DNA from: Bradyrhizobium sp. CB82
GTDB lineage: Bacteria; Pseudomonadota; Alphaproteobacteria; Rhizobiales; Xanthobacteraceae
Direction of reading: 5' to 3'
DNA length: 64,000 nt
Assembly: GCF_029714405.1 (NCBI RefSeq)
Contig: NZ_CP121651.1
Coordinates: 620,001-684,000 of the forward strand
Positions 1-64,000 of this stretch are shown one piece after another (the stretch's first letter is position 1; the number at the start of each line of letters is the position of its first letter). The notes under the pieces are model-generated. The model was given only the letters and a program-made list of their open reading frames with translations. It ran no database searches and was not told the origin of the DNA. The translations under genes and the position numbers were made by a program.

Positions 1-1
1 C

Positions 2-172
2 CCATGCTCGCTCGGCCACATCTTTATGCTGGCGCCGAACGGCGAGTGCGTCGCACGCGTCAAATCATGCGCTGGTCCGACCTGCACAAACGTTGCCCTC
101 GATGGAACAGGACGTATGTTGATGATGACAGAATCCTCAAGCGGGTCGGTATTAGCGGCAGCTCTGGGCTAG
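2..172 (+). CDS. SMP-30/gluconolactonase C-terminal fragment (5' end outside window)
   Basis: An open frame enters from the left edge and stops at 170-172. Its 56 codons read like the last blades of an SMP-30/gluconolactonase beta-propeller: SLGHIFMLAPNGECVARV, then KSCAGPTCTNVAL and TESSSGSVLAA, which matches the family pattern of a Cys-Ala-Gly turn, TN(V/L)A(F/Y) and TES-TG-IL. Family members hydrolyse sugar lactones or related esters. The start lies outside the window, so intactness cannot be judged. Expected residues such as an aromatic after the TNVA turn look eroded, so it may be a relic. Confidence 0.45.
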   Translation, partial: PCSLGHIFMLAPNGECVARVKSCAGPTCTNVALDGTGRMLMMTESSSGSVLAAALG

Positions 173-517
173 TGCTGGTCGATGCCGCCCGTCAGAGGAG
201 TGGCATAACCACGCGCTCTTAGCATCCGGTGGGTCAATGAGCGATCCTCGACATCATCATTTACAAGTTACTGAGGCTTCAAACAAATGAGTAGCGGCTG
301 CTCGGCGGGTTCGCGGTGCTTACAAGCTCGACATGTGCGGGGCAGACCGTGTGCGCCAATCGGATTCGAGAGCGACACAACGACTGTCCGCTTGCATGGA
401 GCTGATCGCCGTGCCTATGCATGCGGGTGCTCCGCTTCTATCACTCTTAGAACATGCTTCAACGAATGTCGCTGGAGCTGTCGCCGCGCCGGATAACGCT
501 CCGCGAACTGGCCACCT
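173..517. other. No gene recognised
   Basis: The short frames here have no family signature and no convincing ribosome-binding site. I see no repeat, tRNA or terminator. It separates the SMP-30 fragment from the 3' end of the MarR gene. Confidence 0.5.
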
Positions 518-1006
518 TTAAAGCGGCAGCATTCGGTTCAAGAGGTCGAGCAATGTGCGCTGCTCGGCCTCGGTGAGCGGAGCCAGCATCTTCCGATTAT
601 AGGGCTCCGTCAGCCTTGCCCCGTCCTGAATGAGCTTCGCGCCTTTCGGCGTGAGCACGAGCTCGACGGCTCGGCGATCGGACTTCGAGCGGTTGCGCTT
701 GATGAAGCCGGACGACTCCAGCTCGTTCAGGATCTTGATCAGGTTCGGCAGGCGCAGCCGGAGCAGGCTGGCGAGGCTGCTCGGCGGCACGCCGGGATTG
801 TCGCGAATGATGGCGAAGATCGCGTAGGTTGCCGGCGTCAGCCCCAGTGCGGCGAACTCCTCATAGAAGCCTTCGAAGAACTTCAGCTGCGCGAGGCGCA
901 GCATGAAGCCGGGTGTGCGCTGAAGCGCATTCAGATCCAGCGTTTTCTCCTGCTGTTCAGCAGATTTGGCGCCGGATTTCGGGGTCTTCGGGCTCATGAT
1001 TTGCAT
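518..1006 (-). CDS. MarR-family transcriptional regulator
   Basis: A 162-residue protein of typical MarR length. The winged-helix core is clear: PSSLASLLRLRLPNLIKILNELESSG is the recognition region, followed by the wing IKRNRSKSDRRAVELVLTPKG and a C-terminal dimerisation helix. MarR proteins are usually repressors released by small aromatic ligands. It is divergent from the binding protein-P450 pair at 1095-3493, with an AT-rich palindrome between them, so it probably controls that pair and itself. The basic N-terminus (about 25 residues) is poorly conserved; a start at the second Met (997) is possible. The family is clear and the ligand unknown. Confidence 0.85.
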   Translation of the reverse strand: MQIMSPKTPKSGAKSAEQQEKTLDLNALQRTPGFMLRLAQLKFFEGFYEEFAALGLTPATYAIFAIIRDNPGVPPSSLASLLRLRLPNLIKILNELESSGFIKRNRSKSDRRAVELVLTPKGAKLIQDGARLTEPYNRKMLAPLTEAEQRTLLDLLNRMLPL

Positions 1007-1036
1007 CCAAAGCGGGCCGAATTGACACTCTCAAAA

Positions 1037-1057
1037 ATAGCTATAAAATATAACTAT
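1037..1057. promoter_or_regulatory. Probable MarR operator
   Basis: A 21-bp AT-rich inverted repeat, ATAGcTATA-aaa-TATAaCTAT, with one mismatched pair. It lies in the 88-bp gap between the MarR start and the divergent binding-protein start, in otherwise GC-rich DNA. Size and placement fit a MarR dimer site; binding itself is inferred. Confidence 0.45.
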
Positions 1058-1094
1058 TATGAAGCGGCACCAAGACCGCCATGGGAGGGACACA

Positions 1095-2312
1095 ATGAAC
1101 AGCAAATTCCTGCATAAATTGTGCATGCTGGCGGCAATGCTGACCACCGCACCGGGCTTCGCCCAGGACGCTGTGAAGATCGGCATCCTCAACGACCAAT
1201 CCGGTCCGTTCGCGAGCTATCAGGGCATCGGCTCGGTCGTCGCCGCCAAGATGGCGGTCGAGGATTACGGCGGGAAGGCTGCCGGCAAGCCGGTCGAGGT
1301 CGTCGCGGCCGACCATCAGAACAAGACCGATATCGGGATCGGCATCGCCCGGCGCTGGTACGAGAACGAGAGCGTCGATGCGATCTTCGACATTCCGAAC
1401 TCGTCGATCGCGCTCGCGGTGGCCGGCATGAGCGCCGAGAAGAACAAGGTCTTCGTCGGATCGGGCGCCGGCACGGTGCTGCTTACCGGCGAGAAGTGCA
1501 CGCCGAACACGGTGCACTGGACCTACGACACCTATGCCTATGGCCGCGGCCTCGGCAAGGCGATCGTGCAGCAGGGCGGCAAGAAGTGGTTCTTCATCAC
1601 CGCCGACTATGCCTTTGGCCATGATCTGGAGAAGCAGGCCGCGGAGGCCGTGAAGGCGTCCGGCGGCGAGGTGCTCGGCAGCGTGCGGCATCCGCTGGGA
1701 ACGGCCGACTACGCCTCCTTCCTGCTCCAGGCCCAGGCATCTGGCGCGAACGTCGTCGGCTTCGCCAATGCCGGCGACGACACCATCACCTCGATGAAGC
1801 AAGCCGCCGAGTTCGGGCTGACCAGGGATCACAAGCTGGTCGGATTGATCCTGGGCATGAACGGCCTTCCCGCGCTTGGGCTGAAATTTGCGCAAGGCGC
1901 GCAGATCATGAATCCGTTCTACTGGGATCTCAATGACGGCACGCGGGGTTTCGCAAAACGCTTTGTCGAGCGCATTCCATCGAAAGCCTATCCGAACGAT
2001 ATGCAGGCCGGTGTCTATGCTTCGGTCATCCACTATCTCAAGGCGGTCGACAAGGTCGGCAGCGCCAAGGATGGCAAGGCCGTCGTCACTGCGATGAAGG
2101 AGATGCCCACCGACGATCCGCTTTTCGGCAGGGGCTATATCCGCAAGGACGGGCGCAAGATCCACTCGCTCTACCTGCTCCAGGTCAAGTCGCCCGAGGA
2201 ATCGGCGGCGAACTGGGATCTGCTGAAGGTCGTCGCTACGATCAAGGGCGAGGAGGCATTCCGTGCAGAGAGTGAAGGCCAGTGCCCTCTTAGCAAGCCA
2301 CAGCGGAGCTGA
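1095..2312 (+). CDS. ABC transporter periplasmic binding protein, branched-chain/aromatic type
   Basis: A 405-residue Peripla_BP_6 (type I) binding protein. The start at 1095 is chosen because GGGAGGGA lies just upstream and the product begins with a signal peptide (MNSKFLHKLCMLAAMLTTAP, cleavage after GFAQ). The mature domain opens VKIGILNDQSGPFASYQG and carries the ADHQNK and HPLGTADYASFLLQAQ signatures. Family members capture amino acids or aromatic acids in the periplasm. No permease or ATPase gene is nearby. The stop is 2 bp before the P450 start, so the two are surely co-transcribed. It is clearly paralogous to the binding protein at 22395-23606. Confidence 0.9.
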   Translation: MNSKFLHKLCMLAAMLTTAPGFAQDAVKIGILNDQSGPFASYQGIGSVVAAKMAVEDYGGKAAGKPVEVVAADHQNKTDIGIGIARRWYENESVDAIFDIPNSSIALAVAGMSAEKNKVFVGSGAGTVLLTGEKCTPNTVHWTYDTYAYGRGLGKAIVQQGGKKWFFITADYAFGHDLEKQAAEAVKASGGEVLGSVRHPLGTADYASFLLQAQASGANVVGFANAGDDTITSMKQAAEFGLTRDHKLVGLILGMNGLPALGLKFAQGAQIMNPFYWDLNDGTRGFAKRFVERIPSKAYPNDMQAGVYASVIHYLKAVDKVGSAKDGKAVVTAMKEMPTDDPLFGRGYIRKDGRKIHSLYLLQVKSPEESAANWDLLKVVATIKGEEAFRAESEGQCPLSKPQRS

Positions 2313-2314
2313 CC

Positions 2315-3493
2315 ATGAACGGCATTGCCTCCAGCGCGGTCGACCCGTTTGCGCCCGACTTCCTGATGGATCCCTATCCTGCCTATGCGGCGCTGCGCGC
2401 ACTCGGGCCTGTGTTCGAATTGGAGCGTTACGGCGTGTGGGCGATGGCCGGCTATGCCGAGGTCGAGCCGGCGCTGAAGGACTGGAAGACGTTCATCAGC
2501 GGCGAGGGCGTCGGGCTCCACGGGATGAACCCGGCGCTGCCGAAACCCCTGACGCTCCAGATCGATCCGCCCGACCACGACAAGGGCCGGCGGGTCCTCG
2601 GCCGCACGCTGTCGCCGGGCGTCGCAAGGAAGCTGCGCGAGACGTTTCAGCGTGAGGCCGAGAAGAAGGTCTCGGAGCTGATCGACAAGGGCACATTCGA
2701 CGCCGTCGCCGATCTTGCGGAAGCCTATCCGATGAAAGTGTTTCCGGACGCGATCGGCATCCGGCCCGACGGCCGCGAGAAGCTCCTGGCCTGGAGCACG
2801 TTCGTGTTCAACAGCTTCGGCCCGGAGAACGAGATCCTGGCGGCTTCACGGCAGGAAGGTCTCGCGGCGCAGAGCTGGATCATGGAATGTTGCGCGCGGG
2901 ATGCGCTGCGACCCGACAGCCTCGGCATGATGATCTACGGGGCGGCCGACGAGGGCGAGATCACCGAGCATGAAGCGACGCATCTGGTGCGGCCGTTCCT
3001 CACCGCAGGAGTCGACACCACCGTCAACGGCATCGGCAACACCCTGCTCGCGCTCGCCACCCATCCGGACGAGTATCGCAAGCTCCACCAGAAGCCGGAG
3101 CTGGCGCGCAACGCATTCGAGGAAGGCCTGCGCTACGATTCACCGGTGCAGACGTTCTTTCGCACCACCTCGCGCGAGGTCGAGATCGGCGGCGGCGTAA
3201 TTCCCGCCCACTGCAAGGTGCTGCTGTTCATGGCCTCAGCCAATCGCGATCCCGCACGGTGGGACAGGGCCGACCGCTTCAACGTCGAACGTGCTGCGAC
3301 CGGGCATGTCGGCTTCGGCGCCGGCATCCACGCCTGTGTCGGCCAGATGATCGCCCGCCTGGAGGGCGAACTGATCTTCGGCGAGCTTGCGAGGCGCGTG
3401 AAGACCATCGAGCTGACGGCCGAGCCGAAACGCAGGCTCAACAATTCCCTGCGTGGCCTCGAGAGTATGTTAGTGCGGCTGACGGCTGCGTAG
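2315..3493 (+). CDS. Cytochrome P450, CYP199-like
   Basis: A 392-residue soluble bacterial P450. The I-helix oxygen-activating motif is AGVDTTVNG (near residue 232), the K-helix ExxR is EGLR (near 270), and the heme loop is FGAGIHACVGQ with the cysteine near 341. The stretch SPVQTFFRTTSREVEIGG and the tail RRLNNSLRGLESM closely resemble the P450 at 23993-25201, which looks like CYP199A. CYP199A enzymes oxidise para-substituted benzoates, so a similar aromatic acid is a reasonable guess. It is translationally coupled to the preceding binding protein. It has no adjacent ferredoxin and may share the one at 23657. Confidence 0.92.
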   Translation: MNGIASSAVDPFAPDFLMDPYPAYAALRALGPVFELERYGVWAMAGYAEVEPALKDWKTFISGEGVGLHGMNPALPKPLTLQIDPPDHDKGRRVLGRTLSPGVARKLRETFQREAEKKVSELIDKGTFDAVADLAEAYPMKVFPDAIGIRPDGREKLLAWSTFVFNSFGPENEILAASRQEGLAAQSWIMECCARDALRPDSLGMMIYGAADEGEITEHEATHLVRPFLTAGVDTTVNGIGNTLLALATHPDEYRKLHQKPELARNAFEEGLRYDSPVQTFFRTTSREVEIGGGVIPAHCKVLLFMASANRDPARWDRADRFNVERAATGHVGFGAGIHACVGQMIARLEGELIFGELARRVKTIELTAEPKRRLNNSLRGLESMLVRLTAA

Positions 3494-3800
3494 TTCCGGC
3501 CAGGCTTTCGCGCACGACCGCAGTTCCCGATAGGTGAGTTGCACTAGGGGCATAGTGGCCCCGAACTCGCATAACCTGCGAAGGCGACATCAAATGCTCT
3601 TCCACACCGGGCTCGTAAGAATGGAGCACAATTCTAGCTCTCGAGCTTGACCATGTACTGCATGATGCTGTTCTTCGTCTCGTATAGTTTACATCGTTAA
3701 ACAAACCGAACGTCCCGATGAAAGTTCGGAAAAGCGCGGTTGCGGTTGGGGCTACTGCGGTAGGCGCCCAGCCGACGCCACAACCCAGAGGAGACGCAGG
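3494..3800. other. Intergenic region with two small inverted repeats
   Basis: No gene is seen. GGGGC-N6-GCCCC at 3547-3562 could be a weak terminator after the P450. GTTTA-N6-TAAAC at 3687-3702 lies in an AT-richer stretch about 100 bp before the acyl-CoA synthetase and could be an operator. A consensus AGAGGAG ribosome-binding site sits at 3787-3793. Confidence 0.4.
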
Positions 3801-5675
3801 GTGCAGTTCGACTTTCCGTTTCGGACCTTGTCCGACGTCAAGCGCTTCGAGACCGAGAAGACCTTCGAGGAACGGTGCCCATGGCGCAGCGTGTACGACG
3901 TCTTCTCGTACGGCGCTGAGCGGCTCGGCAATGCCCCTGCCCTCACCTTAATTTTGACGGGCGAGGAAGACGAATCGCCGAAAAACGTCTCCTATCGCGA
4001 ACTACTCGCAGGAATCACGCGCGCAGCCAATTTCTTCCATGACGTCGCGGGTCCAGGTGCCGGCGTCGGTCTCATGCTTCCCCATCTTCCGGAGACCCAG
4101 TTCGCCCTCTGGGGAGCCGAAACCGTCGGCTATGCTCTACCAGTCAATGTTCTGCTGCAAACCGCTCACATCGCAAATCTTCTTCGCGCCGCCGGGGTAA
4201 GTGTCCTTGTAGCCCTCGGTCCTTCTCCTCAATCGGACATCTGGGAGAAGGCTGTCGCGGTCAGCAAGCTCCTTCCGGAGTTGAGGCTCATACAGGTCGC
4301 TCCAGGTGGTCCTGCGCAGGGGGGCGCGTCGCATTTCGCCGAGTTAATCGCGCGCCACTCCGGCAGCAGCCTGGATTTTGAGAAGCCGCGATCCGGCGAC
4401 GACGTCGCGGCCTATTTTCACACTGGTGGCACTACAGGCGCGCCGAAGCTGGCGGCGCACACGCATCGCAACCAGATCGTCGCATCGTTCGGAGGTGCTG
4501 CGATGCTGCAGTACTCGAAGGCCGATGTGATGACCCACGGCCTGCCGCTGTTTCATGTTGCGGGAACCATCGCCTCGGGTCTCGCCTTTTTCATGGCCGG
4601 AGGCCGGATATTGGTTCTATCGCCCGCCGGCTTCCGCAATCCTCGCATGATTCAGAACTTCTGGAAGATCAGCCAGCGTTACGGCGCCACGATATTGGGT
4701 GGCGTACCTACGGTACTCGCCGCGCTCCTTGATGTCCCTCTCGATGGCGCGGACCTTTCGCGGGCTCGTTTGGCGATCACCGGCGGGTCATCATCCCCGA
4801 ACGCGATGATAGAGCGATTCGAGCACAAGACCGGCCTCAAGGTCCACGAGATATTCGGGATGACGGAATGTGGCGGCCTGGCCGCGATTGCGCCCGCAGC
4901 AGCCGACCCCGCCATCGGGTCCGTCGGATTCCGCTTGCCATACACCTCCATTTCGGTACGCAAGTTGCTGGGGAACGGTTCGCTTGGCCAGGAATGCTCA
5001 ACAGGCGAAGTAGGCGTGCTCACCATTGTCGGCCCAAACGTGTCGCCGGGATACAAAGGAATTCAGGACGACGACACGATCCGTGATGGCGTCTTGAGCA
5101 GCGGAGATCTCGCCTACTCGGATGGGGAAGGACGTATCTACATCGCTGGACGGGCCAAGGACCTGATCATCCGGAGCGGTCACAACATCGACCCTCAGAC
5201 GATCGAGGAAGCAGTTTCGCGGCATCCCGCGGTGCAGCTTGCCGCGGCCGTGGGGCAACCCGACAGGTACGCGGGCGAGCTCCCTGTCTGCTACGTCAGC
5301 ATCAAACCTGGCATGAAGGCGACCACAGAAGAGCTGCGGACGTTCGCTGAGCCGCTCATCCCGGAGCGTCCCGCGTGGCCCAAACGCTATTATATCATCG
5401 ACGCGATTCCCGTGACCGGAGTGGGCAAGATCTTCAAGCCGGCACTGCGAATTGATTCCGTACGACGGTTCGTCACAGAGGCAATCGACGCAGCGGTCGG
5501 GCGGGATGTTTCCGTGGCGGTCTCGGCCGGCGGCAAGCTTGGCACGACCGTCAATGTCGCCGCTCCTGCATTGGACGATGCTCTACGCCAGAGGCTCGTC
5601 GACATCCTGGAGGGTTACAGCTTCGACTACACGATTTCGGCTTCGCCGGACGCAGAGCGTCGCAATCCAAGCTGA
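3801..5675 (+). CDS. Acyl-CoA synthetase, AMP-forming (ANL superfamily)
   Basis: A 624-residue adenylate-forming enzyme that should activate a fatty or aromatic acid to its CoA thioester via an acyl-AMP. Visible motifs are the phosphate loop YFHTGGTTGAPKLAAHTH (near residue 205), the adenine motif EIFGMTECGG (near 350), the hinge GDLAYSDGEGRIYIAGRAKD with the RSGHNIDP loop (near 440) and the C-terminal catalytic lysine in TGVGKIFKP (near 538). The start is GTG at 3801, 7 bp after AGAGGAG. A roughly 50-residue extension follows the catalytic lysine domain. Benzoate-type and fatty-acid ligases cannot be separated by eye. Confidence 0.9.
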   Translation: MQFDFPFRTLSDVKRFETEKTFEERCPWRSVYDVFSYGAERLGNAPALTLILTGEEDESPKNVSYRELLAGITRAANFFHDVAGPGAGVGLMLPHLPETQFALWGAETVGYALPVNVLLQTAHIANLLRAAGVSVLVALGPSPQSDIWEKAVAVSKLLPELRLIQVAPGGPAQGGASHFAELIARHSGSSLDFEKPRSGDDVAAYFHTGGTTGAPKLAAHTHRNQIVASFGGAAMLQYSKADVMTHGLPLFHVAGTIASGLAFFMAGGRILVLSPAGFRNPRMIQNFWKISQRYGATILGGVPTVLAALLDVPLDGADLSRARLAITGGSSSPNAMIERFEHKTGLKVHEIFGMTECGGLAAIAPAAADPAIGSVGFRLPYTSISVRKLLGNGSLGQECSTGEVGVLTIVGPNVSPGYKGIQDDDTIRDGVLSSGDLAYSDGEGRIYIAGRAKDLIIRSGHNIDPQTIEEAVSRHPAVQLAAAVGQPDRYAGELPVCYVSIKPGMKATTEELRTFAEPLIPERPAWPKRYYIIDAIPVTGVGKIFKPALRIDSVRRFVTEAIDAAVGRDVSVAVSAGGKLGTTVNVAAPALDDALRQRLVDILEGYSFDYTISASPDAERRNPS

Positions 5676-5738
5676 TCGGCAAATCCTTTACCCATCCGAA
5701 ACGCACAACGCAACCGATCGACTCGGAGACGCCTCTTC

Positions 5739-5978
5739 ATGTCCACGCAGCAAACCACCGATGTTTCCATCAACTTCACCTCGCCCGAGAGCGCGGGCAT
5801 GTCGGGCGCGCGGCTGCTTCGATCGCGCGTCACTTCGTCGGGGCCTTCCTTGGCGTCCCCGGCACGGGTTCCGCTGGCACCTCGCGGAGAACGGCGTGCC
5901 GCTGGGTGCAATGATCGACGTGTTTTCCGATGCGATCGCAGCGTCGACGATCGCGCACTCGCGCCGGTCGCGGCCTGA
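5739..5978 (+). pseudogene. Possible decayed reading frame
   Basis: ATG at 5739 opens MSTQQTTDVSINFTSPESAG, which looks protein-like. The sense then seems to move between frames (RHFVGAFLGVPGTG, then ENGVPLGAMIDVFSDAIAAS). Frame-hopping of plausible sequence over 240 bp suggests a small gene broken by indels. I do not recognise the family. It sits between the acyl-CoA synthetase and the convergent LysR gene. Confidence 0.2.
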
Positions 5979-5988
5979 GAGCGCGAGA

Positions 5989-6885
5989 CTATGGCTTGCG
6001 CTGCCGCCGCGTGACGTCTTGTGCGATCTTCAGGAAATTGAACAAATGCGGCATCCGGTTGTCGCGCCGGTAGTTCAGCGACAGCGCGGTCCCTGGATTA
6101 TGTCCCTCATAGGCGCGGTAGGCGACGCCGGGGCGTTCCGCCTCCGAGACCGATTTCGGCACCAGCGAGATGCCGACGCCGACCGAGACCAGGCTGATCG
6201 CAGTCTGATAGTCCTGGGCTAGCACCTGCGATTTTGGAATGAAGCCCTCTTCCAGGCAGATGTTGAGGATGTAGTCGGCGAAGCTCGGGCGCGGCTTGCG
6301 CGGGTAGAGGATGAATGTCTCGGCCTTCAGCGCCGACAACCTCGTGACCGGCTGTTCGAGCAAAGGCGAGGTGTCGGACAGCGCAAGGATCAACGGCTCG
6401 TGCAGCAGCGGCTCCGACTTCAACTCCTCGTCGTCGAGCGAGGGGCGGGCGATGGCGATATCGATCTCGCGCTGGATCACCGCGCGTTTCTGCTCGGCGT
6501 TGTTCATCGCCGACAGCGCGAGTTCGACGTCGGGATAGGCGGAGCGAAACGCCTTGATCACATTGGGCAGCACGCCATAGGTCGCCGATCCGACGAAGGC
6601 GACGCGCAGATGTCCCGAAAAGCCTTCTCCGATCCGCTTGATCTCGCGATGCGTTCGGTCGAGTCGCTCCAGCACGTCGCGAGCACGCTCCAGAAGCACG
6701 CTGCCGGCCTGGGTCAGCCGGATCTGGCTTCGGCTCCGGTCGATCAGCATGACGCCGAGATCGCTCTCGAGTTGCGCTATCTGCCGGCTGAGCGGCGGCT
6801 GCGCGATCGCGAGCCGCGAGGCGGCACGGCCGAAATGCAGTTCCTCTGCGACCGCAACGAAATAGACCAGTCGCCTGAGGTCCAT
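5989..6885 (-). CDS. LysR-family regulator, CatR/BenM-like
   Basis: A 298-residue LysR protein from the ATG at 6885 (a GTG at 6906 would add 7 residues). The N-terminal HTH (MDLRRLVYFVAVAEELHFGRAA, then QPPLSRQIAQLESDLG) is of the type found in catabolic LysR proteins such as CatR/BenM. The inducer domain has GVGISLVPKS near residue 230. Those proteins respond to cis,cis-muconate or benzoate, and catB lies upstream on the same strand, so control of the cat genes is likely. A 16-bp perfect palindrome lies at 6930-6945, just upstream. Confidence 0.85.
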   Translation of the reverse strand: MDLRRLVYFVAVAEELHFGRAASRLAIAQPPLSRQIAQLESDLGVMLIDRSRSQIRLTQAGSVLLERARDVLERLDRTHREIKRIGEGFSGHLRVAFVGSATYGVLPNVIKAFRSAYPDVELALSAMNNAEQKRAVIQREIDIAIARPSLDDEELKSEPLLHEPLILALSDTSPLLEQPVTRLSALKAETFILYPRKPRPSFADYILNICLEEGFIPKSQVLAQDYQTAISLVSVGVGISLVPKSVSEAERPGVAYRAYEGHNPGTALSLNYRRDNRMPHLFNFLKIAQDVTRRQRKP

Positions 6886-6929
6886 GACGTCGTCGCGGTC
6901 GGTCACGGTCAGCCGGACGCTTGTTCGCG

Positions 6930-6945
6930 CGCTTCCGCGGAAGCG
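6930..6945. promoter_or_regulatory. Perfect 16-bp palindrome upstream of LysR
   Basis: CGCTTCCG followed directly by CGGAAGCG, 45 bp upstream of the LysR start. It could be an autoregulatory site or part of a hairpin. No function can be assigned from sequence alone. Confidence 0.3.
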
Positions 6946-7080
6946 GCCGGGAGGTCCTGCCGGGTTTGGTATCGCGTGGTCATCAGCGCATGATCAGGAC
7001 GATGGTTCCAGCGTAAAGACTGGGCGTAGGTCCCCGGGTTGTCAATTGTCCGCGGGAACGACGCCGCCTGCCTAGGCCGT

Positions 7081-7266
7081 CTACTCATGGCCGCCTTTAC
7101 CTTCCAAAACTATTGTGGCCATTAACAGTGTGACCCCGATGGCGGGGACAACGATCCAGAAGGTCTCATTCCTTGTTTCGAACCGCTCACAGGCGATATG
7201 ATACAGCCGCGCCCGCAGCATCTTCATCGCGTTCGAGGTAAATCCGCGCGCATTTCCGGACCGCAC
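7081..7266 (-). CDS. Possible small membrane protein
   Basis: A 61-codon frame ending ETFWIVVPAIGVTLLMATIVLEGKGGHE, which contains one convincing transmembrane segment of about 18 residues. An internal Met (MKMLRARLYH) would give a shorter protein. It overlaps the small frame at 7187-7339 in another register, so at most one may be real, or they form an overlapping pair. Function unknown. Confidence 0.25.
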   Translation of the reverse strand: MRSGNARGFTSNAMKMLRARLYHIACERFETRNETFWIVVPAIGVTLLMATIVLEGKGGHE

Positions 7267-7339
7267 GCTCGTCGAACGTCCACATTAGCTGATCAACGGC
7301 ATTCCTCTGGTCGATCATAGGATTTCTGTTTGTCCACAT
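7187..7339 (-). CDS. Possible small soluble protein
   Basis: A 50-codon frame (MWTNRNPMIDQRNAVDQLMW...) with a charged, helix-like C-terminus KCARIYLERDEDAAGA. Composition is protein-like and resembles short conserved proteins of rhizobia, but I cannot name a family. It lies between catB and the LysR gene on the same strand. Confidence 0.3.
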   Translation of the reverse strand: MWTNRNPMIDQRNAVDQLMWTFDERAVRKCARIYLERDEDAAGAAVSYRL

Positions 7340-7373
7340 GATACCGAGGTCGGCGCCTTTATGAGTAGACGCC

Positions 7374-8552
7374 CTAGTCCTTCCGGGCGAAGGCGCGGAT
7401 CTTGTCCTCATCGACCTCGACGCCGAGACCTGGACCATCGGGAACGCAGATCTCGAACTCCTCGAATCTGATCGGGTTGACGACCAAGTCCTCCACGAGG
7501 ATCCGCGGACCGAAATGCTCGGTGCCCCATTCGAGCTTGGGCAGGGTGGCGAATGCGGCGAGATGCGCAGCGGCGCCGATGCTGCTCTCAAGCAGGCAGC
7601 CACCATAGAGCTCGAGGCCGTGCGCGCGGGCGACCGCAGCGGCGCACTTCATCTCAAACAGGCCGCCGCTCTTCACGAGCTTCAGCGAGTAGACGCTGCC
7701 GCAGCCCATCGTGCCTGCGCGGGCGATCTCTTCCTTGGTGAAGGCCGCTTCGTCGACCAGCAGCGGGATGGACGTGCGGGCCGCGACGCGCGCCATGGCG
7801 TCCAACTGCAGCGCCGACACCGGTTGTTCGATCAGGGCAACATCCAATTCCTCCAGCACGGGCATGAAGCGGATGCATTCGGCCTCGGTCCAGCCCTGGT
7901 TAACATCGACGATCAGGCGGACCTCGTCGCCGAGGCCCGCGCGCAGCGCCTGCAGCCGCTTCAGATCGGCTTGTGGCCGGTTGAAGCCGAACTTGATCTT
8001 GAACTGGCGGTGTTCGCGGCGCCGCAGCTTCTCCCTAGCTTCCTCGACCTCCTGGCCGCTGTCGCCCGAGGCCAGCGCCCAGATCACCTCGATGCGTTCG
8101 TGTACTGCTCCACCGAGCAACGCGCTGGCGGGCAGGCCGAGTGTCTTGCCCGCGGCGTCGAGCAGGGCGGACTCGATCGCGCCCTTGGCCGCGAAATTGC
8201 GGGTCGCGGCTTTGCCCATGCGGAGCGCATTGGCCTCGAAGCCGAGGGCAGGCTGCCCGAGCAGCGCCGGCCCCAGATAATTCGTGACCGCGGCCTCGAT
8301 CGACTCCACGCTCTCCTCGGCCCAGCGCGGCCCGCCGAGCGTCGAGGCTTCGCCAATGCCCGTCACGCCGTTGTCGAGCAGGACGCGCACCAGCACGTAG
8401 CCCTGATGCGTGACTTCCGTGTTCGAGAGCTTGTGCCGACGGCGGGTCGGCGCCTCCACGATGGTGGCGCGGATGCTGCGGATCGCGGTGTCCTTTGTGT
8501 GAGCCTGCACTCGCTCCACAGGCTCGGCGATTTCGATCACGGCACGACTCAT
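7374..8552 (-). CDS. catB: Muconate cycloisomerase
   Basis: A 392-residue enolase-superfamily enzyme of the muconate-lactonising group. It converts cis,cis-muconate to muconolactone in the catechol branch of the beta-ketoadipate pathway. Visible features are the capping domain with IRATIVEAPTRRRHKLS, the KxK catalytic lysine motif (FKIKFG), the metal ligands D in LIVDVNQGW, E in ALIEQPV and D in PLLVDEA, the second lysine in YSLKLVKSGG and the barrel-end GTEHFGP. GAGGATAT precedes the ATG. It follows the intradiol dioxygenase by 66 bp, with a strong hairpin between. Confidence 0.88.
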   Translation of the reverse strand: MSRAVIEIAEPVERVQAHTKDTAIRSIRATIVEAPTRRRHKLSNTEVTHQGYVLVRVLLDNGVTGIGEASTLGGPRWAEESVESIEAAVTNYLGPALLGQPALGFEANALRMGKAATRNFAAKGAIESALLDAAGKTLGLPASALLGGAVHERIEVIWALASGDSGQEVEEAREKLRRREHRQFKIKFGFNRPQADLKRLQALRAGLGDEVRLIVDVNQGWTEAECIRFMPVLEELDVALIEQPVSALQLDAMARVAARTSIPLLVDEAAFTKEEIARAGTMGCGSVYSLKLVKSGGLFEMKCAAAVARAHGLELYGGCLLESSIGAAAHLAAFATLPKLEWGTEHFGPRILVEDLVVNPIRFEEFEICVPDGPGLGVEVDEDKIRAFARKD

Positions 8553-8580
8553 ATATCCTCGCAGGTCAGTTCAGAATGAG

Positions 8581-8606
8581 CCTGCCAGGCCGGGGGGCCT
8601 GGCAGG
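8581..8606 (-). terminator. Strong hairpin between dioxygenase and catB
   Basis: CCTGCCAGGCC, a 4-base GGGG loop, then GGCCTGGCAGG: an 11-bp perfect GC-rich stem in the 66-bp gap. There is no U-tract, so it is more likely a processing or mRNA-stability element, or a partial attenuator setting the catA:catB ratio, than a full terminator. Confidence 0.5.
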
Positions 8607-8618
8607 ACATCACGGGTA

Positions 8619-9488
8619 TTACTCGGCCGCGACGAGCCGTTCGACTGCCGCCTTCTTGAGCTTGAAGTCGAAGTTGAGAACCAGATCAGTGTCGGCACTG
8701 GCCGGTGCCTTGTTGAACTTGCCGATCAGGCTCTGCTTCACGGCGAACACCGCGTCGTTGTCGAGATATTTGGTCTCGGAATCGTAGATCTGCGAGATCA
8801 GCGATTGATAACCTTCCTTCTGGAGCATGAAGTGGATGTGGCCCGGGCGCCAGGGATGGTGGCCCATGTACTTCAACAGCTCGCCGCCCGCGCCGTCATA
8901 GGGGATCGGGTAGGGCTCGGGGCGAAGCGCCACAAAGGCATATTCGCCGTTGGCGTCGGTGGTGAAGCGGCCGCGCAGATTGTAGGCCGGCTGCTCCGGA
9001 TCCTGCAGATCGTAGAGCCCATTCGGCGCGTCCTCCCAGACGTCGATGGTGACGCCCTCGATCGGCCGCCCTGCGGTGTCGCTGATGCGCCCGCTGACCT
9101 TGACGGTCTGCGCGTTGTCGAACGTCTTCTTGATGATGGAGGCGCCCTTCGGCAGTACCGGCGGGTTTTCCCGGTAGAACGGCCCAAGCACGGTGGACTC
9201 GCTCTCGCCGTCGGTGACCCGGTGGTCGAGCATATCGACCAGCACCTCGACGCCGAGGATATCAGCGATCAGGATGAACTCGTTGCGCTTCTCGTCCGAG
9301 ATGTCGCCGGCGCGCCGCAGGAATTCGCAGGCGGCGAACCACTCGGCAAAGGTCAGGTCGACTTCCTTGCAGAACGCGTGCATGTGGCGGATCAGGCTAG
9401 TCATGATCTGGCGGTTGCGATCCGGAATATCCTTTGCGAGCGCGGCGATCACGTGGTCGGTGATGGTGTCCTTGGTGACGTTCAACAT
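8619..9488 (-). CDS. catA: Intradiol ring-cleavage dioxygenase (catechol or hydroxyquinol 1,2-dioxygenase)
   Basis: A 289-residue non-heme iron(III) dioxygenase, with its start at 9488 fixed by GAGGAGGAAACGACC. It has an N-terminal helical lipid-binding/dimer domain, then the catalytic core: STVLGPFYRENPPVLPKG, WEDAPNGLYDLQDPEQ with a ligand Tyr, the second Tyr in PEPYPIPYDG, and the two His ligands in HPWRPGHIHFML. It should open catechol to cis,cis-muconate. The NLRGRFTTD and YPIPYDG features are closer to what I remember of hydroxyquinol dioxygenases than of classical CatA. The neighbours catB and catC argue for catechol, so the symbol rests on context. Confidence 0.85.
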   Translation of the reverse strand: MLNVTKDTITDHVIAALAKDIPDRNRQIMTSLIRHMHAFCKEVDLTFAEWFAACEFLRRAGDISDEKRNEFILIADILGVEVLVDMLDHRVTDGESESTVLGPFYRENPPVLPKGASIIKKTFDNAQTVKVSGRISDTAGRPIEGVTIDVWEDAPNGLYDLQDPEQPAYNLRGRFTTDANGEYAFVALRPEPYPIPYDGAGGELLKYMGHHPWRPGHIHFMLQKEGYQSLISQIYDSETKYLDNDAVFAVKQSLIGKFNKAPASADTDLVLNFDFKLKKAAVERLVAAE

Positions 9489-9558
9489 GGTCGTTTCCTC
9501 CTCTTCTTGCAGGTTGATCAAACTTGCATCCCGTTTTCGGGAATATCGGTTGGTGGCC

Positions 9559-10083
9559 TCACCACACAAATTCGTAAGCAGCATTCTCCAGCATCGCGGG
9601 CGCAGGGTGCGGGTCGGCAAGGCCGCCAAAGCGGCCGCGGAAGAACAGCAGCGGCTTCTTGCTGGGCTCCAAGGCCATCGCGCGGACGCGGCCGAGGAAG
9701 ATGGTGTGGTCCCCGGCGACGATCTCGTCGGCGAGATCGGTCACGAAATAGGCGGCCGCGTTGGCGATCACGGGTAGCTCGTTGCGCTGTTCGAAAATGT
9801 CGCAAAGCTCGAGCCTAGGCTTGCCGGCGAAATGCCACGCCAAATCGTCCATCCCCTCGGCGAGGACGCTCACTGCGAAGCGGCCGGTGTTCTGGATGTT
9901 GCGAAGCATCTTCGCGCTTTTCGCGATCGAGATGGCGACCAGCGGCGGATCGAGCGAGACCGACATGAAGGCGTTGGCCGTCATGCCATGGTCGCGGCCC
10001 TCGCAATGCGTCGTGATGATGGTCACGCCGGTGCCGAACTGGCCACAGGCATTGCGCAGTTCGCGCGGATCGATCGCGGTCAT
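9559..10083 (-). CDS. Flavin reductase component of a two-component monooxygenase
   Basis: A 174-residue flavin reductase-like (split-barrel FMN-binding) protein, the size of HpaC/PheA2. Typical features are GQFGTGVTIITT, the flavin-binding GMTANAFMSVSLDPPLVAISI, and GDHTIFLGRV near residue 140. It should supply reduced FAD from NAD(P)H to the HpaB-like oxygenase at 10968. Its ATG overlaps the stop of the FAD-synthetase gene (ATGA), so the two are translationally coupled. Confidence 0.86.
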   Translation of the reverse strand: MTAIDPRELRNACGQFGTGVTIITTHCEGRDHGMTANAFMSVSLDPPLVAISIAKSAKMLRNIQNTGRFAVSVLAEGMDDLAWHFAGKPRLELCDIFEQRNELPVIANAAAYFVTDLADEIVAGDHTIFLGRVRAMALEPSKKPLLFFRGRFGGLADPHPAPAMLENAAYEFVW

Positions 10084-10691
10084 TGGCTTGCGGTCTCGGC
10101 TTGGGCCAAGCCGGATCGATTGGCCGGTGGCGCGGTCACGATGTCTCGCCAGTTTTCCAGCGTCGCCGCGGCAGCGGCAAGGCCGGATCGCCGCAAGCTC
10201 CGGATCCGGCTGCTGGAGACGATCTCGCCATTGCCGCAGCGCACCGGCGGCAGGATGCGGGTGTTGAAGTGTTGCTGCAACAGAAGCGCCGTGCCGCCCT
10301 TGCAGGACCCGAAGCGGAAATCCTCGCCGACGACCACTTCACGCGGCTGCAGCCGCCGCAGCTCGGCGAGGAAATCCGCCGCGGTTCGCCGCGCATAGAT
10401 CCGGTTGAAGTCGGCGACGATGATGTGGTCCGGCGCGAATGTTGCGATGCGCGCGAGCTTTTCGCGCAGCGATATCAACGGCTCGGCCTGGCCGAAGTAC
10501 ACCTTTGGCGGCGGATTGAAGGTGTAGACCACGGCGGCAACGCCGCGGCGTTGCGCTGCCGCAATTGTCTGTCGGAGCAGCTCCTGATGGCCGCGGTGGA
10601 CGCCGTCAAACGCGCCGATCGTCACGACGCAGGCGTCGAGGGCCAGTTCGCCAGCGCTGCTGTCAAAACCCTTGCCCAAACCCGTGGCCAT
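10080..10691 (-). CDS. Stand-alone FAD synthetase domain (RibF N-terminal type)
   Basis: A 203-residue protein matching only the FMN adenylyltransferase half of RibF: VTIGAFDGVHRGHQELL (nucleotidyltransferase HxGH-type motif), GEDFRFGSCKGG and the SSSRIRSLRRSG (ISSTxIR-like) motif. The C-terminal riboflavin-kinase domain is absent. The start at 10691 follows GGAGCGAACC. It lies first in the operon, overlapping the flavin-reductase start by 4 bp, and so probably makes FAD for this pathway's monooxygenase. A bifunctional housekeeping RibF would be about 310 residues. Confidence 0.8.
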   Translation of the reverse strand: MATGLGKGFDSSAGELALDACVVTIGAFDGVHRGHQELLRQTIAAAQRRGVAAVVYTFNPPPKVYFGQAEPLISLREKLARIATFAPDHIIVADFNRIYARRTAADFLAELRRLQPREVVVGEDFRFGSCKGGTALLLQQHFNTRILPPVRCGNGEIVSSSRIRSLRRSGLAAAAATLENWRDIVTAPPANRSGLAQAETASQ

Positions 10692-10823
10692 GGTTCGCTC
10701 CGGTTTTCGCTCCCTTGCCGTGCTGCGCGACTGCTGCGTCAGCTGCGGCGTTGCGTCGGCCGGACGATCATTGCCGTCCGGTCCGTGCCATCGAGTCATA
10801 GCCCGAGCCGGGCCGGTCCGCGC

Positions 10824-10839
10824 GGTATGGTGTGATACC
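10824..10839. promoter_or_regulatory. Inverted repeat in the divergent promoter region
   Basis: GGTAT-N6-ATACC in the 276-bp gap between the divergent FAD-synthetase operon and the monooxygenase gene. It is a candidate operator or promoter-overlapping site; the arms are short. Confidence 0.3.
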
Positions 10840-10879
10840 TTCCGCCGGCTCCGGACGAGCGCGTAGCTTTTCCTCCGAT

Positions 10880-10902
10880 GTCACGCCGACCAAGAGCGTG
10901 AC
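10880..10902. promoter_or_regulatory. LysR-type candidate site upstream of the monooxygenase
   Basis: GTCACG-N11-CGTGAC, a perfect 6-bp inverted repeat with the 11-bp spacer usual for LysR-type recognition (T-N11-A), 66 bp before the monooxygenase ATG. The LysR protein at 5989 is the natural candidate; this is inference from spacing and context. Confidence 0.4.
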
Positions 10903-10967
10903 GAGATGGTATCGGGCCGATGCGGCAACAGCCGCGGGTCTAACGACACAAAGGAGAAGAAGCGTCC

Positions 10968-12545
10968 ATGACTACAGCAGCCGCCCTGCGAGCCGACATG
11001 CCTGCGTCGACCACCAGCGTCTATACCGGCGCGGAATTCCTGGACAGCATCCAGGACGGAAGAGAAATCTACATCTACGGCGAGCGCGTCAAGAACGTCA
11101 CCCAGCATCCCGCCTTTCGCAATTCGGCGCGGATGGTGGCGCGCTGGTACGATCGTTTTCACGATAAGAAGGATCAGATCGGCGTCCTGACCGACACCGG
11201 CTCGGGACAATTGACTCATCCGTTCTTCCTCGGCTCGAAGACGGCCGACGATCTGATCAAGGGCCGCGACGCGATCGCCGAACTGCAGAAGGTTGCGTTC
11301 GGCTGGATGGGCCGTTCACCTGATTACAAGGCATCGTTCCTTGGCACGCTGGGTGCGAATTCGAGCTTCTATGGCGACTACGCCGGCAACGCCAGGAAGT
11401 GGTATGCCCGGACCCAGGAGCGGCTCGACTTCTGGAATCACGCCATCGTCAACCCTCCGATCGATCGCGATCGGGCGATCGAGGAGGTGCGCGACGTCTT
11501 CATGCATGTCGAGAAGGAGACCGACGCCGGCCTGATCGTCTCCGGGGCGAAGGTGGTCGCAACCGGCTCGGCCTTGACGCACTACAACTTCATCGCCCAC
11601 TACGGCATCCCGATCAAGGACAAGTCGTTCGCGCTGATCTTCACGGCGCCGATGGATGCCAAGGGCATCAAGTTGATCGCCCGCTCGTCCTACGAATTCA
11701 CGGCGGCGGCGACTGGCTCGCCGTTCGACTACCCGCTGTCGAGCCGCTTCGACGAAAACGACTCGATCCTCGTGTTCGACAAGGTGCTGGTGCCCTGGGA
11801 AAACGTCTTCATCTATGGCGATGTCGACAAGATCAACCAGTTCTTCCCGGCGTCCGGTTTCATCCCGCGGTTCACGCTGCACGGCGTGACGCGGCTGGCC
11901 GTGAAGCTCGACTTTATCGCCGGCCTGTTTTCGATGGCCGTCGAAGCGACCGGCTCCAAGGACTTCCGCGGCGTGCAGACCGCCGTGGGGGAGGTGATCG
12001 CCTGGCGCAATCTGTTCCACGGCATTGCGGACGCGATGGTGAAATCGCCGATCGCCTGGCAGGGCACCGAGGGCTACAATCTGCCCAACCTAAACTACGG
12101 GCTGGCATATCGTGTGTTCGCGCCGATGGCCTATCCGCGGATCAAGGAATTGATCGAGCGCCATGTCGCGAGCGGCCTGATCTATCTGCCGTCGAGCTCG
12201 GCCGATCTGGAGAGCGATGCGATCCGGCCCTATCTCGATCGCTTCGTGCGCGGCTCGAACGGCTATGCCGCGATCGACCGGATCAAGCTGCTCAAGCTGC
12301 TGTGGGACGCGGTCGGCTCCGAATTCGGTGGCAGGCACGAGCTCTACGAGCGCAACTATGCCGGCAATTACGAGAACCTGCGGGTCGAGACGCTGAACGC
12401 CGCGGCCGCCACCGGGGACCTCGGCGCCATGCAGGATTTCGTGCGCAACTGCATGAGCGACTACGACGTCTCCGGTTGGACGGCGGAGGATCTGGTTAAT
12501 CCCGATGACATCAACCTCGTCAGCCGCGGACTGGTGCAGGGCTGA
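10968..12545 (+). CDS. FADH2-dependent aromatic monooxygenase, HpaB/PheA1-like
   Basis: A 525-residue oxygenase of the 4-hydroxyphenylacetate 3-hydroxylase family (acyl-CoA dehydrogenase fold). It hydroxylates phenolic rings using free reduced FAD from a separate reductase. Family marks include [20 protein letters not shown] at the N-terminus, [43 protein letters not shown] and the flavin-binding [34 protein letters not shown] lies upstream of the ATG. The intradiol dioxygenase, catB and catC nearby suggest phenol to catechol; chlorophenol or hydroquinone hydroxylation is also possible in this family. Confidence 0.88.
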
Positions 12546-12656
12546 AGGCAAGGCTGGCGATCCGGTAGAGACGATCAAGGGAGCCGCCGCGATCGCGCCG
12601 CGGCTCCACGCCATTTTTGCGCGGTCGCTTTATGCTTGCAGAGAGAGTTCATCGTC

Positions 12657-12947
12657 ATGCTGTTTCACGTCGAAATGGAGGTGCGGATCCCGCACGATCT
12701 GCCGACTGAGCGAGCCGACGCTCTGAAGCAGGCGGAGCGTGTCCGCGCCATGGAGCTGCAGCGCACAGGGGCCTGGCGCCATTTGTGGCGGGTGGCCGGG
12801 CGCTATGCCAATGTCAGCATATTCGACGTCTCGGGCGCGCAAGAATTGCACGACATCCTGTCCAGCCTGCCGCTGTTTCCATTCATGGAGATCCGGGTCG
12901 CGCCGCTGTGCCGGCATCCGTCGTCGATCCATGACGACGAACGTTAG
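12657..12947 (+). CDS. catC: Muconolactone delta-isomerase
   Basis: A 96-residue protein, the normal CatC length. It starts MLFHVEMEVRIPHDLP and carries the conserved YANVSIFDV and SSLPLFPFMEIRVAPLCRHPSS. CatC moves the double bond of muconolactone to give beta-ketoadipate enol-lactone, and forms decameric rings. An upstream TTG at 12636 could add 7 residues, but the ATG gives the family length. It is downstream of the monooxygenase on the plus strand, away from catA and catB, so the branch is split over two divergent units. No catD is seen in the window. Confidence 0.9.
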   Translation: MLFHVEMEVRIPHDLPTERADALKQAERVRAMELQRTGAWRHLWRVAGRYANVSIFDVSGAQELHDILSSLPLFPFMEIRVAPLCRHPSSIHDDER

Positions 12948-13065
12948 CAGCGCTGCCGGCCAAATATGTCAATGCGAAGAAAGTCCCCGAGGCAACCCTG
13001 GCTCGAACACCTAAGCATGATATGCGCGATTCACAGCGTGCGAGAATAGCCAGCGTTTCAGGGCC

Positions 13066-13707
13066 ATGAAACATAATAACTTAGCGGCCGAACATTCTGC
13101 TACCTGCTGTCGCATTCTGGACGCTGCTACCAGACTGTATCGGCTGATGGGTCATAGGAAGACATCGGTGGCCGATATTGCGCGCGAGTGTTCAATGTCG
13201 CCCGCAAACGTCTATCGGTTCTTCAGCTCGAAGCAAGCGATGAACGATGCTGTTGCAGACAGGTTGTTTGCGGAGGTGATCGCTCTCGCGACTGAAGCCT
13301 CTGTAACCCCGCGAACTCCCGCCGAGCGACTAAGGGCGACGTTGGCAGCTATCGAGAAGCGCCATGCTGATCGCTTCCTCAACGAAAAACATCTCCATGA
13401 ACTAGTGGTGATTTCGGTACGAGAGAACTGGTTGGTTAGCCGTTCCTTCACGGAGCGGATCGAGTCCATCGTGGCCGACATCGTCTCGGAAGGGATAGCA
13501 CGACGCCAGTTTCAAGGCGGAGATAGCATAGTCCTTGGGCGATGTCTTCTTGTAACTACGGCTGTCTTTTGCGATCCGCGCCTAATCGCTACGAGGGGAG
13601 GTTTTCATCGACCAAATCTAGAGCAGATCATGGACTTCGCAATTGGAGCACTTCGTGGAGACAGCATTGCTCACTTCACGGGCGATCAGCTCCATGCCTC
13701 CAGGTGA
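13066..13707 (+). CDS. TetR-family regulator
   Basis: A 213-residue protein with a TetR HTH at residues 15-62: RILDAATRLYRLMGHRKTSV, then ADIARECSMSPANVYRFFSSK. The C-terminal ligand domain is helical and not diagnostic. Base composition is less GC-rich than in the neighbours, which hints at a different history. Target genes are unknown; it follows catC and precedes a 400-bp non-coding stretch. Confidence 0.85.
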   Translation: MKHNNLAAEHSATCCRILDAATRLYRLMGHRKTSVADIARECSMSPANVYRFFSSKQAMNDAVADRLFAEVIALATEASVTPRTPAERLRATLAAIEKRHADRFLNEKHLHELVVISVRENWLVSRSFTERIESIVADIVSEGIARRQFQGGDSIVLGRCLLVTTAVFCDPRLIATRGGFHRPNLEQIMDFAIGALRGDSIAHFTGDQLHASR

Positions 13708-14122
13708 TTGTCTGAAAAATCGATCCTGCTTAAGACGGCACGAGATTCAGCGATTGTAGCTGCGCCATCTTGTGCGGAAGCAAGGACCCTTGTGACCTCA
13801 GCGCAGAGGTCTTCTCGTTCGGGCCAATGAGGCCGCACACGAGATAATATGCCAAATCCTCGGAATTGCTTTCAAGGCTGAGCCCGTTGTGAACAGGCAC
13901 GTCGCCGATGGTCAGCTAGTCGAATTGTTGGCAGATTGGAGCATGTCGCGTGCCTCGGCCCAGTGACACCGCGTCATCAGCTCAAAAGCCGCACGCGCGT
14001 ACAAATCTCTTCAAGCTTCGCGTCTAGGTGTTCTTTTCAGTGTTTGCGCAGCATCATCGCCGAAATAGAGCCTTTGCCTGGCAAAGCCGCTCTCTTTAGT
14101 CAGTGCTGTGAATCAGGGCTGG
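13708..14122. other. Non-coding, possible LysR C-terminal relic
   Basis: No intact gene. On the plus strand near 13888-13950 one frame reads VVNRHVADGQLVELLADWSM, which resembles the C-terminal end of LysR inducer domains (A-G-L-V-LL-W). The frame is otherwise broken. This is a weak identification. Confidence 0.25.
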
Positions 14123-15403
14123 CTACTGTTGTCGAACGACTGTTTTCTTGCGTCCACGACCACGAGAACCGGCGACGTCCGCGGACCTCTCCACCCGACG
14201 CTGTGGCGCTGCGAGTCGGTCCGCTAAATGGAGAGCGAGCTCGAGGTGTAGTCGGTTTTCTTCGAGAGGACGTCCGAGGAGGGTTTCCGCGCGATTGAGA
14301 CGGTAGCGAACCGTGTTGTGATGGAGGCCAAGGCGGCTGCCGGCTGCGCGGAAATTGCTATTGGCATCGAAGAATCCCGTAAGCGTGGCACGGAGGCGGC
14401 GTGCTTCGACCGTCTCGTCTGCTAGGGAACCGAGCTGGTCGGCCATGAAGGCGCGGCAATTTGCGGGATCGCTGCCGCAAAGAGCGGCGAGCTCTACGTG
14501 CTCAAAGTACGTTACGGTCCCCGCTGGATAGCCTGCGAGACGCGCGACTCGAAGCGCATCGCACGCTTCTCGGTGACTACGGCGGAATCCGGTGAGACCG
14601 ACGGCTGGCCGTCCCTGACCGACAATCACGGCAGCTTGCGTTGGACGACCTTCACTCGTGACCTGTGCAGGGATCCAGCACCAAACCGTATCGATGTCAG
14701 TGCGAACTAGTAGAGGTTTTGCTCGGCTCAACGTAGCGGCTATCTCATGCGCGGTCGAATCTAGTGGCGTCTGATCCCCACCTTGATGTCGCTGCAAAAC
14801 GAGCGCAACATGATGCCCTGCAAGATTGTAGCCCAAGCGCAGGCCTGCATCGCGTATATTGACATCGTCTTCCGTCAAGACGCGCCTGACGTAAGCCGCC
14901 CAGGCCAGGGAGCCCTCCCGCGCAACGCGCTCGGCCTCATCTGTATACTCGGAACCTAGCCGCTGCGTGATTAGATCTAACCAGCCGATCAAAAACGCTG
15001 TCCCATAACTGACAACTGACACGGCAATGGACTTATCGCGGCAGTACCGCTCGACCGCATCGGACCAGCGCTTGCACCAGTAGATCAGCCCCACTCGGTA
15101 AGCCCGCATGATCGCGTCGTAGCTGAAGTTGTGCTGGACCATAGCGCGGGTGGACTGCACCACTTCGGCTGGGGGAGCCATCTGTTCAAACGGGACCGAG
15201 TTGATCAGCGCGTGCAGGATCGCCTTGCTGTTGGCGTGGCAACTCGCCCGCGCGAGGTCGATCATGCCGCCGTGGGGGATTTCTGGCATCGCCGCTAGAA
15301 TGTGGGAAAGGGTCCCGTCACCAATCGAGGGCAATTCGGGCACTAAAGCCGTGGCGATACGGCGAACGGTTGCGAGGATCAATTTTTCCGAAGAACGTGC
15401 CAT
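14123..15403 (-). CDS. PucR/CdaR-type transcriptional regulator
   Basis: A 426-residue protein (from ATG 15403) with a central GGDEF-like sensory region and a C-terminal PucR HTH_30 domain: LRATLTGFFDANSNFRAAGS, then RLGLHHNTVRYRLNRAETLLGR. It matches the RcsB/PucR-like regulators often found beside catabolic genes. It is divergent from the Baeyer-Villiger/esterase gene (140 bp gap), which is its likely target. An extra 28 residues could be read upstream but look unlike protein sequence. The basic tail GRGRKKTVVRQQ is unusual. Confidence 0.85.
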   Translation of the reverse strand: MARSSEKLILATVRRIATALVPELPSIGDGTLSHILAAMPEIPHGGMIDLARASCHANSKAILHALINSVPFEQMAPPAEVVQSTRAMVQHNFSYDAIMRAYRVGLIYWCKRWSDAVERYCRDKSIAVSVVSYGTAFLIGWLDLITQRLGSEYTDEAERVAREGSLAWAAYVRRVLTEDDVNIRDAGLRLGYNLAGHHVALVLQRHQGGDQTPLDSTAHEIAATLSRAKPLLVRTDIDTVWCWIPAQVTSEGRPTQAAVIVGQGRPAVGLTGFRRSHREACDALRVARLAGYPAGTVTYFEHVELAALCGSDPANCRAFMADQLGSLADETVEARRLRATLTGFFDANSNFRAAGSRLGLHHNTVRYRLNRAETLLGRPLEENRLHLELALHLADRLAAPQRRVERSADVAGSRGRGRKKTVVRQQ

Positions 15404-15543
15404 AGGTCTAGCATATCGCCAAATGGTCAATTTTGCTCCAGAGATTTGAGCGTTTAGCCGAAGACAACCGATATCGGTCGGGTCCAAGCTCTGTGCTGGC
15501 TACGCAGGAAACCTGGGGCTCGCTTCAGATGGAGGATACGCTG

Positions 15544-18086
15544 ATGGGATCGCACTACGATGTCGTTGTGGTCGGCGCAGGTTTGCCGGTTTGTACGCAG
15601 TGCACAAAATGCGCGACGAGCTTGGGCTGAATGTTCAAGCCTTCGAGGCGGCCGGAGGAGTGGGCGGTACATGGTGGTGGAATCGGTATCCCGGCGCCCG
15701 CTGCGATTTCGAATCGATCCACTACAGCTACTCCTTTTCCGAAGAGATACAGCGCGAATGGGAGTGGTCGGAGCGCTTTGCCGGGCAGCCGGAAATCTTG
15801 GCCTATCTGGAATGGGTGGCTGACAAGCTGGATGTCCGCCGCGCATTTCATTTCAATACGCGCGTGACGTCGACGACGTGGGATGACAAGGCCGCGCGTT
15901 GGATAATCTGTACCGATGACGGAGCCACCTGCACGGCACGCTTTGTAGTGCCTTGTGTCGGCGGCCTTTCTGTCGCGAAGGAGCCGGAGTTTCCGGGCTC
16001 AGAGACATTCAGGGGCGAACTCTACCGGACGAGTAGTTGGCCGCACGAGCCCGTGGACTTCACTGGCAAGCGGGTTGCGGTGATCGGCACGGGCTCGACA
16101 GGCATCCAGGTTATCCAGGAGATTGCGAACGAGGCGGCGGAGCTGACCGTGTTTCAGCGGACGCCCAATTTCGCCGCTCCCCTGGGCAATGAACCCGTCG
16201 ATCTGGCGCAGCGGCGATGGAATGCAGAGCATCACGCCGAGCTGCGAGCGGGCTCGCGCCAACATATGATCGGCGTGCCCTACGACCCGCCCAGCGGTCC
16301 TGCACTTGCAGCGACGCCGGATGAGCGGCGCAGGATCTGCGACAAGTATTGGGACCGCGGCGGCTTTCGCCTGCTCGTCTCGACATTCAGCGATGTGATT
16401 TTCAACCAACAGGCCAACGAAACTATCGCAGAATATATCCGCGAACGTATCCGTGAGCGTGTGAAGGATCCTGCGACGGCAGCGTTGCTTTGTCCTACGG
16501 ACCATCCCTACGCGTCGAAGCGTCCGCCGTTCGAGACCGGTTATTACGAGGCCTACAACCTCCCGCATGTTCATCTTGTCGACGTGCGCTCCGTGCCGAT
16601 TGAGGCGATCACGCCAACCGGTGTTCGCACGTCGTCGAAATCCTACGAATTCGATGTGATCATCCTCGCAACTGGATTCGATGTCTTCACACGGCCGCTG
16701 TTGAAACTCGGCCTGAGGGGGCGCGATGGTCTGAAGCTCGAAGACAGATGGGCGAACGGCCCCACGAGCTATCTGGGTGTCCAGATCGCCGGTTTTCCAA
16801 ATCTGTTCCTCATCAACGGCCCGAAGAATGCGGTCGCGCTCTATAACGTTCCATTGGCGACCGAGGACAGCGTCGACTTTGTTGCTGCGGCTCTCGCCCG
16901 CGCCATAGCGGATAAGACCGCGACATTTGAGGCAACTTACGAGGCTGAAGAAGCCTGGGGCCGCCTGTGCGAAGGCATTCTGAACCTGACCGTCATCCCG
17001 CATTCCAAGGGCTCCTGGTACATGGGCGAGAACATCCCGGGCAAGGCGAGGGCGGCGTATTTCTTTGCGGGGGGCGCGCCGTTGTACCGTGCGATCTGTG
17101 CCGAGATCGCGCATGTGGGCTATGGCGGATTTGCCCTTGACCGTGTCTCGGCGCCTATCCCCCCATTGGTCAGACTCGATCCCGCCGCAGCGCTCCTCCT
17201 GGGCTCGATGCTGGCCCGCGGCATGAAGCCTCTCGATGAGCTCAATCTGAATGAGGTGCGAGCGGTGGCCGAGTCCCTGAGGGAGCTGCAGCTGCCAGGA
17301 CCCGCAATGCGAGTCGAAACCGTCGAGGCGCCTCGCGCTCGAATCTACATTCCCGACCGCGAGGGCACTCTGCCGGTGATCGTGTTCTATCATGGAGGTG
17401 GTTGGATCTCCGGGTCGCTCGATTTGGCCGATGCTCCCTGCCGAACGCTCGCCGACGAAATTGGAGCAATCGTCGTATCCGCGCACTATCGGCTCGCACC
17501 AGAACATCCGTTCCCGGCCGCGACCGATGATACATTTGCTGCGCTAGGCTGGGTCTGGAAGCACATCAGCGCTTACGGCGGCGATTCCGATCGGATCGTC
17601 GTCATGGGTGAGAGCGCCGGCGCGAATCTGGCCGCAGTCGCTGCCATCCGCGCACGCGATGCCGGCATTCCGCTCGCGGGGCAGGTGCTGATTTATCCTC
17701 CGATTGATCCGGAGGCATCCACGGCATCCCGCACCGAGTTCGCAAATGGCCCCTTCTTTACTCGGGCCATTGGCGAGAAGATGTGGGGCGCTTACCTGGG
17801 TGGGGCCGAAGTGACCATGCTCGCCGCGCCCTCGAGGGCTCCAACCTTGGCCGGACTTGCACCCGCACTCGTCCTCACTCTCGAGCTCGATATGAGCCGC
17901 GACGAGGCTGAGGATTATGCCCATGCTTTGGCTTCGGCCGGAGTTCCTGTCCGGTTGCATCGCTTCGATGGACTGTTCCATGGAGTGTTCAACATGAGCG
18001 CGTTCATCCCGGGCGTTCGAGAAATGTATGCGTCGATCGGTGATTTTGTGTCCTCTTGCAAAGAGCGGGTAACCGAAGCTGCATAA
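15544..18086 (+). pseudogene. Baeyer-Villiger monooxygenase fused to alpha/beta-hydrolase (esterase), frameshifted near the start
   Basis: About 847 codons encode two enzymes in one chain. Residues 1-540 are a PAMO/CHMO-like type I BVMO: first Rossmann VVVVGAG, GGVGGTWWWNRYPGARCD, second Rossmann GKRVAVIGTGSTGIQV, FQRTPNF and VIILATGFD. Residues 590-847 are an HSL-type esterase: HGGGW oxyanion motif, GESAG nucleophile, Asp in LELDMSRDEAEDYA and His in FHGVFN. A ketone would become an ester and then alcohol plus acid. ATG 15544 follows GGAGG. At 15582-15584 one T is missing from the GAGFAGLYA codons, so the first 13 codons are out of frame with the rest. The fingerprint reads FRGELYRTSSWP, with Arg in place of His. 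Either a real null allele or a base-call error. Confidence 0.85.
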
Positions 18087-18101
18087 TCGATCCTGATGGC
18101 G

Positions 18102-18126
18102 AGGGGCCTTGATACCGTCGGCCCCT
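18102..18126 (+). terminator. Terminator-like hairpin after the BVMO-esterase gene
   Basis: AGGGGCC-N11-GGCCCCT, a 7-bp perfect stem 16 bp beyond the stop codon, with no long U-tract. Position fits a transcript end. Confidence 0.5.
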
Positions 18127-18230
18127 TAGCCAAGCGCACGCTTACCGAGCGTACGACGTCGACGGATCGACCTACCAATGAATCGTCGCTGCCATTTTTG
18201 CATCCATTGGCACACGCGAGGAGTTAAAAT

Positions 18231-18450
18231 ATCAAGAAGATAGCAGTTGCCGGCAGCGGTGTATCCTGGAAGCCAGATTGCCATGCAAACGGCCTTTCAT
18301 GGCTACAAGGTTTCGCTCTACGATATTAGCGCTACAGCGCTAGACAAGGCCAAGCATACGCTACGAGGCGCTTGGTGAGCGATATCGCACGGCAAGGACA
18401 GCAGGCCATCCTGCCGCGCCTTCAAGGACCGAGACGACGTAGGCTGCGAG
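18231..18450 (+). pseudogene. Relic of a 3-hydroxyacyl-CoA dehydrogenase N-terminus
   Basis: Pieces of an NAD-binding Rossmann domain occur in successive frames: IKKIAVAGSGV, then SQIAMQTAFHGYKVSLYDIS with ATALDKAKHTL, then EALGERYRTA. Joined, they match the N-terminus of 3-hydroxybutyryl-CoA/3-hydroxyacyl-CoA dehydrogenases. At least two indels and loss of everything after about 70 residues make it a clear relic. A GAGGAG-like sequence precedes it, but the initiating codon is lost. It would have followed the BVMO-esterase gene. Confidence 0.55.
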
Positions 18451-18656
18451 TGTGAACACCGCGCAAAAGCAGTCGCGATTTTGAAATCTCGTCGGGCAAG
18501 TGCGACGAGGATCCATATTGGTGATGGTGCTGACCAGTGCGACCGTCCTCGGACCCGACGTTCCGAAGCTTCAAGGCGCGGCGGCTTCGAAGATTCTAAT
18601 GGGCCACCTTAGTTGGGCGGCGCATGCAGGATGCAGCCGACCGGCCTCCGCTCGTA

Positions 18657-19805
18657 CTACCGCGCGAGCCGAAACTTTCCGCCCTCGACCTTGATCAGGA
18701 ACGCCGACCGGGCGTCATAGCCATTGTGGTTCTGGGGGCTCATCGTCGACACCCCGTTGTTCAGGTAGACATCCCTTACCCGCTCTAGTGCATCACGCAG
18801 CGCGATGCGGAATTCCGGCGTGCCGGGTTTCGCAATTGTCATCGCATCCGGTGCAGCCTGCCTGACCAGCGTCATCGCGTCCCACAGATGTGCGGCGAAA
18901 ATGTTGGGTCTGCTACCGTTCACCTTCTCGTAGGCCGCCACGAACTCATCACGCGCGCGGCGGAACGGATCTTCCGAGGCGAGGTCGTCGGCGATGGTGA
19001 AGGCCTCTCCGGCAAACACCGCACCTTCAACGTTGGCGCCGCCGAGCTTAATGAAGTCCTCGGTGGCGACACCGTGGGTCTGGTAGATCCTGCCTGCATA
19101 GCCGCGGGTTCGGAGCGCTTCCTGAGGCAGAACGGCCGGCGTACCCGCAGAGGCGATGAACACGGCGTCCGGATTGGTGGCGATCACCTTCAACGCCTGT
19201 CCGATGGCGCTGGTATCGGAACGGGCATAGACCTCGTGGGTCGTCACGGTAAGGCCAAGCCCCGGCGCGAGCCGAGACACTTCGGCGTAATAGCCCTCAC
19301 CATAGCCATCGGAGACACCGATATAGCCAAGCGTCTTGACGCCGGATGCGGCGACATGCCTGAGGATCGCAGCCGCCATCAGATCGTCGTTCGGTACCAC
19401 CTTGAAAGCCCATCTGCGGCGGTCGTCGATCGGCTGCACGATCGACGTGGCTGCGGCGAGGGAAACGATGGGGGTCTTTGACTCCATGGCGACGTCAATC
19501 ATGGGCATGGTCACGGGCGTCAGTGACGACCCGATCAGGACGTCGACGCCGTCCTGGATTACCAGCCGTCGCGCGTTCTGCGTGCCCTTGGTCGGATCCG
19601 ACTCGTCGTCAAGCGCGATGCAGACGACCTTCTCCCCGGCGATCTCCGCTGGCAGCGCGGCAATGGTTCGCATCTGCGGCTGGCCGAGCGAAGAGCCCGG
19701 CCCGCTGGCCGACACCACGACCCCCACCTTGATGTCCGCTTGCGCCTGCGACAGCAGCAGCATCGTGCTCGCAAGAACCCTCAGCCCGGCAGCAGCCAGC
19801 TTCAT
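18657..19805 (-). CDS. ABC transporter periplasmic binding protein, branched-chain type
   Basis: A 382-residue Peripla_BP_6 protein. The start at 19805 follows GGAGGAGAGCGACA and yields a signal peptide (MKLAAAGLRVLASTMLLLSQ, cleavage after AQA). The mature protein opens DIKVGVVVSASGPGSSLGQP; ALDDESDPTKGTQNARRLV and GYIGVSDGYGEGYY are family features. It is less similar to the other two binding proteins here than they are to each other. It is divergent from a LuxR regulator with a 22-bp palindrome between. No permease or ATPase genes are adjacent. Confidence 0.88.
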   Translation of the reverse strand: MKLAAAGLRVLASTMLLLSQAQADIKVGVVVSASGPGSSLGQPQMRTIAALPAEIAGEKVVCIALDDESDPTKGTQNARRLVIQDGVDVLIGSSLTPVTMPMIDVAMESKTPIVSLAAATSIVQPIDDRRRWAFKVVPNDDLMAAAILRHVAASGVKTLGYIGVSDGYGEGYYAEVSRLAPGLGLTVTTHEVYARSDTSAIGQALKVIATNPDAVFIASAGTPAVLPQEALRTRGYAGRIYQTHGVATEDFIKLGGANVEGAVFAGEAFTIADDLASEDPFRRARDEFVAAYEKVNGSRPNIFAAHLWDAMTLVRQAAPDAMTIAKPGTPEFRIALRDALERVRDVYLNNGVSTMSPQNHNGYDARSAFLIKVEGGKFRLAR

Positions 19806-19900
19806 TGTCGCTCTCCTCCGCACAATCAATTCTTGTGATGCGCAGGCTCTTGGGGCCCAGCGCACCATACTTGGATTATCCGCCGCCTGAAGGCCTGCGT

Positions 19901-19922
19901 CTGTCCCCACGATTGGGGACAG
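19901..19922. promoter_or_regulatory. 22-bp operator, copy A
   Basis: CTGTCCCC-N6-GGGGACAG, an 8-bp perfect inverted repeat in the gap between the divergent binding protein (start 19805) and LuxR gene (start 19999). A near-identical site of the same geometry lies at 20778-20799, just before the P450. The pair is best explained as binding sites of the LuxR protein encoded between them. Confidence 0.6.
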
Positions 19923-19998
19923 TTAGCAACTGCAGCACCAGCGCGAGGCTTCAAAAGCCCCGATGCGGCTGATAGACTTCAAAAAACAGGAGGAAGCG

Positions 19999-20787
19999 AT
20001 GACGGCGGACCCGCGTCCCACCGATGTGGCATCCGTGCTCGCGCCGTTAGTGCTGGCGATCGGCCGGCCGTCGTTCCCGAAGCTGCTGCTCGATGGCGTG
20101 CGGGATGCGGCTAATGTCGGCCATTGCATGGTCTTCGCTTTCGAAGGCCGCACCACGCGCTGTCCGCTCGGAATCGGAAACATCCAGATCGGGCCGGACC
20201 TGGGCGCGGCCTATGCCGAGCACTTCTATGCCGCGGATCCCAACCACGACACGCTGCTGCGCCAGCAGTCCTCGCCGCGGCCGATCCTGTTGCCGAGATT
20301 CTCGCCGCGCATGTACAGCAACACCTACCGGAAGCTGTTCTTCGAGGACGGCGAGATCGTCGATAAGAGCGCTACTGCGATCTGGGTGGCTGACATCTGC
20401 TTCTACCTGAACTTCTATCGGACGAAAGATCAGGGGCAGTTCACGTCGGCCGAGGCCGCCCGCCTCGCCGAGCTTGCTCCGGCGCTGGCGGCGATCGTGG
20501 CGCGACATTGCCAGGAGCAGGATGTTCCCGATCCGCGCACGCAGATCGAGCGACTGTTCGCGACGCGCGAATGTTTTATGACATTGACCCAGCGTGAGAG
20601 GGACGTGTGCCGGCGGATCCTGTCCGGTTACAGCACCGAGGCGATCGCGACCGATCTCGGGATCAGCCTGCACTCGGCATTCACCTACCGCAAGCGGGCC
20701 TATGAGAAGCTTGGCATCTCCTCGCAGAATGAGCTGTTCGCCATTGCGCTACGGCTCATCGCGCGGCCGCATTTCGGCTGTCCCTGA
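19999..20787 (+). CDS. LuxR-family transcriptional regulator
   Basis: A 262-residue protein; ATG 19999 follows AGGAGG. The C-terminal LuxR HTH (LTQRERDVCRRILSGYSTEA, then IATDLGISLHSAFTYRKRAYEKLG) spans roughly residues 190-250. The N-terminal 180 residues form a sensor region with HFYAADPNHDTLL, faintly recalling autoinducer-binding domains, but without a confident match. No LuxI-type synthase is present, so it is either a solo that senses a metabolite or has another signal. It lies between the binding protein and P450 genes, flanked by two matching 22-bp palindromes. Confidence 0.85.
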   Translation: MTADPRPTDVASVLAPLVLAIGRPSFPKLLLDGVRDAANVGHCMVFAFEGRTTRCPLGIGNIQIGPDLGAAYAEHFYAADPNHDTLLRQQSSPRPILLPRFSPRMYSNTYRKLFFEDGEIVDKSATAIWVADICFYLNFYRTKDQGQFTSAEAARLAELAPALAAIVARHCQEQDVPDPRTQIERLFATRECFMTLTQRERDVCRRILSGYSTEAIATDLGISLHSAFTYRKRAYEKLGISSQNELFAIALRLIARPHFGCP

Positions 20788-20799
20788 CGACAGGGACAG
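20778..20799. promoter_or_regulatory. 22-bp operator, copy B
   Basis: CTGTCCCT-N6-AGGGACAG, an 8-bp perfect inverted repeat overlapping the LuxR stop codon and 45 bp before the P450 start. Same arm length, spacer and core as copy A at 19901-19922, differing by one complementary base pair in the arms. Confidence 0.6.
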
Positions 20800-20844
20800 A
20801 CTTCCAGGTCGTGAGACGATACGCTCGCGCCCGGAGGACCGATC

Positions 20845-22020
20845 TTGAGCACAGCCCCCCGTATCGACGTCGACGTTGCCGCCTTCTGGCACGATCCCTA
20901 TCCGACTCTGGCGCGCCTCCGCCGCGAGGCGCCTATTGCGTTTGTGCCGCAGCTCGGCAGCACACTTCTGTGCAGCCGGGACGACATTTATGTCTGCGAA
21001 AAGCAAATCGAGGTGTTCAGCTCGCACCAACCCGAAGGCCTCATGAACCGGCTGATGGGGCACAACATGATGCGCAAGGATGGAGACGCGCATCTCGCCG
21101 AGCGCAAGGCGATCTTCCCTGCCGTCTCCCCGAAGACTGTCAAGACGCACTGGACCACTCAGTTTCAGAGTCATGCCGACCGGATCCTTGACGCTCTGGT
21201 GCCTGCCGGGGCTTGCGATTTCGTGCGCGAGTTCGCGCTGCCGTTCTCGGCGGAATGCCTGAAATCGATCACCGGCCTCACCAACATGCGTTTCCAGGAC
21301 ATGAATGCCTGGTCGCAAGGCATGATTGACGGCATCGCCAACTACGTCGGCGATCCTGATGTCGATGCACGCTGCCGCGCGGCGACCTCGGGCATCGACG
21401 CCGCGATCGACGAGATGGTGCCACTGTTGCGCCGACAGCCCGACCAGAGCCTGCTCGGCGTCATGCTGGCCTGCGAGATGCCGATGGAGAGCATTCGCGC
21501 CAACATCAAGCTGGCGATCAGCGGCGGGCAGAACGAACCGCGCGATGCGATTGCCGGCACCGTCTGGGCGCTGATCACCCATCCGGACCAGCTCAGGCTG
21601 CTGATGGCCAGAGAGATTCCCTGGATGCAGGCGTTCGAGGAGTATACCCGCTGGATATCGCCGATCGGCATGTCGCCACGACGGGTGGCGAAGCCATGGA
21701 CAGTGCGCAATGTCGACTTCGAACCGGAGGAACGGGTGTTCCTGATGTTCGGCTCAGCCAACCGCGACGAGAAGCACTTCTCGCGGCCGGATGAATTCGA
21801 CGTCCGGCGCGATACCAGCAAGAGCATCGCGTTCGGTGCCGGGCCGCATTTTTGCGCCGGCGCCTGGGCGTCGCGGGCGATGGTGGCCGATGTCGCCCTG
21901 CCCGCCATCTTCACGCGGCTCGAACGCTTGCGCCTGATCGCGGACGAGCCGGCACGGATGGGAGGCTGGGCGTTCCGCGGATTGCTCAACCTGCCGGTGA
22001 CGTGGGACCGCCCAGCCTAA
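20845..22020 (+). CDS. Cytochrome P450 with atypical I-helix
   Basis: A 391-residue P450; TTG start 7 bp after GGAGG. The heme loop FGAGPHFCAGAWASR (Cys near residue 336) and ExxR (EEYTRW near 270) are intact. The I-helix reads SGGQNEPRDAIAG (near residue 226) instead of AG-DT, so the usual acid-threonine pair is replaced by Asn-Glu. P450s lacking the threonine are known (for example P450cin uses Asn). It is co-directional with the LuxR gene and preceded by operator copy B. The substrate is unknown and no ferredoxin is adjacent. Confidence 0.9.
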   Translation: MSTAPRIDVDVAAFWHDPYPTLARLRREAPIAFVPQLGSTLLCSRDDIYVCEKQIEVFSSHQPEGLMNRLMGHNMMRKDGDAHLAERKAIFPAVSPKTVKTHWTTQFQSHADRILDALVPAGACDFVREFALPFSAECLKSITGLTNMRFQDMNAWSQGMIDGIANYVGDPDVDARCRAATSGIDAAIDEMVPLLRRQPDQSLLGVMLACEMPMESIRANIKLAISGGQNEPRDAIAGTVWALITHPDQLRLLMAREIPWMQAFEEYTRWISPIGMSPRRVAKPWTVRNVDFEPEERVFLMFGSANRDEKHFSRPDEFDVRRDTSKSIAFGAGPHFCAGAWASRAMVADVALPAIFTRLERLRLIADEPARMGGWAFRGLLNLPVTWDRPA

Positions 22021-22394
22021 CGCATGTTGTGCCGGCCGCTCGACCGGCGCGACCTGCCCTATGAAGATCGCCAACCTCACTGCAGTTGCGGCCCGCCTGC
22101 TGGATCCGCCTTTATTTGAGCAAGTCCAGGCGCCCATTTCTGATATGGTGGCGGCAAAAGAGCTGCTTGACCCACCCGCGCTTGAGCCCAGGCAGAAGTC
22201 GCGCAGATCGCTATGTGCAGTGCTCTCGCAAACGCGAAATCCTGTCCGTTACCGTCGGCGCAGAGCCCTAGACTAGATCAGCGCAGATCCCGAGTCCGGC
22301 GCGGTCCGGTGCGATGAGCAGAGGCCGATCGATCTGCACAGAACTATCGCAACCGCTGTAAGGTGCGTGCTGGTCAACACCAAATAAAAGCCAC
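22021..22394. other. Intergenic region with one doubtful small frame
   Basis: A 71-codon plus-strand frame at 22061-22276 begins MKIANLTAVAARLLDPPLFE and then turns Arg-rich and low in information. It has no ribosome-binding site and no family match, so I do not count it as a gene. Nothing else is visible between the convergent P450 and binding-protein genes. Confidence 0.4.
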
Positions 22395-23606
22395 CTACTT
22401 CACCAACTCGCACCCGCCTTCCGCCAGCGGACGGAACGCCTGATCGGCGGGAATGGTCGAGACCAGCTTGTAATAGTCGTACGGATATTTCAACTCCTCC
22501 GGCTTCTTCACCTCGAACAGGTACATCGGATGCACGACGCGACCGTCCTGGCGGATCGTGGTGTCACCGAACAGCTTGTCCTTGCCCTTGAACTTCTTCA
22601 TCTCGGGCACGACCTGCTTCGCATTGTCGCTGCCGGTGGCGGCGACGGCGTTGAGATAAGCGAGCGTGGAAGCATAGACGCCGGCCTGGTTGCCGCTCGG
22701 CATCTTGCCGTTCATGCCGGGCCGCGCGGCAAAACGCTTGGCGAACGCGCGGGTATCGTCATTCATGTCCCAGTAGAAGGCTTCCATGAGCTGGAGACCC
22801 TGCGCGACCTTGATGCCCATGCCGTGAACGTCATTGATGAAGAGCAGGAAGGCGACGAGCTTCTGCCCGCTCTGCTGGATGCCGAACTCGGCGGCCTGCT
22901 TGACCGCGTTGATGGTGTCACCGCCCGCATTGGCAAGGCCGATGACCTGCGCTTTCGAGCTTTGCGCCTGGAGCAGGAAGGAGGCGAAATCGGAGGTGCC
23001 GAGCGGATGCTTGGAGGAGCCCAGTACCTTGCCGCCGTGTCCCTCGATGTATTTCTGCGCCTCCGCCTCGATGCCCTTGCCGAGCGCGTAGTCGACGGTC
23101 AGGAAATACCAATCCTTGCCGCCCCGCGACATCATCGCCGCAGCGGTGGTGTTGCCGGTCGCCCAGGCATCGTTGACCCATTGGATCGTGTTGGGCGAGC
23201 AGGCCTTGCCGGCGAGATCCGAGCTTGCCGTCGAGGACGCAAGGAATGTCATGCGGCTGTCGCGCAGCAACGCATTGATGGAGAGGCCGACGGCCGAGTT
23301 CGGCACGTCGACGATGGCGTCGACGCCCTCGACGTCGAGCCATTTGCGCGCGATGGCGTTGCCGACATCGGCCTTGTTCTGGTGATCGGCATAGACGATC
23401 TCGACCTTGATGTCCTTGCCGCCGCCGTTGAAATCCTCCGCCGCCATGCGCGCGGCCTCGACAGAACCCATGCCGTTGGTGTCCTGGAAGATGCCGGAGA
23501 TGTCGTTGAGCACGCCGATGCGCACGACATTGTCGGATATCTCCGCGCTCGCCGCGCCGGTCACCAAGCTTGCGGCCAGTGCGAGTGTCCACCTCAGGTG
23601 CTTCAT
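22395..23606 (-). CDS. ABC transporter periplasmic binding protein, aromatic/branched-chain type
   Basis: A 403-residue Peripla_BP_6 protein, from the second of two tandem ATGs after GGGAGGGA. Signal peptide MKHLRWTLALAASLVTGAAS, mature EISDNVVRIGVLNDISGIFQ. It shares ADHQNK, HPLGTSDFASFLLQAQ and IGLANAGGDTI with the binding protein at 1095-2312, so they are paralogues. It follows the ferredoxin and P450 genes on the same strand, implying that it captures the P450's substrate or a related acid. Transport subunits are absent from the window. Confidence 0.9.
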   Translation of the reverse strand: MKHLRWTLALAASLVTGAASAEISDNVVRIGVLNDISGIFQDTNGMGSVEAARMAAEDFNGGGKDIKVEIVYADHQNKADVGNAIARKWLDVEGVDAIVDVPNSAVGLSINALLRDSRMTFLASSTASSDLAGKACSPNTIQWVNDAWATGNTTAAAMMSRGGKDWYFLTVDYALGKGIEAEAQKYIEGHGGKVLGSSKHPLGTSDFASFLLQAQSSKAQVIGLANAGGDTINAVKQAAEFGIQQSGQKLVAFLLFINDVHGMGIKVAQGLQLMEAFYWDMNDDTRAFAKRFAARPGMNGKMPSGNQAGVYASTLAYLNAVAATGSDNAKQVVPEMKKFKGKDKLFGDTTIRQDGRVVHPMYLFEVKKPEELKYPYDYYKLVSTIPADQAFRPLAEGGCELVK

Positions 23607-23656
23607 CATTCCCTCCCCTGTGTGTTGGTTGCCGGTCGTTGCCGGCATCTTGAGCA

Positions 23657-23980
23657 TCACACCTGCCGCTCCGGCAGTCTCAGCACGAGCCCGTCGAGCT
23701 CGGGCGTGATAGTGATCTGGCAGGACAAGCGGCTATTCGGCCGCCGCTCGGCGGCGGTGCCGTCGAGCAGCGCGTCCTCGTCGTCGGCCATCACGGGCAG
23801 GCGCGCGAGCCAGCTCTCGTCGACATAGACGTGGCAGGTCGCGCACATGGCGTTGCCGCCGCATTCGGCCAGGATGCCGTCGAGGCCGTGACGGGTCGCG
23901 GCCTGCATGGCGCTCTCGCCGCCCGAGGTCTCGACGCGCTCGGGCTTGCCGTCGGGATGGATGAAGATGATGTCGGGCAT
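23657..23980 (-). CDS. [2Fe-2S] ferredoxin, palustrisredoxin-like
   Basis: A 107-residue adrenodoxin/putidaredoxin-type ferredoxin. The cluster ligands are in CGGNAMCATC (C-x5-C-x2-C) plus the fourth Cys in SRLSCQI. It ends LDGLVLRLPERQ, as in electron donors of CYP199A enzymes. GAGGAG precedes the ATG at 23980. It lies 12 bp after the P450 stop, so it is almost certainly that enzyme's electron donor. No ferredoxin reductase is seen in the window. Confidence 0.9.
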   Translation of the reverse strand: MPDIIFIHPDGKPERVETSGGESAMQAATRHGLDGILAECGGNAMCATCHVYVDESWLARLPVMADDEDALLDGTAAERRPNSRLSCQITITPELDGLVLRLPERQV

Positions 23981-23992
23981 CAAGGCTCCTCG

Positions 23993-25201
23993 TCAGGCCG
24001 GGGTGATGGTGACCGGCAGGCTGTCGAGCCCGCGCAGCGTGTTGTTGAAGCGGCGCTTCGGCTCGCCCGTGATCTCGATCTTCGCGATGCGGCGTGCCAG
24101 CGCCGTCAGCATCACCTCGCCTTCGAGACGGGCGACGAGCTGGCCGACGCACATGTGGATGCCGGAGCCGAAGCCGACATGGCCGGAGGTGCGGCGGGTG
24201 ATGTCGTAGCTGTCGGGGTCGTCCCAGCGGCGGGGATCGCGATTGGCAGCGGCGAGGAACATCAGCACCTTCTCGCCCTCGCCGATTCGGGCACCGGAGA
24301 GTTCGACCTCGCGCGTGGTGGTGCGGAAGAAGGTCTGCACCGGGCTCTCGAAGCGCACCGCCTCCTCGAAGGCCCCACGGGCGAGCGAAGGATCCTCGCG
24401 CAGGCGCTGCCACTGATCGGGGAAGCGCGCGAGGCAATAGACGGCGGCGCCGATGCCGTTGACCGTCGTGTCGAGTCCGGCAGATAGCAGCGAGCGCACC
24501 AGCAGCGGCGCTTCGGTGGCCGTGATAGCACCCTCGTCGACCTGTGCGTGAATGCAGGCCCCGAAGCCGCCGGGCGCCAGATTCTCGCGCTGGCACTGCT
24601 CGGCAACATAGGCCTGATGCGGCGCCGATCGTTCGATCGCCTCCTGGCGCAACCGGTTGGGCGGGCCGAAGGCGTTGAACACGACGCTGGCATAGGGAAT
24701 CAGATGCTCGCGTCCCTCCGGCTTCAGGCCGAGCGCATCCGGGAAAATTGACAGCGGGTAGGCCTCGGCAAGGTCGGTGATCGCGTCGAAGCTGCGCTTG
24801 TCGAGCAGCGCGTCGACCCGTGCTTCCGCCGCCGCGGCAAAGCGGTCGCGCACCTGCTTCATTACCGTCGGCGACAGCACTTTTGACAGCACGGCGCGCG
24901 TGCGGGTGTGCGCAGGCGGATCGGCCTCCAGGATCAGGCTCGGCGGCCGCCATGGCGTTTCCTTCTTGAAATCGGACAGACCGACGCCGCGGCTGGAGCA
25001 GAACGTCGCGGGATCGTTCAGCACCGCGTGGACCTCGGCATAGCGCGCCACGCCATAGACCTTCCATTTGTCGAGGTAGACCACCGGGCCCGCCTCCCGC
25101 AGCAGCTCATGGGCGGGATAGGGATCGGCAAAAAAAGTCATGTCGAAGGGATCGACGTCGAGATGCGGGACGCCCGATTCCGCGGAGCCGGATGCGGTCA
25201 T
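23993..25201 (-). CDS. Cytochrome P450, CYP199A-type (para-substituted benzoate oxidase)
   Basis: A 402-residue P450 that reads very like CYP199A4 of Rhodopseudomonas: SPVQTFFRTTTREVELSG, GEGEKVLMFLAAANRDPRRW, SGHVGFGSGIHMCVGQLVAR with the heme Cys, and RRFNNTLRGLDSLPV. The I-helix is AGLDTTVNG. Known CYP199A enzymes O-demethylate 4-methoxybenzoate to 4-hydroxybenzoate. Ferredoxin and binding-protein genes follow on the same strand, and a MarR gene is divergent. This is the best-supported substrate prediction in the window, by recall of the family rather than by alignment. Confidence 0.92.
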   Translation of the reverse strand: MTASGSAESGVPHLDVDPFDMTFFADPYPAHELLREAGPVVYLDKWKVYGVARYAEVHAVLNDPATFCSSRGVGLSDFKKETPWRPPSLILEADPPAHTRTRAVLSKVLSPTVMKQVRDRFAAAAEARVDALLDKRSFDAITDLAEAYPLSIFPDALGLKPEGREHLIPYASVVFNAFGPPNRLRQEAIERSAPHQAYVAEQCQRENLAPGGFGACIHAQVDEGAITATEAPLLVRSLLSAGLDTTVNGIGAAVYCLARFPDQWQRLREDPSLARGAFEEAVRFESPVQTFFRTTTREVELSGARIGEGEKVLMFLAAANRDPRRWDDPDSYDITRRTSGHVGFGSGIHMCVGQLVARLEGEVMLTALARRIAKIEITGEPKRRFNNTLRGLDSLPVTITPA

Positions 25202-25230
25202 GGAAGACCTCCCTCATTTTGAGCTTGTGA

Positions 25231-25249
25231 AAGGGCGGCGCATGCCCTT
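25231..25249. promoter_or_regulatory. Candidate MarR operator before the CYP199A-type operon
   Basis: AAGGGC-N7-GCCCTT, a perfect 6-bp inverted repeat in the short gap between the divergent P450 (start 25201) and MarR (start 25258 or 25285). Confidence 0.35.
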
Positions 25250-25257
25250 AGGTCTTT

Positions 25258-25791
25258 GTGTCCGCCGCGAGTCAGAATCCCGCTATGCCGCCGTCCTCGA
25301 CCAGAGCCCGCCAGAAGTCTTCGCCCGTTGAGGCAGGACCGACGCTCGATCTCGAACGCTACGTGCCGGCGTTCATCACCTTCATCGCCAACAAGCTGTC
25401 GAACAGCGCGACCGCATTCTATCAGCGGGAGTTCGGCGTCAACGTCACGGAATGGCGGATCATGTCGCTGCTGGCGATCGAGCCGGGCATTCCGGCTTCG
25501 CGCATCTGCCACGTCATCGGCTTCGACAAGGGCCCGGTGAGCCGGACGCTGGCGGGTCTCGAGAAGCGCGGCCTGGTCTCGATCCGCACCGACCCGAACG
25601 ATGGCCGCACTCATTCGATCGCACTGACGGCGAAGGGCCGCGCCACCCATGACAAGGTGATCGTCGCAGCGTTCGAGCGCGAGCGGCGGCTGTTGTCGTG
25701 CCTGAACGAGGACGAGCGTGAGGTCCTGATCGGCTTGCTGCGCCGGCTGCATGAGAATCTCGGCGCCGTGACGGACAGCAGCTTCAGCTGA
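25258..25791 (+). CDS. MarR-family transcriptional regulator
   Basis: A 177-residue MarR protein from GTG 25258, or 168 from ATG 25285. The winged helix is clear: WRIMSLLAIEPGIPASRICH, VIGFDKGPVSRTLAGLEKRG, and the wing RTDPNDGRTHSIALTAKG. It is divergent from the P450-ferredoxin-binding-protein operon with only 56 bp between, so it is the likely repressor, with an aromatic acid as the probable inducer. It is distinct in sequence from the MarR at 518-1006. Confidence 0.86.
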   Translation: MSAASQNPAMPPSSTRARQKSSPVEAGPTLDLERYVPAFITFIANKLSNSATAFYQREFGVNVTEWRIMSLLAIEPGIPASRICHVIGFDKGPVSRTLAGLEKRGLVSIRTDPNDGRTHSIALTAKGRATHDKVIVAAFERERRLLSCLNEDEREVLIGLLRRLHENLGAVTDSSFS

Positions 25792-26259
25792 CGCACCGCA
25801 CCGCGGCCGCACGCTGTCGCCACCTGGCATGCGGCCGTGGCTGCCTGCGGCCCCCTTCCTGCCGAGCATCATTTCCTCCGATATCGGACGCAGCGGTTCC
25901 TCCCTCTGTCGCCCTTGTTTTTAGTCGTTGCACAAGTTAGTTGCCGAAGCAACAAATAATTGTGCGGAATATACTCGTGTGCACACGCAGCAAATGACGC
26001 GACGGAGCATGACCTGACATCTCAGGGATAGTTCCGCGGCGCTATCGGCAGCGGTTTGTGAAAGCTGATAGTGCCTCCGTCTTGTTGCCGCGGTCGAGCG
26101 CCAGGAGGCACGCGCCGCGCAAGCGATAGATCTCGGGCAGGTAAGCACCTTCTGTCGCGTTGCTGACAGATGCATGACCTAGTCTCAAATGTTCTTTTCG
26201 CGGTCTTCCGATACCCGACCACCCGGTCGGCGGTGCTATTTCTGGAGAGGAAGCCCACA
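25792..26259. other. Non-coding stretch with nested inverted repeats
   Basis: At 25930-25965, an outer repeat GCACAA...TTGTGC encloses an inner hairpin GTTGC-CGAA-GCAAC in AT-richer DNA. No intact gene is visible; a minus-strand relic (26042-26155) is listed separately. Confidence 0.4.
26042..26155 (-). pseudogene. TPR-protein C-terminal relic
   Basis: The minus strand reads YLPEIYRLRGACLLALDRGN followed by KTEALSAFTN and a stop. This matches the last TPR-like helices of large cyclase/ATPase-TPR proteins (typical pattern: PEL-R-RGE-L-A). Only about 36 residues survive. Confidence 0.35.
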
Positions 26260-26385
26260 ATGTTCAAGGGGGCCGCAGTCGCTTTACTGGTGCTGTTCGG
26301 TGCGGATCGTTTGCTGAACGGAAGTCAGGTCACGGACGGCGTCTCAACGATGCTGAGACAAATCGCGCGCGCATTCGGTATCTGA
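26260..26385 (+). CDS. Small membrane protein, 41 residues
   Basis: MFKGAAVALLVLFGADRLLN, then a polar half ending RQIARAFGI. It has one short hydrophobic helix and a GGAGAGG ribosome-binding site 9 bp upstream. I believe close relatives are common in Bradyrhizobium, but no function is known to me. Confidence 0.5.
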   Translation: MFKGAAVALLVLFGADRLLNGSQVTDGVSTMLRQIARAFGI

Positions 26386-26653
26386 AGGTCATCACCGGAG
26401 ATACCAGCGACCGAGCCGTTTCGTCTCACGGCGCGCTGCGTCTCACCGAGTCCGAGTCTCGAATTGAAAACGCTGGTGCTTGGTCCCAAGCGCCTGAAAG
26501 TGCTAGAATATCGCTGCGTTAACGGGTCTTGGTCAGATCGCGAATCGGTGGAGGCCATCGTGAAGATTGAGCGAGCACTGGCAATCGCAGCTCGAGCACG
26601 GGTCAGGCGGAACATTTTCATCCGCGCCCGCGCGACACAGCAGAATTAGGCTA
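26386..26653. other. No reliable gene
   Basis: A TTG-started frame (26464-26649, about 61 codons, MKTLVLGPKRLKVLEYRCVN at its start) has mildly protein-like composition but no ribosome-binding site or family. I see nothing else here. Confidence 0.3.
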
Positions 26654-26839
26654 ATGACCCGATTGATACCCAAGCTAGCGCCGGACGACATCATTGAGTG
26701 GCCGCATGGCGAGCGCACAAAGGTCGTATGGATTTCGGAAGACGGCGAGCGCTTTCGCGTCGAGGGCCTACCGTCGTTGCTGCGGGCGGCAGACAGCTTT
26801 CGGGTAATCAGGAGAGGACGAATAGCCGTTCCGGATTGA
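26654..26839 (+). CDS. Small hypothetical protein, 61 residues
   Basis: Starts MTRLIPKLAPDDIIEWPHGE and continues TKVVWISEDGERFRVEG, a pattern of alternating beta-strand-like residues with plausible codon use. Function unknown and family not recognised. Confidence 0.45.
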   Translation: MTRLIPKLAPDDIIEWPHGERTKVVWISEDGERFRVEGLPSLLRAADSFRVIRRGRIAVPD

Positions 26840-26878
26840 GCGCGTTTAGGACGCTCTCGCCGGTAGCGCCAGTCCGAG

Positions 26879-27124
26879 GTGACATTGATAGTGACAATTG
26901 CGGATGGACGACTGCGCGCAAGCTGGTCGAACTCGCCGCCAGCATCGAGGCCGTGCAGGATAGGCGCATTTCACATCGAGAAGATCAACGCCCCGTTCCT
27001 CTACGCGCTCAAAGCCAGCGGGGCCGAGTTTGGCGCAGGGATCAAGCACGCGGTCGAAAAAGGCTGGTTGGGGCTGCACGAGAGCGGCACGTATGTCCGG
27101 CTCCTGAACGACGGCGCGTCTTAA
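26879..27124 (+). pseudogene. Small hypothetical gene with two frameshifts
   Basis: Protein-like sequence runs MTLIVTIADGR, switches frame to ARKLVELAASIEAVQDRRIS, then returns to HIEKINAPFLYALKASGAEF and GIKHAVEKGWLGLHESGTYV. The C-terminal half resembles a winged-helix-like small protein. Two compensating indels within 120 bp indicate recent decay. Function unknown. Confidence 0.4.
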
Positions 27125-27271
27125 CCTTGTATGGGGCTTTCCCTGTCAAGGGTAAACTTCCCCACACGCTGCTCTCTATCCACTTGTCGAGTCGCTCCGG
27201 TTGGGTGTCAGCGAGGCGCTTCCTTGCATTCTCGGCATGAAGGGCCACCCTTTGCTTGGCCACGCTGAGCG

Positions 27272-27322
27272 GTCAATCCCTGCAGACCGCAATTGGCGCG
27301 CCTTTTGGCGCGCGGGATTGAC
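27272..27322. repeat. Two-tier hairpin
   Basis: The outer arms GTCAATCCC and GGGATTGAC (9 bp, perfect) enclose an inner stem GCGCGCC-TTTT-GGCGCGC. It lies between relics and just upstream of the IS110 fragment. It could be a terminator or a mobile-element end. Confidence 0.4.
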
Positions 27323-27436
27323 GGCGAAAGCGCGTGCCGAGCGATAATGCGCCATGCCAAGAATGGCCTGGCGGCGAAGTTCACGATGTTCATCTTCACA
27401 TGCCGTTTGGCCGTCGTCTCACCCGTGAGCATGACG

Positions 27437-27635
27437 TCACGTGTCATTGCGGTACATCGACGCGCAAGGACAGATCGCCTCGATACGGAACTGCTGCTGC
27501 GCGCCTTACTTGGAAGGCTCCGCGGCGAGAAGCGTCACTGCAGCATGGTCGCGATCCCAATGATCGAAGAGGAGGATGCCAAACGGCCGAACCGGGAGCG
27601 AGACAGCCTTCTTTGGCAACAAAATAGGTGGGTTA
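27437..27635 (+). mobile_element. IS110-family transposase fragment
   Basis: About 65 codons: RRARTDRLDTELLLRALLGR, then LRGEKRHCSMV and EEEDAKRPNRERDSL. These match the DEDD catalytic region (K/R-TD-D-E) and following segment of IS110 transposases, and align by eye with the copy at 50803-51891 (RRAKTDRIDGELLIRTLMAY). Both ends are missing, so it is an inert remnant. Confidence 0.55.
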
Positions 27636-27659
27636 CGCCTCGCTACCTACGCGTTCTCT

Positions 27660-29396
27660 TCAGTACCCGGCAGCTAGCCCCGAATTGCGGCGGGGATCGT
27701 TCGCGCCGTAGTAGCGGTTGTTGCCGACCTGCTTGCCGTTGAGTGACGGCGCACCGATGATGATGACCGCGAGATGGTTGGCCGGTTGCGGCGGGCCGAA
27801 CTTGTGGCCCATGCTTTCCAGGATCTTTTGCGTATCCGGCGACAGGGCGTAGTTCTCGACGTTGGTCAGGTCCGGCAGCCATTGCTGGTGGATACGCGGC
27901 ATGTCGACGGCTTCCTGCGCGTTCATGTCGTAGTCGATGGCGTTGATCATGGTCTGCAAGACAGCCGTGATGATGCGGCTGCCGCCGGGCGTGCCCACCA
28001 CCATGACCGTCTTGCCGTCCTTGGTGACGATGGTCGGGCTCATCGAGGACAGCGGCCGCTTGCCGGGAGCGATGGCGTTGGCCTCGCCCTGCACCAGGCC
28101 GTAGAGGTTCGGCACGCCAACCTTGGCGGTGAAGTCGTCCATTTCATCGTTGAGTAGGACGCCGGTCTTGCCTGCCGTCACCTTGGCGCCAAACCAGTCG
28201 TTTAGCGTGTACGTCACGGATACCGCGTTGCCGTCCTTGTCCGCGATTGAATAGTGCGTGGTGTTGCTGCCCTCATGCGGCGCGACGCCGGGCTTGATGT
28301 CCTTGGACACGCCGGCCTTGTTCGGGTCGATCGCAGCACGGATCCTGGCCGCGTAAGCCTTGTCGAGCAGGCGGTCGAGCGGGTTCTTCACGAAGTCCGG
28401 GTCGCCCAGGTAGCTGTTGCGGTCCACATAAGCGTGGCGCATGGCTTCGATCTGGACGTGCACAGCCTGCGCGGAGTGATAGCCCATCTCCTTCAGCGGA
28501 TAGCCCTCCAGGATATCCAGGATTTCGCAGATGATGACGCCGCCCGAGCTCGGCGGCGGCGCGGAGATCACATGGTAGCCGCGATAGTCGCATTCGACGG
28601 GTGCGAGCTCACGCGTCTTGTAGCCGTCGAGGTCTTCCTGCGTGATCAGGCCTTTGCCGGCCTGGCTCGACGCCACGATGGCGCTGCCGACCCAGCCCTT
28701 GTAGAAGCCGTCGGTGCCTTTGCTGCTGATCTCGCGTAGGGTTTTGGCCAGCTCGGATTGCACCAGCTTATCACCCACGTCGAACGGCTGGCCGTTGTTG
28801 AGGAAGATGGCGTTCGATGCCGGATCGTCCTTGAAATCGTCGGTCGCCGTGCGCAGCAGGTCGATGTCGCCCTGGTCGAGCGCAAATCCCTGCTCGGCGA
28901 GCTGGATAGCAGGGGCGATCAAGTCGGCGCGCTTCATGGTGCCGTACTTTTCGCGCGCATATTCCATGCCGGACACCGAGCCTGGCACGCCCACGGCGAG
29001 GTGCCCCTTGGTCGACGCGCCCTTGATGACGTTGCCGTCCTTGTCGAGATACATGTTGGCAGTCGCGCCCTTGGGCGCCGTTTCGCGGAAATCGAGGAAC
29101 GTCTTGCGGCCGTCGGCGAGTTGGATCGTCATGAAACCGCCGCCGCCCAAATTGCCGGCCGCAGGATAGACCACCGCCAATGCGTAACCGACGGCCACTG
29201 CCGCATCGACGGCATTGCCGCCGCGCTTGAGCACATCCACGCCTGCCTGCGTCGCGAGATGCTGCGCGGAAACCACCATGCCGTTCTCTGTGGCAACCGG
29301 CGCAACCGACGCCGCCCGCGCTGGGCCGAACGTGATGAAGCTGATCGACACGATCGCGGTGACCATCCACCGCACGCCTGTTCCTGGATTTTGCAA
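27660..29396 (-). CDS. ggt: Gamma-glutamyltranspeptidase
   Basis: A 578-residue secreted Ntn-hydrolase that cleaves glutathione and other gamma-glutamyl compounds. TTG 29396 is chosen because GAGGAG precedes it and gives a signal peptide (VTAIVSISFITFGPARAA). The large subunit has GGNAVDAAVAVGYALAVVYP and GGGGFMTI. Autocleavage occurs before the catalytic Thr in GSNTTHYSIADKDGNAVSVT, and PLSSMSPTIV is the small-subunit oxyanion loop. Length is normal. Its neighbours are relics, so the gene stands alone. Confidence 0.92.
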   Translation of the reverse strand: MQNPGTGVRWMVTAIVSISFITFGPARAASVAPVATENGMVVSAQHLATQAGVDVLKRGGNAVDAAVAVGYALAVVYPAAGNLGGGGFMTIQLADGRKTFLDFRETAPKGATANMYLDKDGNVIKGASTKGHLAVGVPGSVSGMEYAREKYGTMKRADLIAPAIQLAEQGFALDQGDIDLLRTATDDFKDDPASNAIFLNNGQPFDVGDKLVQSELAKTLREISSKGTDGFYKGWVGSAIVASSQAGKGLITQEDLDGYKTRELAPVECDYRGYHVISAPPPSSGGVIICEILDILEGYPLKEMGYHSAQAVHVQIEAMRHAYVDRNSYLGDPDFVKNPLDRLLDKAYAARIRAAIDPNKAGVSKDIKPGVAPHEGSNTTHYSIADKDGNAVSVTYTLNDWFGAKVTAGKTGVLLNDEMDDFTAKVGVPNLYGLVQGEANAIAPGKRPLSSMSPTIVTKDGKTVMVVGTPGGSRIITAVLQTMINAIDYDMNAQEAVDMPRIHQQWLPDLTNVENYALSPDTQKILESMGHKFGPPQPANHLAVIIIGAPSLNGKQVGNNRYYGANDPRRNSGLAAGY

Positions 29397-29807
29397 GGGG
29401 CACTCCTCGGGATGGCCGGTGATCCCGGCGCATATCGTTGTGAAGGCGCGCACCCTAGCAGGTTGTGCCGTCGAGACCGAGTAAGAATTACTCGTTAGCG
29501 GCGTCAGGCCGGTGCGGGCCGGCCGATTGCGAGGGAAACCGTAAAGGGACGTTTGGCTGCTACCGCCTCCCCCCTGCAGTGAAATTACAGCAAGCGTCAC
29601 ATATGATATGATGGCTGCAGCTGATGATTTGCATCTAGAGGGCACTCTCAATCGCCAATCGCGTGCTGCCACTGCTTACGGTGCATGCGCAAGCCGCTGC
29701 GATCAGCGGACTAGGGGCGATGGAATACTCCTCCCTTTGAAAGTCCGCGACTTTGGCCGGATACTGGATCAAGGTCCTTGGCTATCAGCAATCCGAGGAG
29801 GGCGATC
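29397..29807. other. No gene recognised
   Basis: Upstream region of the transpeptidase. Nothing protein-like or repetitive was seen; its promoter must lie here on the minus strand. Confidence 0.4.
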
Positions 29808-30027
29808 ATGGCGATCCAGATCGTGATGGACCACACCGGCGACAGCCGTCATCCTTTCAACTCCGACGACGCGCAAGAACTGGCGAAGGCGGAGCAGCGG
29901 TTCTACGAGCTGACGAATATCGGTTTCACCGTAGCGGTCCGGATTGGTCCAGGTCAGGTCTCGCAGGTCCGATCGTTCGCCCGAACGCGGAAGAAACCGT
30001 CTTCTTCCCAGGCTGGTCGGCGGCTAA
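29808..30027 (+). pseudogene. Small conserved gene broken by two single-base losses
   Basis: GAGGAGG precedes ATG 29808. The sequence reads MAIQIVMDHTGDSRHPFNSD through ELTNIGFTVAVRIGPGQVSQ to RSF, shifts to PNAEETVFFP, then shifts to RLVGG and a stop at 30025. Rejoined, this is a complete protein of about 73 residues. I recall near relatives in rhizobia of unknown function. Two deletions 30 bp apart truncate or garble it. Confidence 0.5.
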
Positions 30028-30201
30028 GTCGCCATTCCTGCCATGTTCGGCTTTCGATCGATGCCGCAGCGGCCGATCGCCGTCGGGGTTCACGGTGACA
30101 TTGCGACTGCTTTCGCGGTCGTTTCCGGTGAAGTCGGCTAAGACAGGTCGTATCTGACCATGGAGGTCAGCGACGGCGTGCAGCCAGTGCTGCAACTGCA
30201 C

Positions 30202-32145
30202 TCAGGTCAGGTCTTTCGGCATGGTGATGCCGAAGCGGAGAATCTGGCGGTGAATGGTCGAGCGATCGACGCCGCGTTCGCGTGCTACCCGCGAGACGTT
30301 CCAGCGATTGTTGCGCAACGCTGTCAGTAACTCGTCGGCTTGCTGTGACGTTGCCACTCCCCCACGTGCCGGTTTTCCGGATATCTCCACACGCAGAGGA
30401 TGAGCGATCCGGTCCGGCAGATCGGCAAGATCGATTGTGCCGTCGGTCGACAGCGCGCAGCCATGATCGAGCGCGTTGACCAGCTCTCGGATGTTGCCGG
30501 GCCATTGGTACTTGAGCAGCGCGCCGCGCGCGCTTGCCGTCAGCGCATAGTTGGCCTTGTGCTCCGTCGAAAGTCGATGCAGGGATTGATCGATCAGCCA
30601 CTCGATATCGGTCCGCTGACGCAGCGGAGGCAACGCAAACACCGCGCCGTTGAGGCGGAAATAGAGATCCTCGCGGAACTGCCCGGTCTTCACCAGCGCG
30701 ACGAGGTCGCGATGGGTGGCTGCGATGACGCGGACATTGAGCGGGACCGGCCGGGTGCGGCCGACCGGTGTCACCTCGCGTTCGGCGAGCACACGCAACA
30801 GGCGCGTCTGCGACGAAATCGGCATGTCGCCGATCTCGTCAAGGAACAGGGTGCCGCCGTCGGCTTCGAGCAAGAGACCTTTCTTGCCCTTGGCCGCCGC
30901 GCCGGTGAAGGCACCCGCCTCGTGGCCAAACAGCTCGCTCTCGATCAGGCTTTCCGGCAGCGCGGCACAGTTGACCGCAACGAAAGGTTTGCCTGCCCGC
31001 GCACTGACCGAATGCAGCGCCTTCGTCAGGTGCTCCTTGCCAGTGCCGGTTTCGCCGGTGATGAGCAGGCCCATCTGGGTATTGATGAGCTTGGCCGCGT
31101 GCGTCACCACCTGATGCATGGTGGGATCACCTCGGAACAGGCTGCGCAACGGCGCCGGAAGCGCCGACTCGCTGCGGGACGAGGCCGGTGCGGCCAGCTT
31201 GTTCGGGGGCGGCAAGGTTTGCGCGAACAGTGTCGCGCCGCTGTTGGCAAGCCGCAGCGCGCGTTGGCCGGTGGGCCGCGAATGGGCGAAGCGCGGCAGA
31301 TCGTCGATCGTGCACTCGAAGATGTCGGACACGCTGAAGCCGTCGGCTCGCAGGCGAAGGTCCGGACGCTTCCTCAGTTCGCGGGCGAGTAGCTGCCTCG
31401 CGCGATTGTTGAAGCCGATGATGCGGCCGCTGCTATCGACGGCCATCACATAATCCGGATCGACGTCGGCGAATTCAGCGGAGCCGGACAGCTTGATGAT
31501 CCATTCCTGCCGGAAACGATTCAGCAGGTTCGCGTTCTCGATCTTGTGGGCGAACGACTTGACCAGTTGCAGTGCCAGGAACTGGCTGGCCTTCGGTTCC
31601 GGCGAGCGCAGCGCGGAGATATCCAGCACCGCAGCGAGCTTGCCGCTGGGGTCGAAGACCGGCGCAGCCGTGCAGGTCAGCGGAATGTGGGTGGCGTCGA
31701 AATGGTCCGACTGATGCACCGTCAGGGCTTCTTCGGTCGCGATGCATGTGCCGACTGCGCACGTGCCGGCATGCGGCTCGTTCCAATCGGCACCGAGATA
31801 AAGGCCGGCCTTGCGAAGCGTGTTGTTGAACGTCGGGTCGCCGATGAAATCCACCGTGATGCCCCTGGCGTCGGTCAGCAACAGCACGTAGCCGAGTCCG
31901 GCGATCTGGCGATACAGCATCTCGACGCCGAAGCGAGCCGTGTGGAGGAATTCGTCCATCGCGTCGCGATGCTCGCGCAGCCGTCTGGAGGTGACGATAT
32001 GAGCATCGCGCAGGACCACCGGATCGAGCTTGTGTTCGGAGACGCATCGTACCCACGACTGATGGATGATCGCATCACGCGCGCTGCTCTGCCCGACCGC
32101 AACGCGAACCAGCTCGTCGATGTGCGCAGCCTGCTCCGTAATCAC
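30202..32145 (-). CDS. Sigma-54-dependent transcriptional activator, AcoR type
   Basis: A 647-residue enhancer-binding protein. Order: N-terminal GAF sensor (about 60-200), PAS-like segment (YVMAVDSSGRIIGFNNRARQ, about 225), AAA+ domain (Walker A GETGTGKE, sigma-54-contacting GAFTGA, Walker B LFLDEIGD, about 345-560) and a C-terminal Fis HTH (NNRWNVSRVARERGVDRSTI). It is divergent from the flavin monooxygenase, whose promoter region contains a -24/-12 element and TGTTGC/GCAACA palindromes. AcoR relatives sense small metabolites through GAF. GTG start after GGGAG. Confidence 0.92.
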   Translation of the reverse strand: MITEQAAHIDELVRVAVGQSSARDAIIHQSWVRCVSEHKLDPVVLRDAHIVTSRRLREHRDAMDEFLHTARFGVEMLYRQIAGLGYVLLLTDARGITVDFIGDPTFNNTLRKAGLYLGADWNEPHAGTCAVGTCIATEEALTVHQSDHFDATHIPLTCTAAPVFDPSGKLAAVLDISALRSPEPKASQFLALQLVKSFAHKIENANLLNRFRQEWIIKLSGSAEFADVDPDYVMAVDSSGRIIGFNNRARQLLARELRKRPDLRLRADGFSVSDIFECTIDDLPRFAHSRPTGQRALRLANSGATLFAQTLPPPNKLAAPASSRSESALPAPLRSLFRGDPTMHQVVTHAAKLINTQMGLLITGETGTGKEHLTKALHSVSARAGKPFVAVNCAALPESLIESELFGHEAGAFTGAAAKGKKGLLLEADGGTLFLDEIGDMPISSQTRLLRVLAEREVTPVGRTRPVPLNVRVIAATHRDLVALVKTGQFREDLYFRLNGAVFALPPLRQRTDIEWLIDQSLHRLSTEHKANYALTASARGALLKYQWPGNIRELVNALDHGCALSTDGTIDLADLPDRIAHPLRVEISGKPARGGVATSQQADELLTALRNNRWNVSRVARERGVDRSTIHRQILRFGITMPKDLT

Positions 32146-32218
32146 GGCAGATACTCCCGGATGTTTCCTCGCACGTTGTTGCGTTGAGTGTCACTCGGAT
32201 TGTGCCGCCGATCAAGTT

Positions 32219-32251
32219 TGTTGCGTGCAACACCTGTTGCACGGCGCAACA
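32219..32251. promoter_or_regulatory. Enhancer (UAS) palindromes for the sigma-54 activator
   Basis: Two perfect inverted repeats, TGTTGC-GT-GCAACA (32219-32232) and TGTTGC-ACGGC-GCAACA (32235-32251), about 70-100 bp upstream of the -24/-12 promoter. This is the usual enhancer position for an AcoR-type activator. An extra TGTTGC half-site lies near 32178. Confidence 0.55.
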
Positions 32252-32316
32252 GCCGTTGCGCCGTGGCGGCGTCATTAACACGAGGAAATAATAGGTAATT
32301 TCGAGATCGGGCGCCG

Positions 32317-32332
32317 TGGCACGAGGCTTGCT
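32317..32332 (+). promoter_or_regulatory. Sigma-54 (-24/-12) promoter
   Basis: TGGCACGAGGCTTGCT is an essentially consensus TGGCAC-N5-TTGC element on the plus strand. It points at the monooxygenase start 94 bp downstream, with the divergent gene encoding a GAFTGA-containing sigma-54 activator. Confidence 0.75.
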
Positions 32333-32425
32333 AACATTGGCGCGGAGGCAAAATTCGACCTCGACAACAACGCACCGGACCACGACGCGAGAGCGATCGA
32401 CGCCGGCACAAGGGAGAATGAAACC

Positions 32426-34234
32426 ATGCTCACGAAGGCTCCGGACGGAAGAGTCACCGCACTGCTCGACGAGTTCAATGCCGCATTGTCGTCCGGCGAC
32501 ATCGAACGTGCGCTGGCGCTGTTCCAGACCGATTGCTACTGGCGCGATCTCGTTACCTTCACCTGGAACATCAAAACCATGGAGGGTAAGGATCAGATCC
32601 GCGACATGCTGCAGGCGCGGCTTGCGGATACCAGGCCGTCAGGATTTCGCATCGCTGACGGCGAAACTGCGACCGAGGCCGATGGCATCGTCGATAGCTG
32701 GATCCAGTTCGAAACCGATGTCGCCCGCGGCTTTGGTCATGTGCGCATGAAGGATGGCCGCATCTGGACGCTGCTCACCACGATGGCCGAACTCAAGGGT
32801 CACGAGGAGAAATCGGGCTTCACTCGTCCGCTCGGCGCCAAGCACGGCCATGGCAAGGATCGCAAAAGCTGGCGCGAGGAACGCGATCAGGAGGTCGCCG
32901 AACTGGGTTATGCGAGGCAGCCCTATGTGCTGATCATCGGTGGCGGGCAGGGCGGCATCGCGCTCGGCGCGCGGCTGCGGCAGCTTGGCGTGCCCACCAT
33001 CATCATCGAGAAGAACGAACGGGCCGGCGATTCCTGGCGCAAACGCTACAAGTCGCTCTGCCTGCACGATCCGGTCTGGTACGATCACCTGCCTTACATC
33101 GATTTCCCGAAGAACTGGCCCGTCTTCGCGCCCAAGGACAAGATCGGCGACTGGCTGGAAATGTACACGAAGGTGATGGAGCTGAACTACTGGAGCTCTA
33201 CGGTCGCGAAGTCCGCCAAGTATGACGACAAGGCCAAGGAATGGACCGTCGTCGTCGAGCGCGACGGCAAGGAGACTACCCTCAAGCCGAAGCAGCTCGT
33301 GCTTGCCACCGGCATGTCCGGCAAAGCGAACTGGCCCAAGTACAAAGGACAGGACGTCTTCAAGGGGGAGCAGCAACACTCCTCGAACCATCCGGGACCG
33401 GAGAAATATCGCGGCAAGAAGGTGGTGGTGATCGGCTCCAACAACTCCGCTCACGACATCTGTGCCGCGCTGTGGGAAGGGGGCGCGGACGTCACGATGG
33501 TGCAGCGCTCGTCCACCCATATCGTGAAGTCCGATACGCTGATGGATATCGGCCTCGGCGCGCTTTACTCGGAGCAGGCGGTCCAGAGCGGCATGACCAC
33601 GCGCAAGGCCGATCTGATCTTCGCTTCGTTGCCCTACAAGATCATGCCTGAGTTCCAGATTCCGCTCTACCAACAGATGCGCGAGCGCGACAAGGGATTC
33701 TACGACGCGCTGGAGAAGGTCGGCTTCATGCATGACTGGGGCGACGACGGCTCCGGCCTGTTCATGAAGTACCTGCGCCGTGGCTCGGGCTACTACATCG
33801 ATGTCGGCGCCTGCGATCTCGTGATCGACGGCTCGATCAAGCTCAAGAGCGGCAAGGGTGCGGCGGTGCAGGAACTGACCGAAACCGGCGTCAGGTTCGT
33901 GGACGGTACCGAACTCCCCGCTGATCTCATCGTCTATGCCACCGGCTATGGCTCGATGAACGGTTGGGCGGCCGACCTGATCTCGCAGGAAGTCGCCGAC
34001 AAGGTCGGCAAGGTCTGGGGTCTTGGATCCGATACCAACAAGGATCCCGGGCCGTGGGAGGGTGAGCAGCGCAACATGTGGAAGCCGACCCAGCAGCAAG
34101 CGCTTTGGTTCCACGGCGGCAATCTGCATCAGTCGCGGCATTACTCCCAATATCTGGCGTTGCAGCTGAAGGCGCGGATGGAAGGCATCCCGACTCCGGT
34201 TTACGGCCTGCAGAAAGTTCATCACCTCGGTTGA
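32426..34234 (+). CDS. NTF2-like domain fused to class B flavin monooxygenase
   Basis: A 602-residue two-domain protein. Residues 1-140 are an NTF2/SnoaL-like fold (LLDEFNAALSSGDIERALAL, CYWRDLVTFTWNIKTMEG). Residues 165-600 are an FMO/YUC-like enzyme with FAD Rossmann LIIGGGQGGIALGARLRQLG, NADPH Rossmann VVVIGSNNSAHDICAALW and the LIVYATGYG motif. The NADPH site has SNNS where GSGNS-like residues are usual. The substrate is unknown; such enzymes oxidise heteroatoms or alpha-keto acids, or perform Baeyer-Villiger chemistry. Expression is predicted to be sigma-54 driven. GGGAG precedes the ATG. Confidence 0.9.
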   Translation: MLTKAPDGRVTALLDEFNAALSSGDIERALALFQTDCYWRDLVTFTWNIKTMEGKDQIRDMLQARLADTRPSGFRIADGETATEADGIVDSWIQFETDVARGFGHVRMKDGRIWTLLTTMAELKGHEEKSGFTRPLGAKHGHGKDRKSWREERDQEVAELGYARQPYVLIIGGGQGGIALGARLRQLGVPTIIIEKNERAGDSWRKRYKSLCLHDPVWYDHLPYIDFPKNWPVFAPKDKIGDWLEMYTKVMELNYWSSTVAKSAKYDDKAKEWTVVVERDGKETTLKPKQLVLATGMSGKANWPKYKGQDVFKGEQQHSSNHPGPEKYRGKKVVVIGSNNSAHDICAALWEGGADVTMVQRSSTHIVKSDTLMDIGLGALYSEQAVQSGMTTRKADLIFASLPYKIMPEFQIPLYQQMRERDKGFYDALEKVGFMHDWGDDGSGLFMKYLRRGSGYYIDVGACDLVIDGSIKLKSGKGAAVQELTETGVRFVDGTELPADLIVYATGYGSMNGWAADLISQEVADKVGKVWGLGSDTNKDPGPWEGEQRNMWKPTQQQALWFHGGNLHQSRHYSQYLALQLKARMEGIPTPVYGLQKVHHLG

Positions 34235-34257
34235 TTGACCGAGCGAGGTCGAGGTGG

Positions 34258-34286
34258 CGGGCGGATCGTAGCGCGATCCGCCCGCT
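34258..34286 (+). terminator. Hairpin after the flavin monooxygenase
   Basis: GCGGGCGGATCG-TAGCG-CGATCCGCCCGC, a perfect 12-bp stem with a 5-base loop, 24 bp past the stop codon. There is no U-tract, but stability and position fit transcript termination. Confidence 0.6.
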
Positions 34287-34470
34287 GCAGGCGGTCAACT
34301 TCGCCGCTTCGCTCTCGGTTGGATATTGTGTTGCGATTTCGATAGCATAGGAGTTCGCTGTTTTGTTCTGAACGGCGCGCCACTCTACGCCAGCGCATGC
34401 GGGAACCACTTTCGACCCCTTTCTCGCCCGGTCCTACTCGCCAATGCGCTCTGTGGGCGAAGTCGATAGG

Positions 34471-35277
34471 TCAGACCGCACCGTAAAAGTGCCGATATTG
34501 CCAGGCGGCTTCCTTCTGCAATTGGGCTTCAGACCACGACTAGTCCGTGAAGCGCATGACGGACCTAGGCGAGAGATCGACACGCGGCCTGCCATCGACA
34601 ATCCAAGTTGCAATAGCCTCGCCGACCGTCGGCGAGATTGAAAGGCCGGCAACGTTGCAGCCGCTCGCGAAGTAGAAACCTTCAGCCCCCGGGGCAGGAC
34701 CGAGAACGTGGTGGCCGTCCGCGGTCATCGTCGGTATGCCGCCACGAAACTCTCGCACCTGAGCCGTTTGCAGGATCGGAAGTTGATCCTTGACCTCCAC
34801 AGCGGCCGAACGAAGAACCTCGATGTCGAGTAGCATGTCCTTGATATCGAAACTGCCCCTAGCGATTTCATCTCGAAAAATCGTGGCGTCTCCTCGTAGA
34901 CACCCCAAAGGAAACCGCCCTGGCAGGGGCGCGTATACACGGCGGCATCCATAATGCGAACCATCGGTAGGTCAGCACGCGCGCCATCCAAGAACTCCGT
35001 GACAATCAGTTGCTGCCGGGTAGGCACCAACGGCACGGAAATCCCACTTACCTCCGCGACCTGTCGCGTCCAGGCACCAGCTGCATCAACCACGATCGGG
35101 CCTTCAATGACGCCTCTCGTGGTGGTTACGCCAGTCACCTTGTTGGCAGTGATGTTTACGGTGAGCACGTCCGTCTTCGGCAGAACGGTTGCGCCTTGAG
35201 CCGCCGCTGCTCTGGCGAATCCGATCGCAACCATGTTTCTGAGAATATCCAGCCGCTTCAGGTGGATAGCGTAGCCT
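34471..35277 (-). pseudogene. DadA/glycine-oxidase-like FAD amine oxidase, broken
   Basis: Coherent oxidase sequence is spread over three frames: GYAIHLKRLDILRN and QGATVLPKTDVLTVN, then VDAAGAWTRQVAEVSGISVP and GGFLWGVYEETP; after a slip in the A5 run at 34876-34880, REFRGGIPTMTADGHHVLGP and FASGCNVAGLSISPTVGEAI; and finally QLQKEAAWQYRHFYGAV with the true stop at 34471. The N-terminal FAD-binding domain is missing: homology ends abruptly at 35277, right where tRNA-like sequence begins. It is clearly non-functional. Confidence 0.8.
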
Positions 35278-35318
35278 AGCGTGCCCTATCGCATTTTTCG
35301 GATGGGCACGTTATCTTG

Positions 35319-35363
35319 CTCCGAAGGCAAAGGTCACACGTTCGAATCGTGTCGGGCGCGCCA
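35319..35363 (+). tRNA. tRNA-Arg(CCG) 3' remnant, probable attachment or recombination site
   Basis: From 35319: anticodon-loop-like CTCCGAA (anticodon CCG), GGCAA, variable AGGTC, T-arm ACACG-TTCGAAT-CGTGT, acceptor strand CGGGCGC, G discriminator, CCA. The matching 5' acceptor strand GCGCCCG is absent; the sequence to the left (35280-35318) only loosely recalls a D-arm and cannot fold properly. It is therefore a 3' fragment, not a working tRNA. Such fragments are typically left where an integrase used a tRNA gene. Confidence 0.6.
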
Positions 35364-35426
35364 CTTCCCGTCAGCGCTAACCGAAAAGCTCTAGTCAGGC
35401 GCCGCGGCGAAGCAATAGTGCCATCC

Positions 35427-35726
35427 TCACTCGGAGTTCGGCAGTCTTCGCGGCCAGCCTCCCGGCAACATTATCGTCTGCCCCGTTAGCAGCCAGGGCA
35501 TCCACATCAATCGCGCGGCCTGCACCCAAAGCAGGAAAGGATCGGCTGCCTCGAATAAGCGCCCGAGCGATTCGAAGGACGGCGTTGCACGTACGTTTAT
35601 TGACACCTGCTCCCACTCGCCGCCCGGCGATTGTCGATGAGTGATGTCGATGTCGAGCCCGGGCAGACGTGCGCTTGCTTTGGTGACATCGATCTCGCTC
35701 TCTCGACTGTGGGTTCGCTCAGGCAT
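35427..35726 (-). CDS. Hypothetical protein, 99 residues
   Basis: The N-terminus is charged (MPERTHSRESEID), the middle reads LPGLDIDITHRQSPGGEWEQ and VSINVRATPSFESLGRLFEA, and the C-terminus is Trp-rich and hydrophobic (LMWMPWLLTGQTIMLPGGW), perhaps an amphipathic membrane helix. It looks like short Bradyrhizobium proteins of unknown role. It lies alone among relics. Confidence 0.5.
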   Translation of the reverse strand: MPERTHSRESEIDVTKASARLPGLDIDITHRQSPGGEWEQVSINVRATPSFESLGRLFEAADPFLLWVQAARLMWMPWLLTGQTIMLPGGWPRRLPNSE

Positions 35727-36031
35727 TGGCCTACGCCTCCAAGCAACAAATCCATCCTGCCGCGACAGGCTTGATGAGTATGGCGCATCATTCCGCGCAG
35801 CGAAAGCTCCGAGACTGCTGCCACAGCCGCTCCGCCAAGGGTACTCACCGCACTCGATATTTGCTTGAATAATGCTTGCGGAGAATTTTGCGGATCTGCT
35901 CTGGAAGCCGCCCGTTACCGCTCGCCGCCAGCTTGCTGCGGCGCTCTCGCAGTTTCGGCCGATCCGGGCCGGTGCGCTGTTTCACTACCTTGCCCATCAC
36001 AGTTCAAAACTGTGACCGGGCAAGCCTTTGT

Positions 36032-36760
36032 TCAAGAGACGATCTCGAGCGAAATGCCGATCGAAAGACCGAGCTCGCGGTCCGCGCGCCCCTGATTAAC
36101 GCCGATTTCGGCAAGCCCGTTCGAATTCTCGTACCAGAAGGCAGCACCCGTCGGCAGATCACTAAACGTCCTTGCGCGCTCCAACACTCGATCGGCGACC
36201 GCAAAGCCTTGCGTCGGTTGGCAACATGACCGCCCTCACGCCGGTCATGGCGTTGCCGAAATGATCGACGTACACGATCTCGCTGAGGTCGTCCGGCCAA
36301 TCCAGGTGGCGATTCGCGTCATCCTGGCATGGCTGGCCTGGAGGCGGCTCCCCGCGCGTCAGCATGGCGGCAACCGGTGCGAAGAGATCGCGACCGTGAA
36401 AACTGGCCGAGAGGCGCTCCGGCTTCCAGTCGATGTGCCAGCTCCGCGTCTGTCCGGCGCGGCGCTGGACCAGTTCGAACAATCCGTTGCCCGGGCCGAC
36501 ATACCAGCGGCCGTCGGCCTCGACGATGACAGGCGGGCGTGCACCGCCGACGCCGGGATCGACGACGCCAAGAAAAACGGTACCCGCCGGAAACCATGCG
36601 GCATAGGCCGCCAGCAGGTAGGCCGATGCCTTGGGATTTCCAACCGGCGCATCAGCAAACAGGTCAATAATGGATATGCCCGGCACCATCTGGTCCAGCA
36701 CCGCCTTCATCTGACCCAATACGGGCCGTGCAACCCGAATTCCGTGAACAGCACAATCAA
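36032..36760 (-). pseudogene. SAM hydroxide adenosyltransferase (SAM hydrolase), frameshifted twice
   Basis: Three frames rejoin to a full-length DUF62/SAM hydrolase: IVLFTEFGLHGPY (from TTG 36760), then LGQMKAVLDQMVPGISIIDL, VDPGVGGARPPVIVEADGRW and FGNAMTGVRA, then QPTQGFAVADRVLERARTFS and FWYENSNGLAEIGVNQGRAD. Frames change near 36720 (one T short in TATTTGGG) and near 36228. The family splits SAM to adenosine and methionine. The first motif reads FTEFG where FTDFG is expected. No intact copy is in the window. Confidence 0.75.
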
Positions 36761-37059
36761 AGTTGCCAGCTAACCTCGGTACCTCCTGCTGCAATGGGGT
36801 CGAGCATCATACGCGCCAATGATATCAATGGGTTAGTTGAAAATTTCCGATTTCATTGTGTTGCGCTTGTTGCGTAGGATTTCCACCTATTCTCAAGCAT
36901 GCCCCTGCCCCCTCGGCGGACGCAACCCTCCGTCGATGTGAATGGCAAGTGCGCCCCCTTGGAGGCCTGAGGTCGGATGCGCGGGCGAACCACACCACCC
37001 GTATGCTGCCCGCTGAAAAATGGCTTGTAGCCTGGCCGGCCGAACATGAGGAGAGGTCG

Positions 37060-37324
37060 GTGGTCAAGAAGACGAAGAAGGCAGCCAAGTTCGCGAAGAA
37101 GCGCAAGCCGGCCCCGAAGAAGGCAGCGCCGAAGACGACCCAACGCGACCGGTCGATCTCGGAGCGATTGCATGCCCTCGGCAAGGTGCGGAAGGTCGGC
37201 CGAGGAGATTCTCAAGATCCAACTCGAGATCGATCACGCATGCGGCAAAGGCGGCAAGCTCGCGTTCGGCGAGTTCGGCGGGCGGTTGGCGGCGGCCAAG
37301 AGTGCTTGGAAGATGCGAGCTTGA
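37060..37324 (+). pseudogene. Lysine-rich small protein, frameshifted
   Basis: AGGAGAGG precedes GTG 37060. The start VVKKTKKAAKFAKKRKPAPK, continuing KAAPKTTQRDRSISERLHAL, is histone-H1-like basic sequence. Around 37195 the sense moves to another frame: SAEEILKIQLEIDHACGKGG, then KLAFGEFGGRLAAAKSAWKM. Joined, it is about 88 residues with a basic tail and a helical body. Function unknown; possibly nucleic-acid binding by composition only. Confidence 0.4.
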
Positions 37325-37439
37325 ACTCGGACAACGTCACGGACTGGGTTGCAGCTGCGCGCAAAGCCGCACATCTGCCATGGGATTAGCGCGGGCGATC
37401 GGGATCGAACCGCCGAGGCGGCCGCATGGGCGTGGCAAT

Positions 37440-37720
37440 CCGAAGCCGTCTCCTTCAACCGCCGTGCAAGTCTGATAATCGACCCTGACGGCGGAGATGG
37501 CGTTCTCCAGGAGATGCCGCGGGAATTCACGTCCTGGGAAGCCATCCATGCAGCGCTGTGCGCCGCTGTCCCGGATGAATTTTATCGGTCCGGCTCCGAG
37601 GTGGTGACGGTGTCCCAGACCCGGTTGCCCCCTCGCCGTAGATCGACCAGGCAGTCAACGGCGGTTATCCGTTGCTCGAGATCCGGTGCTTCCGCTTCCA
37701 GACGCCGCGGGCGGTCGATC
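37440..37720 (+). pseudogene. FAD-dependent aromatic hydroxylase fragment
   Basis: One frame reads FNRRASLIIDPDGGDGVLQE, then MPREFTSWEAIHAALCAAVP and GSEVVTVSQT. This is the second segment of PHBH-type FAD monooxygenases (N-RA-L, W-ALR, G--V--V). After about 37620 another frame gives NGGYPLLEIRCFRF. The FAD-binding N-terminus and the C-terminal half are absent, so it is a scrap. Confidence 0.5.
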
Positions 37721-37723
37721 TGA

Positions 37724-38094
37724 CCACCCTGCCCATGTTACGACCTCCCTCGTCCACGATCTCGCCGTAAGTCAGCCCGCCCTCGGCCGCCATCTGCCGC
37801 CCGACGCGACTGATCTCGGTAGCCTCAAGGCGGGCAAAATCTGCTTGTCAATGATTTCAAGGCGCATTTGGAAAAATGATTGAATATGGCTCCTCGCAGT
37901 TTCAATAGCTTGGCAGTGTTTTCCAAATAAGGAAGCTGCCGCTGCAGGGACGATCAGTCCCGCACGATCTGAGGCAACGGGATGCGCGCGCCCCGGCGAA
38001 CGACTGGACCTCGGCTCCTCATCGTGAACGATCGGCCGCCAGATAGAAGCCCCGTGATCCTGCCGCCGGAGAGCTCTGTCCGGGGAGCGAACGA
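37724..38094. other. No gene recognised
   Basis: Between the hydroxylase scrap and the 3' end of the next minus-strand gene. No motif, repeat or RNA was recognised. Confidence 0.4.
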
Positions 38095-38814
38095 TTACGA
38101 GAAGACGACCTCGCTGAAGTCGATCGAGACCATCAGCATATCCGTGATGGGCCTGCGATCGGGACCACGGGTGTAGGCACGCCGCCTGCTTGGGAGGCGA
38201 ATACCGCTTGCCTCGATGTAGTCCGAGGTGAGTTGCGCGGCCGGAAACCCTCCCGCGATGTTCACGCTGTAATCCTGACGACGCAGCATCATGTCCTTGC
38301 CGAAAAAGAAATCCTGGACCATGCAGTGGGTTTCCATCCAGCCGGGGAAGTAGGCACGCAGCACGCGCCAGTTCTCCGCTCCCTCGCGCCAGGCTTCTGT
38401 CTCTTCGACACGGACCCCGTTCATCGCCAGCAGGAAGGGCGTCGTGAGATAGGTCCACACGGCCTCACCGTTGAAATAGGCGCGGTGCAGCGGATCCCAC
38501 GGCGTGTGCATTTGATGTCCGGCGAACGAATCCCGCGGCGCGTAACGCTCCGCGACCACGGTGCCATCGAGCTTCTCGATGGCCACCCGATCCGGCTTGA
38601 ACATCGTGCGTTGATCGGGAGCCCCGTACGGCGTGACGGACGAGCGCTCCTCATGCAGCCACACTGTCATGCGCCGCGGGTTGCGATCCTGCAGCACGCC
38701 CTTCAGCGGGAAGAAGCCGCCGCCGGTGACGATCGTCGCTTCGACCTTGTTGTATCGCCGCCAGCGTTCCAGGCCGCCATGCGCCTCGAGGACATGGCCG
38801 AGCAGCTCGTTCAT
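38095..38814 (-). CDS. Conserved hypothetical protein downstream of a molybdenum hydroxylase
   Basis: A 239-residue protein: MNELLGHVLEAHGGLERWRR, then TIVTGGGFFPLKGVLQDRNP, FKPDRVAIEKLDGTVVAERY and SDYIEASGIRLPSRRRAYTR. Repeated beta-strand patterns and the absence of a signal peptide suggest a soluble beta-rich fold (LolA/LolB-like shape is conceivable). It lies 17 bp after the molybdenum hydroxylase large-subunit gene on the same strand, so it is presumably part of that operon. I recall similar proteins in Bradyrhizobium but no assigned function. Confidence 0.7.
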   Translation of the reverse strand: MNELLGHVLEAHGGLERWRRYNKVEATIVTGGGFFPLKGVLQDRNPRRMTVWLHEERSSVTPYGAPDQRTMFKPDRVAIEKLDGTVVAERYAPRDSFAGHQMHTPWDPLHRAYFNGEAVWTYLTTPFLLAMNGVRVEETEAWREGAENWRVLRAYFPGWMETHCMVQDFFFGKDMMLRRQDYSVNIAGGFPAAQLTSDYIEASGIRLPSRRRAYTRGPDRRPITDMLMVSIDFSEVVFS

Positions 38815-38831
38815 CGCTTCCTCGTAATACG

Positions 38832-41012
38832 TTACGTTTGTTTCAACAGCGCGGCATCGACCGGCATCTTGCGCAGCCGCTTGCCCGTCGCCGCAAAGAT
38901 CGCATTGCTGATCGCAGGCACGATCCCCGATGTGCCGGTTTCGCCCATTCCGCCGGGCGGCTCGGAGCTTTGCACGATATGGACCTCGATGGCCGGCGCC
39001 TCGTTGATGCGCAGCATCTGATACGTATCGAAGTTGGTCTGCTCGACACGTCCGTCCTTAAGCGTGATCTCGCCGTAGAGCGCCGCGGTGGCGCCGAACA
39101 TCGTCCCGCTCTGGATCTGCGCCCGCACCGTGTCGGGATTGACGATTGCGCCGCAATCCATTGCGCAAACGACGTGGCTGACGCGGACCGCACCGTCCTT
39201 CGCGACCTCGACCTCGGCGACCTGCGCCAGGTAGCTGCCGAACACGAGTTGCAAAGACACGCCGCGACCGCTTCCCTTGGGCAAGGGCTGTCCCCAGCCG
39301 GACTTTGCCGCCGCAAGGTCCAGCACAGCCTTGGCGCGAGGCGACTTGGCGAGCAGCGACCGCCGATATTCGACCGGGTCCTGCTTCGCGGCTGCGGCCA
39401 GTTCGTCGATCACGCTTTCGGTGACGAAGACGTTGTGCGAGGGCCCGACGCTGCGCCAGAACGCGGTCGGAATGCCCGGCGGTTCGACCCGCACATATTC
39501 GACGTGGAAGTTGGGGATGTCGTAGACAAGGTCGATGGCGCCTTCGGTCGTGTCGGGATCGAGGCCGTTCTTGAACGCCGGAGGCAGCCACCGCGCGATC
39601 ACCGAAGAGCCGGCAAAGCGGTTGTTCCAGGCAACCGGCTTGCCGGTCTGGTCGAGACCGACCGAAATCCTGTCGAACCAATAGGGACGATACATGTCGT
39701 GCTGGATGTCTTCCTCGCGGGTCCAGACGATCTTCACCGGGCCATCGACCTGCTTGGCGATCTCGACCGCGCGGATGACACCATCGACATCCAACCTGCG
39801 GCCAAATCCGCCCCCGAGCAGCTGATTGTGCACCACCACCTTCTCAGGCGGTACACCCAGGACTTTTGCCGCCGCGGCTTGCGCGCGCCCAAGCGCCTGG
39901 CTGCCGACCCAGATCTCGCAGCCGCCCTGCCGGACATGGACTGTGCAGTTCATCGGCTCCATGGTTGCGTGCGCGAGGAACGGCAGCTGATAGGTCCCCT
40001 CGACCTTGGTGGACGCGCCTGCCATCGCCTTGCCGACATCGCCGACATTCTGCGCCACCGCGCCGGGCTTCGTCGTGGCACTTTCGAGCTCGCGAGCGAC
40101 GGCGGCGGTCGCAAGCTTCGCATGCGGCCCCTCGTCCCATTCGATCGTGAGCGCGGCGAGGCCTTTCTTGGCGGCCCCCATATGGTCCGCCACGACAGCG
40201 ACCGCGTCATCGAGCCGGACGATCTGGCGAACGCCCTTGACGGCCTTCGCCGCCGCATCGTCCACACGCTTCACCCGCCCACCGAACACCGGCGACTGCG
40301 CGAGCGTCGCGATCTTCACGCCGGGCGGCCGGGCGTCGATGCCGTAGAGCGCCGTGCCGTTGACCTTGGCGGGCGTGTCGAGCCGCTTCGCCGGCGTGCC
40401 GATCAGCTTGAAGTCCGCCGGCTTCTTCAGCGTCACGCTCTCAGGCACCGGCATCCGCGCCGCATCGGCGGCAAGCGCGCCGTAACCGAGGCTGCGTCCC
40501 GACGCCTGATGATGCACCTCGCCGTTTTCGGCCCGGCAGGAGGCGGGATCGACATTCCAACGCTTGGCCGCCGCCGCGATGAGCATTGTTCTCGCGGTCG
40601 CACCGGCCTTGCGCAGGGGCTGCCAGGCGCCTCGCATCGCATTCGAGTTGCCGGTCGCCTGCACGCCGAGCAGCGGGTTCACGTAAAGCTCTTCGTTCGG
40701 CGGGGCATGCTCCAGGCGCACCTGGTTCAGGCCGACCTCGAGCTCCTCGGCAATCAGCATCGGGATTGAGGTGTAGGTGCCCTGCCCCATCTCGACATAG
40801 GGCATGGTCAAGACGATCTGGCCGTCGCCTCCGATCCGGATAAAGGCATTCGGCTCGAAGGTATCGGCGCTCGCCGCATCGCTCTCGCGGCTCGCGAACG
40901 GCAAGTTCAGGCTGAGCAGCAAGCCGCCGCTCACTCCGGCGCCCGCGCGGAGAAAGCCCCGCCGCGACAGACCAGCCTGGGCTAAGTCGGAATTAGTGTG
41001 GGCGAGCGTCAT
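38832..41012 (-). CDS. Molybdenum hydroxylase large subunit, isoquinoline 1-oxidoreductase beta type
   Basis: A 726-residue xanthine-oxidase-family catalytic subunit. The Tat signal SRRGFLRAGAGVSGGLLLSL predicts export folded with cofactor. Residues expected for molybdopterin-cytosine-dinucleotide binding are visible: PYVEMGQGTYTSIPMLIAEE, LGGGFGRRLDVDG, FWRSVGPSHNVFVTESVIDE and the C-terminal GMGETGTSGIVPAISNA with the catalytic Glu. Such enzymes hydroxylate N-heteroaromatics or oxidise aldehydes. The start is 2 bp after the small-subunit stop. A cytochrome subunit is not present. Confidence 0.92.
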   Translation of the reverse strand: MTLAHTNSDLAQAGLSRRGFLRAGAGVSGGLLLSLNLPFASRESDAASADTFEPNAFIRIGGDGQIVLTMPYVEMGQGTYTSIPMLIAEELEVGLNQVRLEHAPPNEELYVNPLLGVQATGNSNAMRGAWQPLRKAGATARTMLIAAAAKRWNVDPASCRAENGEVHHQASGRSLGYGALAADAARMPVPESVTLKKPADFKLIGTPAKRLDTPAKVNGTALYGIDARPPGVKIATLAQSPVFGGRVKRVDDAAAKAVKGVRQIVRLDDAVAVVADHMGAAKKGLAALTIEWDEGPHAKLATAAVARELESATTKPGAVAQNVGDVGKAMAGASTKVEGTYQLPFLAHATMEPMNCTVHVRQGGCEIWVGSQALGRAQAAAAKVLGVPPEKVVVHNQLLGGGFGRRLDVDGVIRAVEIAKQVDGPVKIVWTREEDIQHDMYRPYWFDRISVGLDQTGKPVAWNNRFAGSSVIARWLPPAFKNGLDPDTTEGAIDLVYDIPNFHVEYVRVEPPGIPTAFWRSVGPSHNVFVTESVIDELAAAAKQDPVEYRRSLLAKSPRAKAVLDLAAAKSGWGQPLPKGSGRGVSLQLVFGSYLAQVAEVEVAKDGAVRVSHVVCAMDCGAIVNPDTVRAQIQSGTMFGATAALYGEITLKDGRVEQTNFDTYQMLRINEAPAIEVHIVQSSEPPGGMGETGTSGIVPAISNAIFAATGKRLRKMPVDAALLKQT

Positions 41013-41014
41013 GA

Positions 41015-41476
41015 TCAGCCTCCCGATTGTGCGGCTTGCTTGATCGCTTCACGAATACGTACATACGTACCGCAGCGGCAAATATTGCCCGACATCGCAT
41101 CATCGATGTCCGAATCCGTCGGGTGTGGATTGCTCGCAATCAATGCAGACGCCGACATGATCTGGCCGGATTGGCAATAGCCGCATTGCGGCACTTCTCG
41201 ATCGAGCCAGGCAGCCTGAATTTTCTCACCCGCCGGCGTCTTGCCGACCGCCTCAATGGTGGTGACCTTCGAATCGCCGATGCTATCGATCGAGGTGATA
41301 CACGAACGGACGGCCTCGCCGTTGATATGCACTGTGCAGGCGCCGCATAGCGCCATGCCACAGCCGAATTTCGTACCGGTCATGCCGAGCACGTCGCGCA
41401 GCACCCAGAGAAGCGGTGTATCTCCGTCAACGTCGACGGAATGACGATCTCCGTTGATCGTAAGCTGGAAAGCCAT
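41015..41476 (-). CDS. Molybdenum hydroxylase [2Fe-2S] small subunit, isoquinoline 1-oxidoreductase alpha type
   Basis: A 153-residue protein with two [2Fe-2S] clusters: plant-type ligands in [17 protein letters not shown] plus a later Cys (RSCITSI), and the second cluster in [10 protein letters not shown] and [12 protein letters not shown]. It carries electrons from the Mo centre of the adjacent large subunit. The start at 41476 ([15 protein letters not shown]) fits the family; a longer upstream frame is unlike protein. It travels with the large subunit by complex formation. Confidence 0.92.
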
Positions 41477-41495
41477 GGTGACCTCTTTCAGAAAG

Positions 41496-42188
41496 CTATG
41501 TTGATTCAGCTGCGATGTGCCGCGCGGACCGCGCATCGTTCCAATCGTTGAGCGCGATCGGCGGCATTTCAAAGCGGTCGCGCGTCTTGGTGTACCAGGC
41601 ACCTTCCATGCGGCCGATCAGGTCCAGCTTGCTCGCATCGACATGTTGGCGGCCGGCGTCAATCACCGCCTCGTCGCTGACGTGAACCATCACGATCTTG
41701 CCGAGCACCAGCCCGAAGCTGCCGAGGGCGATCTCTTGCATGAACGAACATTCCATTGAAACCGGAGCTTGCGCAATGCGCGGAACGGCGACGCGCTCGG
41801 ATGCAGCAAGTGACAGGCCCGCCTCGGCGGGCTCCTCGACGCCTCTTGGGAAGGCGATCGAGGTGACGCGCATCTCCTGTGCGAGCGAGAACGGTACCAA
41901 ATTGACGACAAATTGTTCGGTCTCGCGAATGTTAGCGCGGGTGTCCTTGGGCTCGGCCGGTCCCTTGCTGCCGATGCCAACCCCGACGGTCGCGGGGTCG
42001 CTGCCGAAGACGTTGAAGAAGGAGAACGGGGCGGCGTTCACCAGGCCGTCTCGATCGCAGGTCGTTACCCAGGCGATCGGCCGCGGCAGCACGGTGGCGA
42101 GCAGCAGCCCGTAGCGCTCGGACGCGAGCATCGTCTCGAAATCGAACCGCACCCAATCACTCCCATGGTGTTCGCGTTCATTACTCAC
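41496..42188 (-). CDS. Flavin reductase-like split-barrel protein
   Basis: A 230-residue FMN-binding split-barrel protein: [40 protein letters not shown] and [17 protein letters not shown]. It belongs to the longer flavin-reductase subgroup, not the HpaC-size one at 9559. It lies just upstream of the molybdenum hydroxylase on the same strand and is divergent from a LysR gene; together they look like one regulated unit. The partner enzyme for reduced flavin is not obvious. Confidence 0.85.
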
Positions 42189-42260
42189 TCATGGTAATCA
42201 ATACTGTTCGGGCATAAACAGCCGCTTGTTCCGCTCTGAAAGAACCTATGGTTTATAATC

Positions 42261-43142
42261 ATGGACCGACTGACCAGCATGTCCATCTTCGTCAAGGTTG
42301 CTGATCTGGGCTCATTCGCCGCAGTGGCGAAGGAGCTACGGCAGTCACCGACCATGATTGGCAAGCACATCCGCTTTCTCGAAGAGCGGCTGGGGTCGCA
42401 ATTGATCAACCGGTCAACCCGTCGACAGAGCCTCACCGAACTTGGCCGCAATTACCTCGACCATTGCCGGCATTTGCTGGAAGAGGCCGAAGCGGGAGAT
42501 GCGCTGGTCGAAGAAGCTATGAGCGCGCCGCGCGGCAAGCTCCGTGTGGCGACTTCGGTGGCCTTCGGATCGTACAGCCTGACACCTGCAGTCGTCCGCT
42601 TCATGAGGAAGTATCCCGACGTTTCGGTTGAGCTCGTTCTGAGCGACAGGATGGTTGACCTGCTCGAGGAAGGTCTCGATGCCGCCATCCGGGTCGGCAC
42701 CCTCGCCGATTCGACCATGATGTCGCGCACGCTCTCGCCTTACACAGGCGTGGTTTGCGCGGCGCCGAGCTACCTCGCCGAACGCGGCACGCCGACGCAC
42801 CCAAAGGATCTCGTTGATCACGAATGCCTGCGTTATCCGGGCTGGGCTGATGGTCAAAGGTGGACGTTCTTCGGGCCGGATGGCGAAGTCCAGGTCGACG
42901 TCAAGAGCCGACTGGCCATCAACAGCGCGTTCGGCATTCGCTATGCCGCACTCGCCGGCGCAGGCATCGTGCTGATGCGCGACGAGCTTCTTGCTGAGGA
43001 TATCGCCGCGGGACGGCTGCGACTCCTGCTGTCGAACTACAAGACGCAGTCCCGCGCGCGACAAATTCTATGGCCAAAGAACCGCAAGATGACGCCAAAG
43101 CTTCGCGCCTTCATCGATTTCATCGCGGAGACCTACGGCTGA
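42261..43142 (+). CDS. LysR-family transcriptional regulator
   Basis: A 293-residue LysR protein of the MDRLTSMSIFVKVADLGSFA class. HTH ELRQSPTMIGKHIRFLEERLG, then STRRQSLTELG. The effector domain contains RVATSVAFGSYSLTPAVVRF and GAGIVLMRDELL. It is divergent from the flavin reductase-molybdenum hydroxylase operon with a 72-bp gap, so that is its likely target. Confidence 0.88.
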   Translation: MDRLTSMSIFVKVADLGSFAAVAKELRQSPTMIGKHIRFLEERLGSQLINRSTRRQSLTELGRNYLDHCRHLLEEAEAGDALVEEAMSAPRGKLRVATSVAFGSYSLTPAVVRFMRKYPDVSVELVLSDRMVDLLEEGLDAAIRVGTLADSTMMSRTLSPYTGVVCAAPSYLAERGTPTHPKDLVDHECLRYPGWADGQRWTFFGPDGEVQVDVKSRLAINSAFGIRYAALAGAGIVLMRDELLAEDIAAGRLRLLLSNYKTQSRARQILWPKNRKMTPKLRAFIDFIAETYG

Positions 43143-43173
43143 GGCACCGCTCCCGTTGCCCTTTGCACTGCGG

Positions 43174-43857
43174 CTACCAGTTTTCTCCAAATGGCCGCAA
43201 CTCGACGTTGAATGACCACGCGCTGCGATCCTGGCGAACGACGTGCCAGATCTCGTCCGCGATCGGGCGCGGCTTGATGAAGAAGTCGTCTGGCCGCTCT
43301 GGCCAGCGCTTCCTCGTCCACTCCAGGTCGATCAAGGCGTCGACCACGACATAGGCGACGTGCACGCCTTGCGGCCCCAGGTCGCGGGCCATCGCTTCAG
43401 CCAGGATCCGTTGCGCGGCCTTGGTTGGCGCGAAGCCCGCGAAGCCAGCCTTGCCCCGCAACGCCGACGTATTGCCGGTGGCGACGATGGCGCCCTTGCC
43501 GGCATTGACCATCGCCGGGGCAAAGCGCCGCGCGAGGTACAGGAGCCCCATCGTGTTGACCTGGAAGTTGCGGTTGAGAATGTCCGGATCGATCTCGCGG
43601 AATGTGCCGAATGCTCCACCAACGCCGTTGTGGGTGACAACGCCGGGATTGCCGAGGTCGCGCTCGACGGCGGATGCCACCGCGTCGATCTGCGCAGGAT
43701 CGGACACGTCGCAGCGATATCCCTTTGCGTTCGGCAGCTCCTTTTCGAGAGTAGAAAGGCCACACGTGATCATTAGCGGGACAAGTTCTGTCGGCTTTGC
43801 GCGATATGCGGCGGCTTGGTGGGGTTGGCTTCTGATGCCTTGTACGAACGCATTCAA
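43174..43857 (-). CDS. SDR-family protein lacking the cofactor-binding N-terminus
   Basis: A 227-residue piece of a short-chain dehydrogenase. It begins in a region that does not read as SDR (about 45 residues), then becomes normal: YRCDVSDPAQIDAVASAVER, NTMGLLYLARRFAPAM and a helix with FAPTKAAQRILAEAMARDLG, ending SWS-FNVE-RPFGENW. The N-terminal TGxxxGxG Rossmann motif is missing and the catalytic Tyr position is Phe. Probably an inactive truncated copy, though some relatives in this clade do have Phe. It is convergent with the LysR gene. Confidence 0.65.
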   Translation of the reverse strand: MNAFVQGIRSQPHQAAAYRAKPTELVPLMITCGLSTLEKELPNAKGYRCDVSDPAQIDAVASAVERDLGNPGVVTHNGVGGAFGTFREIDPDILNRNFQVNTMGLLYLARRFAPAMVNAGKGAIVATGNTSALRGKAGFAGFAPTKAAQRILAEAMARDLGPQGVHVAYVVVDALIDLEWTRKRWPERPDDFFIKPRPIADEIWHVVRQDRSAWSFNVELRPFGENW

Positions 43858-44222
43858 GTGAATTTTCGCCAGTCCGCTCTCAGCAGATGAAGCCTGTCCC
43901 CGAACATGGTCCGCACGAAGTCGCGATCTCCGCTAATAAAGAGAGAGGGTTGGTGGCGTGAGCGCTTGGCAGGGTAGCGGAGGTGCTCGGTCTCGCTTCG
44001 TTTGGTGCGGACAGGCAGTGTGATGCGATGGACGGACGTCTTGAAGATCGGCTTCATCTTGCGGCGCAGCTTTTTGAGGGCGAATTTCTCGAACGGCGTG
44101 CCGTCGGCCGTGACGAGATCGGGCACATCGTCCCCTATCTCCGTTTCCCATTCACCTCGACCAGACTGCGCATCGTTCGCCCACTTGACAGTCTGGATAT
44201 GCTTCTCGCCATCTTGCCGCAC
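43854..44222 (-). CDS. Possible hypothetical protein
   Basis: A 122-codon frame with protein-like stretches GDDVPDLVTADGTPFEKFAL and KKLRRKMKPIFKTSVHRITL; its stop overlaps the start of the SDR frame. No family recognised. It may be a relic whose C-terminal part has been scrambled. Confidence 0.3.
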   Translation of the reverse strand: MRQDGEKHIQTVKWANDAQSGRGEWETEIGDDVPDLVTADGTPFEKFALKKLRRKMKPIFKTSVHRITLPVRTKRSETEHLRYPAKRSRHQPSLFISGDRDFVRTMFGDRLHLLRADWRKFT

Positions 44223-44262
44223 GCGTCGGAACGAAAGAGGAGAAATGACTTACACCCACTAG

Positions 44263-44397
44263 TTAAAGAGGCCCACCTCAGCTCAGCGCGAGGCTCAAAA
44301 GGCCTTCAGGGAAGCGGACGCCAAGGTCGCGATGTCCGAGTACGAACGTGCTCAAATGGCGTTTCATGCAAACCGCGAGCGACTCAACCAACCATCG
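44263..44397 (+). pseudogene. Small coiled protein relic
   Basis: Reading from a GAGGAG-like site, the frame gives LKRPTSAQREAQKAFREADA, then KVAMSEYERAQMAFHANRER, a charged helical sequence typical of a small rhizobial protein of unknown function. The initiation codon is TTA instead of ATG. The frame then runs without a stop into the region before the exporter gene, so the 3' end has been replaced. Confidence 0.4.
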
Positions 44398-44505
44398 CCC
44401 CGGGGGTTAATTAAAGCTTTCTCATCGTACTCGTACTCTGTTCCACTCTGCTCCACCCGTTTTTTGTCTCGCGGACGGCGCATCAATCGTGTGGGAGGAG
44501 AGCGC

Positions 44506-46043
44506 ATGCTCGGTGCGACCAGGCCACCATGCCACGCAGGCGTCATCCGCTCGACGCCGACTTTTCCCACCGGGCTGTCGCAGCGGCGCAAGCAGCGGAC
44601 GCTGGCGGCGACAATTCTCGGGTCGAGCATGGCGTTCATCGACGGCTCCGTGAACATCGCGCTGCCCGCAATCCAGCAGGCGCTGCGTGCCGATGGGGTG
44701 ATGACCCAATGGATCGTCAACGCTTATCTGTTGCTGCTGGGCGCCCTGGTGCTGGTGGGGGGTGCTGCTGCCGATCTATATGGACACCGACGGATTTTCC
44801 TTATCGGCGTCGCACTGTTCACTATCTCCTCGATCGGATGCGGACTGGCACCAAACATCACCTTGCTGATTGTCTGCCGAGCGGTGCAGGGCATCGGAGC
44901 CGCGGTCCTTACACCAGCGAGCCTTGCGATGTTGGGAGCGACCTTCGACGAGCAAGAGCGCAGCAAGGCGATTGGCCTGTGGGTGGGCTTTGGCGCGCTG
45001 ACATCCGCGGCTGGCCCGGTTCTCGGCGGCTGGCTGGTCGACCATGTGTCATGGCGCGTGATCTTTTTGCTGAACGTCCCGCTGGCCGTCGTGGCAGCCG
45101 GTCTTCCGACCGCCTTTGCCTGCGAGAGCCGTGACCCGCAAGCCAGAGCACTCGACTTGAGGGGCGCCACTGCGATCGCCGTCAGCCTTGCTTCGATTAC
45201 TTGGGGGTTCGGCGCGATTCCTAAGTTTGGATTTCGCGACGTTTATGTGTTGTGGGCGCTGGGCGGCGGAACCGCGCTCTTTTTCGTTTTCGTCGCGATC
45301 GAAGCGCGCGCCAGAGCCGGCGCGATGATGCCCCTGTCATTGTACATGTCGCGGGAGTTCAGCGGAACGAACGCACTGACGCTGCTGCTCTACTTTGCGC
45401 TGAGCGGCGCTCTGTACTTTCTTCCATTCGGTCTGATCCGGCTGGGCGGTTATTCCGCAACGCAAGCGGGCGCCGCGCTGCTGCCGTTCGCGTTGATCAT
45501 GGGTTCAAGCGCCTCGCTCGCGGGGGGCCTCGCCGATCGCTTCAGCCCAAGGCTCTCCCTGACGATGGGCCGATCATCGCCGCCCGTGGGCTTGCGCTGC
45601 TCGGTTTGGTCGATCTCGCGCGATCTTATTGGGCCGGTGCGTTTCCGGCGATTTGCATCCTTGCCCTCGGCATGACAGTGACCGTTCCGCCCTTGACGTC
45701 GACAGTGATGACCTCCGCCGGCGACGAGCACGCGGGCATTGCGTCGGGCGTCAACAACGCGGTTGCCCGCATCGCCGGCCTGCTGGCGGTGGCCGCTCTC
45801 GGCGCGGTCTTGTCCGCAAGTTTTTCAAACCACTTATCCGGAATCACCCCCACGCAGACGAGCGACGCGCTGAATGCAGTGATGGCCGGACATCCCGGCA
45901 GCAGCGAGGGCGGATTGGCCGCATTCGATGGCGCGCTTCGAACCGTGATGTGGACAGCATCGATTTGTGCGGGACTCGGTGGCTGCATCGGCTGGCTATC
46001 GATCAGGCGGCCCGATGTCGCGCGAAGCGCTAGGCCCCTTTGA
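44506..46043 (+). pseudogene. DHA2-type MFS drug exporter with a one-base deletion
   Basis: ATG 44506 follows GGAGGAGAGCGC. The N-terminal 350 residues are a standard EmrB/QacA-like (14-TM) exporter: TILGSSMAFIDGSVNIALPA (motif D1), ADLYGHRRIFLIG (motif A) and AGPVLGGWLVDHVSWRVIFL (motif C). At 45568-45572 one C is missing from SLTMGPIIAARG, so translation ends early at 45675. The remaining TM segments continue in another frame (GVNNAVARIAGLLAVAALGA) to 46043. A single indel in a C run is the only defect seen, so a base-call error cannot be excluded. Confidence 0.85.
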
Positions 46044-46347
46044 GCCCGAACCACTCGCAAAGTCATCGATTTGATCAGGCCGATGCCTATTACGGCGGGT
46101 GGTAGTGGTTACTTTCGGCAATGTGCGTAACGGCAGCTAAGCGATCTGTCGATGGCATGGCGCAGCGCGGAAGTGCAGCGCACCGCTGACTGATGCCCGC
46201 AGCAGCCACGCAGGTTGATCGTTGCGGTCGATCAGAACCGGGATTTCCTTGGATTGCGGCCACGCCGAGGTCGAGGAGAGACAGAACAGCGAATAGCGAA
46301 GTACAGCTCCGCTGTTTACCGAAGTATCTCACCTATGGAGAATTGCC
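46044..46347. other. No gene recognised
   Basis: No protein-like frame or repeat is seen between the exporter and the signal-peptide relic. Confidence 0.4.
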
Positions 46348-46416
46348 ATGATGAGATTATCGATTGCTTTTGCCGTTGCGGCGCTGGCAAGTTCGTCCGC
46401 CTCGGCCCGAGCTAGC
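46348..46416 (+). pseudogene. Orphan signal-peptide relic
   Basis: GGAG and 7 bp precede MMRLSIAFAVAALASSSASA, a well-formed secretory signal. Right after the cleavage-like ARA the frame turns into Arg/Ser-rich sequence without character. It appears to be the 5' end of a secreted-protein gene cut off by rearrangement. Confidence 0.4.
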
Positions 46417-46627
46417 GTCTCTCGGAATGGTTCGTCTGTGCGCTCCACGATGGAGCGTCGGACCTTGGCCGCAGCAGTCTCAGAGAGGAGACGATGGATG
46501 CTGCGGGCGCGACGGCGGGCCTGACGCTCGTCGGGCGTTCTCGGTGCTGCATTGAAAACCGCTTCAAGCAGCTCGACGATGCCCTGTCTGGAGCTTGCCA
46601 CTGTCTGGAGGGCGCATACCGGCGCGG

Positions 46628-47674
46628 CTAAGGTAGGTTGGCCTTCAGAAACGCTAAGAGAGCCGCATCAAATTCGTCCGGCTTCTCGGCATGCGGGACG
46701 TGGCCGGCGTCATTGATTTCGACCAGCTTGCCGTCGGGAAGATCCTTCAGGGCGTCGCGGCCAAGCGCCGGCCAGTTGCCGAGGGGCTTGATCGCCTCGG
46801 GCGCGGCATAGCGGCGGAAGAACACGCTGCGATCGTTTTGGCCGATCACGAGCAGCACCGGCATCTTCAACAGCCGGTATTCGTGGCGGATCGGCTCGTT
46901 GTAGATCATGTCGTAGGTCAGCGCCGACGCGCGCGCCCAACGCGGGTATTCAGGACTTTGCAGCACCCGCGAGAAGATCTCGGTGTAGTGCTGTGCGACC
47001 GGCGGCCAGCCGACGAAGAACGCTGCCATGAAGGCGCGGAAGCTCTCGGGCGTCTGCGACATCTCGGTCTTGATCAGTGTCTCGATCTGCTGCGGCGGGA
47101 TGGCGCTGCGATAATCTTCGAGGCCGATCGGGTTCTCCAGCGCCAGCACCTGCGTGGTCTCCGGATAGTTGCGGGCGAAATAGACGGCGAGCATGCCGCC
47201 GAAGGAATGGCCAACGATCGCTGCCCTGGTGATCCCGAGGCCGTCGAGCAGCGCCTTGGTGTTGCGCGCCAGAATATCGAAGTGATAGCGGATGTCGGGC
47301 TTCGACGATTTGCCGAAACCGATCTGGTCCGGCGCGATGGCCCGGTAGCCCTGGCCGGTCAGTGTCGCGATCGTATGTGCCCAATAGTCGCCGGAAAAGC
47401 TCTTGCCGTGCAGCAGCACGACGGTCTTGCCGTTCGCTGCCGCGGCCGGCGGCACGTCCATATAGGCCATCCGCACCGACTGGCCCTCGAGTGTGAGATC
47501 AAGATATTGCACCGGATAGGGATAGTTGATGCCCTCAAGACCGATGCCGAGCGGCGTTAGGGCGGCCGACGGGATCGGGCCAGCGGGCGCCGACGGCGTC
47601 TGGGCTCCAGCGGTGCCGCTCAACGCGGCGATCGCAAGCAAGGCAGCGAAGATTGTCCGAACACGATTGGTCAT
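46628..47674 (-). CDS. Secreted alpha/beta hydrolase
   Basis: A 348-residue alpha/beta-hydrolase with a signal peptide (MTNRVRTIFAALLAIAALSG, cleavage after TAGA). Motifs are VVLLHGKSFSGDYW (oxyanion), VGHSFGGML (nucleophile Ser), an acid in LLVIGQND and the His in INDAGHVPHAEKP. The closest type is epoxide-hydrolase/haloperoxidase-like esterases; substrate not predictable. ATG 47674 is preferred as it begins the signal peptide. It is followed on the same strand by little else. Confidence 0.85.
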   Translation of the reverse strand: MTNRVRTIFAALLAIAALSGTAGAQTPSAPAGPIPSAALTPLGIGLEGINYPYPVQYLDLTLEGQSVRMAYMDVPPAAAANGKTVVLLHGKSFSGDYWAHTIATLTGQGYRAIAPDQIGFGKSSKPDIRYHFDILARNTKALLDGLGITRAAIVGHSFGGMLAVYFARNYPETTQVLALENPIGLEDYRSAIPPQQIETLIKTEMSQTPESFRAFMAAFFVGWPPVAQHYTEIFSRVLQSPEYPRWARASALTYDMIYNEPIRHEYRLLKMPVLLVIGQNDRSVFFRRYAAPEAIKPLGNWPALGRDALKDLPDGKLVEINDAGHVPHAEKPDEFDAALLAFLKANLP

Positions 47675-47715
47675 GCCGAGGTATCTCCAGGGAAAGCCGC
47701 TGATGGATGATTCAA

Positions 47716-48747
47716 TCAAACCGCGGTCCGGGATGACTGCCGGTGCTGCGATGGCAGTGTCATAGCGGCAGCCAGGTGCCCGCGCCCGTGCGGCGCGGTG
47801 AAGTCAAGCAGAGGCCCGACGGGTACGACTCCCGTCGGATTGATCGAGCGGTGACTCTCGTAATAGTGCCGCCGGATATGCTCGAAATTCACGGTCGCGG
47901 CGATGCCGGGCCATTGGTAGATGTCGCGCGTATAGGCCGACAGGTTGGGATAATCGGCAATGCGGCGGATGTTGCACTTGAAATGCCCGACATAGACCGC
48001 GTCGAAGCGGATCAGCGTCGTGAACAGGCGGATGTCGGCTTCGGTCAGGCTGTCGCCGAACAGAAACCTGCGGTCGGCAAGCCGTTGCTCGAGCCAGTCG
48101 AGCGTATCGAACAGCGGGACGACGGCTTCCTCATACGCTTCCTGGGTCGTCGCGAAGCCGGCCTTGTAGACGCCGTTGTTCAGCGTGTCATAGATGCGGG
48201 CGTTGACCGCGTCGATATCGGCGCGCAGCGCTTGCGAGTAATAGTCGTCGGGCTTCGCGCCGATCGCGTTGAAGGCCACGTTCAACATGCGGATGATCTC
48301 GGACGATTCGTTGTTGACGATCGCGCGCGCGTGCTTGTCCCAAAGGACGGGAACGGTCACGCGGCCGCTGTAATGCGGATCGGCCGCACTGTAGATCTGA
48401 TGCAGGAACCGCGCGCGGTAGACGGTATCCGGGACGACGCCGGGGCCGTCCGCGAAGGTCCAGCCGTTCTCGAGCATCAACCAGTGCACCACGGAGACCG
48501 AGACCATGGTCTCGAGGCCTTTCAGCGCGCGCATGATCAGCGTGCGGTGTGCCCAGGGACAGGCGAGGCTGACGTAGAGATGGTAGCGGCCGGCTTGCGC
48601 CTTGAAGCCGCCCACCCCGCTCGGGCCGGCGCTGCCGTCGGCCGTGATCCAGTTGCGGAAGGCCGCATCCTTGCGCACAAAGCGGCCACGCGTCGAGGCG
48701 GTATCGTACCAGGCATCGCGCCATTGGCCGTCGACCAGCAGTCCCAT
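47716..48747 (-). CDS. Glutathionyl-hydroquinone reductase (Xi-class GST)
   Basis: A 343-residue protein of the YqjG/PcpF/ECM4 group, which reduces glutathionyl-hydroquinones to hydroquinones. The catalytic Cys is in SLACPWAHRTLIMRALKG; VPVLWDKHARAIVNNESSEI is the glutathione-binding strand, and RFLFGDSLTEADIRLFTTLI lies in the C-terminal helical domain. GAGGAGG precedes the ATG. A hydroquinone detoxifier fits the quinone-generating oxygenases in the window. It lies downstream of the SDR gene on the same strand. Confidence 0.88.
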   Translation of the reverse strand: MGLLVDGQWRDAWYDTASTRGRFVRKDAAFRNWITADGSAGPSGVGGFKAQAGRYHLYVSLACPWAHRTLIMRALKGLETMVSVSVVHWLMLENGWTFADGPGVVPDTVYRARFLHQIYSAADPHYSGRVTVPVLWDKHARAIVNNESSEIIRMLNVAFNAIGAKPDDYYSQALRADIDAVNARIYDTLNNGVYKAGFATTQEAYEEAVVPLFDTLDWLEQRLADRRFLFGDSLTEADIRLFTTLIRFDAVYVGHFKCNIRRIADYPNLSAYTRDIYQWPGIAATVNFEHIRRHYYESHRSINPTGVVPVGPLLDFTAPHGRGHLAAAMTLPSQHRQSSRTAV

Positions 48748-48783
48748 ATCAGCCTCCTCGTTCCTTGTGCAACCGCGGCGCGC

Positions 48784-49563
48784 TCAGGTACGGGTGATGG
48801 AAAGGCCGCCATCGATCAGCGACGCGGTACCCGTGACGAAAGCGGAATCGTCGGATGCCAGGTACAGGACCGAACGCGCGACTTCCTCCGGCCGTCCCAC
48901 GCGCTTGAGGGCGTGAAGATTGGTGATAAAGGCCGTCTTGTCCGGGGTGTCGTTCATCTCGCGATACATGTCGGTATCCACCGCGCCCGGCAAGATCGCG
49001 TTGACCCTGACATTCTGCGGGCCGAACTCGGCGGCCAGCGTCTGCGTCAGTCCGATCAGGCCCGACTTGCTTGCGGCATAGGCGGCGACGCCGGGAAATG
49101 AGGACGTGTGGCCGACAAAGGTAGAGGTGAAGATCACCGATCCGCCGCCATGCTTGACCATCTCGGCGATCTGGTGCTTGGCACCGAGGAACGAGCCGGT
49201 CAGGTTGATGGCGATGGCATCGTTCCAGCCCGCCTCGGAAACGCCGGTCGAGGGCCCACCTTCGCCGAGCGTGCCGGCATTGTTGAACGCGATGTCGAGC
49301 CTGCCGAAGGTCTTGACGGCCAGCGCGACGAGGGCCCGGGCATAGGCTTCGGAGCGCACGTCCCCGGCGAGCGCCACGGCCGCACCGCCGCTCGCCTTGA
49401 TTTCGTCCACGAGGCTCGCAAGTTCGGATTCACGCCGTGCGCCGACGACGACCTTGGCACCTTCGGCGGCGAAGAGCTTGGCGGTCGCGCGGCCAATGCC
49501 GGAGCTGGCGCCGGTGACGATGGCGACCTTGTTCTGAAGGCGCCCTGTTTGCTGCTGTGTCAT
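48784..49563 (-). CDS. Short-chain dehydrogenase/reductase
   Basis: A 259-residue classical SDR: cofactor motif TGASSGIGRATAKLFAAEGA, DV in ALAGDVRSE, NNAG (FNNAGTLGEGG), catalytic Ser in IFTSTFVG, YxxxK in YAASKSGLIGLTQ, and the C-terminal GTASLIDGGLS. ATG 49563 (MTQQQTGRLQ) follows GGGAGAAACGGAC. The basic residue after the first strand (GARRES) suggests NADP(H). It is divergent from a LysR gene with a perfect operator between, and followed by the glutathionyl-hydroquinone reductase gene after a 36-bp gap. Confidence 0.9.
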   Translation of the reverse strand: MTQQQTGRLQNKVAIVTGASSGIGRATAKLFAAEGAKVVVGARRESELASLVDEIKASGGAAVALAGDVRSEAYARALVALAVKTFGRLDIAFNNAGTLGEGGPSTGVSEAGWNDAIAINLTGSFLGAKHQIAEMVKHGGGSVIFTSTFVGHTSSFPGVAAYAASKSGLIGLTQTLAAEFGPQNVRVNAILPGAVDTDMYREMNDTPDKTAFITNLHALKRVGRPEEVARSVLYLASDDSAFVTGTASLIDGGLSITRT

Positions 49564-49655
49564 GTCCGTTTCTCCCGTTTGCGGCTGCGGAAATCGCGGC
49601 CTGATGAGTGTAGGTAAACCCAACATGGAGTTGAAGGAAGACACAGAAACTGGTT

Positions 49656-49682
49656 ACATCATTCAGTTTTTATGAATGATGT
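49656..49682. promoter_or_regulatory. Perfect LysR operator between SDR and LysR genes
   Basis: ACATCATTC-N9-GAATGATGT, a 9-bp perfect inverted repeat (inner form TTC-N9-GAA with T-N11-A geometry). It covers an ATG at 49672, which makes the downstream ATG at 49693 the better LysR start and suggests autoregulation. Confidence 0.6.
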
Positions 49683-49692
49683 GAGGCGAGAC

Positions 49693-50595
49693 ATGGACCG
49701 GTTGCGAGCTTTCGAGGTTTTCGTCGCTGTCGTGGGCCAAGGCAGCTTCAGCCGCGCCGCGGACAAGCTCGACACCTCGCCGGCGAATGTCACCCGGTAC
49801 GTCAACGAACTGGAGGAGATGCTCGGCGCCCGCCTGCTCCACCGCACGTCGCGGCGGCTGTCGCTGACCGAGACCGGAAAGATGTTGCACGACCGGGCAC
49901 TCGCCATCCTCGAGGACGTGGCCGAAGCCGAGTCAATCGCGTCCACCGCCACGATGCAGCCGCGCGGACGGCTACGGGTCAACGCGCCGTTGAGTTTCGG
50001 CATTCGCCATCTGGCGCCGCTCTGGCCGCGCTTTTGCGCGCGCTATCCGGATATCGAGCTGGATGTCAGCCTGGTCGACCGGGTCGTCGATCTCGTCGAG
50101 GAGGGCTATGATCTGGCCGTCCGCATCTCGCGCGGCGGATCGCCGGCCCTTGTCGGTCGCAAGCTCGCGACCACGCGCCACCTGATCTGCGCGTCTCCCG
50201 ACTACGTCGCGCGCCACGGCGTGCCGCAGAGCCCTGAAGACCTCAACGAACATGCCTGCATTGCCTATGTCTATTCGGACTCCGTTGACGAGTGGCGGTT
50301 GCTGGACAGTGCAGGCAAGGAGCATTCCGTCGCGGTGCGCCACATCATGTGCACCAACAATGGTGATACTGCCCGCGCAGCGGCGCTGGCCGGACTTGGC
50401 ATTGTGCGGCAGCCGACCTTCCTGATCGGCGAGGATTTGCGGCGGAAACGGCTGGTGCCCCTGTTGACCGGCTACCGCATGCCTGAAACCGACGTGCTGG
50501 CGGTCTATCCCAGCCGCCGCCACCTCAGCGCCAAGGTGCGCGTGATGGTGGATTTTCTGGCCGAGGCGTTTCGCGGCACGCCGCCCTGGGACTAG
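49693..50595 (+). CDS. LysR-family transcriptional regulator
   Basis: A 300-residue LysR protein starting MDRLRAFEVFVAVVGQGSFS at 49693 after GAGGCGAGAC. HTH region DTSPANVTRYVNELEEMLGA, wing HRTSRRLSLTETG. The effector domain has RVNAPLSFGIRHLAPLWPRF. It resembles regulators paired with SDR/GST detoxification genes. It is divergent from the SDR-glutathionyl-hydroquinone reductase genes with the 27-bp palindrome between. Confidence 0.88.
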   Translation: MDRLRAFEVFVAVVGQGSFSRAADKLDTSPANVTRYVNELEEMLGARLLHRTSRRLSLTETGKMLHDRALAILEDVAEAESIASTATMQPRGRLRVNAPLSFGIRHLAPLWPRFCARYPDIELDVSLVDRVVDLVEEGYDLAVRISRGGSPALVGRKLATTRHLICASPDYVARHGVPQSPEDLNEHACIAYVYSDSVDEWRLLDSAGKEHSVAVRHIMCTNNGDTARAAALAGLGIVRQPTFLIGEDLRRKRLVPLLTGYRMPETDVLAVYPSRRHLSAKVRVMVDFLAEAFRGTPPWD

Positions 50596-50802
50596 GGACG
50601 TGCGGCGCGCGAGCCGCATCGGGAAGGTGACGGTTTATGTCCCTCGCTGAAATCTTGCGTCAGTCTCTGCATCAACATGCTGTCGCTGCCTGCAGTCAAC
50701 GCCCCCAATCAGACTGAGTCGCTCGCGTTGTACGGCGGCCCTGAGACGCCGGCAGTCACGGCGACCTTTCCGCTTGACCGGGCAGCGGAATCGTATCGGT
50801 TA

Positions 50803-51891
50803 GTCCGTGAAACGCCAGCGCAGAGGTGTGGCAGATAACGCCTTTCGGGACGAGCTTGGCGGTGCGAAGGTGAAGGCACTCAAGGCTGAAGGCATGGGCG
50901 CTTCTGCCATGCGCTGATCGGGAAGGTCCGCGCCAGGGCGGCCGAGAAGCTCGGATCGGTGCCGCGGGTGGTGAGCTGTTTTGAGGCCGGCTATGACGGC
51001 TTCTGGCTGCATCGGTTGCTGCTTGCGGCGGGGCTCACGAACCTCGTATTCGATGCGGCGAGCATTGCGGTCGAACAGCGGAGCCGGCGAGCGAAGACCG
51101 ACCGGATCGACGGCGAACTCCTGATACGCACCTTGATGGCCTATTTGCGCGGCGAGCCGCGGGTGGTCCGGGTCGTGCGCGTCCCGAGCGCGGAACAGGA
51201 AGATGCCCGGCAGGCCAGCCGCGAACGCGATCGGCTGATCGAGGAGCAGACGGCCCATACCAATCGGATCAAGGCGCTGCTGCGCCTGCTGGGAATGACG
51301 GCGGCAGCCTGCGACGGCGGAACTGGCTGCCTGGCTGGAGCAACAGCGCGATTGGCAGGGCCAGCCGCTACCACCGCATCTTCTCGCTGAGGTCAAGCGC
51401 GAGCATGCGCGTCTGATGCTGGTACGGGAACAGCTCGCGGCACTCGAGCAGGCCCAGGTTGCCAATCCGCCTGCCACGGCTTCGATGGACGATCGGTGCA
51501 AGCTGTTGCAGCGGATCAAGGCGCTTGGCCCTGCCTTCAGTTCGACACTGATGAACGAGCTATTCTATAAGGACTTCCGCAACCGCCGCGAGGTCGCGAG
51601 CTATTGTGGATTGGCGCCCAGCCCCTGGAAGAGCGGCGGCATCGACCGCGAGCAGGGTATCAGCATAGCGGGCAATCGCCGCGCCCGGCTGAAGGCGATC
51701 GAGCTTGCCTGGCTCTGGCTGCGCCATCAACCGGACAGTGCGCTCAGCCAATGGTTTCGTACCCGCACGGCCAACGCCGGCGGACGAGCCAACGCATCGC
51801 CATCGTTGCGCTGGCGCGCAAACTGATCGTGGCGCTGTGGCGTTATCTCAACACCGGGCTCGTCCCTGAGCAGGCCGCGATGAAGGCTTAA
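50803..51891 (+). mobile_element. IS110-family element with a broken transposase
   Basis: Transposase pieces lie in several frames: VVSCFEAGYDGFWLHRLLLA (catalytic Glu), RRAKTDRIDGELLIRTLMAY (the Asp pair), then after a shift near 51370 LLQRIKALGPAFSSTLMNEL, and KDFRNRREVASYCGLAPSPW with the C-terminal catalytic Ser region SGGIDREQGISIAGNRRARL. A final frame holds IAIVALARKLIVALWRYLNT and a stop at 51891. The N-terminal DEDD start is degraded. Several indels make it inert. Same subgroup as the fragment at 27437. Confidence 0.75.
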
Positions 51892-52410
51892 GAACCAAAC
51901 CTCGCAATCAGGCGCGCCGCAGTTTCGCTGCGGTCACTGAGGATGGATGATGACCGGGCCACCCAGGGGCAAACCAAACCGTTTTGTAGATGGGTCTCAT
52001 CCTCATGGCTTCCTCGCCGCAAGCATGCGGAATGTGGGTACGGATCAGACGATCCGACCGGATATGAGGTGATGCAGTGAGTTGCTGCAATCGTCGCAAG
52101 CCAATCCTCGCCCGGAGCTCGCTCGTCGCGCTGCGCTACGCATGGCTCCGCGCGCCGCCCTGTCACTATCAAAACCCAACCCAGACCTATCCAAGACACT
52201 TGACTCTCAAAGCCCCATATGAGGGTGGGCATAATGCCAAGGAAAATTGCTTGATCGTTTTCGCTGCGGGAAGACAACTGGATCTCCTACGCGGGGAAGC
52301 TTCACTAAGCTCAAACTCTGATAAATACGATGAACCCTGTCCTCGAAAGTCGCGCGTCTTTCCGGAGTCATCGTGAAGGATTCTGTAACGAAAGCGACCG
52401 GTGGTTGCCC
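51892..52410. other. No intact gene; possible IS110 3' flank
   Basis: Directly follows the transposase stop and contains no protein-like frame. IS110 elements lack terminal inverted repeats and have long non-coding ends, so part of this may belong to the element. I cannot place the boundary. Confidence 0.35.
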
Positions 52411-52599
52411 TCACACGCCGACGTAGTAGACTTCGCTCCGGTCATTGCGGGTGACTACCACGCAGGTATTGCCCCGCAAGAGGGGCCGCCTGCTGCCCAA
52501 CTCCCTCGCGAATCTTTCAGCCGCACGGAAAGCATCCAGCTCGGTCTCGAATAGATGCCGGGTATTTTGCCCACCTTCAAGGTTAAAGCAACGCGCCAT
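52411..52599 (-). CDS. Small conserved-type protein, 62 residues
   Basis: MARCFNLEGGQNTRHLFETE, then AFRAAERFARELGSRRPLLR and TCVVVTRNDRSEVYYVGV: a helix followed by two beta strands with good codon use. It starts 3 bp after the stop of the next small gene upstream, so the pair is probably an operon. Function unknown; similar short proteins are, I believe, frequent in Bradyrhizobium. Confidence 0.5.
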   Translation of the reverse strand: MARCFNLEGGQNTRHLFETELDAFRAAERFARELGSRRPLLRGNTCVVVTRNDRSEVYYVGV

Positions 52600-52602
52600 G
52601 GC

Positions 52603-52785
52603 TTATCGCAGGACGTCTGGGGGACTGGGGCTCATGTCCGTCTGGAGCGACGGCAACTGCTCCACCTTCTCAGTAAGATCGGCAGCCTTGCCGATGAGCA
52701 CGGCGGCGACGCCGGGGTTGCTGGTCTGCCTCGCAAACTTGAGAAGCATGGCCACTTGCCTGATGAGATAGTCTTCACTCGGCAC
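52603..52785 (-). CDS. Small conserved-type protein, 60 residues
   Basis: MPSEDYLIRQVAMLLKFARQ, then TSNPGVAAVLIGKAADLTEK, mostly helical. First of a two-gene minus-strand unit with the protein at 52411. Function unknown. Confidence 0.5.
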   Translation of the reverse strand: MPSEDYLIRQVAMLLKFARQTSNPGVAAVLIGKAADLTEKVEQLPSLQTDMSPSPPDVLR

Positions 52786-53035
52786 CGCCGCGATCTCCTG
52801 CCCGCCCGAAATACATTACGCCAAAGAGCCGAAGCGGTTCCGCAGGGACCGCCCTAGAGAGCGTGGAATGGGACTTTAAGGATCGGCTTACCAAGAGACA
52901 GATAGGTAACTTAGGTGAGCTTTGGTCGGTCCTCATTCGGACTTTTCGTAGCGTGTTTAAACCTATTGAAATGATTGTTTATCACGGTTTGCTCACGTGC
53001 GTCATATTGGCTGCGGTACTTATGTGGAGGGTGCC

Positions 53036-54583
53036 TTGAGTCACAAGCATTTTCTTGGTTCCAAGCTATTGAAAATCGCGCCGCGCGAAATCATCGACGC
53101 TTTGGTGATTTTTTCCATATCCGTCATTTCGTACCACTTGGCCATGATGGACTGGGTCGGGTTCTCGATCCTCGGCGCGCAGCAGGAGCAGCCGCTATTC
53201 TTGTACTTTGTCGGGATTGCGTTGGTCGTATTCAGCATCCGTCGCATCATAGACCAAAGGAACGAACGGATCCGACGCGTCGCAGCTGAGCAGCACGCCC
53301 ATGACGTTTCGATGCGTGACCCGTTGACCCAGTTGCCAAACCGAGCGAAATTTGAAGTCGAGGCAAGCGCCAGGTTGAGGCGCCCCAACAGCAGAATGAC
53401 GGTACTGTTATTGGGCCTTAATCAATTCAAGAGGCTTCATGACGTGTATGGCCACCTTGGATGCGACGCTACGCTCTTGCAGGTGACGAGGCGGTTGCAA
53501 GATCGGATTGACTCCGACAGTTTACTTGCGCGAATTGGCGATGACGAATTTGCTCTATCCTTGTCACACGTAGATCCAGAAGTCGCCAGCAAAATAGCAT
53601 CGTCACTCGTTGAGGATGTGAAGGAGCCCGTTCAAATCGGGATCGAGCATCTCAGCCTTGGCGCAAATGTCGGCATAGCTCAAGCTGGCCGGGGGCAAGT
53701 CACTGTCGATGAGCTTCTCAGATGTGCGCATGTTGCACTGTCTCGCGCCAGAAAAAATCGAACTGAATACTGCTTCTTTGATCCGATGATGGACGCACAT
53801 GTTCGCGAACGATCTCTTTTGGAATTGGACCTGGTGACAGCAATCGGAAGGCGTGAAATTCAACCGTATTACCAGCCGATCGTTGATTTGAAATCAAGGC
53901 AGATCGTCGGCTTTGAGGCCTTGGCTAGGTGGCGCCATCCGGTGACTGGCTTCATCCCGCCGGATAAATTCATCCCGGTTGCGGAGGAGCTGGGACAGAT
54001 GGAAATATTGTGGAGACAGCTTTTTGGCGAAGCCTGCCGCGACGCTTTGACTTGGCCCGACGACATTACGCTGTCGTTCAATTTTTCGCCGTCTCAACTC
54101 AGTGACAGGTGTTTTGCGGATAAAGTGCTGACAATTTTGAGCAACACTGGCCTGCCAGCGCATCGCCTCGAAGCGGAAATTACCGAGAACGCGATAGTGA
54201 CGGACATCGATGCTACGCGACACGCGATAGAGACTTTGCGCAACTCGGGGGTTCGTATAGTTATCGACGATTTCGGTACCGGATACTCGAGCCTCTCTCA
54301 TCTGTATGAATTGCGGTTTGACAAACTCAAGATCGATAAACGATTTGTTCAAGAGCTTGGCATGACCAGCGAGAGCGAAATCTTCATGCGAGCAATCATC
54401 GGCCTCTGCGGCGGCCTTAATCTGTCCACTACGGCAGAGGGCGTCGAAACGGAAGCTCAGGCCTCGGCGACACTGAGACACGGCGTTGATCAGGCGCAAG
54501 GCTTTTTATTCAGCAAAGCGGTTTGCTCCAGATCAGTAATGCAGTTGCTCTCCGCTTCCAGCCGATCGCAGCGTGTGGCGTAG
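53036..54583 (+). CDS. GGDEF-EAL cyclic-di-GMP protein with degenerate GGDEF
   Basis: About 515 residues. TTG 53036 follows GGAGG; an in-frame GTG at 52997 lacks a site. Two N-terminal TM segments (IIDALVIFSISVISYHLAMM, LFLYFVGIALVVFSI), then a GGDEF domain whose signature reads RIGDDEFALSL, so cyclase activity is unlikely, then an EAL domain with all main residues visible: FEALARW, FNFSPSQLS, ITENAIV, DDFGTGYSS, LKIDKRFV and AEGVETEAQ. It should be a membrane phosphodiesterase lowering c-di-GMP. Base composition is clearly less GC-rich than the flanks, suggesting later acquisition. Confidence 0.9.
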   Translation: MSHKHFLGSKLLKIAPREIIDALVIFSISVISYHLAMMDWVGFSILGAQQEQPLFLYFVGIALVVFSIRRIIDQRNERIRRVAAEQHAHDVSMRDPLTQLPNRAKFEVEASARLRRPNSRMTVLLLGLNQFKRLHDVYGHLGCDATLLQVTRRLQDRIDSDSLLARIGDDEFALSLSHVDPEVASKIASSLVEDVKEPVQIGIEHLSLGANVGIAQAGRGQVTVDELLRCAHVALSRARKNRTEYCFFDPMMDAHVRERSLLELDLVTAIGRREIQPYYQPIVDLKSRQIVGFEALARWRHPVTGFIPPDKFIPVAEELGQMEILWRQLFGEACRDALTWPDDITLSFNFSPSQLSDRCFADKVLTILSNTGLPAHRLEAEITENAIVTDIDATRHAIETLRNSGVRIVIDDFGTGYSSLSHLYELRFDKLKIDKRFVQELGMTSESEIFMRAIIGLCGGLNLSTTAEGVETEAQASATLRHGVDQAQGFLFSKAVCSRSVMQLLSASSRSQRVA

Positions 54584-54659
54584 CGGCGGGGCATCCCAGA
54601 AATTCGTCGGGATAGGACTAGCAAGCGAGCGATCCAAGCGACTTTTCGAAGCTGTAATT

Positions 54660-54910
54660 GTGCGTTCCTTAATGCCGAGAGATCGCCGGACGGCTACCGC
54701 GGGCGCGTGGTCCGCGATGGCAAGGATGTGAAGGTGATCTCGAAGGCTGGACTCGACTGGACCTGGCGCTACCCGATGATTGTCGAGGCGGCGCGGAAGA
54801 TGCGCCAGAGCCAGTTCATCATCGACGGCGAGATCTGTGTGCTCGATGTCCGCGGCATCTCGCAGTTTGACTGGCTGCACTCCGGCCGGTACAACGACGA
54901 GCGCTCGATC
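54660..54910 (+). pseudogene. ATP-dependent DNA ligase (LigD-type) fragment
   Basis: About 80 codons read DGYRGRVVRDGKDVKVISKA, GLDWTWRYPMIVEAARKM and FIIDGEICVLDVRGISQFDW, matching the nucleotidyltransferase core of LigD-like ligases from the K-DG-R motif to the D-GE motif. The AMP-accepting Lys is not present (SPDGYRG). It breaks off at 54910 where the DUF2182 gene's 3' side begins. Inactive scrap. Confidence 0.6.
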
Positions 54911-54937
54911 GGGATTTCAACGTTCGAGCCTGGTAGG

Positions 54938-55759
54938 TCAAGCCGGCAGATTGAACGCGGCAACGGCGCCAGCGCATGCAAAGAGCATGATGCCAAGTGG
55001 TCGCGCCAACCGTCGGCCCCATGAAGTGTTCTTTTCGATCGCCATCGTCCCACCTAACGCCACCATCCAGCCGACACTGCCAGTTCCCATGGCGAACAAG
55101 AGCAGCATCAGCGCCCAGCAGCAACCGACACAGAAAGCGCCGTGGGCAATGCCGAGGAGGAAGGCCTCGAGAGCTGGACGACGGCCGCGCCAGCGAGCCA
55201 GCACAAACCCCAAGGGTGCGCCGCACGCCTCTAGGCAAAGATATTTGAGGCGAGAGAACTGGAATAGGCCCGCGACGAGGAGGAGTGCCATCCCGATCGC
55301 CCAGCCGTTGAAGCTGAGCCAGAGCGAACGCTGCACGAGCGCGACGAGGGCGACCCCGATTAGATGGGCGGCGATGCCGAAACCGAGCCACGCGAAGAGA
55401 TAGCCGCCAACCACGACGGCTAGCAGGCGGCCTGCATCGCCGCGCTTACCGACGAGCCTACCAAAGACGCGCAGCAGGGGTACGGTGGTCGGCAGCATCA
55501 TCGCCGCCGACATCAGGACCCAGCCAAACACGTACAGGAACGCCGGCAAGAGGATCTCGCCTGCCGGCAATGCCGCACACACATATGCAGCAAGGCCCAA
55601 ACTCGTCCAATCGTGGCTGACATAGCGGCCGTAAGGCGAGGCACTCCAGATGGCTAACGTCACCCAAGCGACCACAATCAGCCCGCCTAGAATGGGCAGG
55701 AATACAACATCGTAGGGTGAAATGCCCAAACGGCGCCCCGCTGTAGGCAACGCCCGCAA
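54938..55759 (-). CDS. DUF2182 membrane protein
   Basis: A 273-residue polytopic protein (6-7 TM) of the DUF2182 group: WVLMSAAMMLPTTVPLLRVF and GIAHGAFCVGCCWALMLLLF, with conserved Met and Cys residues in the membrane that suggest metal handling (the family is annotated as predicted metal-binding). The start is TTG 55759, 3 bp after the stop of the DUF1326 gene. The two families commonly co-occur. Function is not established; a role with copper has been suggested only by such residues. Confidence 0.85.
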   Translation of the reverse strand: MRALPTAGRRLGISPYDVVFLPILGGLIVVAWVTLAIWSASPYGRYVSHDWTSLGLAAYVCAALPAGEILLPAFLYVFGWVLMSAAMMLPTTVPLLRVFGRLVGKRGDAGRLLAVVVGGYLFAWLGFGIAAHLIGVALVALVQRSLWLSFNGWAIGMALLLVAGLFQFSRLKYLCLEACGAPLGFVLARWRGRRPALEAFLLGIAHGAFCVGCCWALMLLLFAMGTGSVGWMVALGGTMAIEKNTSWGRRLARPLGIMLFACAGAVAAFNLPA

Positions 55760-55762
55760 CGC

Positions 55763-56365
55763 TCAGCCTTGCAGCTCGAACAGACCCTGGATGGCGTTGT
55801 GGCCGGCGAGGTCGAGCCTCACGCCGATCTCCGGCTGTTCCATGTGGAAGCGAGATGCCTTCGCGACATAAGCCGGCGAGCCGGGGATGGTCGAAAAGAT
55901 GCTCTCCACGAGCCGCGTCGGCTCGCCGGTCGGGCCGTGGTACGGCTCCATGTCGGCGGCAATACCATCGCCGATACGCAGCGTCCCTTTGCCCTTCTCG
56001 ACGGTGAAGCTGATCGGCGCACGCCTCGCTGCGACCTCTTCTCCGACCAGCCCGGCGAGGTCAGCCAGCGGGCCACCGAGCTGGCCGCGGAATACCTTGA
56101 GCAGGGCCTGCTCCTGCGCGGACGTAGCGCGATCGTCGACATAGCGGATAGCACGCCAGCCGCCTTTCAGCACGTTGCCCGGGATAAATACGGCGACACC
56201 GAAGTTGAGCCCCGAGACATCGACGCCTTCAATCTGACCTGACTCAATGCGATAGGCCAAGGCGCTCTGGCAGGTGCCGTTGTCGGGATCCTCGCCGATC
56301 CAACAGGGGCAGAGGGTCTTGCAGTCGCAGACCTCGAGAAGATCACCCTTGAGATGATAAGCCAT
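55763..56365 (-). CDS. DUF1326 protein
   Basis: A 200-residue DUF1326 protein. The N-terminus MAYHLKGDLLEVCDCKTLCP, with CPCWIGEDPDNGTCQSALAY, holds a cluster of five Cys likely to bind metal or be redox-active. The rest is a lipocalin-like beta-rich body (GVAVFIPGNVLKGGWRAIRY, EPYHGPTGEPTRLVESIF). It is the first gene of a tight pair with DUF2182. Biochemical function unknown. Confidence 0.88.
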   Translation of the reverse strand: MAYHLKGDLLEVCDCKTLCPCWIGEDPDNGTCQSALAYRIESGQIEGVDVSGLNFGVAVFIPGNVLKGGWRAIRYVDDRATSAQEQALLKVFRGQLGGPLADLAGLVGEEVAARRAPISFTVEKGKGTLRIGDGIAADMEPYHGPTGEPTRLVESIFSTIPGSPAYVAKASRFHMEQPEIGVRLDLAGHNAIQGLFELQG

Positions 56366-56544
56366 AACGAGTCCTCCCTAGTAGTGTTTCTGAACTAAAC
56401 CCTAGGCGAACTCCAATTGGGTGAAGTTATCGTATCATACCGAAAATCTAATCTCCATCGGCACCTCCGGCATTTTCTTACTTGGTAGCGCGAAGCGCTC
56501 GGCGCATATAGATCAGCGCGAACTCGCTACACTCGCCCGCCGGC

Positions 56545-56739
56545 TCATGGGAGATCCATGGGATCGAGGTTATCGAAGTCCTCGTCGGGGATTTTGTCAG
56601 CCCTTCGGTTCAGGCGAGCCGCCGCCGCCTCCAGCTCCCCATCGATCACGCAGTAGGTCTCGACCCTGTCGGCCTTGTCCAGGTGCTTCTCGATCAGGCG
56701 CCACAGCTCGACCCTGAACTCGTATTTGCTGAATGCCAT
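56545..56739 (-). CDS. Small hypothetical protein, 64 residues
   Basis: MAFSKYEFRVELWRLIEKHL, then DKADRVETYCVIDGELEAAA and an acidic tail PDEDFDNLDPMDLP. Helical, with plausible codon use. Function unknown. Confidence 0.5.
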   Translation of the reverse strand: MAFSKYEFRVELWRLIEKHLDKADRVETYCVIDGELEAAAARLNRRADKIPDEDFDNLDPMDLP

Positions 56740-56799
56740 CCGCTTTACTCCGCGCCGCCCCTGGATCTCTTCTTAGCGCGAAGCGCTCGCCGGACAGGG

Positions 56800-56964
56800 C
56801 TACCGTACTCCTAGTTCCCTTATCGCCAGCTCGGAAATCTGCACCGGGTCTTGCACGCCGGTTTGCGCGATCTCGATTATCTTCTTGGCGATCATCTCAG
56901 CTATTGGGTCGTTGCTGTCGACAATGCCCACAGGACGCAAGGTTTTTTCATAAGCCATGGTCAT
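56800..56964 (-). CDS. Small hypothetical protein, 54 residues
   Basis: MTMAYEKTLRPVGIVDSNDP, then IAEMIAKKIIEIAQTGVQDP and ISELAIRELGVR. It resembles short rhizobial proteins with this C-terminal pattern. A start at the third Met (56958) is equally possible. Function unknown. Confidence 0.5.
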   Translation of the reverse strand: MTMAYEKTLRPVGIVDSNDPIAEMIAKKIIEIAQTGVQDPVQISELAIRELGVR

Positions 56965-57039
56965 GCGGCAGGTTTCTTCCGGTCCCACCGGCATGTTTTG
57001 CGGCAACCTAGAGATCGGCATGGCTCAGGAACCATCACG

Positions 57040-57537
57040 TGGCAAAGTAGGACATTTGGTGGCTGCAAGCCACCGTGATGCCGTGCTCTAGGAGAAAACA
57101 GCGCATCTGATTGATGATCGCGGTTCGTTGTCCCACCAGACGATAGCGCACGCGATGCAACGCTGCAGATCGAGCTGCTCATCGGTTTTTGGCGGTAGGC
57201 ACCGCGTCGTGGGGCGTTGCACGGCTTCAGCGACCGCATGCGCATCTCGAAAATCATTCTTGTGGGTCTGCCGGAAAGACTTGGCGTAGACCGGTGGCAC
57301 TTGCCTCACGTCGTGGTCGAGGGCGAGCAGATCGCGGGTCACATAGTGCGTTCCCATGCCTGCCTCTATCCCGATCAAGCATGGCGGCATATTCGCCAGC
57401 CGCGACACAATTTTGGCGCGCGCTACCTTCTCGCGCAGCACAATTTCTCCTCGGGCATCGAGGCCAACTAGGTGCAGTATGTTCTTGCGCGGATCGATAC
57501 CAATGGTAACGACTGCGGTGTCAAACTTGCGCGGCAT
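57040..57537 (-). mobile_element. IS110-family transposase, N-terminal part only
   Basis: From ATG 57537: MPRKFDTAVVTIGIDPRKNI (first Asp), CLIGIEAGMGTHYVTRDLLA (Glu) and THKNDFRDAHAVAEAVQRPT (Asp pair), i.e. the DEDD RuvC-like domain of IS110 transposases. A frameshift near 57150 moves QMRCFLLEHGITVA to another frame and homology stops near 57040. The C-terminal Tnp_20 half with the catalytic Ser is missing. It is a different subgroup from the copy at 50803. Confidence 0.75.
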
Positions 57538-57739
57538 GGCGTGGCTCCTTCTCCTGACTGCCCCACAAGCATGCTCGCTGGTTGGGCGGGAGCACGGCCG
57601 GTCCATCCCATTCTCGGACATTGGGCCGCGGCGCTTTAAGCCCGCTGTTTCTGGTCCTCCGTTTTAAAGCTCTAGGCTCCGTACGACGACGAAGTACTTG
57701 GTACGAGCGGGCTCAATGCGGCGTCAGTTCACAGCCCTT

Positions 57740-58720
57740 CTAAGACTCTGATCGCCACTGGCTCGGAGAGCGGCCGACAAATTTTTTGAATGCTCGGCTG
57801 AATGCAGCTTCGGACTCGTAGCCGATTTCATGAGCGATGGCGGCAATTTTGACACCGGGATCCGCTAGGCGTTTGGCTGCAATCTGCATCCGCCATTGGG
57901 TCAAATACTGAATTGGCGGACAGCCCACCAAATTAGAGAATCGATCGACAAGCGTTGAGCGCGAGGCGGCGACTTGAGCTGCAAGCTCCTCCAGAGACCA
58001 GGCATGTGCGGGGCGCGCGTGCAATAGCGTCAGCGCGCGACCAACCAGAGGATCACGCAATCCCGCGAGCCAACCGGTGCTGTTGTTCGCAAGCTGATCC
58101 ATATGCAACCGGATCACCTCGACGAACATCAGTTCGGACAGGCGGTTGAGCACGCTTTGGCTTCCGGCGCGTTTGTTGACTGTCTCCGAGGTGGCGAAAA
58201 GGATGAACTGGTCGAGCAAGCTTTGTGACGCTTGTAAGGCGTCACGCCGCAGCCGCATGAATCGCGGCAGTGAGTCGAGCAGCGGATTGAAAGGGCGCAC
58301 GTCGCAACTGAAGAACCCGCAGATAATGTGGGTATCGCTGGCACCCTCGCCACCGGTTCGAAGTGCAAAAGGCAACGCATTGCTATCCTCAGGCCGGCGG
58401 TGCATGTCCAGGTTCGGTTTGGCGCGCATGCCCGGTGCACTTGATATCACATGCGCGTCACCATGCGGTATGACAGCTATGTCCCCTTTCTCCAATTTGA
58501 CCGGCTCGAACCCCTCATCGCCGATGAGTGATATCCAGCACGAACCGTGGGTGACGACATGATATTCGATTGCGTGCTGGGCGCCGGGCGTTACCTCGTT
58601 AGCGATCTGCGCTCCGGGCGGCGCTTCCGCAACCCATGGCGATTTGGCGGTCACGTCGAAAAAGACCGACCCGGATAAGCGCACGGCGGAGAGGATATCG
58701 GACAATGCGTCCGAGCTCAT
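57740..58720 (-). CDS. AraC-family regulator with cupin sensor
   Basis: A 326-residue protein from ATG 58720, which has GGAGG at the right distance (an ATG at 58738 would add 6 residues). The N-terminal cupin of the AraC_binding_2/CupE type reads EYHVVTHGSCWISLIGDEGF and GDIAVIPHGDAHVI. The C-terminal double HTH reads WSLEELAAQVAASRSTLVDR and IAAIAHEIGYESEAAFSRAF, then PSQWR. It is divergent from OsmC and globin genes; the 230-bp gap is the probable control region. Confidence 0.86.
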   Translation of the reverse strand: MSSDALSDILSAVRLSGSVFFDVTAKSPWVAEAPPGAQIANEVTPGAQHAIEYHVVTHGSCWISLIGDEGFEPVKLEKGDIAVIPHGDAHVISSAPGMRAKPNLDMHRRPEDSNALPFALRTGGEGASDTHIICGFFSCDVRPFNPLLDSLPRFMRLRRDALQASQSLLDQFILFATSETVNKRAGSQSVLNRLSELMFVEVIRLHMDQLANNSTGWLAGLRDPLVGRALTLLHARPAHAWSLEELAAQVAASRSTLVDRFSNLVGCPPIQYLTQWRMQIAAKRLADPGVKIAAIAHEIGYESEAAFSRAFKKFVGRSPSQWRSES

Positions 58721-58949
58721 GGACATGACCTCCGACATTTGGGCCGCCCGCGACCAGGCCTTTGGCGACTAAAGCCGCGATCAAACAAGAATGATAGCAA
58801 CTCTGGATGCGCGAGCAAGAAATTCGGCAGCGCAATCATTCAGCGGTGGGCGTGAATGACTTAGGTATCACACGAAGGTCGTACGCGCCGTGCGGCCTAG
58901 ATCGCCCTTCGGCGATGTGTGCAACTCGGAGAGTTTGAGGAGATCCATC

Positions 58950-59582
58950 ATGACTACAGAGATTGAATGTCATCCGCCCGCGGCAGCAAAGCCTGCAGCG
59001 GACCCAAAGGTACCCCAGAGCACCACCGTGAACGGCATTGATACCGAAAGATTGTCCGCCACCATCGAAGCGATCAAGGCCGATGCTTCTCTCGCCAACT
59101 TCCAATTCAGACTTTCCAACCAGTGGGTTGCCGGCGGGGAAAACCACTCGCGCATCGACGACTTTTACGGCGTCGGTCAGGAAATGCGGCACAAGCAACC
59201 GTTTTTCCTCGTCAGCGACGAGCCGGAAGTGCTGCTTTCCCAGGACCGCGGGCCGAATGCGGGCGAGTACGTGCTGCACGCGCTCGCCAGTTGCTTAACC
59301 GGCGCTCTGGTCTATCACGCGGCGGCGCGCGGCATTGCGGTGAAGGGCATCGCCACGCGGCTCGAAGGTGACATCGACCTGCAGGGCTTTCTCGGTCTTT
59401 CCAAGGATGTCCGCCGCGGTTTTAAGGACATCCGCGTCTTGTTCGACATCGACGCCGATTGCGACGACGCAGGAAAGCAGGACCTGATCGAAATGGCGCA
59501 GGCCTATTCGCCGGTGTTCGACATGCTGTCAAACGGCTTGCCAGTGAGTTGCAGGCTCGATGACGGCGCAAAGACCGCGTGA
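58950..59582 (+). CDS. OsmC-family peroxide-reductase-like protein
   Basis: A 210-residue OsmC-like protein with start 58950 after GAGGAG. The core GPNAGEYVLHALASCLTGAL carries the redox Cys in the usual ASC context, and a second conserved Cys lies in GLPVSCRLDD. An N-terminal Pro/Ala-rich extension of about 25 residues is unusual. Family members reduce organic peroxides with thiols. It is followed by a globin gene on the same strand after 140 bp. Confidence 0.88.
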   Translation: MTTEIECHPPAAAKPAADPKVPQSTTVNGIDTERLSATIEAIKADASLANFQFRLSNQWVAGGENHSRIDDFYGVGQEMRHKQPFFLVSDEPEVLLSQDRGPNAGEYVLHALASCLTGALVYHAAARGIAVKGIATRLEGDIDLQGFLGLSKDVRRGFKDIRVLFDIDADCDDAGKQDLIEMAQAYSPVFDMLSNGLPVSCRLDDGAKTA

Positions 59583-59720
59583 ATTTGCGCCGGGGTTCGC
59601 GATGCGAATTCCGGCGCTTTTTTCTCGTAGATGGTCGATCACGAACCAACGATATCGGAAATCGCTCCTAGGAATCTGAGCGGCGATCCGTTCGAGCGCA
59701 AAACTCAACGCGGAGCAACT

Positions 59721-60233
59721 ATGATGGCCAGCGACAAGCAGATGACATCCGAACAGATCACGCTCGTGCAGGAGAGCTTCGCCAAGGTCGCGCCGATCGC
59801 CGATCAGGCTGCGATCATGTTTTATGATCGGCTGTTCGAACTCGCCCCCCAGGTAAAAACGATGTTTCCGGCAGACATGTCTGGGCAGCGACGAAAGCTA
59901 ATCGCGACGCTGGCCTTCGCGGTGAACGGGTTGGCCAACCTTCAATCGGTGTTGCCGGTGGCAAGCGCGCTAGCCAAACGCCATATCGCATATGGCGCCA
60001 AGCCCGAGCATTACCCCGTCGTTGGCGCTGCGCTGCTGTGGACTCTGGAGAAGGGGCTGGGCGATGCCTGGACGGCTGAGGCTGCCGAGGCATGGACTGC
60101 GGCCTATGGCGCGCTCTCGTCCCTCATGATCGAACAGGCCTATGGCCGCCCACCGGTCGCCGACTCCCACTATTCCCGGGTGAAGCTGCACTCCAACCAG
60201 TCATGTCTGATGCCAGATGTCGGGGATTTATGA
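59721..60233 (+). CDS. Single-domain bacterial globin (Vitreoscilla/flavohaemoglobin type)
   Basis: About 170 residues: TLVQESFAKVAPIADQAAIM, FYDRLFELAPQVKTMFPADM (B/C helices, Phe at CD1), the proximal His region KRHIAYGAKPEHYPVVGAAL and WTAAYGALSSLMIEQAYG (H helix). No reductase domain follows. Such globins handle NO or oxygen. The last 20 residues (SHYSRVKLHSNQ...) are atypical, as though the natural stop was lost. GGAG precedes the tandem ATGs. Confidence 0.86.
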   Translation: MMASDKQMTSEQITLVQESFAKVAPIADQAAIMFYDRLFELAPQVKTMFPADMSGQRRKLIATLAFAVNGLANLQSVLPVASALAKRHIAYGAKPEHYPVVGAALLWTLEKGLGDAWTAEAAEAWTAAYGALSSLMIEQAYGRPPVADSHYSRVKLHSNQSCLMPDVGDL

Positions 60234-60299
60234 TAAGTTCAGCGTAGCGGACCTCTTCCTCTTCTCATGAGGAACTTGCATCGGTGAGAAGATCATGCG

Positions 60300-60657
60300 C
60301 TAGAGTCTTGCCTCCAGGATCATGTTGAATGGTGTCTCGGCCGCGCGCCGCACAGTCTTGAACCCGCCCGACGTGATCACTTCGCGAAGTTTCGCTTCGC
60401 CAGCTTGTGCGCCGAGTCCGGCACCGACCTCCTGAGATAGCGAGGTCGGCACGCAGATCATGGTCGAGCCGGCATAATACAGTCGTCCAACCGGGTTGAG
60501 GTTCTGCTCGAGACTGTCGCCTGCCATTGGCTCGACGATCATCCAGGTGCCGTCTTGCTTGAGGGATTGCCGGATGTGGGCTGGCGCCGGCCGGGTCGCC
60601 CATGTCGTGGAGGCAGTCGAAGCAGGTCACGACCTCGTCCCAGCCCTTCTCGCGCCA
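60300..60657 (-). pseudogene. SAM-dependent methyltransferase C-terminal relic
   Basis: Two frames hold the C-terminal half of a class I methyltransferase: GWDEVVTCFDCLHDMGDP, then after a shift near 60560 MIVEPMAGDSLEQNLNPVGR, YYAGSTMICVPTSLSQEVGA and EVITSGGFKTVRRAAETPFN. The SAM-binding N-terminal half is gone; upstream (60660-60793) an unrelated-looking piece, MPIITDAEIAEIRRKAAELP, is fused in. Confidence 0.55.
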
Positions 60658-60910
60658 GGTAGCCGATCAGCTCGGCGAGCGTCCGGATCCCAGAAAGATC
60701 ATAAACACCACGCGGATCGTGGTGGTACCCACGCGGCAACTCGGCAGCCTTGCGCCGAATCTCGGCAATTTCGGCATCAGTGATGATCGGCATCGTCGGC
60801 AGCAATCACCTTCATGCGTCGCCTGGATGTGGCAGTTCGTTGCCGAGCAGCGCAACTGCTCGCCTAATACATCTCACTCGCGGTCGCGGCGGTATCGCTC
60901 GGGGTCAGCC

Positions 60911-61183
60911 GTGACGTTTGACGAGATCGAGACCCGGGCGGTCGCGGCGATCCGCAGCGCGGATCACTTCACCGCATCGATCTTCCTCGGGCGCGGTCAG
61001 TACCGCATCAAGAAGCGGTCCACCGTTCTCGCGGCGATGCAAGCCGCGCGCGAACTCGAGAACGATCCCGCTGCCTTCACGCGTCGCGCGATCATTTATG
61101 CTATTGCGCCCGACGGCCATGCCACGCTGTTGACCGCCGCTTTGATCGCGAAACTGCTTTCTCTGCTGAAAACGAAAGTGTGA
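60911..61183 (+). CDS. Small hypothetical protein, 90 residues
   Basis: GTG start; VTFDEIETRAVAAIRSADHF, then TASIFLGRGQYRIKKRSTVL, AARELENDPAAFTRRAIIYA and ATLLTAALIAKLLSLLKTKV. Good codon bias and a regular helical pattern. It looks like a small rhizobial protein of unknown function. Confidence 0.5.
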   Translation: MTFDEIETRAVAAIRSADHFTASIFLGRGQYRIKKRSTVLAAMQAARELENDPAAFTRRAIIYAIAPDGHATLLTAALIAKLLSLLKTKV

Positions 61184-61640
61184 CGGGCGGTCGCTGCATC
61201 GATTGCGGAGCCTTCATCGACTATACGCCAGCCCATCGATCCCGATAGCCGGCGCCGAAAGGCTTCAGGGCGTGAGGGTCGAAGGCGCTCGTACGCCTGT
61301 CGCGGGATGACAGTAACCCGTCCGGCTCAGCGCGGTCGGTGACCGTTTTGAACCTTCACAAAACCTTCACAATGCCAGAAACCAGACTGCCAGAACGCCT
61401 CACGCCCCGGGCGACATCAAATCGGAATGGTGGGCGAGATCATCTCGGAATACTGGAGGGTTCAAATAGGTCCCGCATCGCAGATCTCGCCGCAAGTCCA
61501 GCGCGGGACCTATTTGAAGCTGGATTGAACGAAGTCGCGTCTTGTGAGCTCGGACCTATGGGGGCTCGATCTAGGTGCCGGTAGGCGCGATTGACCCGAT
61601 GTCGGGCCCGCGAGCGAGTGTGGCCGCAGATTGCGGCTGA
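61184..61640. other. Non-coding region with a long inverted repeat
   Basis: No gene recognised. The main feature is the 16-bp inverted repeat at 61461-61518, listed separately. Confidence 0.4.
61461..61518. repeat. 16-bp perfect inverted repeat
   Basis: TTCAAATAGGTCCCGC (61461-61476) and its exact complement GCGGGACCTATTTGAA (61503-61518), separated by 26 bp. It lies about 290 bp from the 3' end of the IS91-type transposase gene. It could be part of that element's terminus, a small element of its own or a regulatory hairpin. Confidence 0.5.
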
Positions 61641-61806
61641 TGTTGGCAGCAAGGGTTGCCGCCGTCGATAGCGTCGAACGGCGCGTCAAGCCCAGGCGGC
61701 TGATCATCGCCCGTTCGGCGGACGTTGTGAGCGTGCTTGATCCTTCCGACGGAGAACGTCGGCAGGGCAGCGCGTGCATTGGGAGCGGACAAGTCGAGGT
61801 CGTCGG

Positions 61807-63425
61807 TCATGATGTATCGCAGCGAGGTGCTGCGCGTCGCTGCGCTGGCGCACGCGGCAGAGGTCCAATCTCGACCATGCGGCCTCCGCAGATGGGGCAC
61901 AAGTCGAGGCGGTGACCAAGGAGGATGGCGCAGCGCTCACGATAGTTGACAGCTTCGGCAGGCGGAGGTGGCTGCGGCGCGTCAAGCGCCGCTCGGATGC
62001 GCGCGAGTTTGGTGGCGCGGCAGGCGTTCGCCAGGAAACCAAAATGACGGATGCGGCGGAACCCCTTCGGCAATATGTGGAGCAGAAAGCGACGAAGGAA
62101 CTCCTCAGTGTCGAGTGTCATCACTTTGGATTTGTTGCCAGCGCGATAATCCTTCCACCGGAAGCGGACGTGGCCCTGGTCACAGGTAAGGAGCCGGCCG
62201 TTGGCGATCGCAACGCGATGGGTGTAGCGCCCGAGATAGGCCAGAACCTGTTCTGGTCCGCCGAAGGGATGCTTGGCGTAGACGACCCACTCGACCTTGC
62301 GGAGGGCGTTTAGATGGCGGGCGAATGCCGCGGGCTCGACGAGGTGTGCGAGATGGCCGAAGAACTGGAGCTTGGTGCCATCGAACGCCGCCTGCAGGCG
62401 CTCCAGGAATAGCCGACGATACAATCGTGACAGGACGCGAACGGGAAGGAAGAAGCCGGGGCGACAATGAACCCAGCTTCCATCGGGGGCGATCCCGCCG
62501 CCTGGCACGAGGCAATGGGCATGCGGATGATGAGTCAGGGTCTGGCCCCAGGTGTGGAGAATGGCGATCATCCCGGTCTCGGCACCGAGATGCTTCGGGT
62601 CGGCGCTAATGAGACGGATCGTCTCGGCTGCTGCCTTGAGCAGGATGTCGTAGACCACCGCCTTGTTCTGCAGCGCGATGGCGGCAACCGGCGCCGGCAC
62701 GGTGAAGACGACATGGAAATAGGGGACCGGCAGCAGGTCGGCCTGGCGCTCGGCGAGCCATTGGGCGCGCGCGAGCGCTTGGCACTTTGGACAGTGCCGA
62801 TCGCGACAGGTAATGGGCGACGCCCATTACCTGCCTTATGGGCAAATTCCGTAATGGGGAGTAGACGGATGAGCACACCGGGTTGAACGTGGATTTTAGA
62901 GGCTTTCACTCTCCATTACGAACTGCGCTTGAGCAAGGCGCTCAGCTTGTCCGGAGACCAAACGGTCTCTGCTCCAGTGCATTGGCAACAAAGGTGGCGA
63001 CGACTTGGACCAATCTCAGCTGCAGATTTACGTTGTTCCGGCGTTCGATCTGCAAACAGCCTTCCGAACATTAAGCGTACCCCAACGGGTAATCTCGCAA
63101 CGCAGCTGTCTCGGTGGCTTCTTTGTAATGGAGAGCAATCGGGCGATTGATCAGCTCAGAAACCCGCGAATGCCGCTAGACTGGCTGCTGAGCTGGTCGC
63201 CTGCTCCCCATTAATGGATTTGCCCATAAGACAGCTGTTATAGGCGACGCGGACCAGGCCGCAGTCGTCGCACCGTTCGACGTGGCCGCCGAGCGTCGCT
63301 GTGCGACACGCCTCGATGGCCGCCATCACACGGCGCTGATCGGAGGACAGCCGAGGACCCTGCGCGGCACGGAACGCGCCGCCGTGGCGGCGGAGGATGT
63401 CCGCCACCTCGAGCACGGGGCGCAT
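61807..63425 (-). mobile_element. IS91-family transposase gene, interrupted
   Basis: The N-terminal part (63425 to about 63235) reads MRPVLEVADILRRHGGAFRA, CDDCGLVRVAYNSC (zinc-finger cysteines). It resumes at about 62804 with RDRHCPKCQALARAQWLAER, then the HUH nickase motif HTWGQTLTHHPHAHCLVPGG and the tyrosine region VLAYLGRYTHRVAIANGRLL. The missing join is filled by a roughly 420-bp insertion. Without it the protein would be about 400 residues, normal for IS91 single-strand transposases. It is preceded by a tyrosine recombinase gene, a common IS91-type pairing. Confidence 0.85.
62810..63229. mobile_element. MITE-like 420-bp insertion with nested inverted repeats
   Basis: The insertion is flanked by GACAG direct repeats (62805-62809 and 63230-63234) and splits the IS91 transposase codons. 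Ends carry 27-bp imperfect inverted repeats: CTTATGGGCAAAT...GTAATGGGGAG (62835-62861) against CTCCCCATTAAT...GCCCATAAG (63204-63230). The left end has an extra palindrome GTAATGGGC-GAC-GCCCATTAC (62810-62830). An inner pair CTCTCCATTAC / GTAATGGAGAG lies at 62909-62919 and 63125-63135. No transposase is encoded, so it would need to be moved in trans. Confidence 0.6.
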
Positions 63426-63434
63426 ATGGGCAGC

Positions 63435-64000
63435 TCAGTCGGGTGGGATCACCCTGACGGAGAGTTCATCGAATGGGCTGGTCGTGCGGGCGAGCAGATT
63501 GGTCGCGACCTGAGCGTAGCGCGCGGTCGATCCCAGGTCGGCATGTCCGAGCAGAACTTGAATGATGCGAATGTCGATCCCGCTTTCCAGGAGATGGGTC
63601 GCAAACGAGTGCCGGAGCGTATGGACAGTAATCGGCTTGGCAAGCCGAGCGCGGCGGCGGGCGGCGCGGCAGGCCGCCTGGACGCAGCGGACGCTGACAT
63701 GTTCACTGGGGTTTTGGCCTGGAAATAGCCACAGCCCCGGTCGGGCTCGCATCCAGTACGTACGCAGAATCTCCAGCAGTCGCGGAGAAAGCATCGCGTA
63801 ACGATCTCTGCCGCCCTTGCCGTTCTCGATGTGGATCAACATTCGGTTGCTGTCGATCGAGCTCACCTTCAGGCGGACGACTTCACTAACCCGTAAGCCA
63901 GCCGCATAAGCCGTCGCCAGCACGACGGGATTGCGCACCCCTGTAACCGCGTCCAGGAAGCGCTCGATCTCTTCGGCACTAAGCACGAGCGGGAGCTTGT
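63435..64000 (-). CDS. Tyrosine recombinase (XerC/D-like), 5' end outside window
   Basis: The catalytic domain of a tyrosine site-specific recombinase: Arg I in AAGLRVSEVVRLKV, HxxR in TVHTLRHSFATHLLESG, His in VLLGHADLGS and the nucleophile Tyr in TARYAQVATNLL. The frame runs open to the window edge, so the N-terminal SAM-like domain lies beyond 64000. It is 9 bp upstream of the IS91 transposase start and probably part of the same element. Confidence 0.88.
   Translation of the reverse strand, partial: KLPLVLSAEEIERFLDAVTGVRNPVVLATAYAAGLRVSEVVRLKVSSIDSNRMLIHIENGKGGRDRYAMLSPRLLEILRTYWMRARPGLWLFPGQNPSEHVSVRCVQAACRAARRRARLAKPITVHTLRHSFATHLLESGIDIRIIQVLLGHADLGSTARYAQVATNLLARTTSPFDELSVRVIPPD

Follow-up and report, generated by a model that had tools for sequence, protein, structure and literature searches.

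Twin 22-bp palindromes beside a LuxR-type regulator gene in Bradyrhizobium point to a substrate-binding protein and a cytochrome P450

The classical lux box is a palindrome whose CTGT and ACAG arms lie 8 bp apart (CTGT-N8-ACAG). AHL receptors conserve six pocket residues, W57, Y61, D70, P71, W85 and G113 in TraR numbering (PMC10134790), PipR answers plant macerate and peptides rather than AHLs and requires a transporter for its response (PMC4981722), and VqsR acts on quorum-sensing genes (qscR; PMC4211393). O-demethylation of p-methoxybenzoate is the activity described for CYP199A enzymes, some of which also act on veratrate (PMC11530827); that paper’s main text never uses the word ‘regulator’, and we take no comparison of P450 control from it. 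In our partial literature search on LuxR, solo, P450, binding-protein and CYP199 topics, none of the titles and abstract openings listed described the regulon presented here, and CYP1232 returned nothing.

The window, a 64,000-nucleotide stretch of DNA, is part of contig C2 (900,293 bases), one of the two contigs of a genome of 10,142,525 bases. The following features of the window are needed here:

18657..19805, (-), substrate-binding protein gene (Peripla_BP_6; Pfam PF13458, E 1.1e-40), first candidate target
19875..19880, (-), -10-like box GATAAT, offsets 21-26 from operator 1 on the binding-protein side; similar boxes in relatives
19899..19900, (-), AC flank of operator 1, binding-protein side; present in 17/17 binding-protein promoters
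19901..19922, (-), operator 1, a 22-bp 7-8-7 palindrome with polarity toward the binding-protein gene
19999..20787, (+), LuxR-type regulator gene, with a GerE helix-turn-helix and a ligand-binding fold lacking a PF03472 match
20778..20799, (+), operator 2, 22 bp, overlapping the end of luxR, with polarity toward the P450
20800..20801, (+), AC flank of operator 2, P450 side; A in 98/98 and C in 97/98 P450 promoters
20820..20825, (+), -10-like box TACGCT, offsets 21-26 from operator 2
20845..22020, (+), cytochrome P450 gene (Pfam PF00067), second candidate target
22395..23600, (-), second Peripla_BP_6 binding protein (Pfam), a neighbour whose regulon membership is hypothetical
23657..23983, (-), [2Fe-2S] ferredoxin adjoining the CYP199A gene, a neighbour (4ltu, E 1.6e-47)
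23993..25201, (-), CYP199A-type P450, a neighbour (2fr7, E 1.7e-221; 4dnz, CYP199A4, E 3e-221)
25258..25791, (+), MarR-type regulator (Pfam), a neighbour

The two palindromes described by the first-pass annotation are both present exactly as it had them: operator 1 reads CTGTCCCC-ACGATT-GGGGACAG, and operator 2, which covers the last 10 bases of luxR including the stop, reads CTGTCCCT-GACGAC-AGGGACAG. At both, the CTGT and ACAG arms are 14 bp apart, a geometry that recurs in relatives’ sites, although those sites were searched for with that geometry. By pattern scan they are the only perfect matches to CTGTCCCY-N6-RGGGACAG in the window, where four matches with up to three mismatches compare with 0.80 expected. 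The genome scan that the annotation had proposed returned the same two exact sites in 10 Mb, both at the luxR locus, rather than the random genome-wide scatter that would speak against a regulon. Looser forms of the motif are at background in this genome (105 places with up to three mismatches, compared with 80 for a reversed-pattern control; six against six for a relaxed pattern with one mismatch), and we therefore claim no third target in it. The genome’s sole one-mismatch place, C1:1364495, lies inside a transposase-like ORF.

The likely start of luxR is the ATG at 19999-20001, with an AGGAGG ribosome site at 19988-19993; because that site and the frames of relatives favour it, a start at 19963 was dropped, and the 261 residues after Met 19999-20001 served as the regulator query in searches. 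The nearest solved chains to the first binding protein are 3sg0 (E 1.2e-158) and 4dqd (E 1.4e-156), and it is related to the 3ukj/3tx6 group, which carries generic names only in the structure table; we take 3sg0, 4dqd and 3ukj to bind aromatic-acid ligands. The nearest chain to the candidate target P450 is 6g71 (E 2.4e-99), presumably CYP1232A24, followed by 8u09 and then by the aromatic O-demethylase GcoA. Roughly 1.6-3.2 kb past this gene lie the ferredoxin gene, whose match 4ltu we take to be HaPux, and the gene at 23993-25201, assigned to CYP199A by sequence (E about 1e-221 over residues 7-402 of 402; 2fr7 is presumably CYP199A2).

Other genes in the window are recorded here as observations. 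The 22395-25791 block combines the second binding protein, ferredoxin, CYP199A and MarR genes, and the same four gene kinds lie beside the LuxR-P450 pair in two other loci (L013, L015). A Baeyer-Villiger-type monooxygenase fused to an alpha/beta hydrolase occupies 15500-18086 (+); its frame seems interrupted near the first Rossmann motif, which may reflect either a broken gene or a sequence error. Further genes of an aromatic-catabolism type are a P450 (2315-3493), an AMP-binding ligase (3801-5675) and an HpaB-type 4-hydroxyphenylacetate 3-hydroxylase (10968-12545), and 27660-34234 holds a gamma-glutamyltranspeptidase, a sigma-54 activator and a flavin monooxygenase with a SnoaL-like front domain.

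A genome scan gave 44 loci, of which 14 are from Bradyrhizobium. Allowing up to two mismatches of CTGTCMC-N8-GKGACAG, the P450-side site is present in 11/11 Bradyrhizobium loci that contain the P450; L008, where the contig ends before the P450, and L012 and L016, which have no P450, were left out of this count. By the same measure the gap site is present in 9/9 loci with a divergent binding protein and was seen in none of the five Bradyrhizobium loci without one. In four loci (L005, L006, L008 and L017) a CYP199A gene stands directly behind the binding-protein gene and is accompanied by a ferredoxin gene, all on one strand, so that a single operator, operator 1, may serve the three genes in these loci; the CYP199A match of L007 is fragmented.

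Across 195 genomes of the genus, the exact relaxed pattern occurs in 93 and its reversed control in 20. We read 30 matching loci: in 22 the site lies 45-89 bp before a P450 relative, in three before an orthologue of the binding protein, in one between another LuxR-type gene and an SDR-like gene, and in four elsewhere. The three binding-protein sites are unlinked to luxR, which is about 545 kb away in G021, about 91 kb away in G158 and on another contig in G109; the sites therefore travel with the target genes. Exact hits behind an Hsp20-like ORF (L083), before a hypothetical ORF (L098), beside an AraC-like ORF (L099) and inside an ORF (L109), all named from translations, were not counted as targets.

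Some of these loci hold observations of a different kind. In L085 and L086 the match to the P450 covers no more than about 100 residues, which makes these gene fragments; there, and at L136 10508-10529, the full flank and a -10-like box precede P450-like starts or fragments, with a full P450 2-5 kb further on. These sites are perhaps decayed duplicate copies of the P450 that have retained the promoter. As a lead only, in L087, L139 and L140 a different LuxR-type gene precedes a site of this type and, after it, an SDR-like gene; in L139 (2386-3335) and L140 (2808-4579) the site is again 22 bp and a GntR-like regulator is near. To judge from these sequences, the operator type is apparently shared with a paralogous LuxR-type regulator. 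A plasmid search returned 74 records, with matches under 60% identity only.

The promoters share a grammar that gives each site a direction. We compared 98 non-redundant P450 promoters, all with a site at up to two mismatches, and 17 non-redundant binding-protein promoters. The promoter-proximal arm and its flank, GGGACAGAC, are nearly invariant (97 or 98 of the 98 P450 promoters at each base); in the distal arm GTC is invariant, but positions one and two are variable. In 95/98 P450 promoters a TANNNT box begins 19-23 bp past the site (500 shuffles gave a mean of 2.6 and at most 8). Under the strict rule 8/17 binding-protein promoters have the box (shuffles: mean 0.27, largest 2), and several of those without it carry GATAAT at that place. 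Because the boxes sit at 20820-20825 and 19875-19880, operator 1 faces the binding protein and not luxR. By this polarity rule, read from sequence, the operators point to the binding protein and the P450, respectively, and neither points to luxR. With the -10 box placed at -12, the operator centre falls near -43; the box lies at exactly 21 bp from the site in 92/98 P450 promoters, a layout that would fit a class II activator promoter, with predicted transcription starts at about 20832 for the P450 and about 19868 for the binding protein. No sigma-70-like promoter match was found at 19700-21000.

We consider it probable that the LuxR-type protein encoded between the two palindromes uses them as its operators and that this protein activates in a ligand-dependent manner. 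In the mechanism that we propose, a dimer of the protein would bind CTGTCNC-N8-GNGACAG, with the promoter-proximal half-site overlapping the -35 region of a promoter that has no recognisable -35 box, and would most likely activate RNA polymerase from a class II position. Operator 1 would drive the binding-protein gene and operator 2 the P450 gene, with luxR driven by neither. The same protein might instead repress, with a ligand releasing the block. An operator covering the -35 region is compatible with this, since a bound dimer could either block or recruit polymerase; however, a near-invariant arm at a fixed distance from the -10-like box, together with the lack of a sigma-70-like match, fits contact with polymerase and favours activation. 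We give repression a small chance. Binding by the LuxR-type protein, activation and the class of ligand are inferred from the patterns in these sequences.

The GerE/LuxR-type helix-turn-helix (PF00196, E 8.2e-11) is present in 34/34 aligned members, and the only other Pfam match of the regulator is a sub-threshold Sigma70_r4_2 match overlapping GerE. PF03472 (Autoind_bind) matches 0/34 aligned members at E up to 1, and the regulator gene is absent among the seven PF03472 matches of its own genome. Fold matching with a model of the ligand domain nevertheless predicts a quorum-receptor-like fold. At the positions of the AHL pocket, as read from a sequence alignment, Y71, D79 and P80 are invariant and neither Trp position seems to hold a Trp. 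The name ‘LuxR solo’ in the first-pass annotation is thus apt for the predicted fold and for the lack of a luxI nearby, but not for the PF03472 definition; by sequence, the regulator works like a LuxR solo while falling outside that definition. Counts of LuxR solos based on PF03472 can miss whole families.

The absence of a LuxI-type gene, also noted in that annotation, is correct for the window; the genome as a whole, however, has three long and two short PF00765 matches. The nearest on the contig, C2:877775, is about 237 kb from the regulator, which has no luxI alongside; each of the three long matches has a PF03472 gene close by. The short matches, at 4026795 and 2015608 of contig C1 (G000), are possibly fragments. 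Because LuxI-type genes exist elsewhere in the genome, the step from a missing LuxI to a substrate as the signal is a weak argument, and the idea of an aromatic ligand rests instead on the target and neighbour genes.

These data bear on a second alternative, that the regulator is an orphan quorum receptor for acyl- or aroyl-homoserine lactones that come either from the cell’s other LuxI enzymes or from neighbouring cells. Both the predicted fold and the long LuxI-type matches agree with such a role, and LuxR proteins of Bradyrhizobium and Rhodopseudomonas are described as using cinnamoyl- and p-coumaroyl-HSL (PMC10134790). Against it, no aligned member matches PF03472, the two Trp among the six pocket positions seem to be unmatched in the alignment, each long LuxI match already has a PF03472 gene beside it, and the targets are genes of uptake and oxidation. 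We regard an orphan quorum receptor as unlikely. For the ligand-dependent activator that we favour, the ligand would most likely be an aromatic compound that enters with the help of the binding protein and is a substrate of the P450; the type of binding protein, the GcoA/CYP199-type P450s and their repeated clustering in relatives suggest that this is plausible.

The association between site and regulator was examined across the genus. A regulator relative (E 1e-40 or better) is found in 125/195 sampled genomes and a P450 relative (E 1e-120) in 183/195. The exact relaxed pattern is present in 85/125 regulator-positive and 8/70 regulator-negative genomes (Fisher 4e-15, shared ancestry ignored), compared with 12/125 and 8/70 for the reversed control. 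We read about 200 bp upstream of the P450 in 77 genomes, 49 regulator-positive and 28 regulator-negative. A site with up to two mismatches is present in 49/49 of the former (13 exact, 33 with one mismatch, three with two) and 11/28 of the latter (three, five and three); the reversed pattern never came below three mismatches in any of the 77. Ignoring shared ancestry, Fisher values are 4e-10 for this comparison and 1e-5 after nine negative genomes with a more distant P450 type are dropped. The sites, their conservation, their polarity and their co-distribution with the regulator are established at the level of sequence.

The regulator extends beyond Bradyrhizobium, with relatives (E 1e-30) in 25/296 genomes and 6/47 genera; the exact 24-mer including the AC flank occurs in 12/27 genomes of the genus and 0/269 other genomes of the family. 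We took nine of the ten regulator-bearing genomes from other genera. In eight of these nine, a site with up to two mismatches lies next to the regulator or to a gene presumed to be a target; the remaining genome carries a three-mismatch site in the divergent gap. Five genomes, all of one genus, have the regulator (45-49% identical) and a CYP199-like P450 (55-58% identity with the window’s) in divergent orientation, with the site between them; these promoters have the AC flank in 5/5, TA at offset 21-22 in 5/5 and the full TANNNT in 1/5. In one of the five, read gene by gene (L131), Liv-type transporter genes follow, and in L128 and L129 the site precedes an apparent Liv-type transporter operon ending in a relative of the binding protein. 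As a set, 29 distant loci with 24-37% identity show no enrichment of the motif (19 versus 21 in the control). Near a 33%-identical relative, a Burkholderiales MAG (L042) carries a single-mismatch site that has the AC flank as well as TATCCT at offset 22. A Steroidobacter MAG (L019) also has a single-mismatch site, but this one lacks the AC flank and box; it lies between the regulator and hydrolase-like and flavin monooxygenase-like genes.

These distributions also bear on whether the operators belong to some other regulator (the MarR at 25258, a PucR at 14123 or another protein) with luxR as a bystander. Some regulator-negative genomes do keep the site, and three of them (G009, G061 and G105) have it exactly before the P450; no regulator match down to E 1e-6 was found in the eight negative genomes with an exact site anywhere, these three included, although an empty answer of this kind shows little by itself. 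In such genomes another protein may use the site, or the regulator may have been lost recently. However, the site is associated with the presence of the luxR-type gene, and in another genus it separates the regulator from a different P450, where the DNA examined contains no match to MarR or PucR at more than 35% identity. Most named loci with sites likewise lack a MarR or PucR match, and among Bradyrhizobium loci only L013 and L015 have a MarR. We judge control by another regulator quite improbable. That the palindromes are RNA hairpins or terminators is scarcely credible: operator 2 does overlap the luxR stop codon, but neither site has a terminator-like match, site 1 lies in the divergent gap upstream of both genes, the -10-like spacing is fixed and one arm extends into an invariant flank. 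The small regulon of binding protein and P450 that the first-pass annotation had proposed draws support from conservation, recovery of both genes in trans, promoter polarity and co-occurrence with the regulator gene.

A regulator, its putative operator and two candidate targets are thus in hand, and a regulator relative occurs in 125 of the 195 sampled genomes of the genus. If the ligand is an aromatic acid, this would be a quorum-receptor fold used as a metabolic sensor, and would hint at how GcoA- and CYP199-type P450 genes are controlled. More tentatively, we raise the possibility of a large family with the quorum-receptor fold, invisible to PF03472 surveys and with its own 22-bp operator and promoter grammar, that senses plant- or lignin-derived aromatic acids and turns on the genes that import these acids and oxidise them by P450, in Bradyrhizobium, in related genera and perhaps beyond (L042, L019); the regulator described here would be its best-resolved member.

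Set beside known systems, the locus combines familiar and unfamiliar traits. Its operators are not lux boxes, as their CTGT and ACAG arms are separated by 14 bp instead of the 8 bp of the lux box. VqsR of Pseudomonas aeruginosa (5xhx) is among the nearest folds to the modelled ligand domain, at 16-17% identity. The VqsR operator is reportedly TCGCC-N8-GGCGA, a widely spaced inverted repeat rather than a lux box; if that motif is right, the arm spacings of the two systems are 2 bp apart. The GcoA and CYP199A O-demethylases are close on the enzyme side: the target P450 is nearest to the 6g71, 8u09 and GcoA chains, and a CYP199A gene and a ferredoxin gene lie in the same cluster. Like LuxR solos in the PF03472 sense (PMC10134790), the regulator has two domains, a GerE helix-turn-helix, a quorum-receptor-like predicted fold, no adjacent luxI and a palindromic target site; unlike them, it shows no PF03472 match in any of the 34 aligned members. 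PipR of Pseudomonas sp. GM79 (PMC4981722) is likewise a LuxR homologue encoded near ABC transporter genes with an inverted repeat before its target, but that target is a peptidase gene, whereas here the candidate targets are a Peripla_BP_6 binding protein and a P450. A LuxR homologue with a transporter-dependent response has a precedent in PipR.
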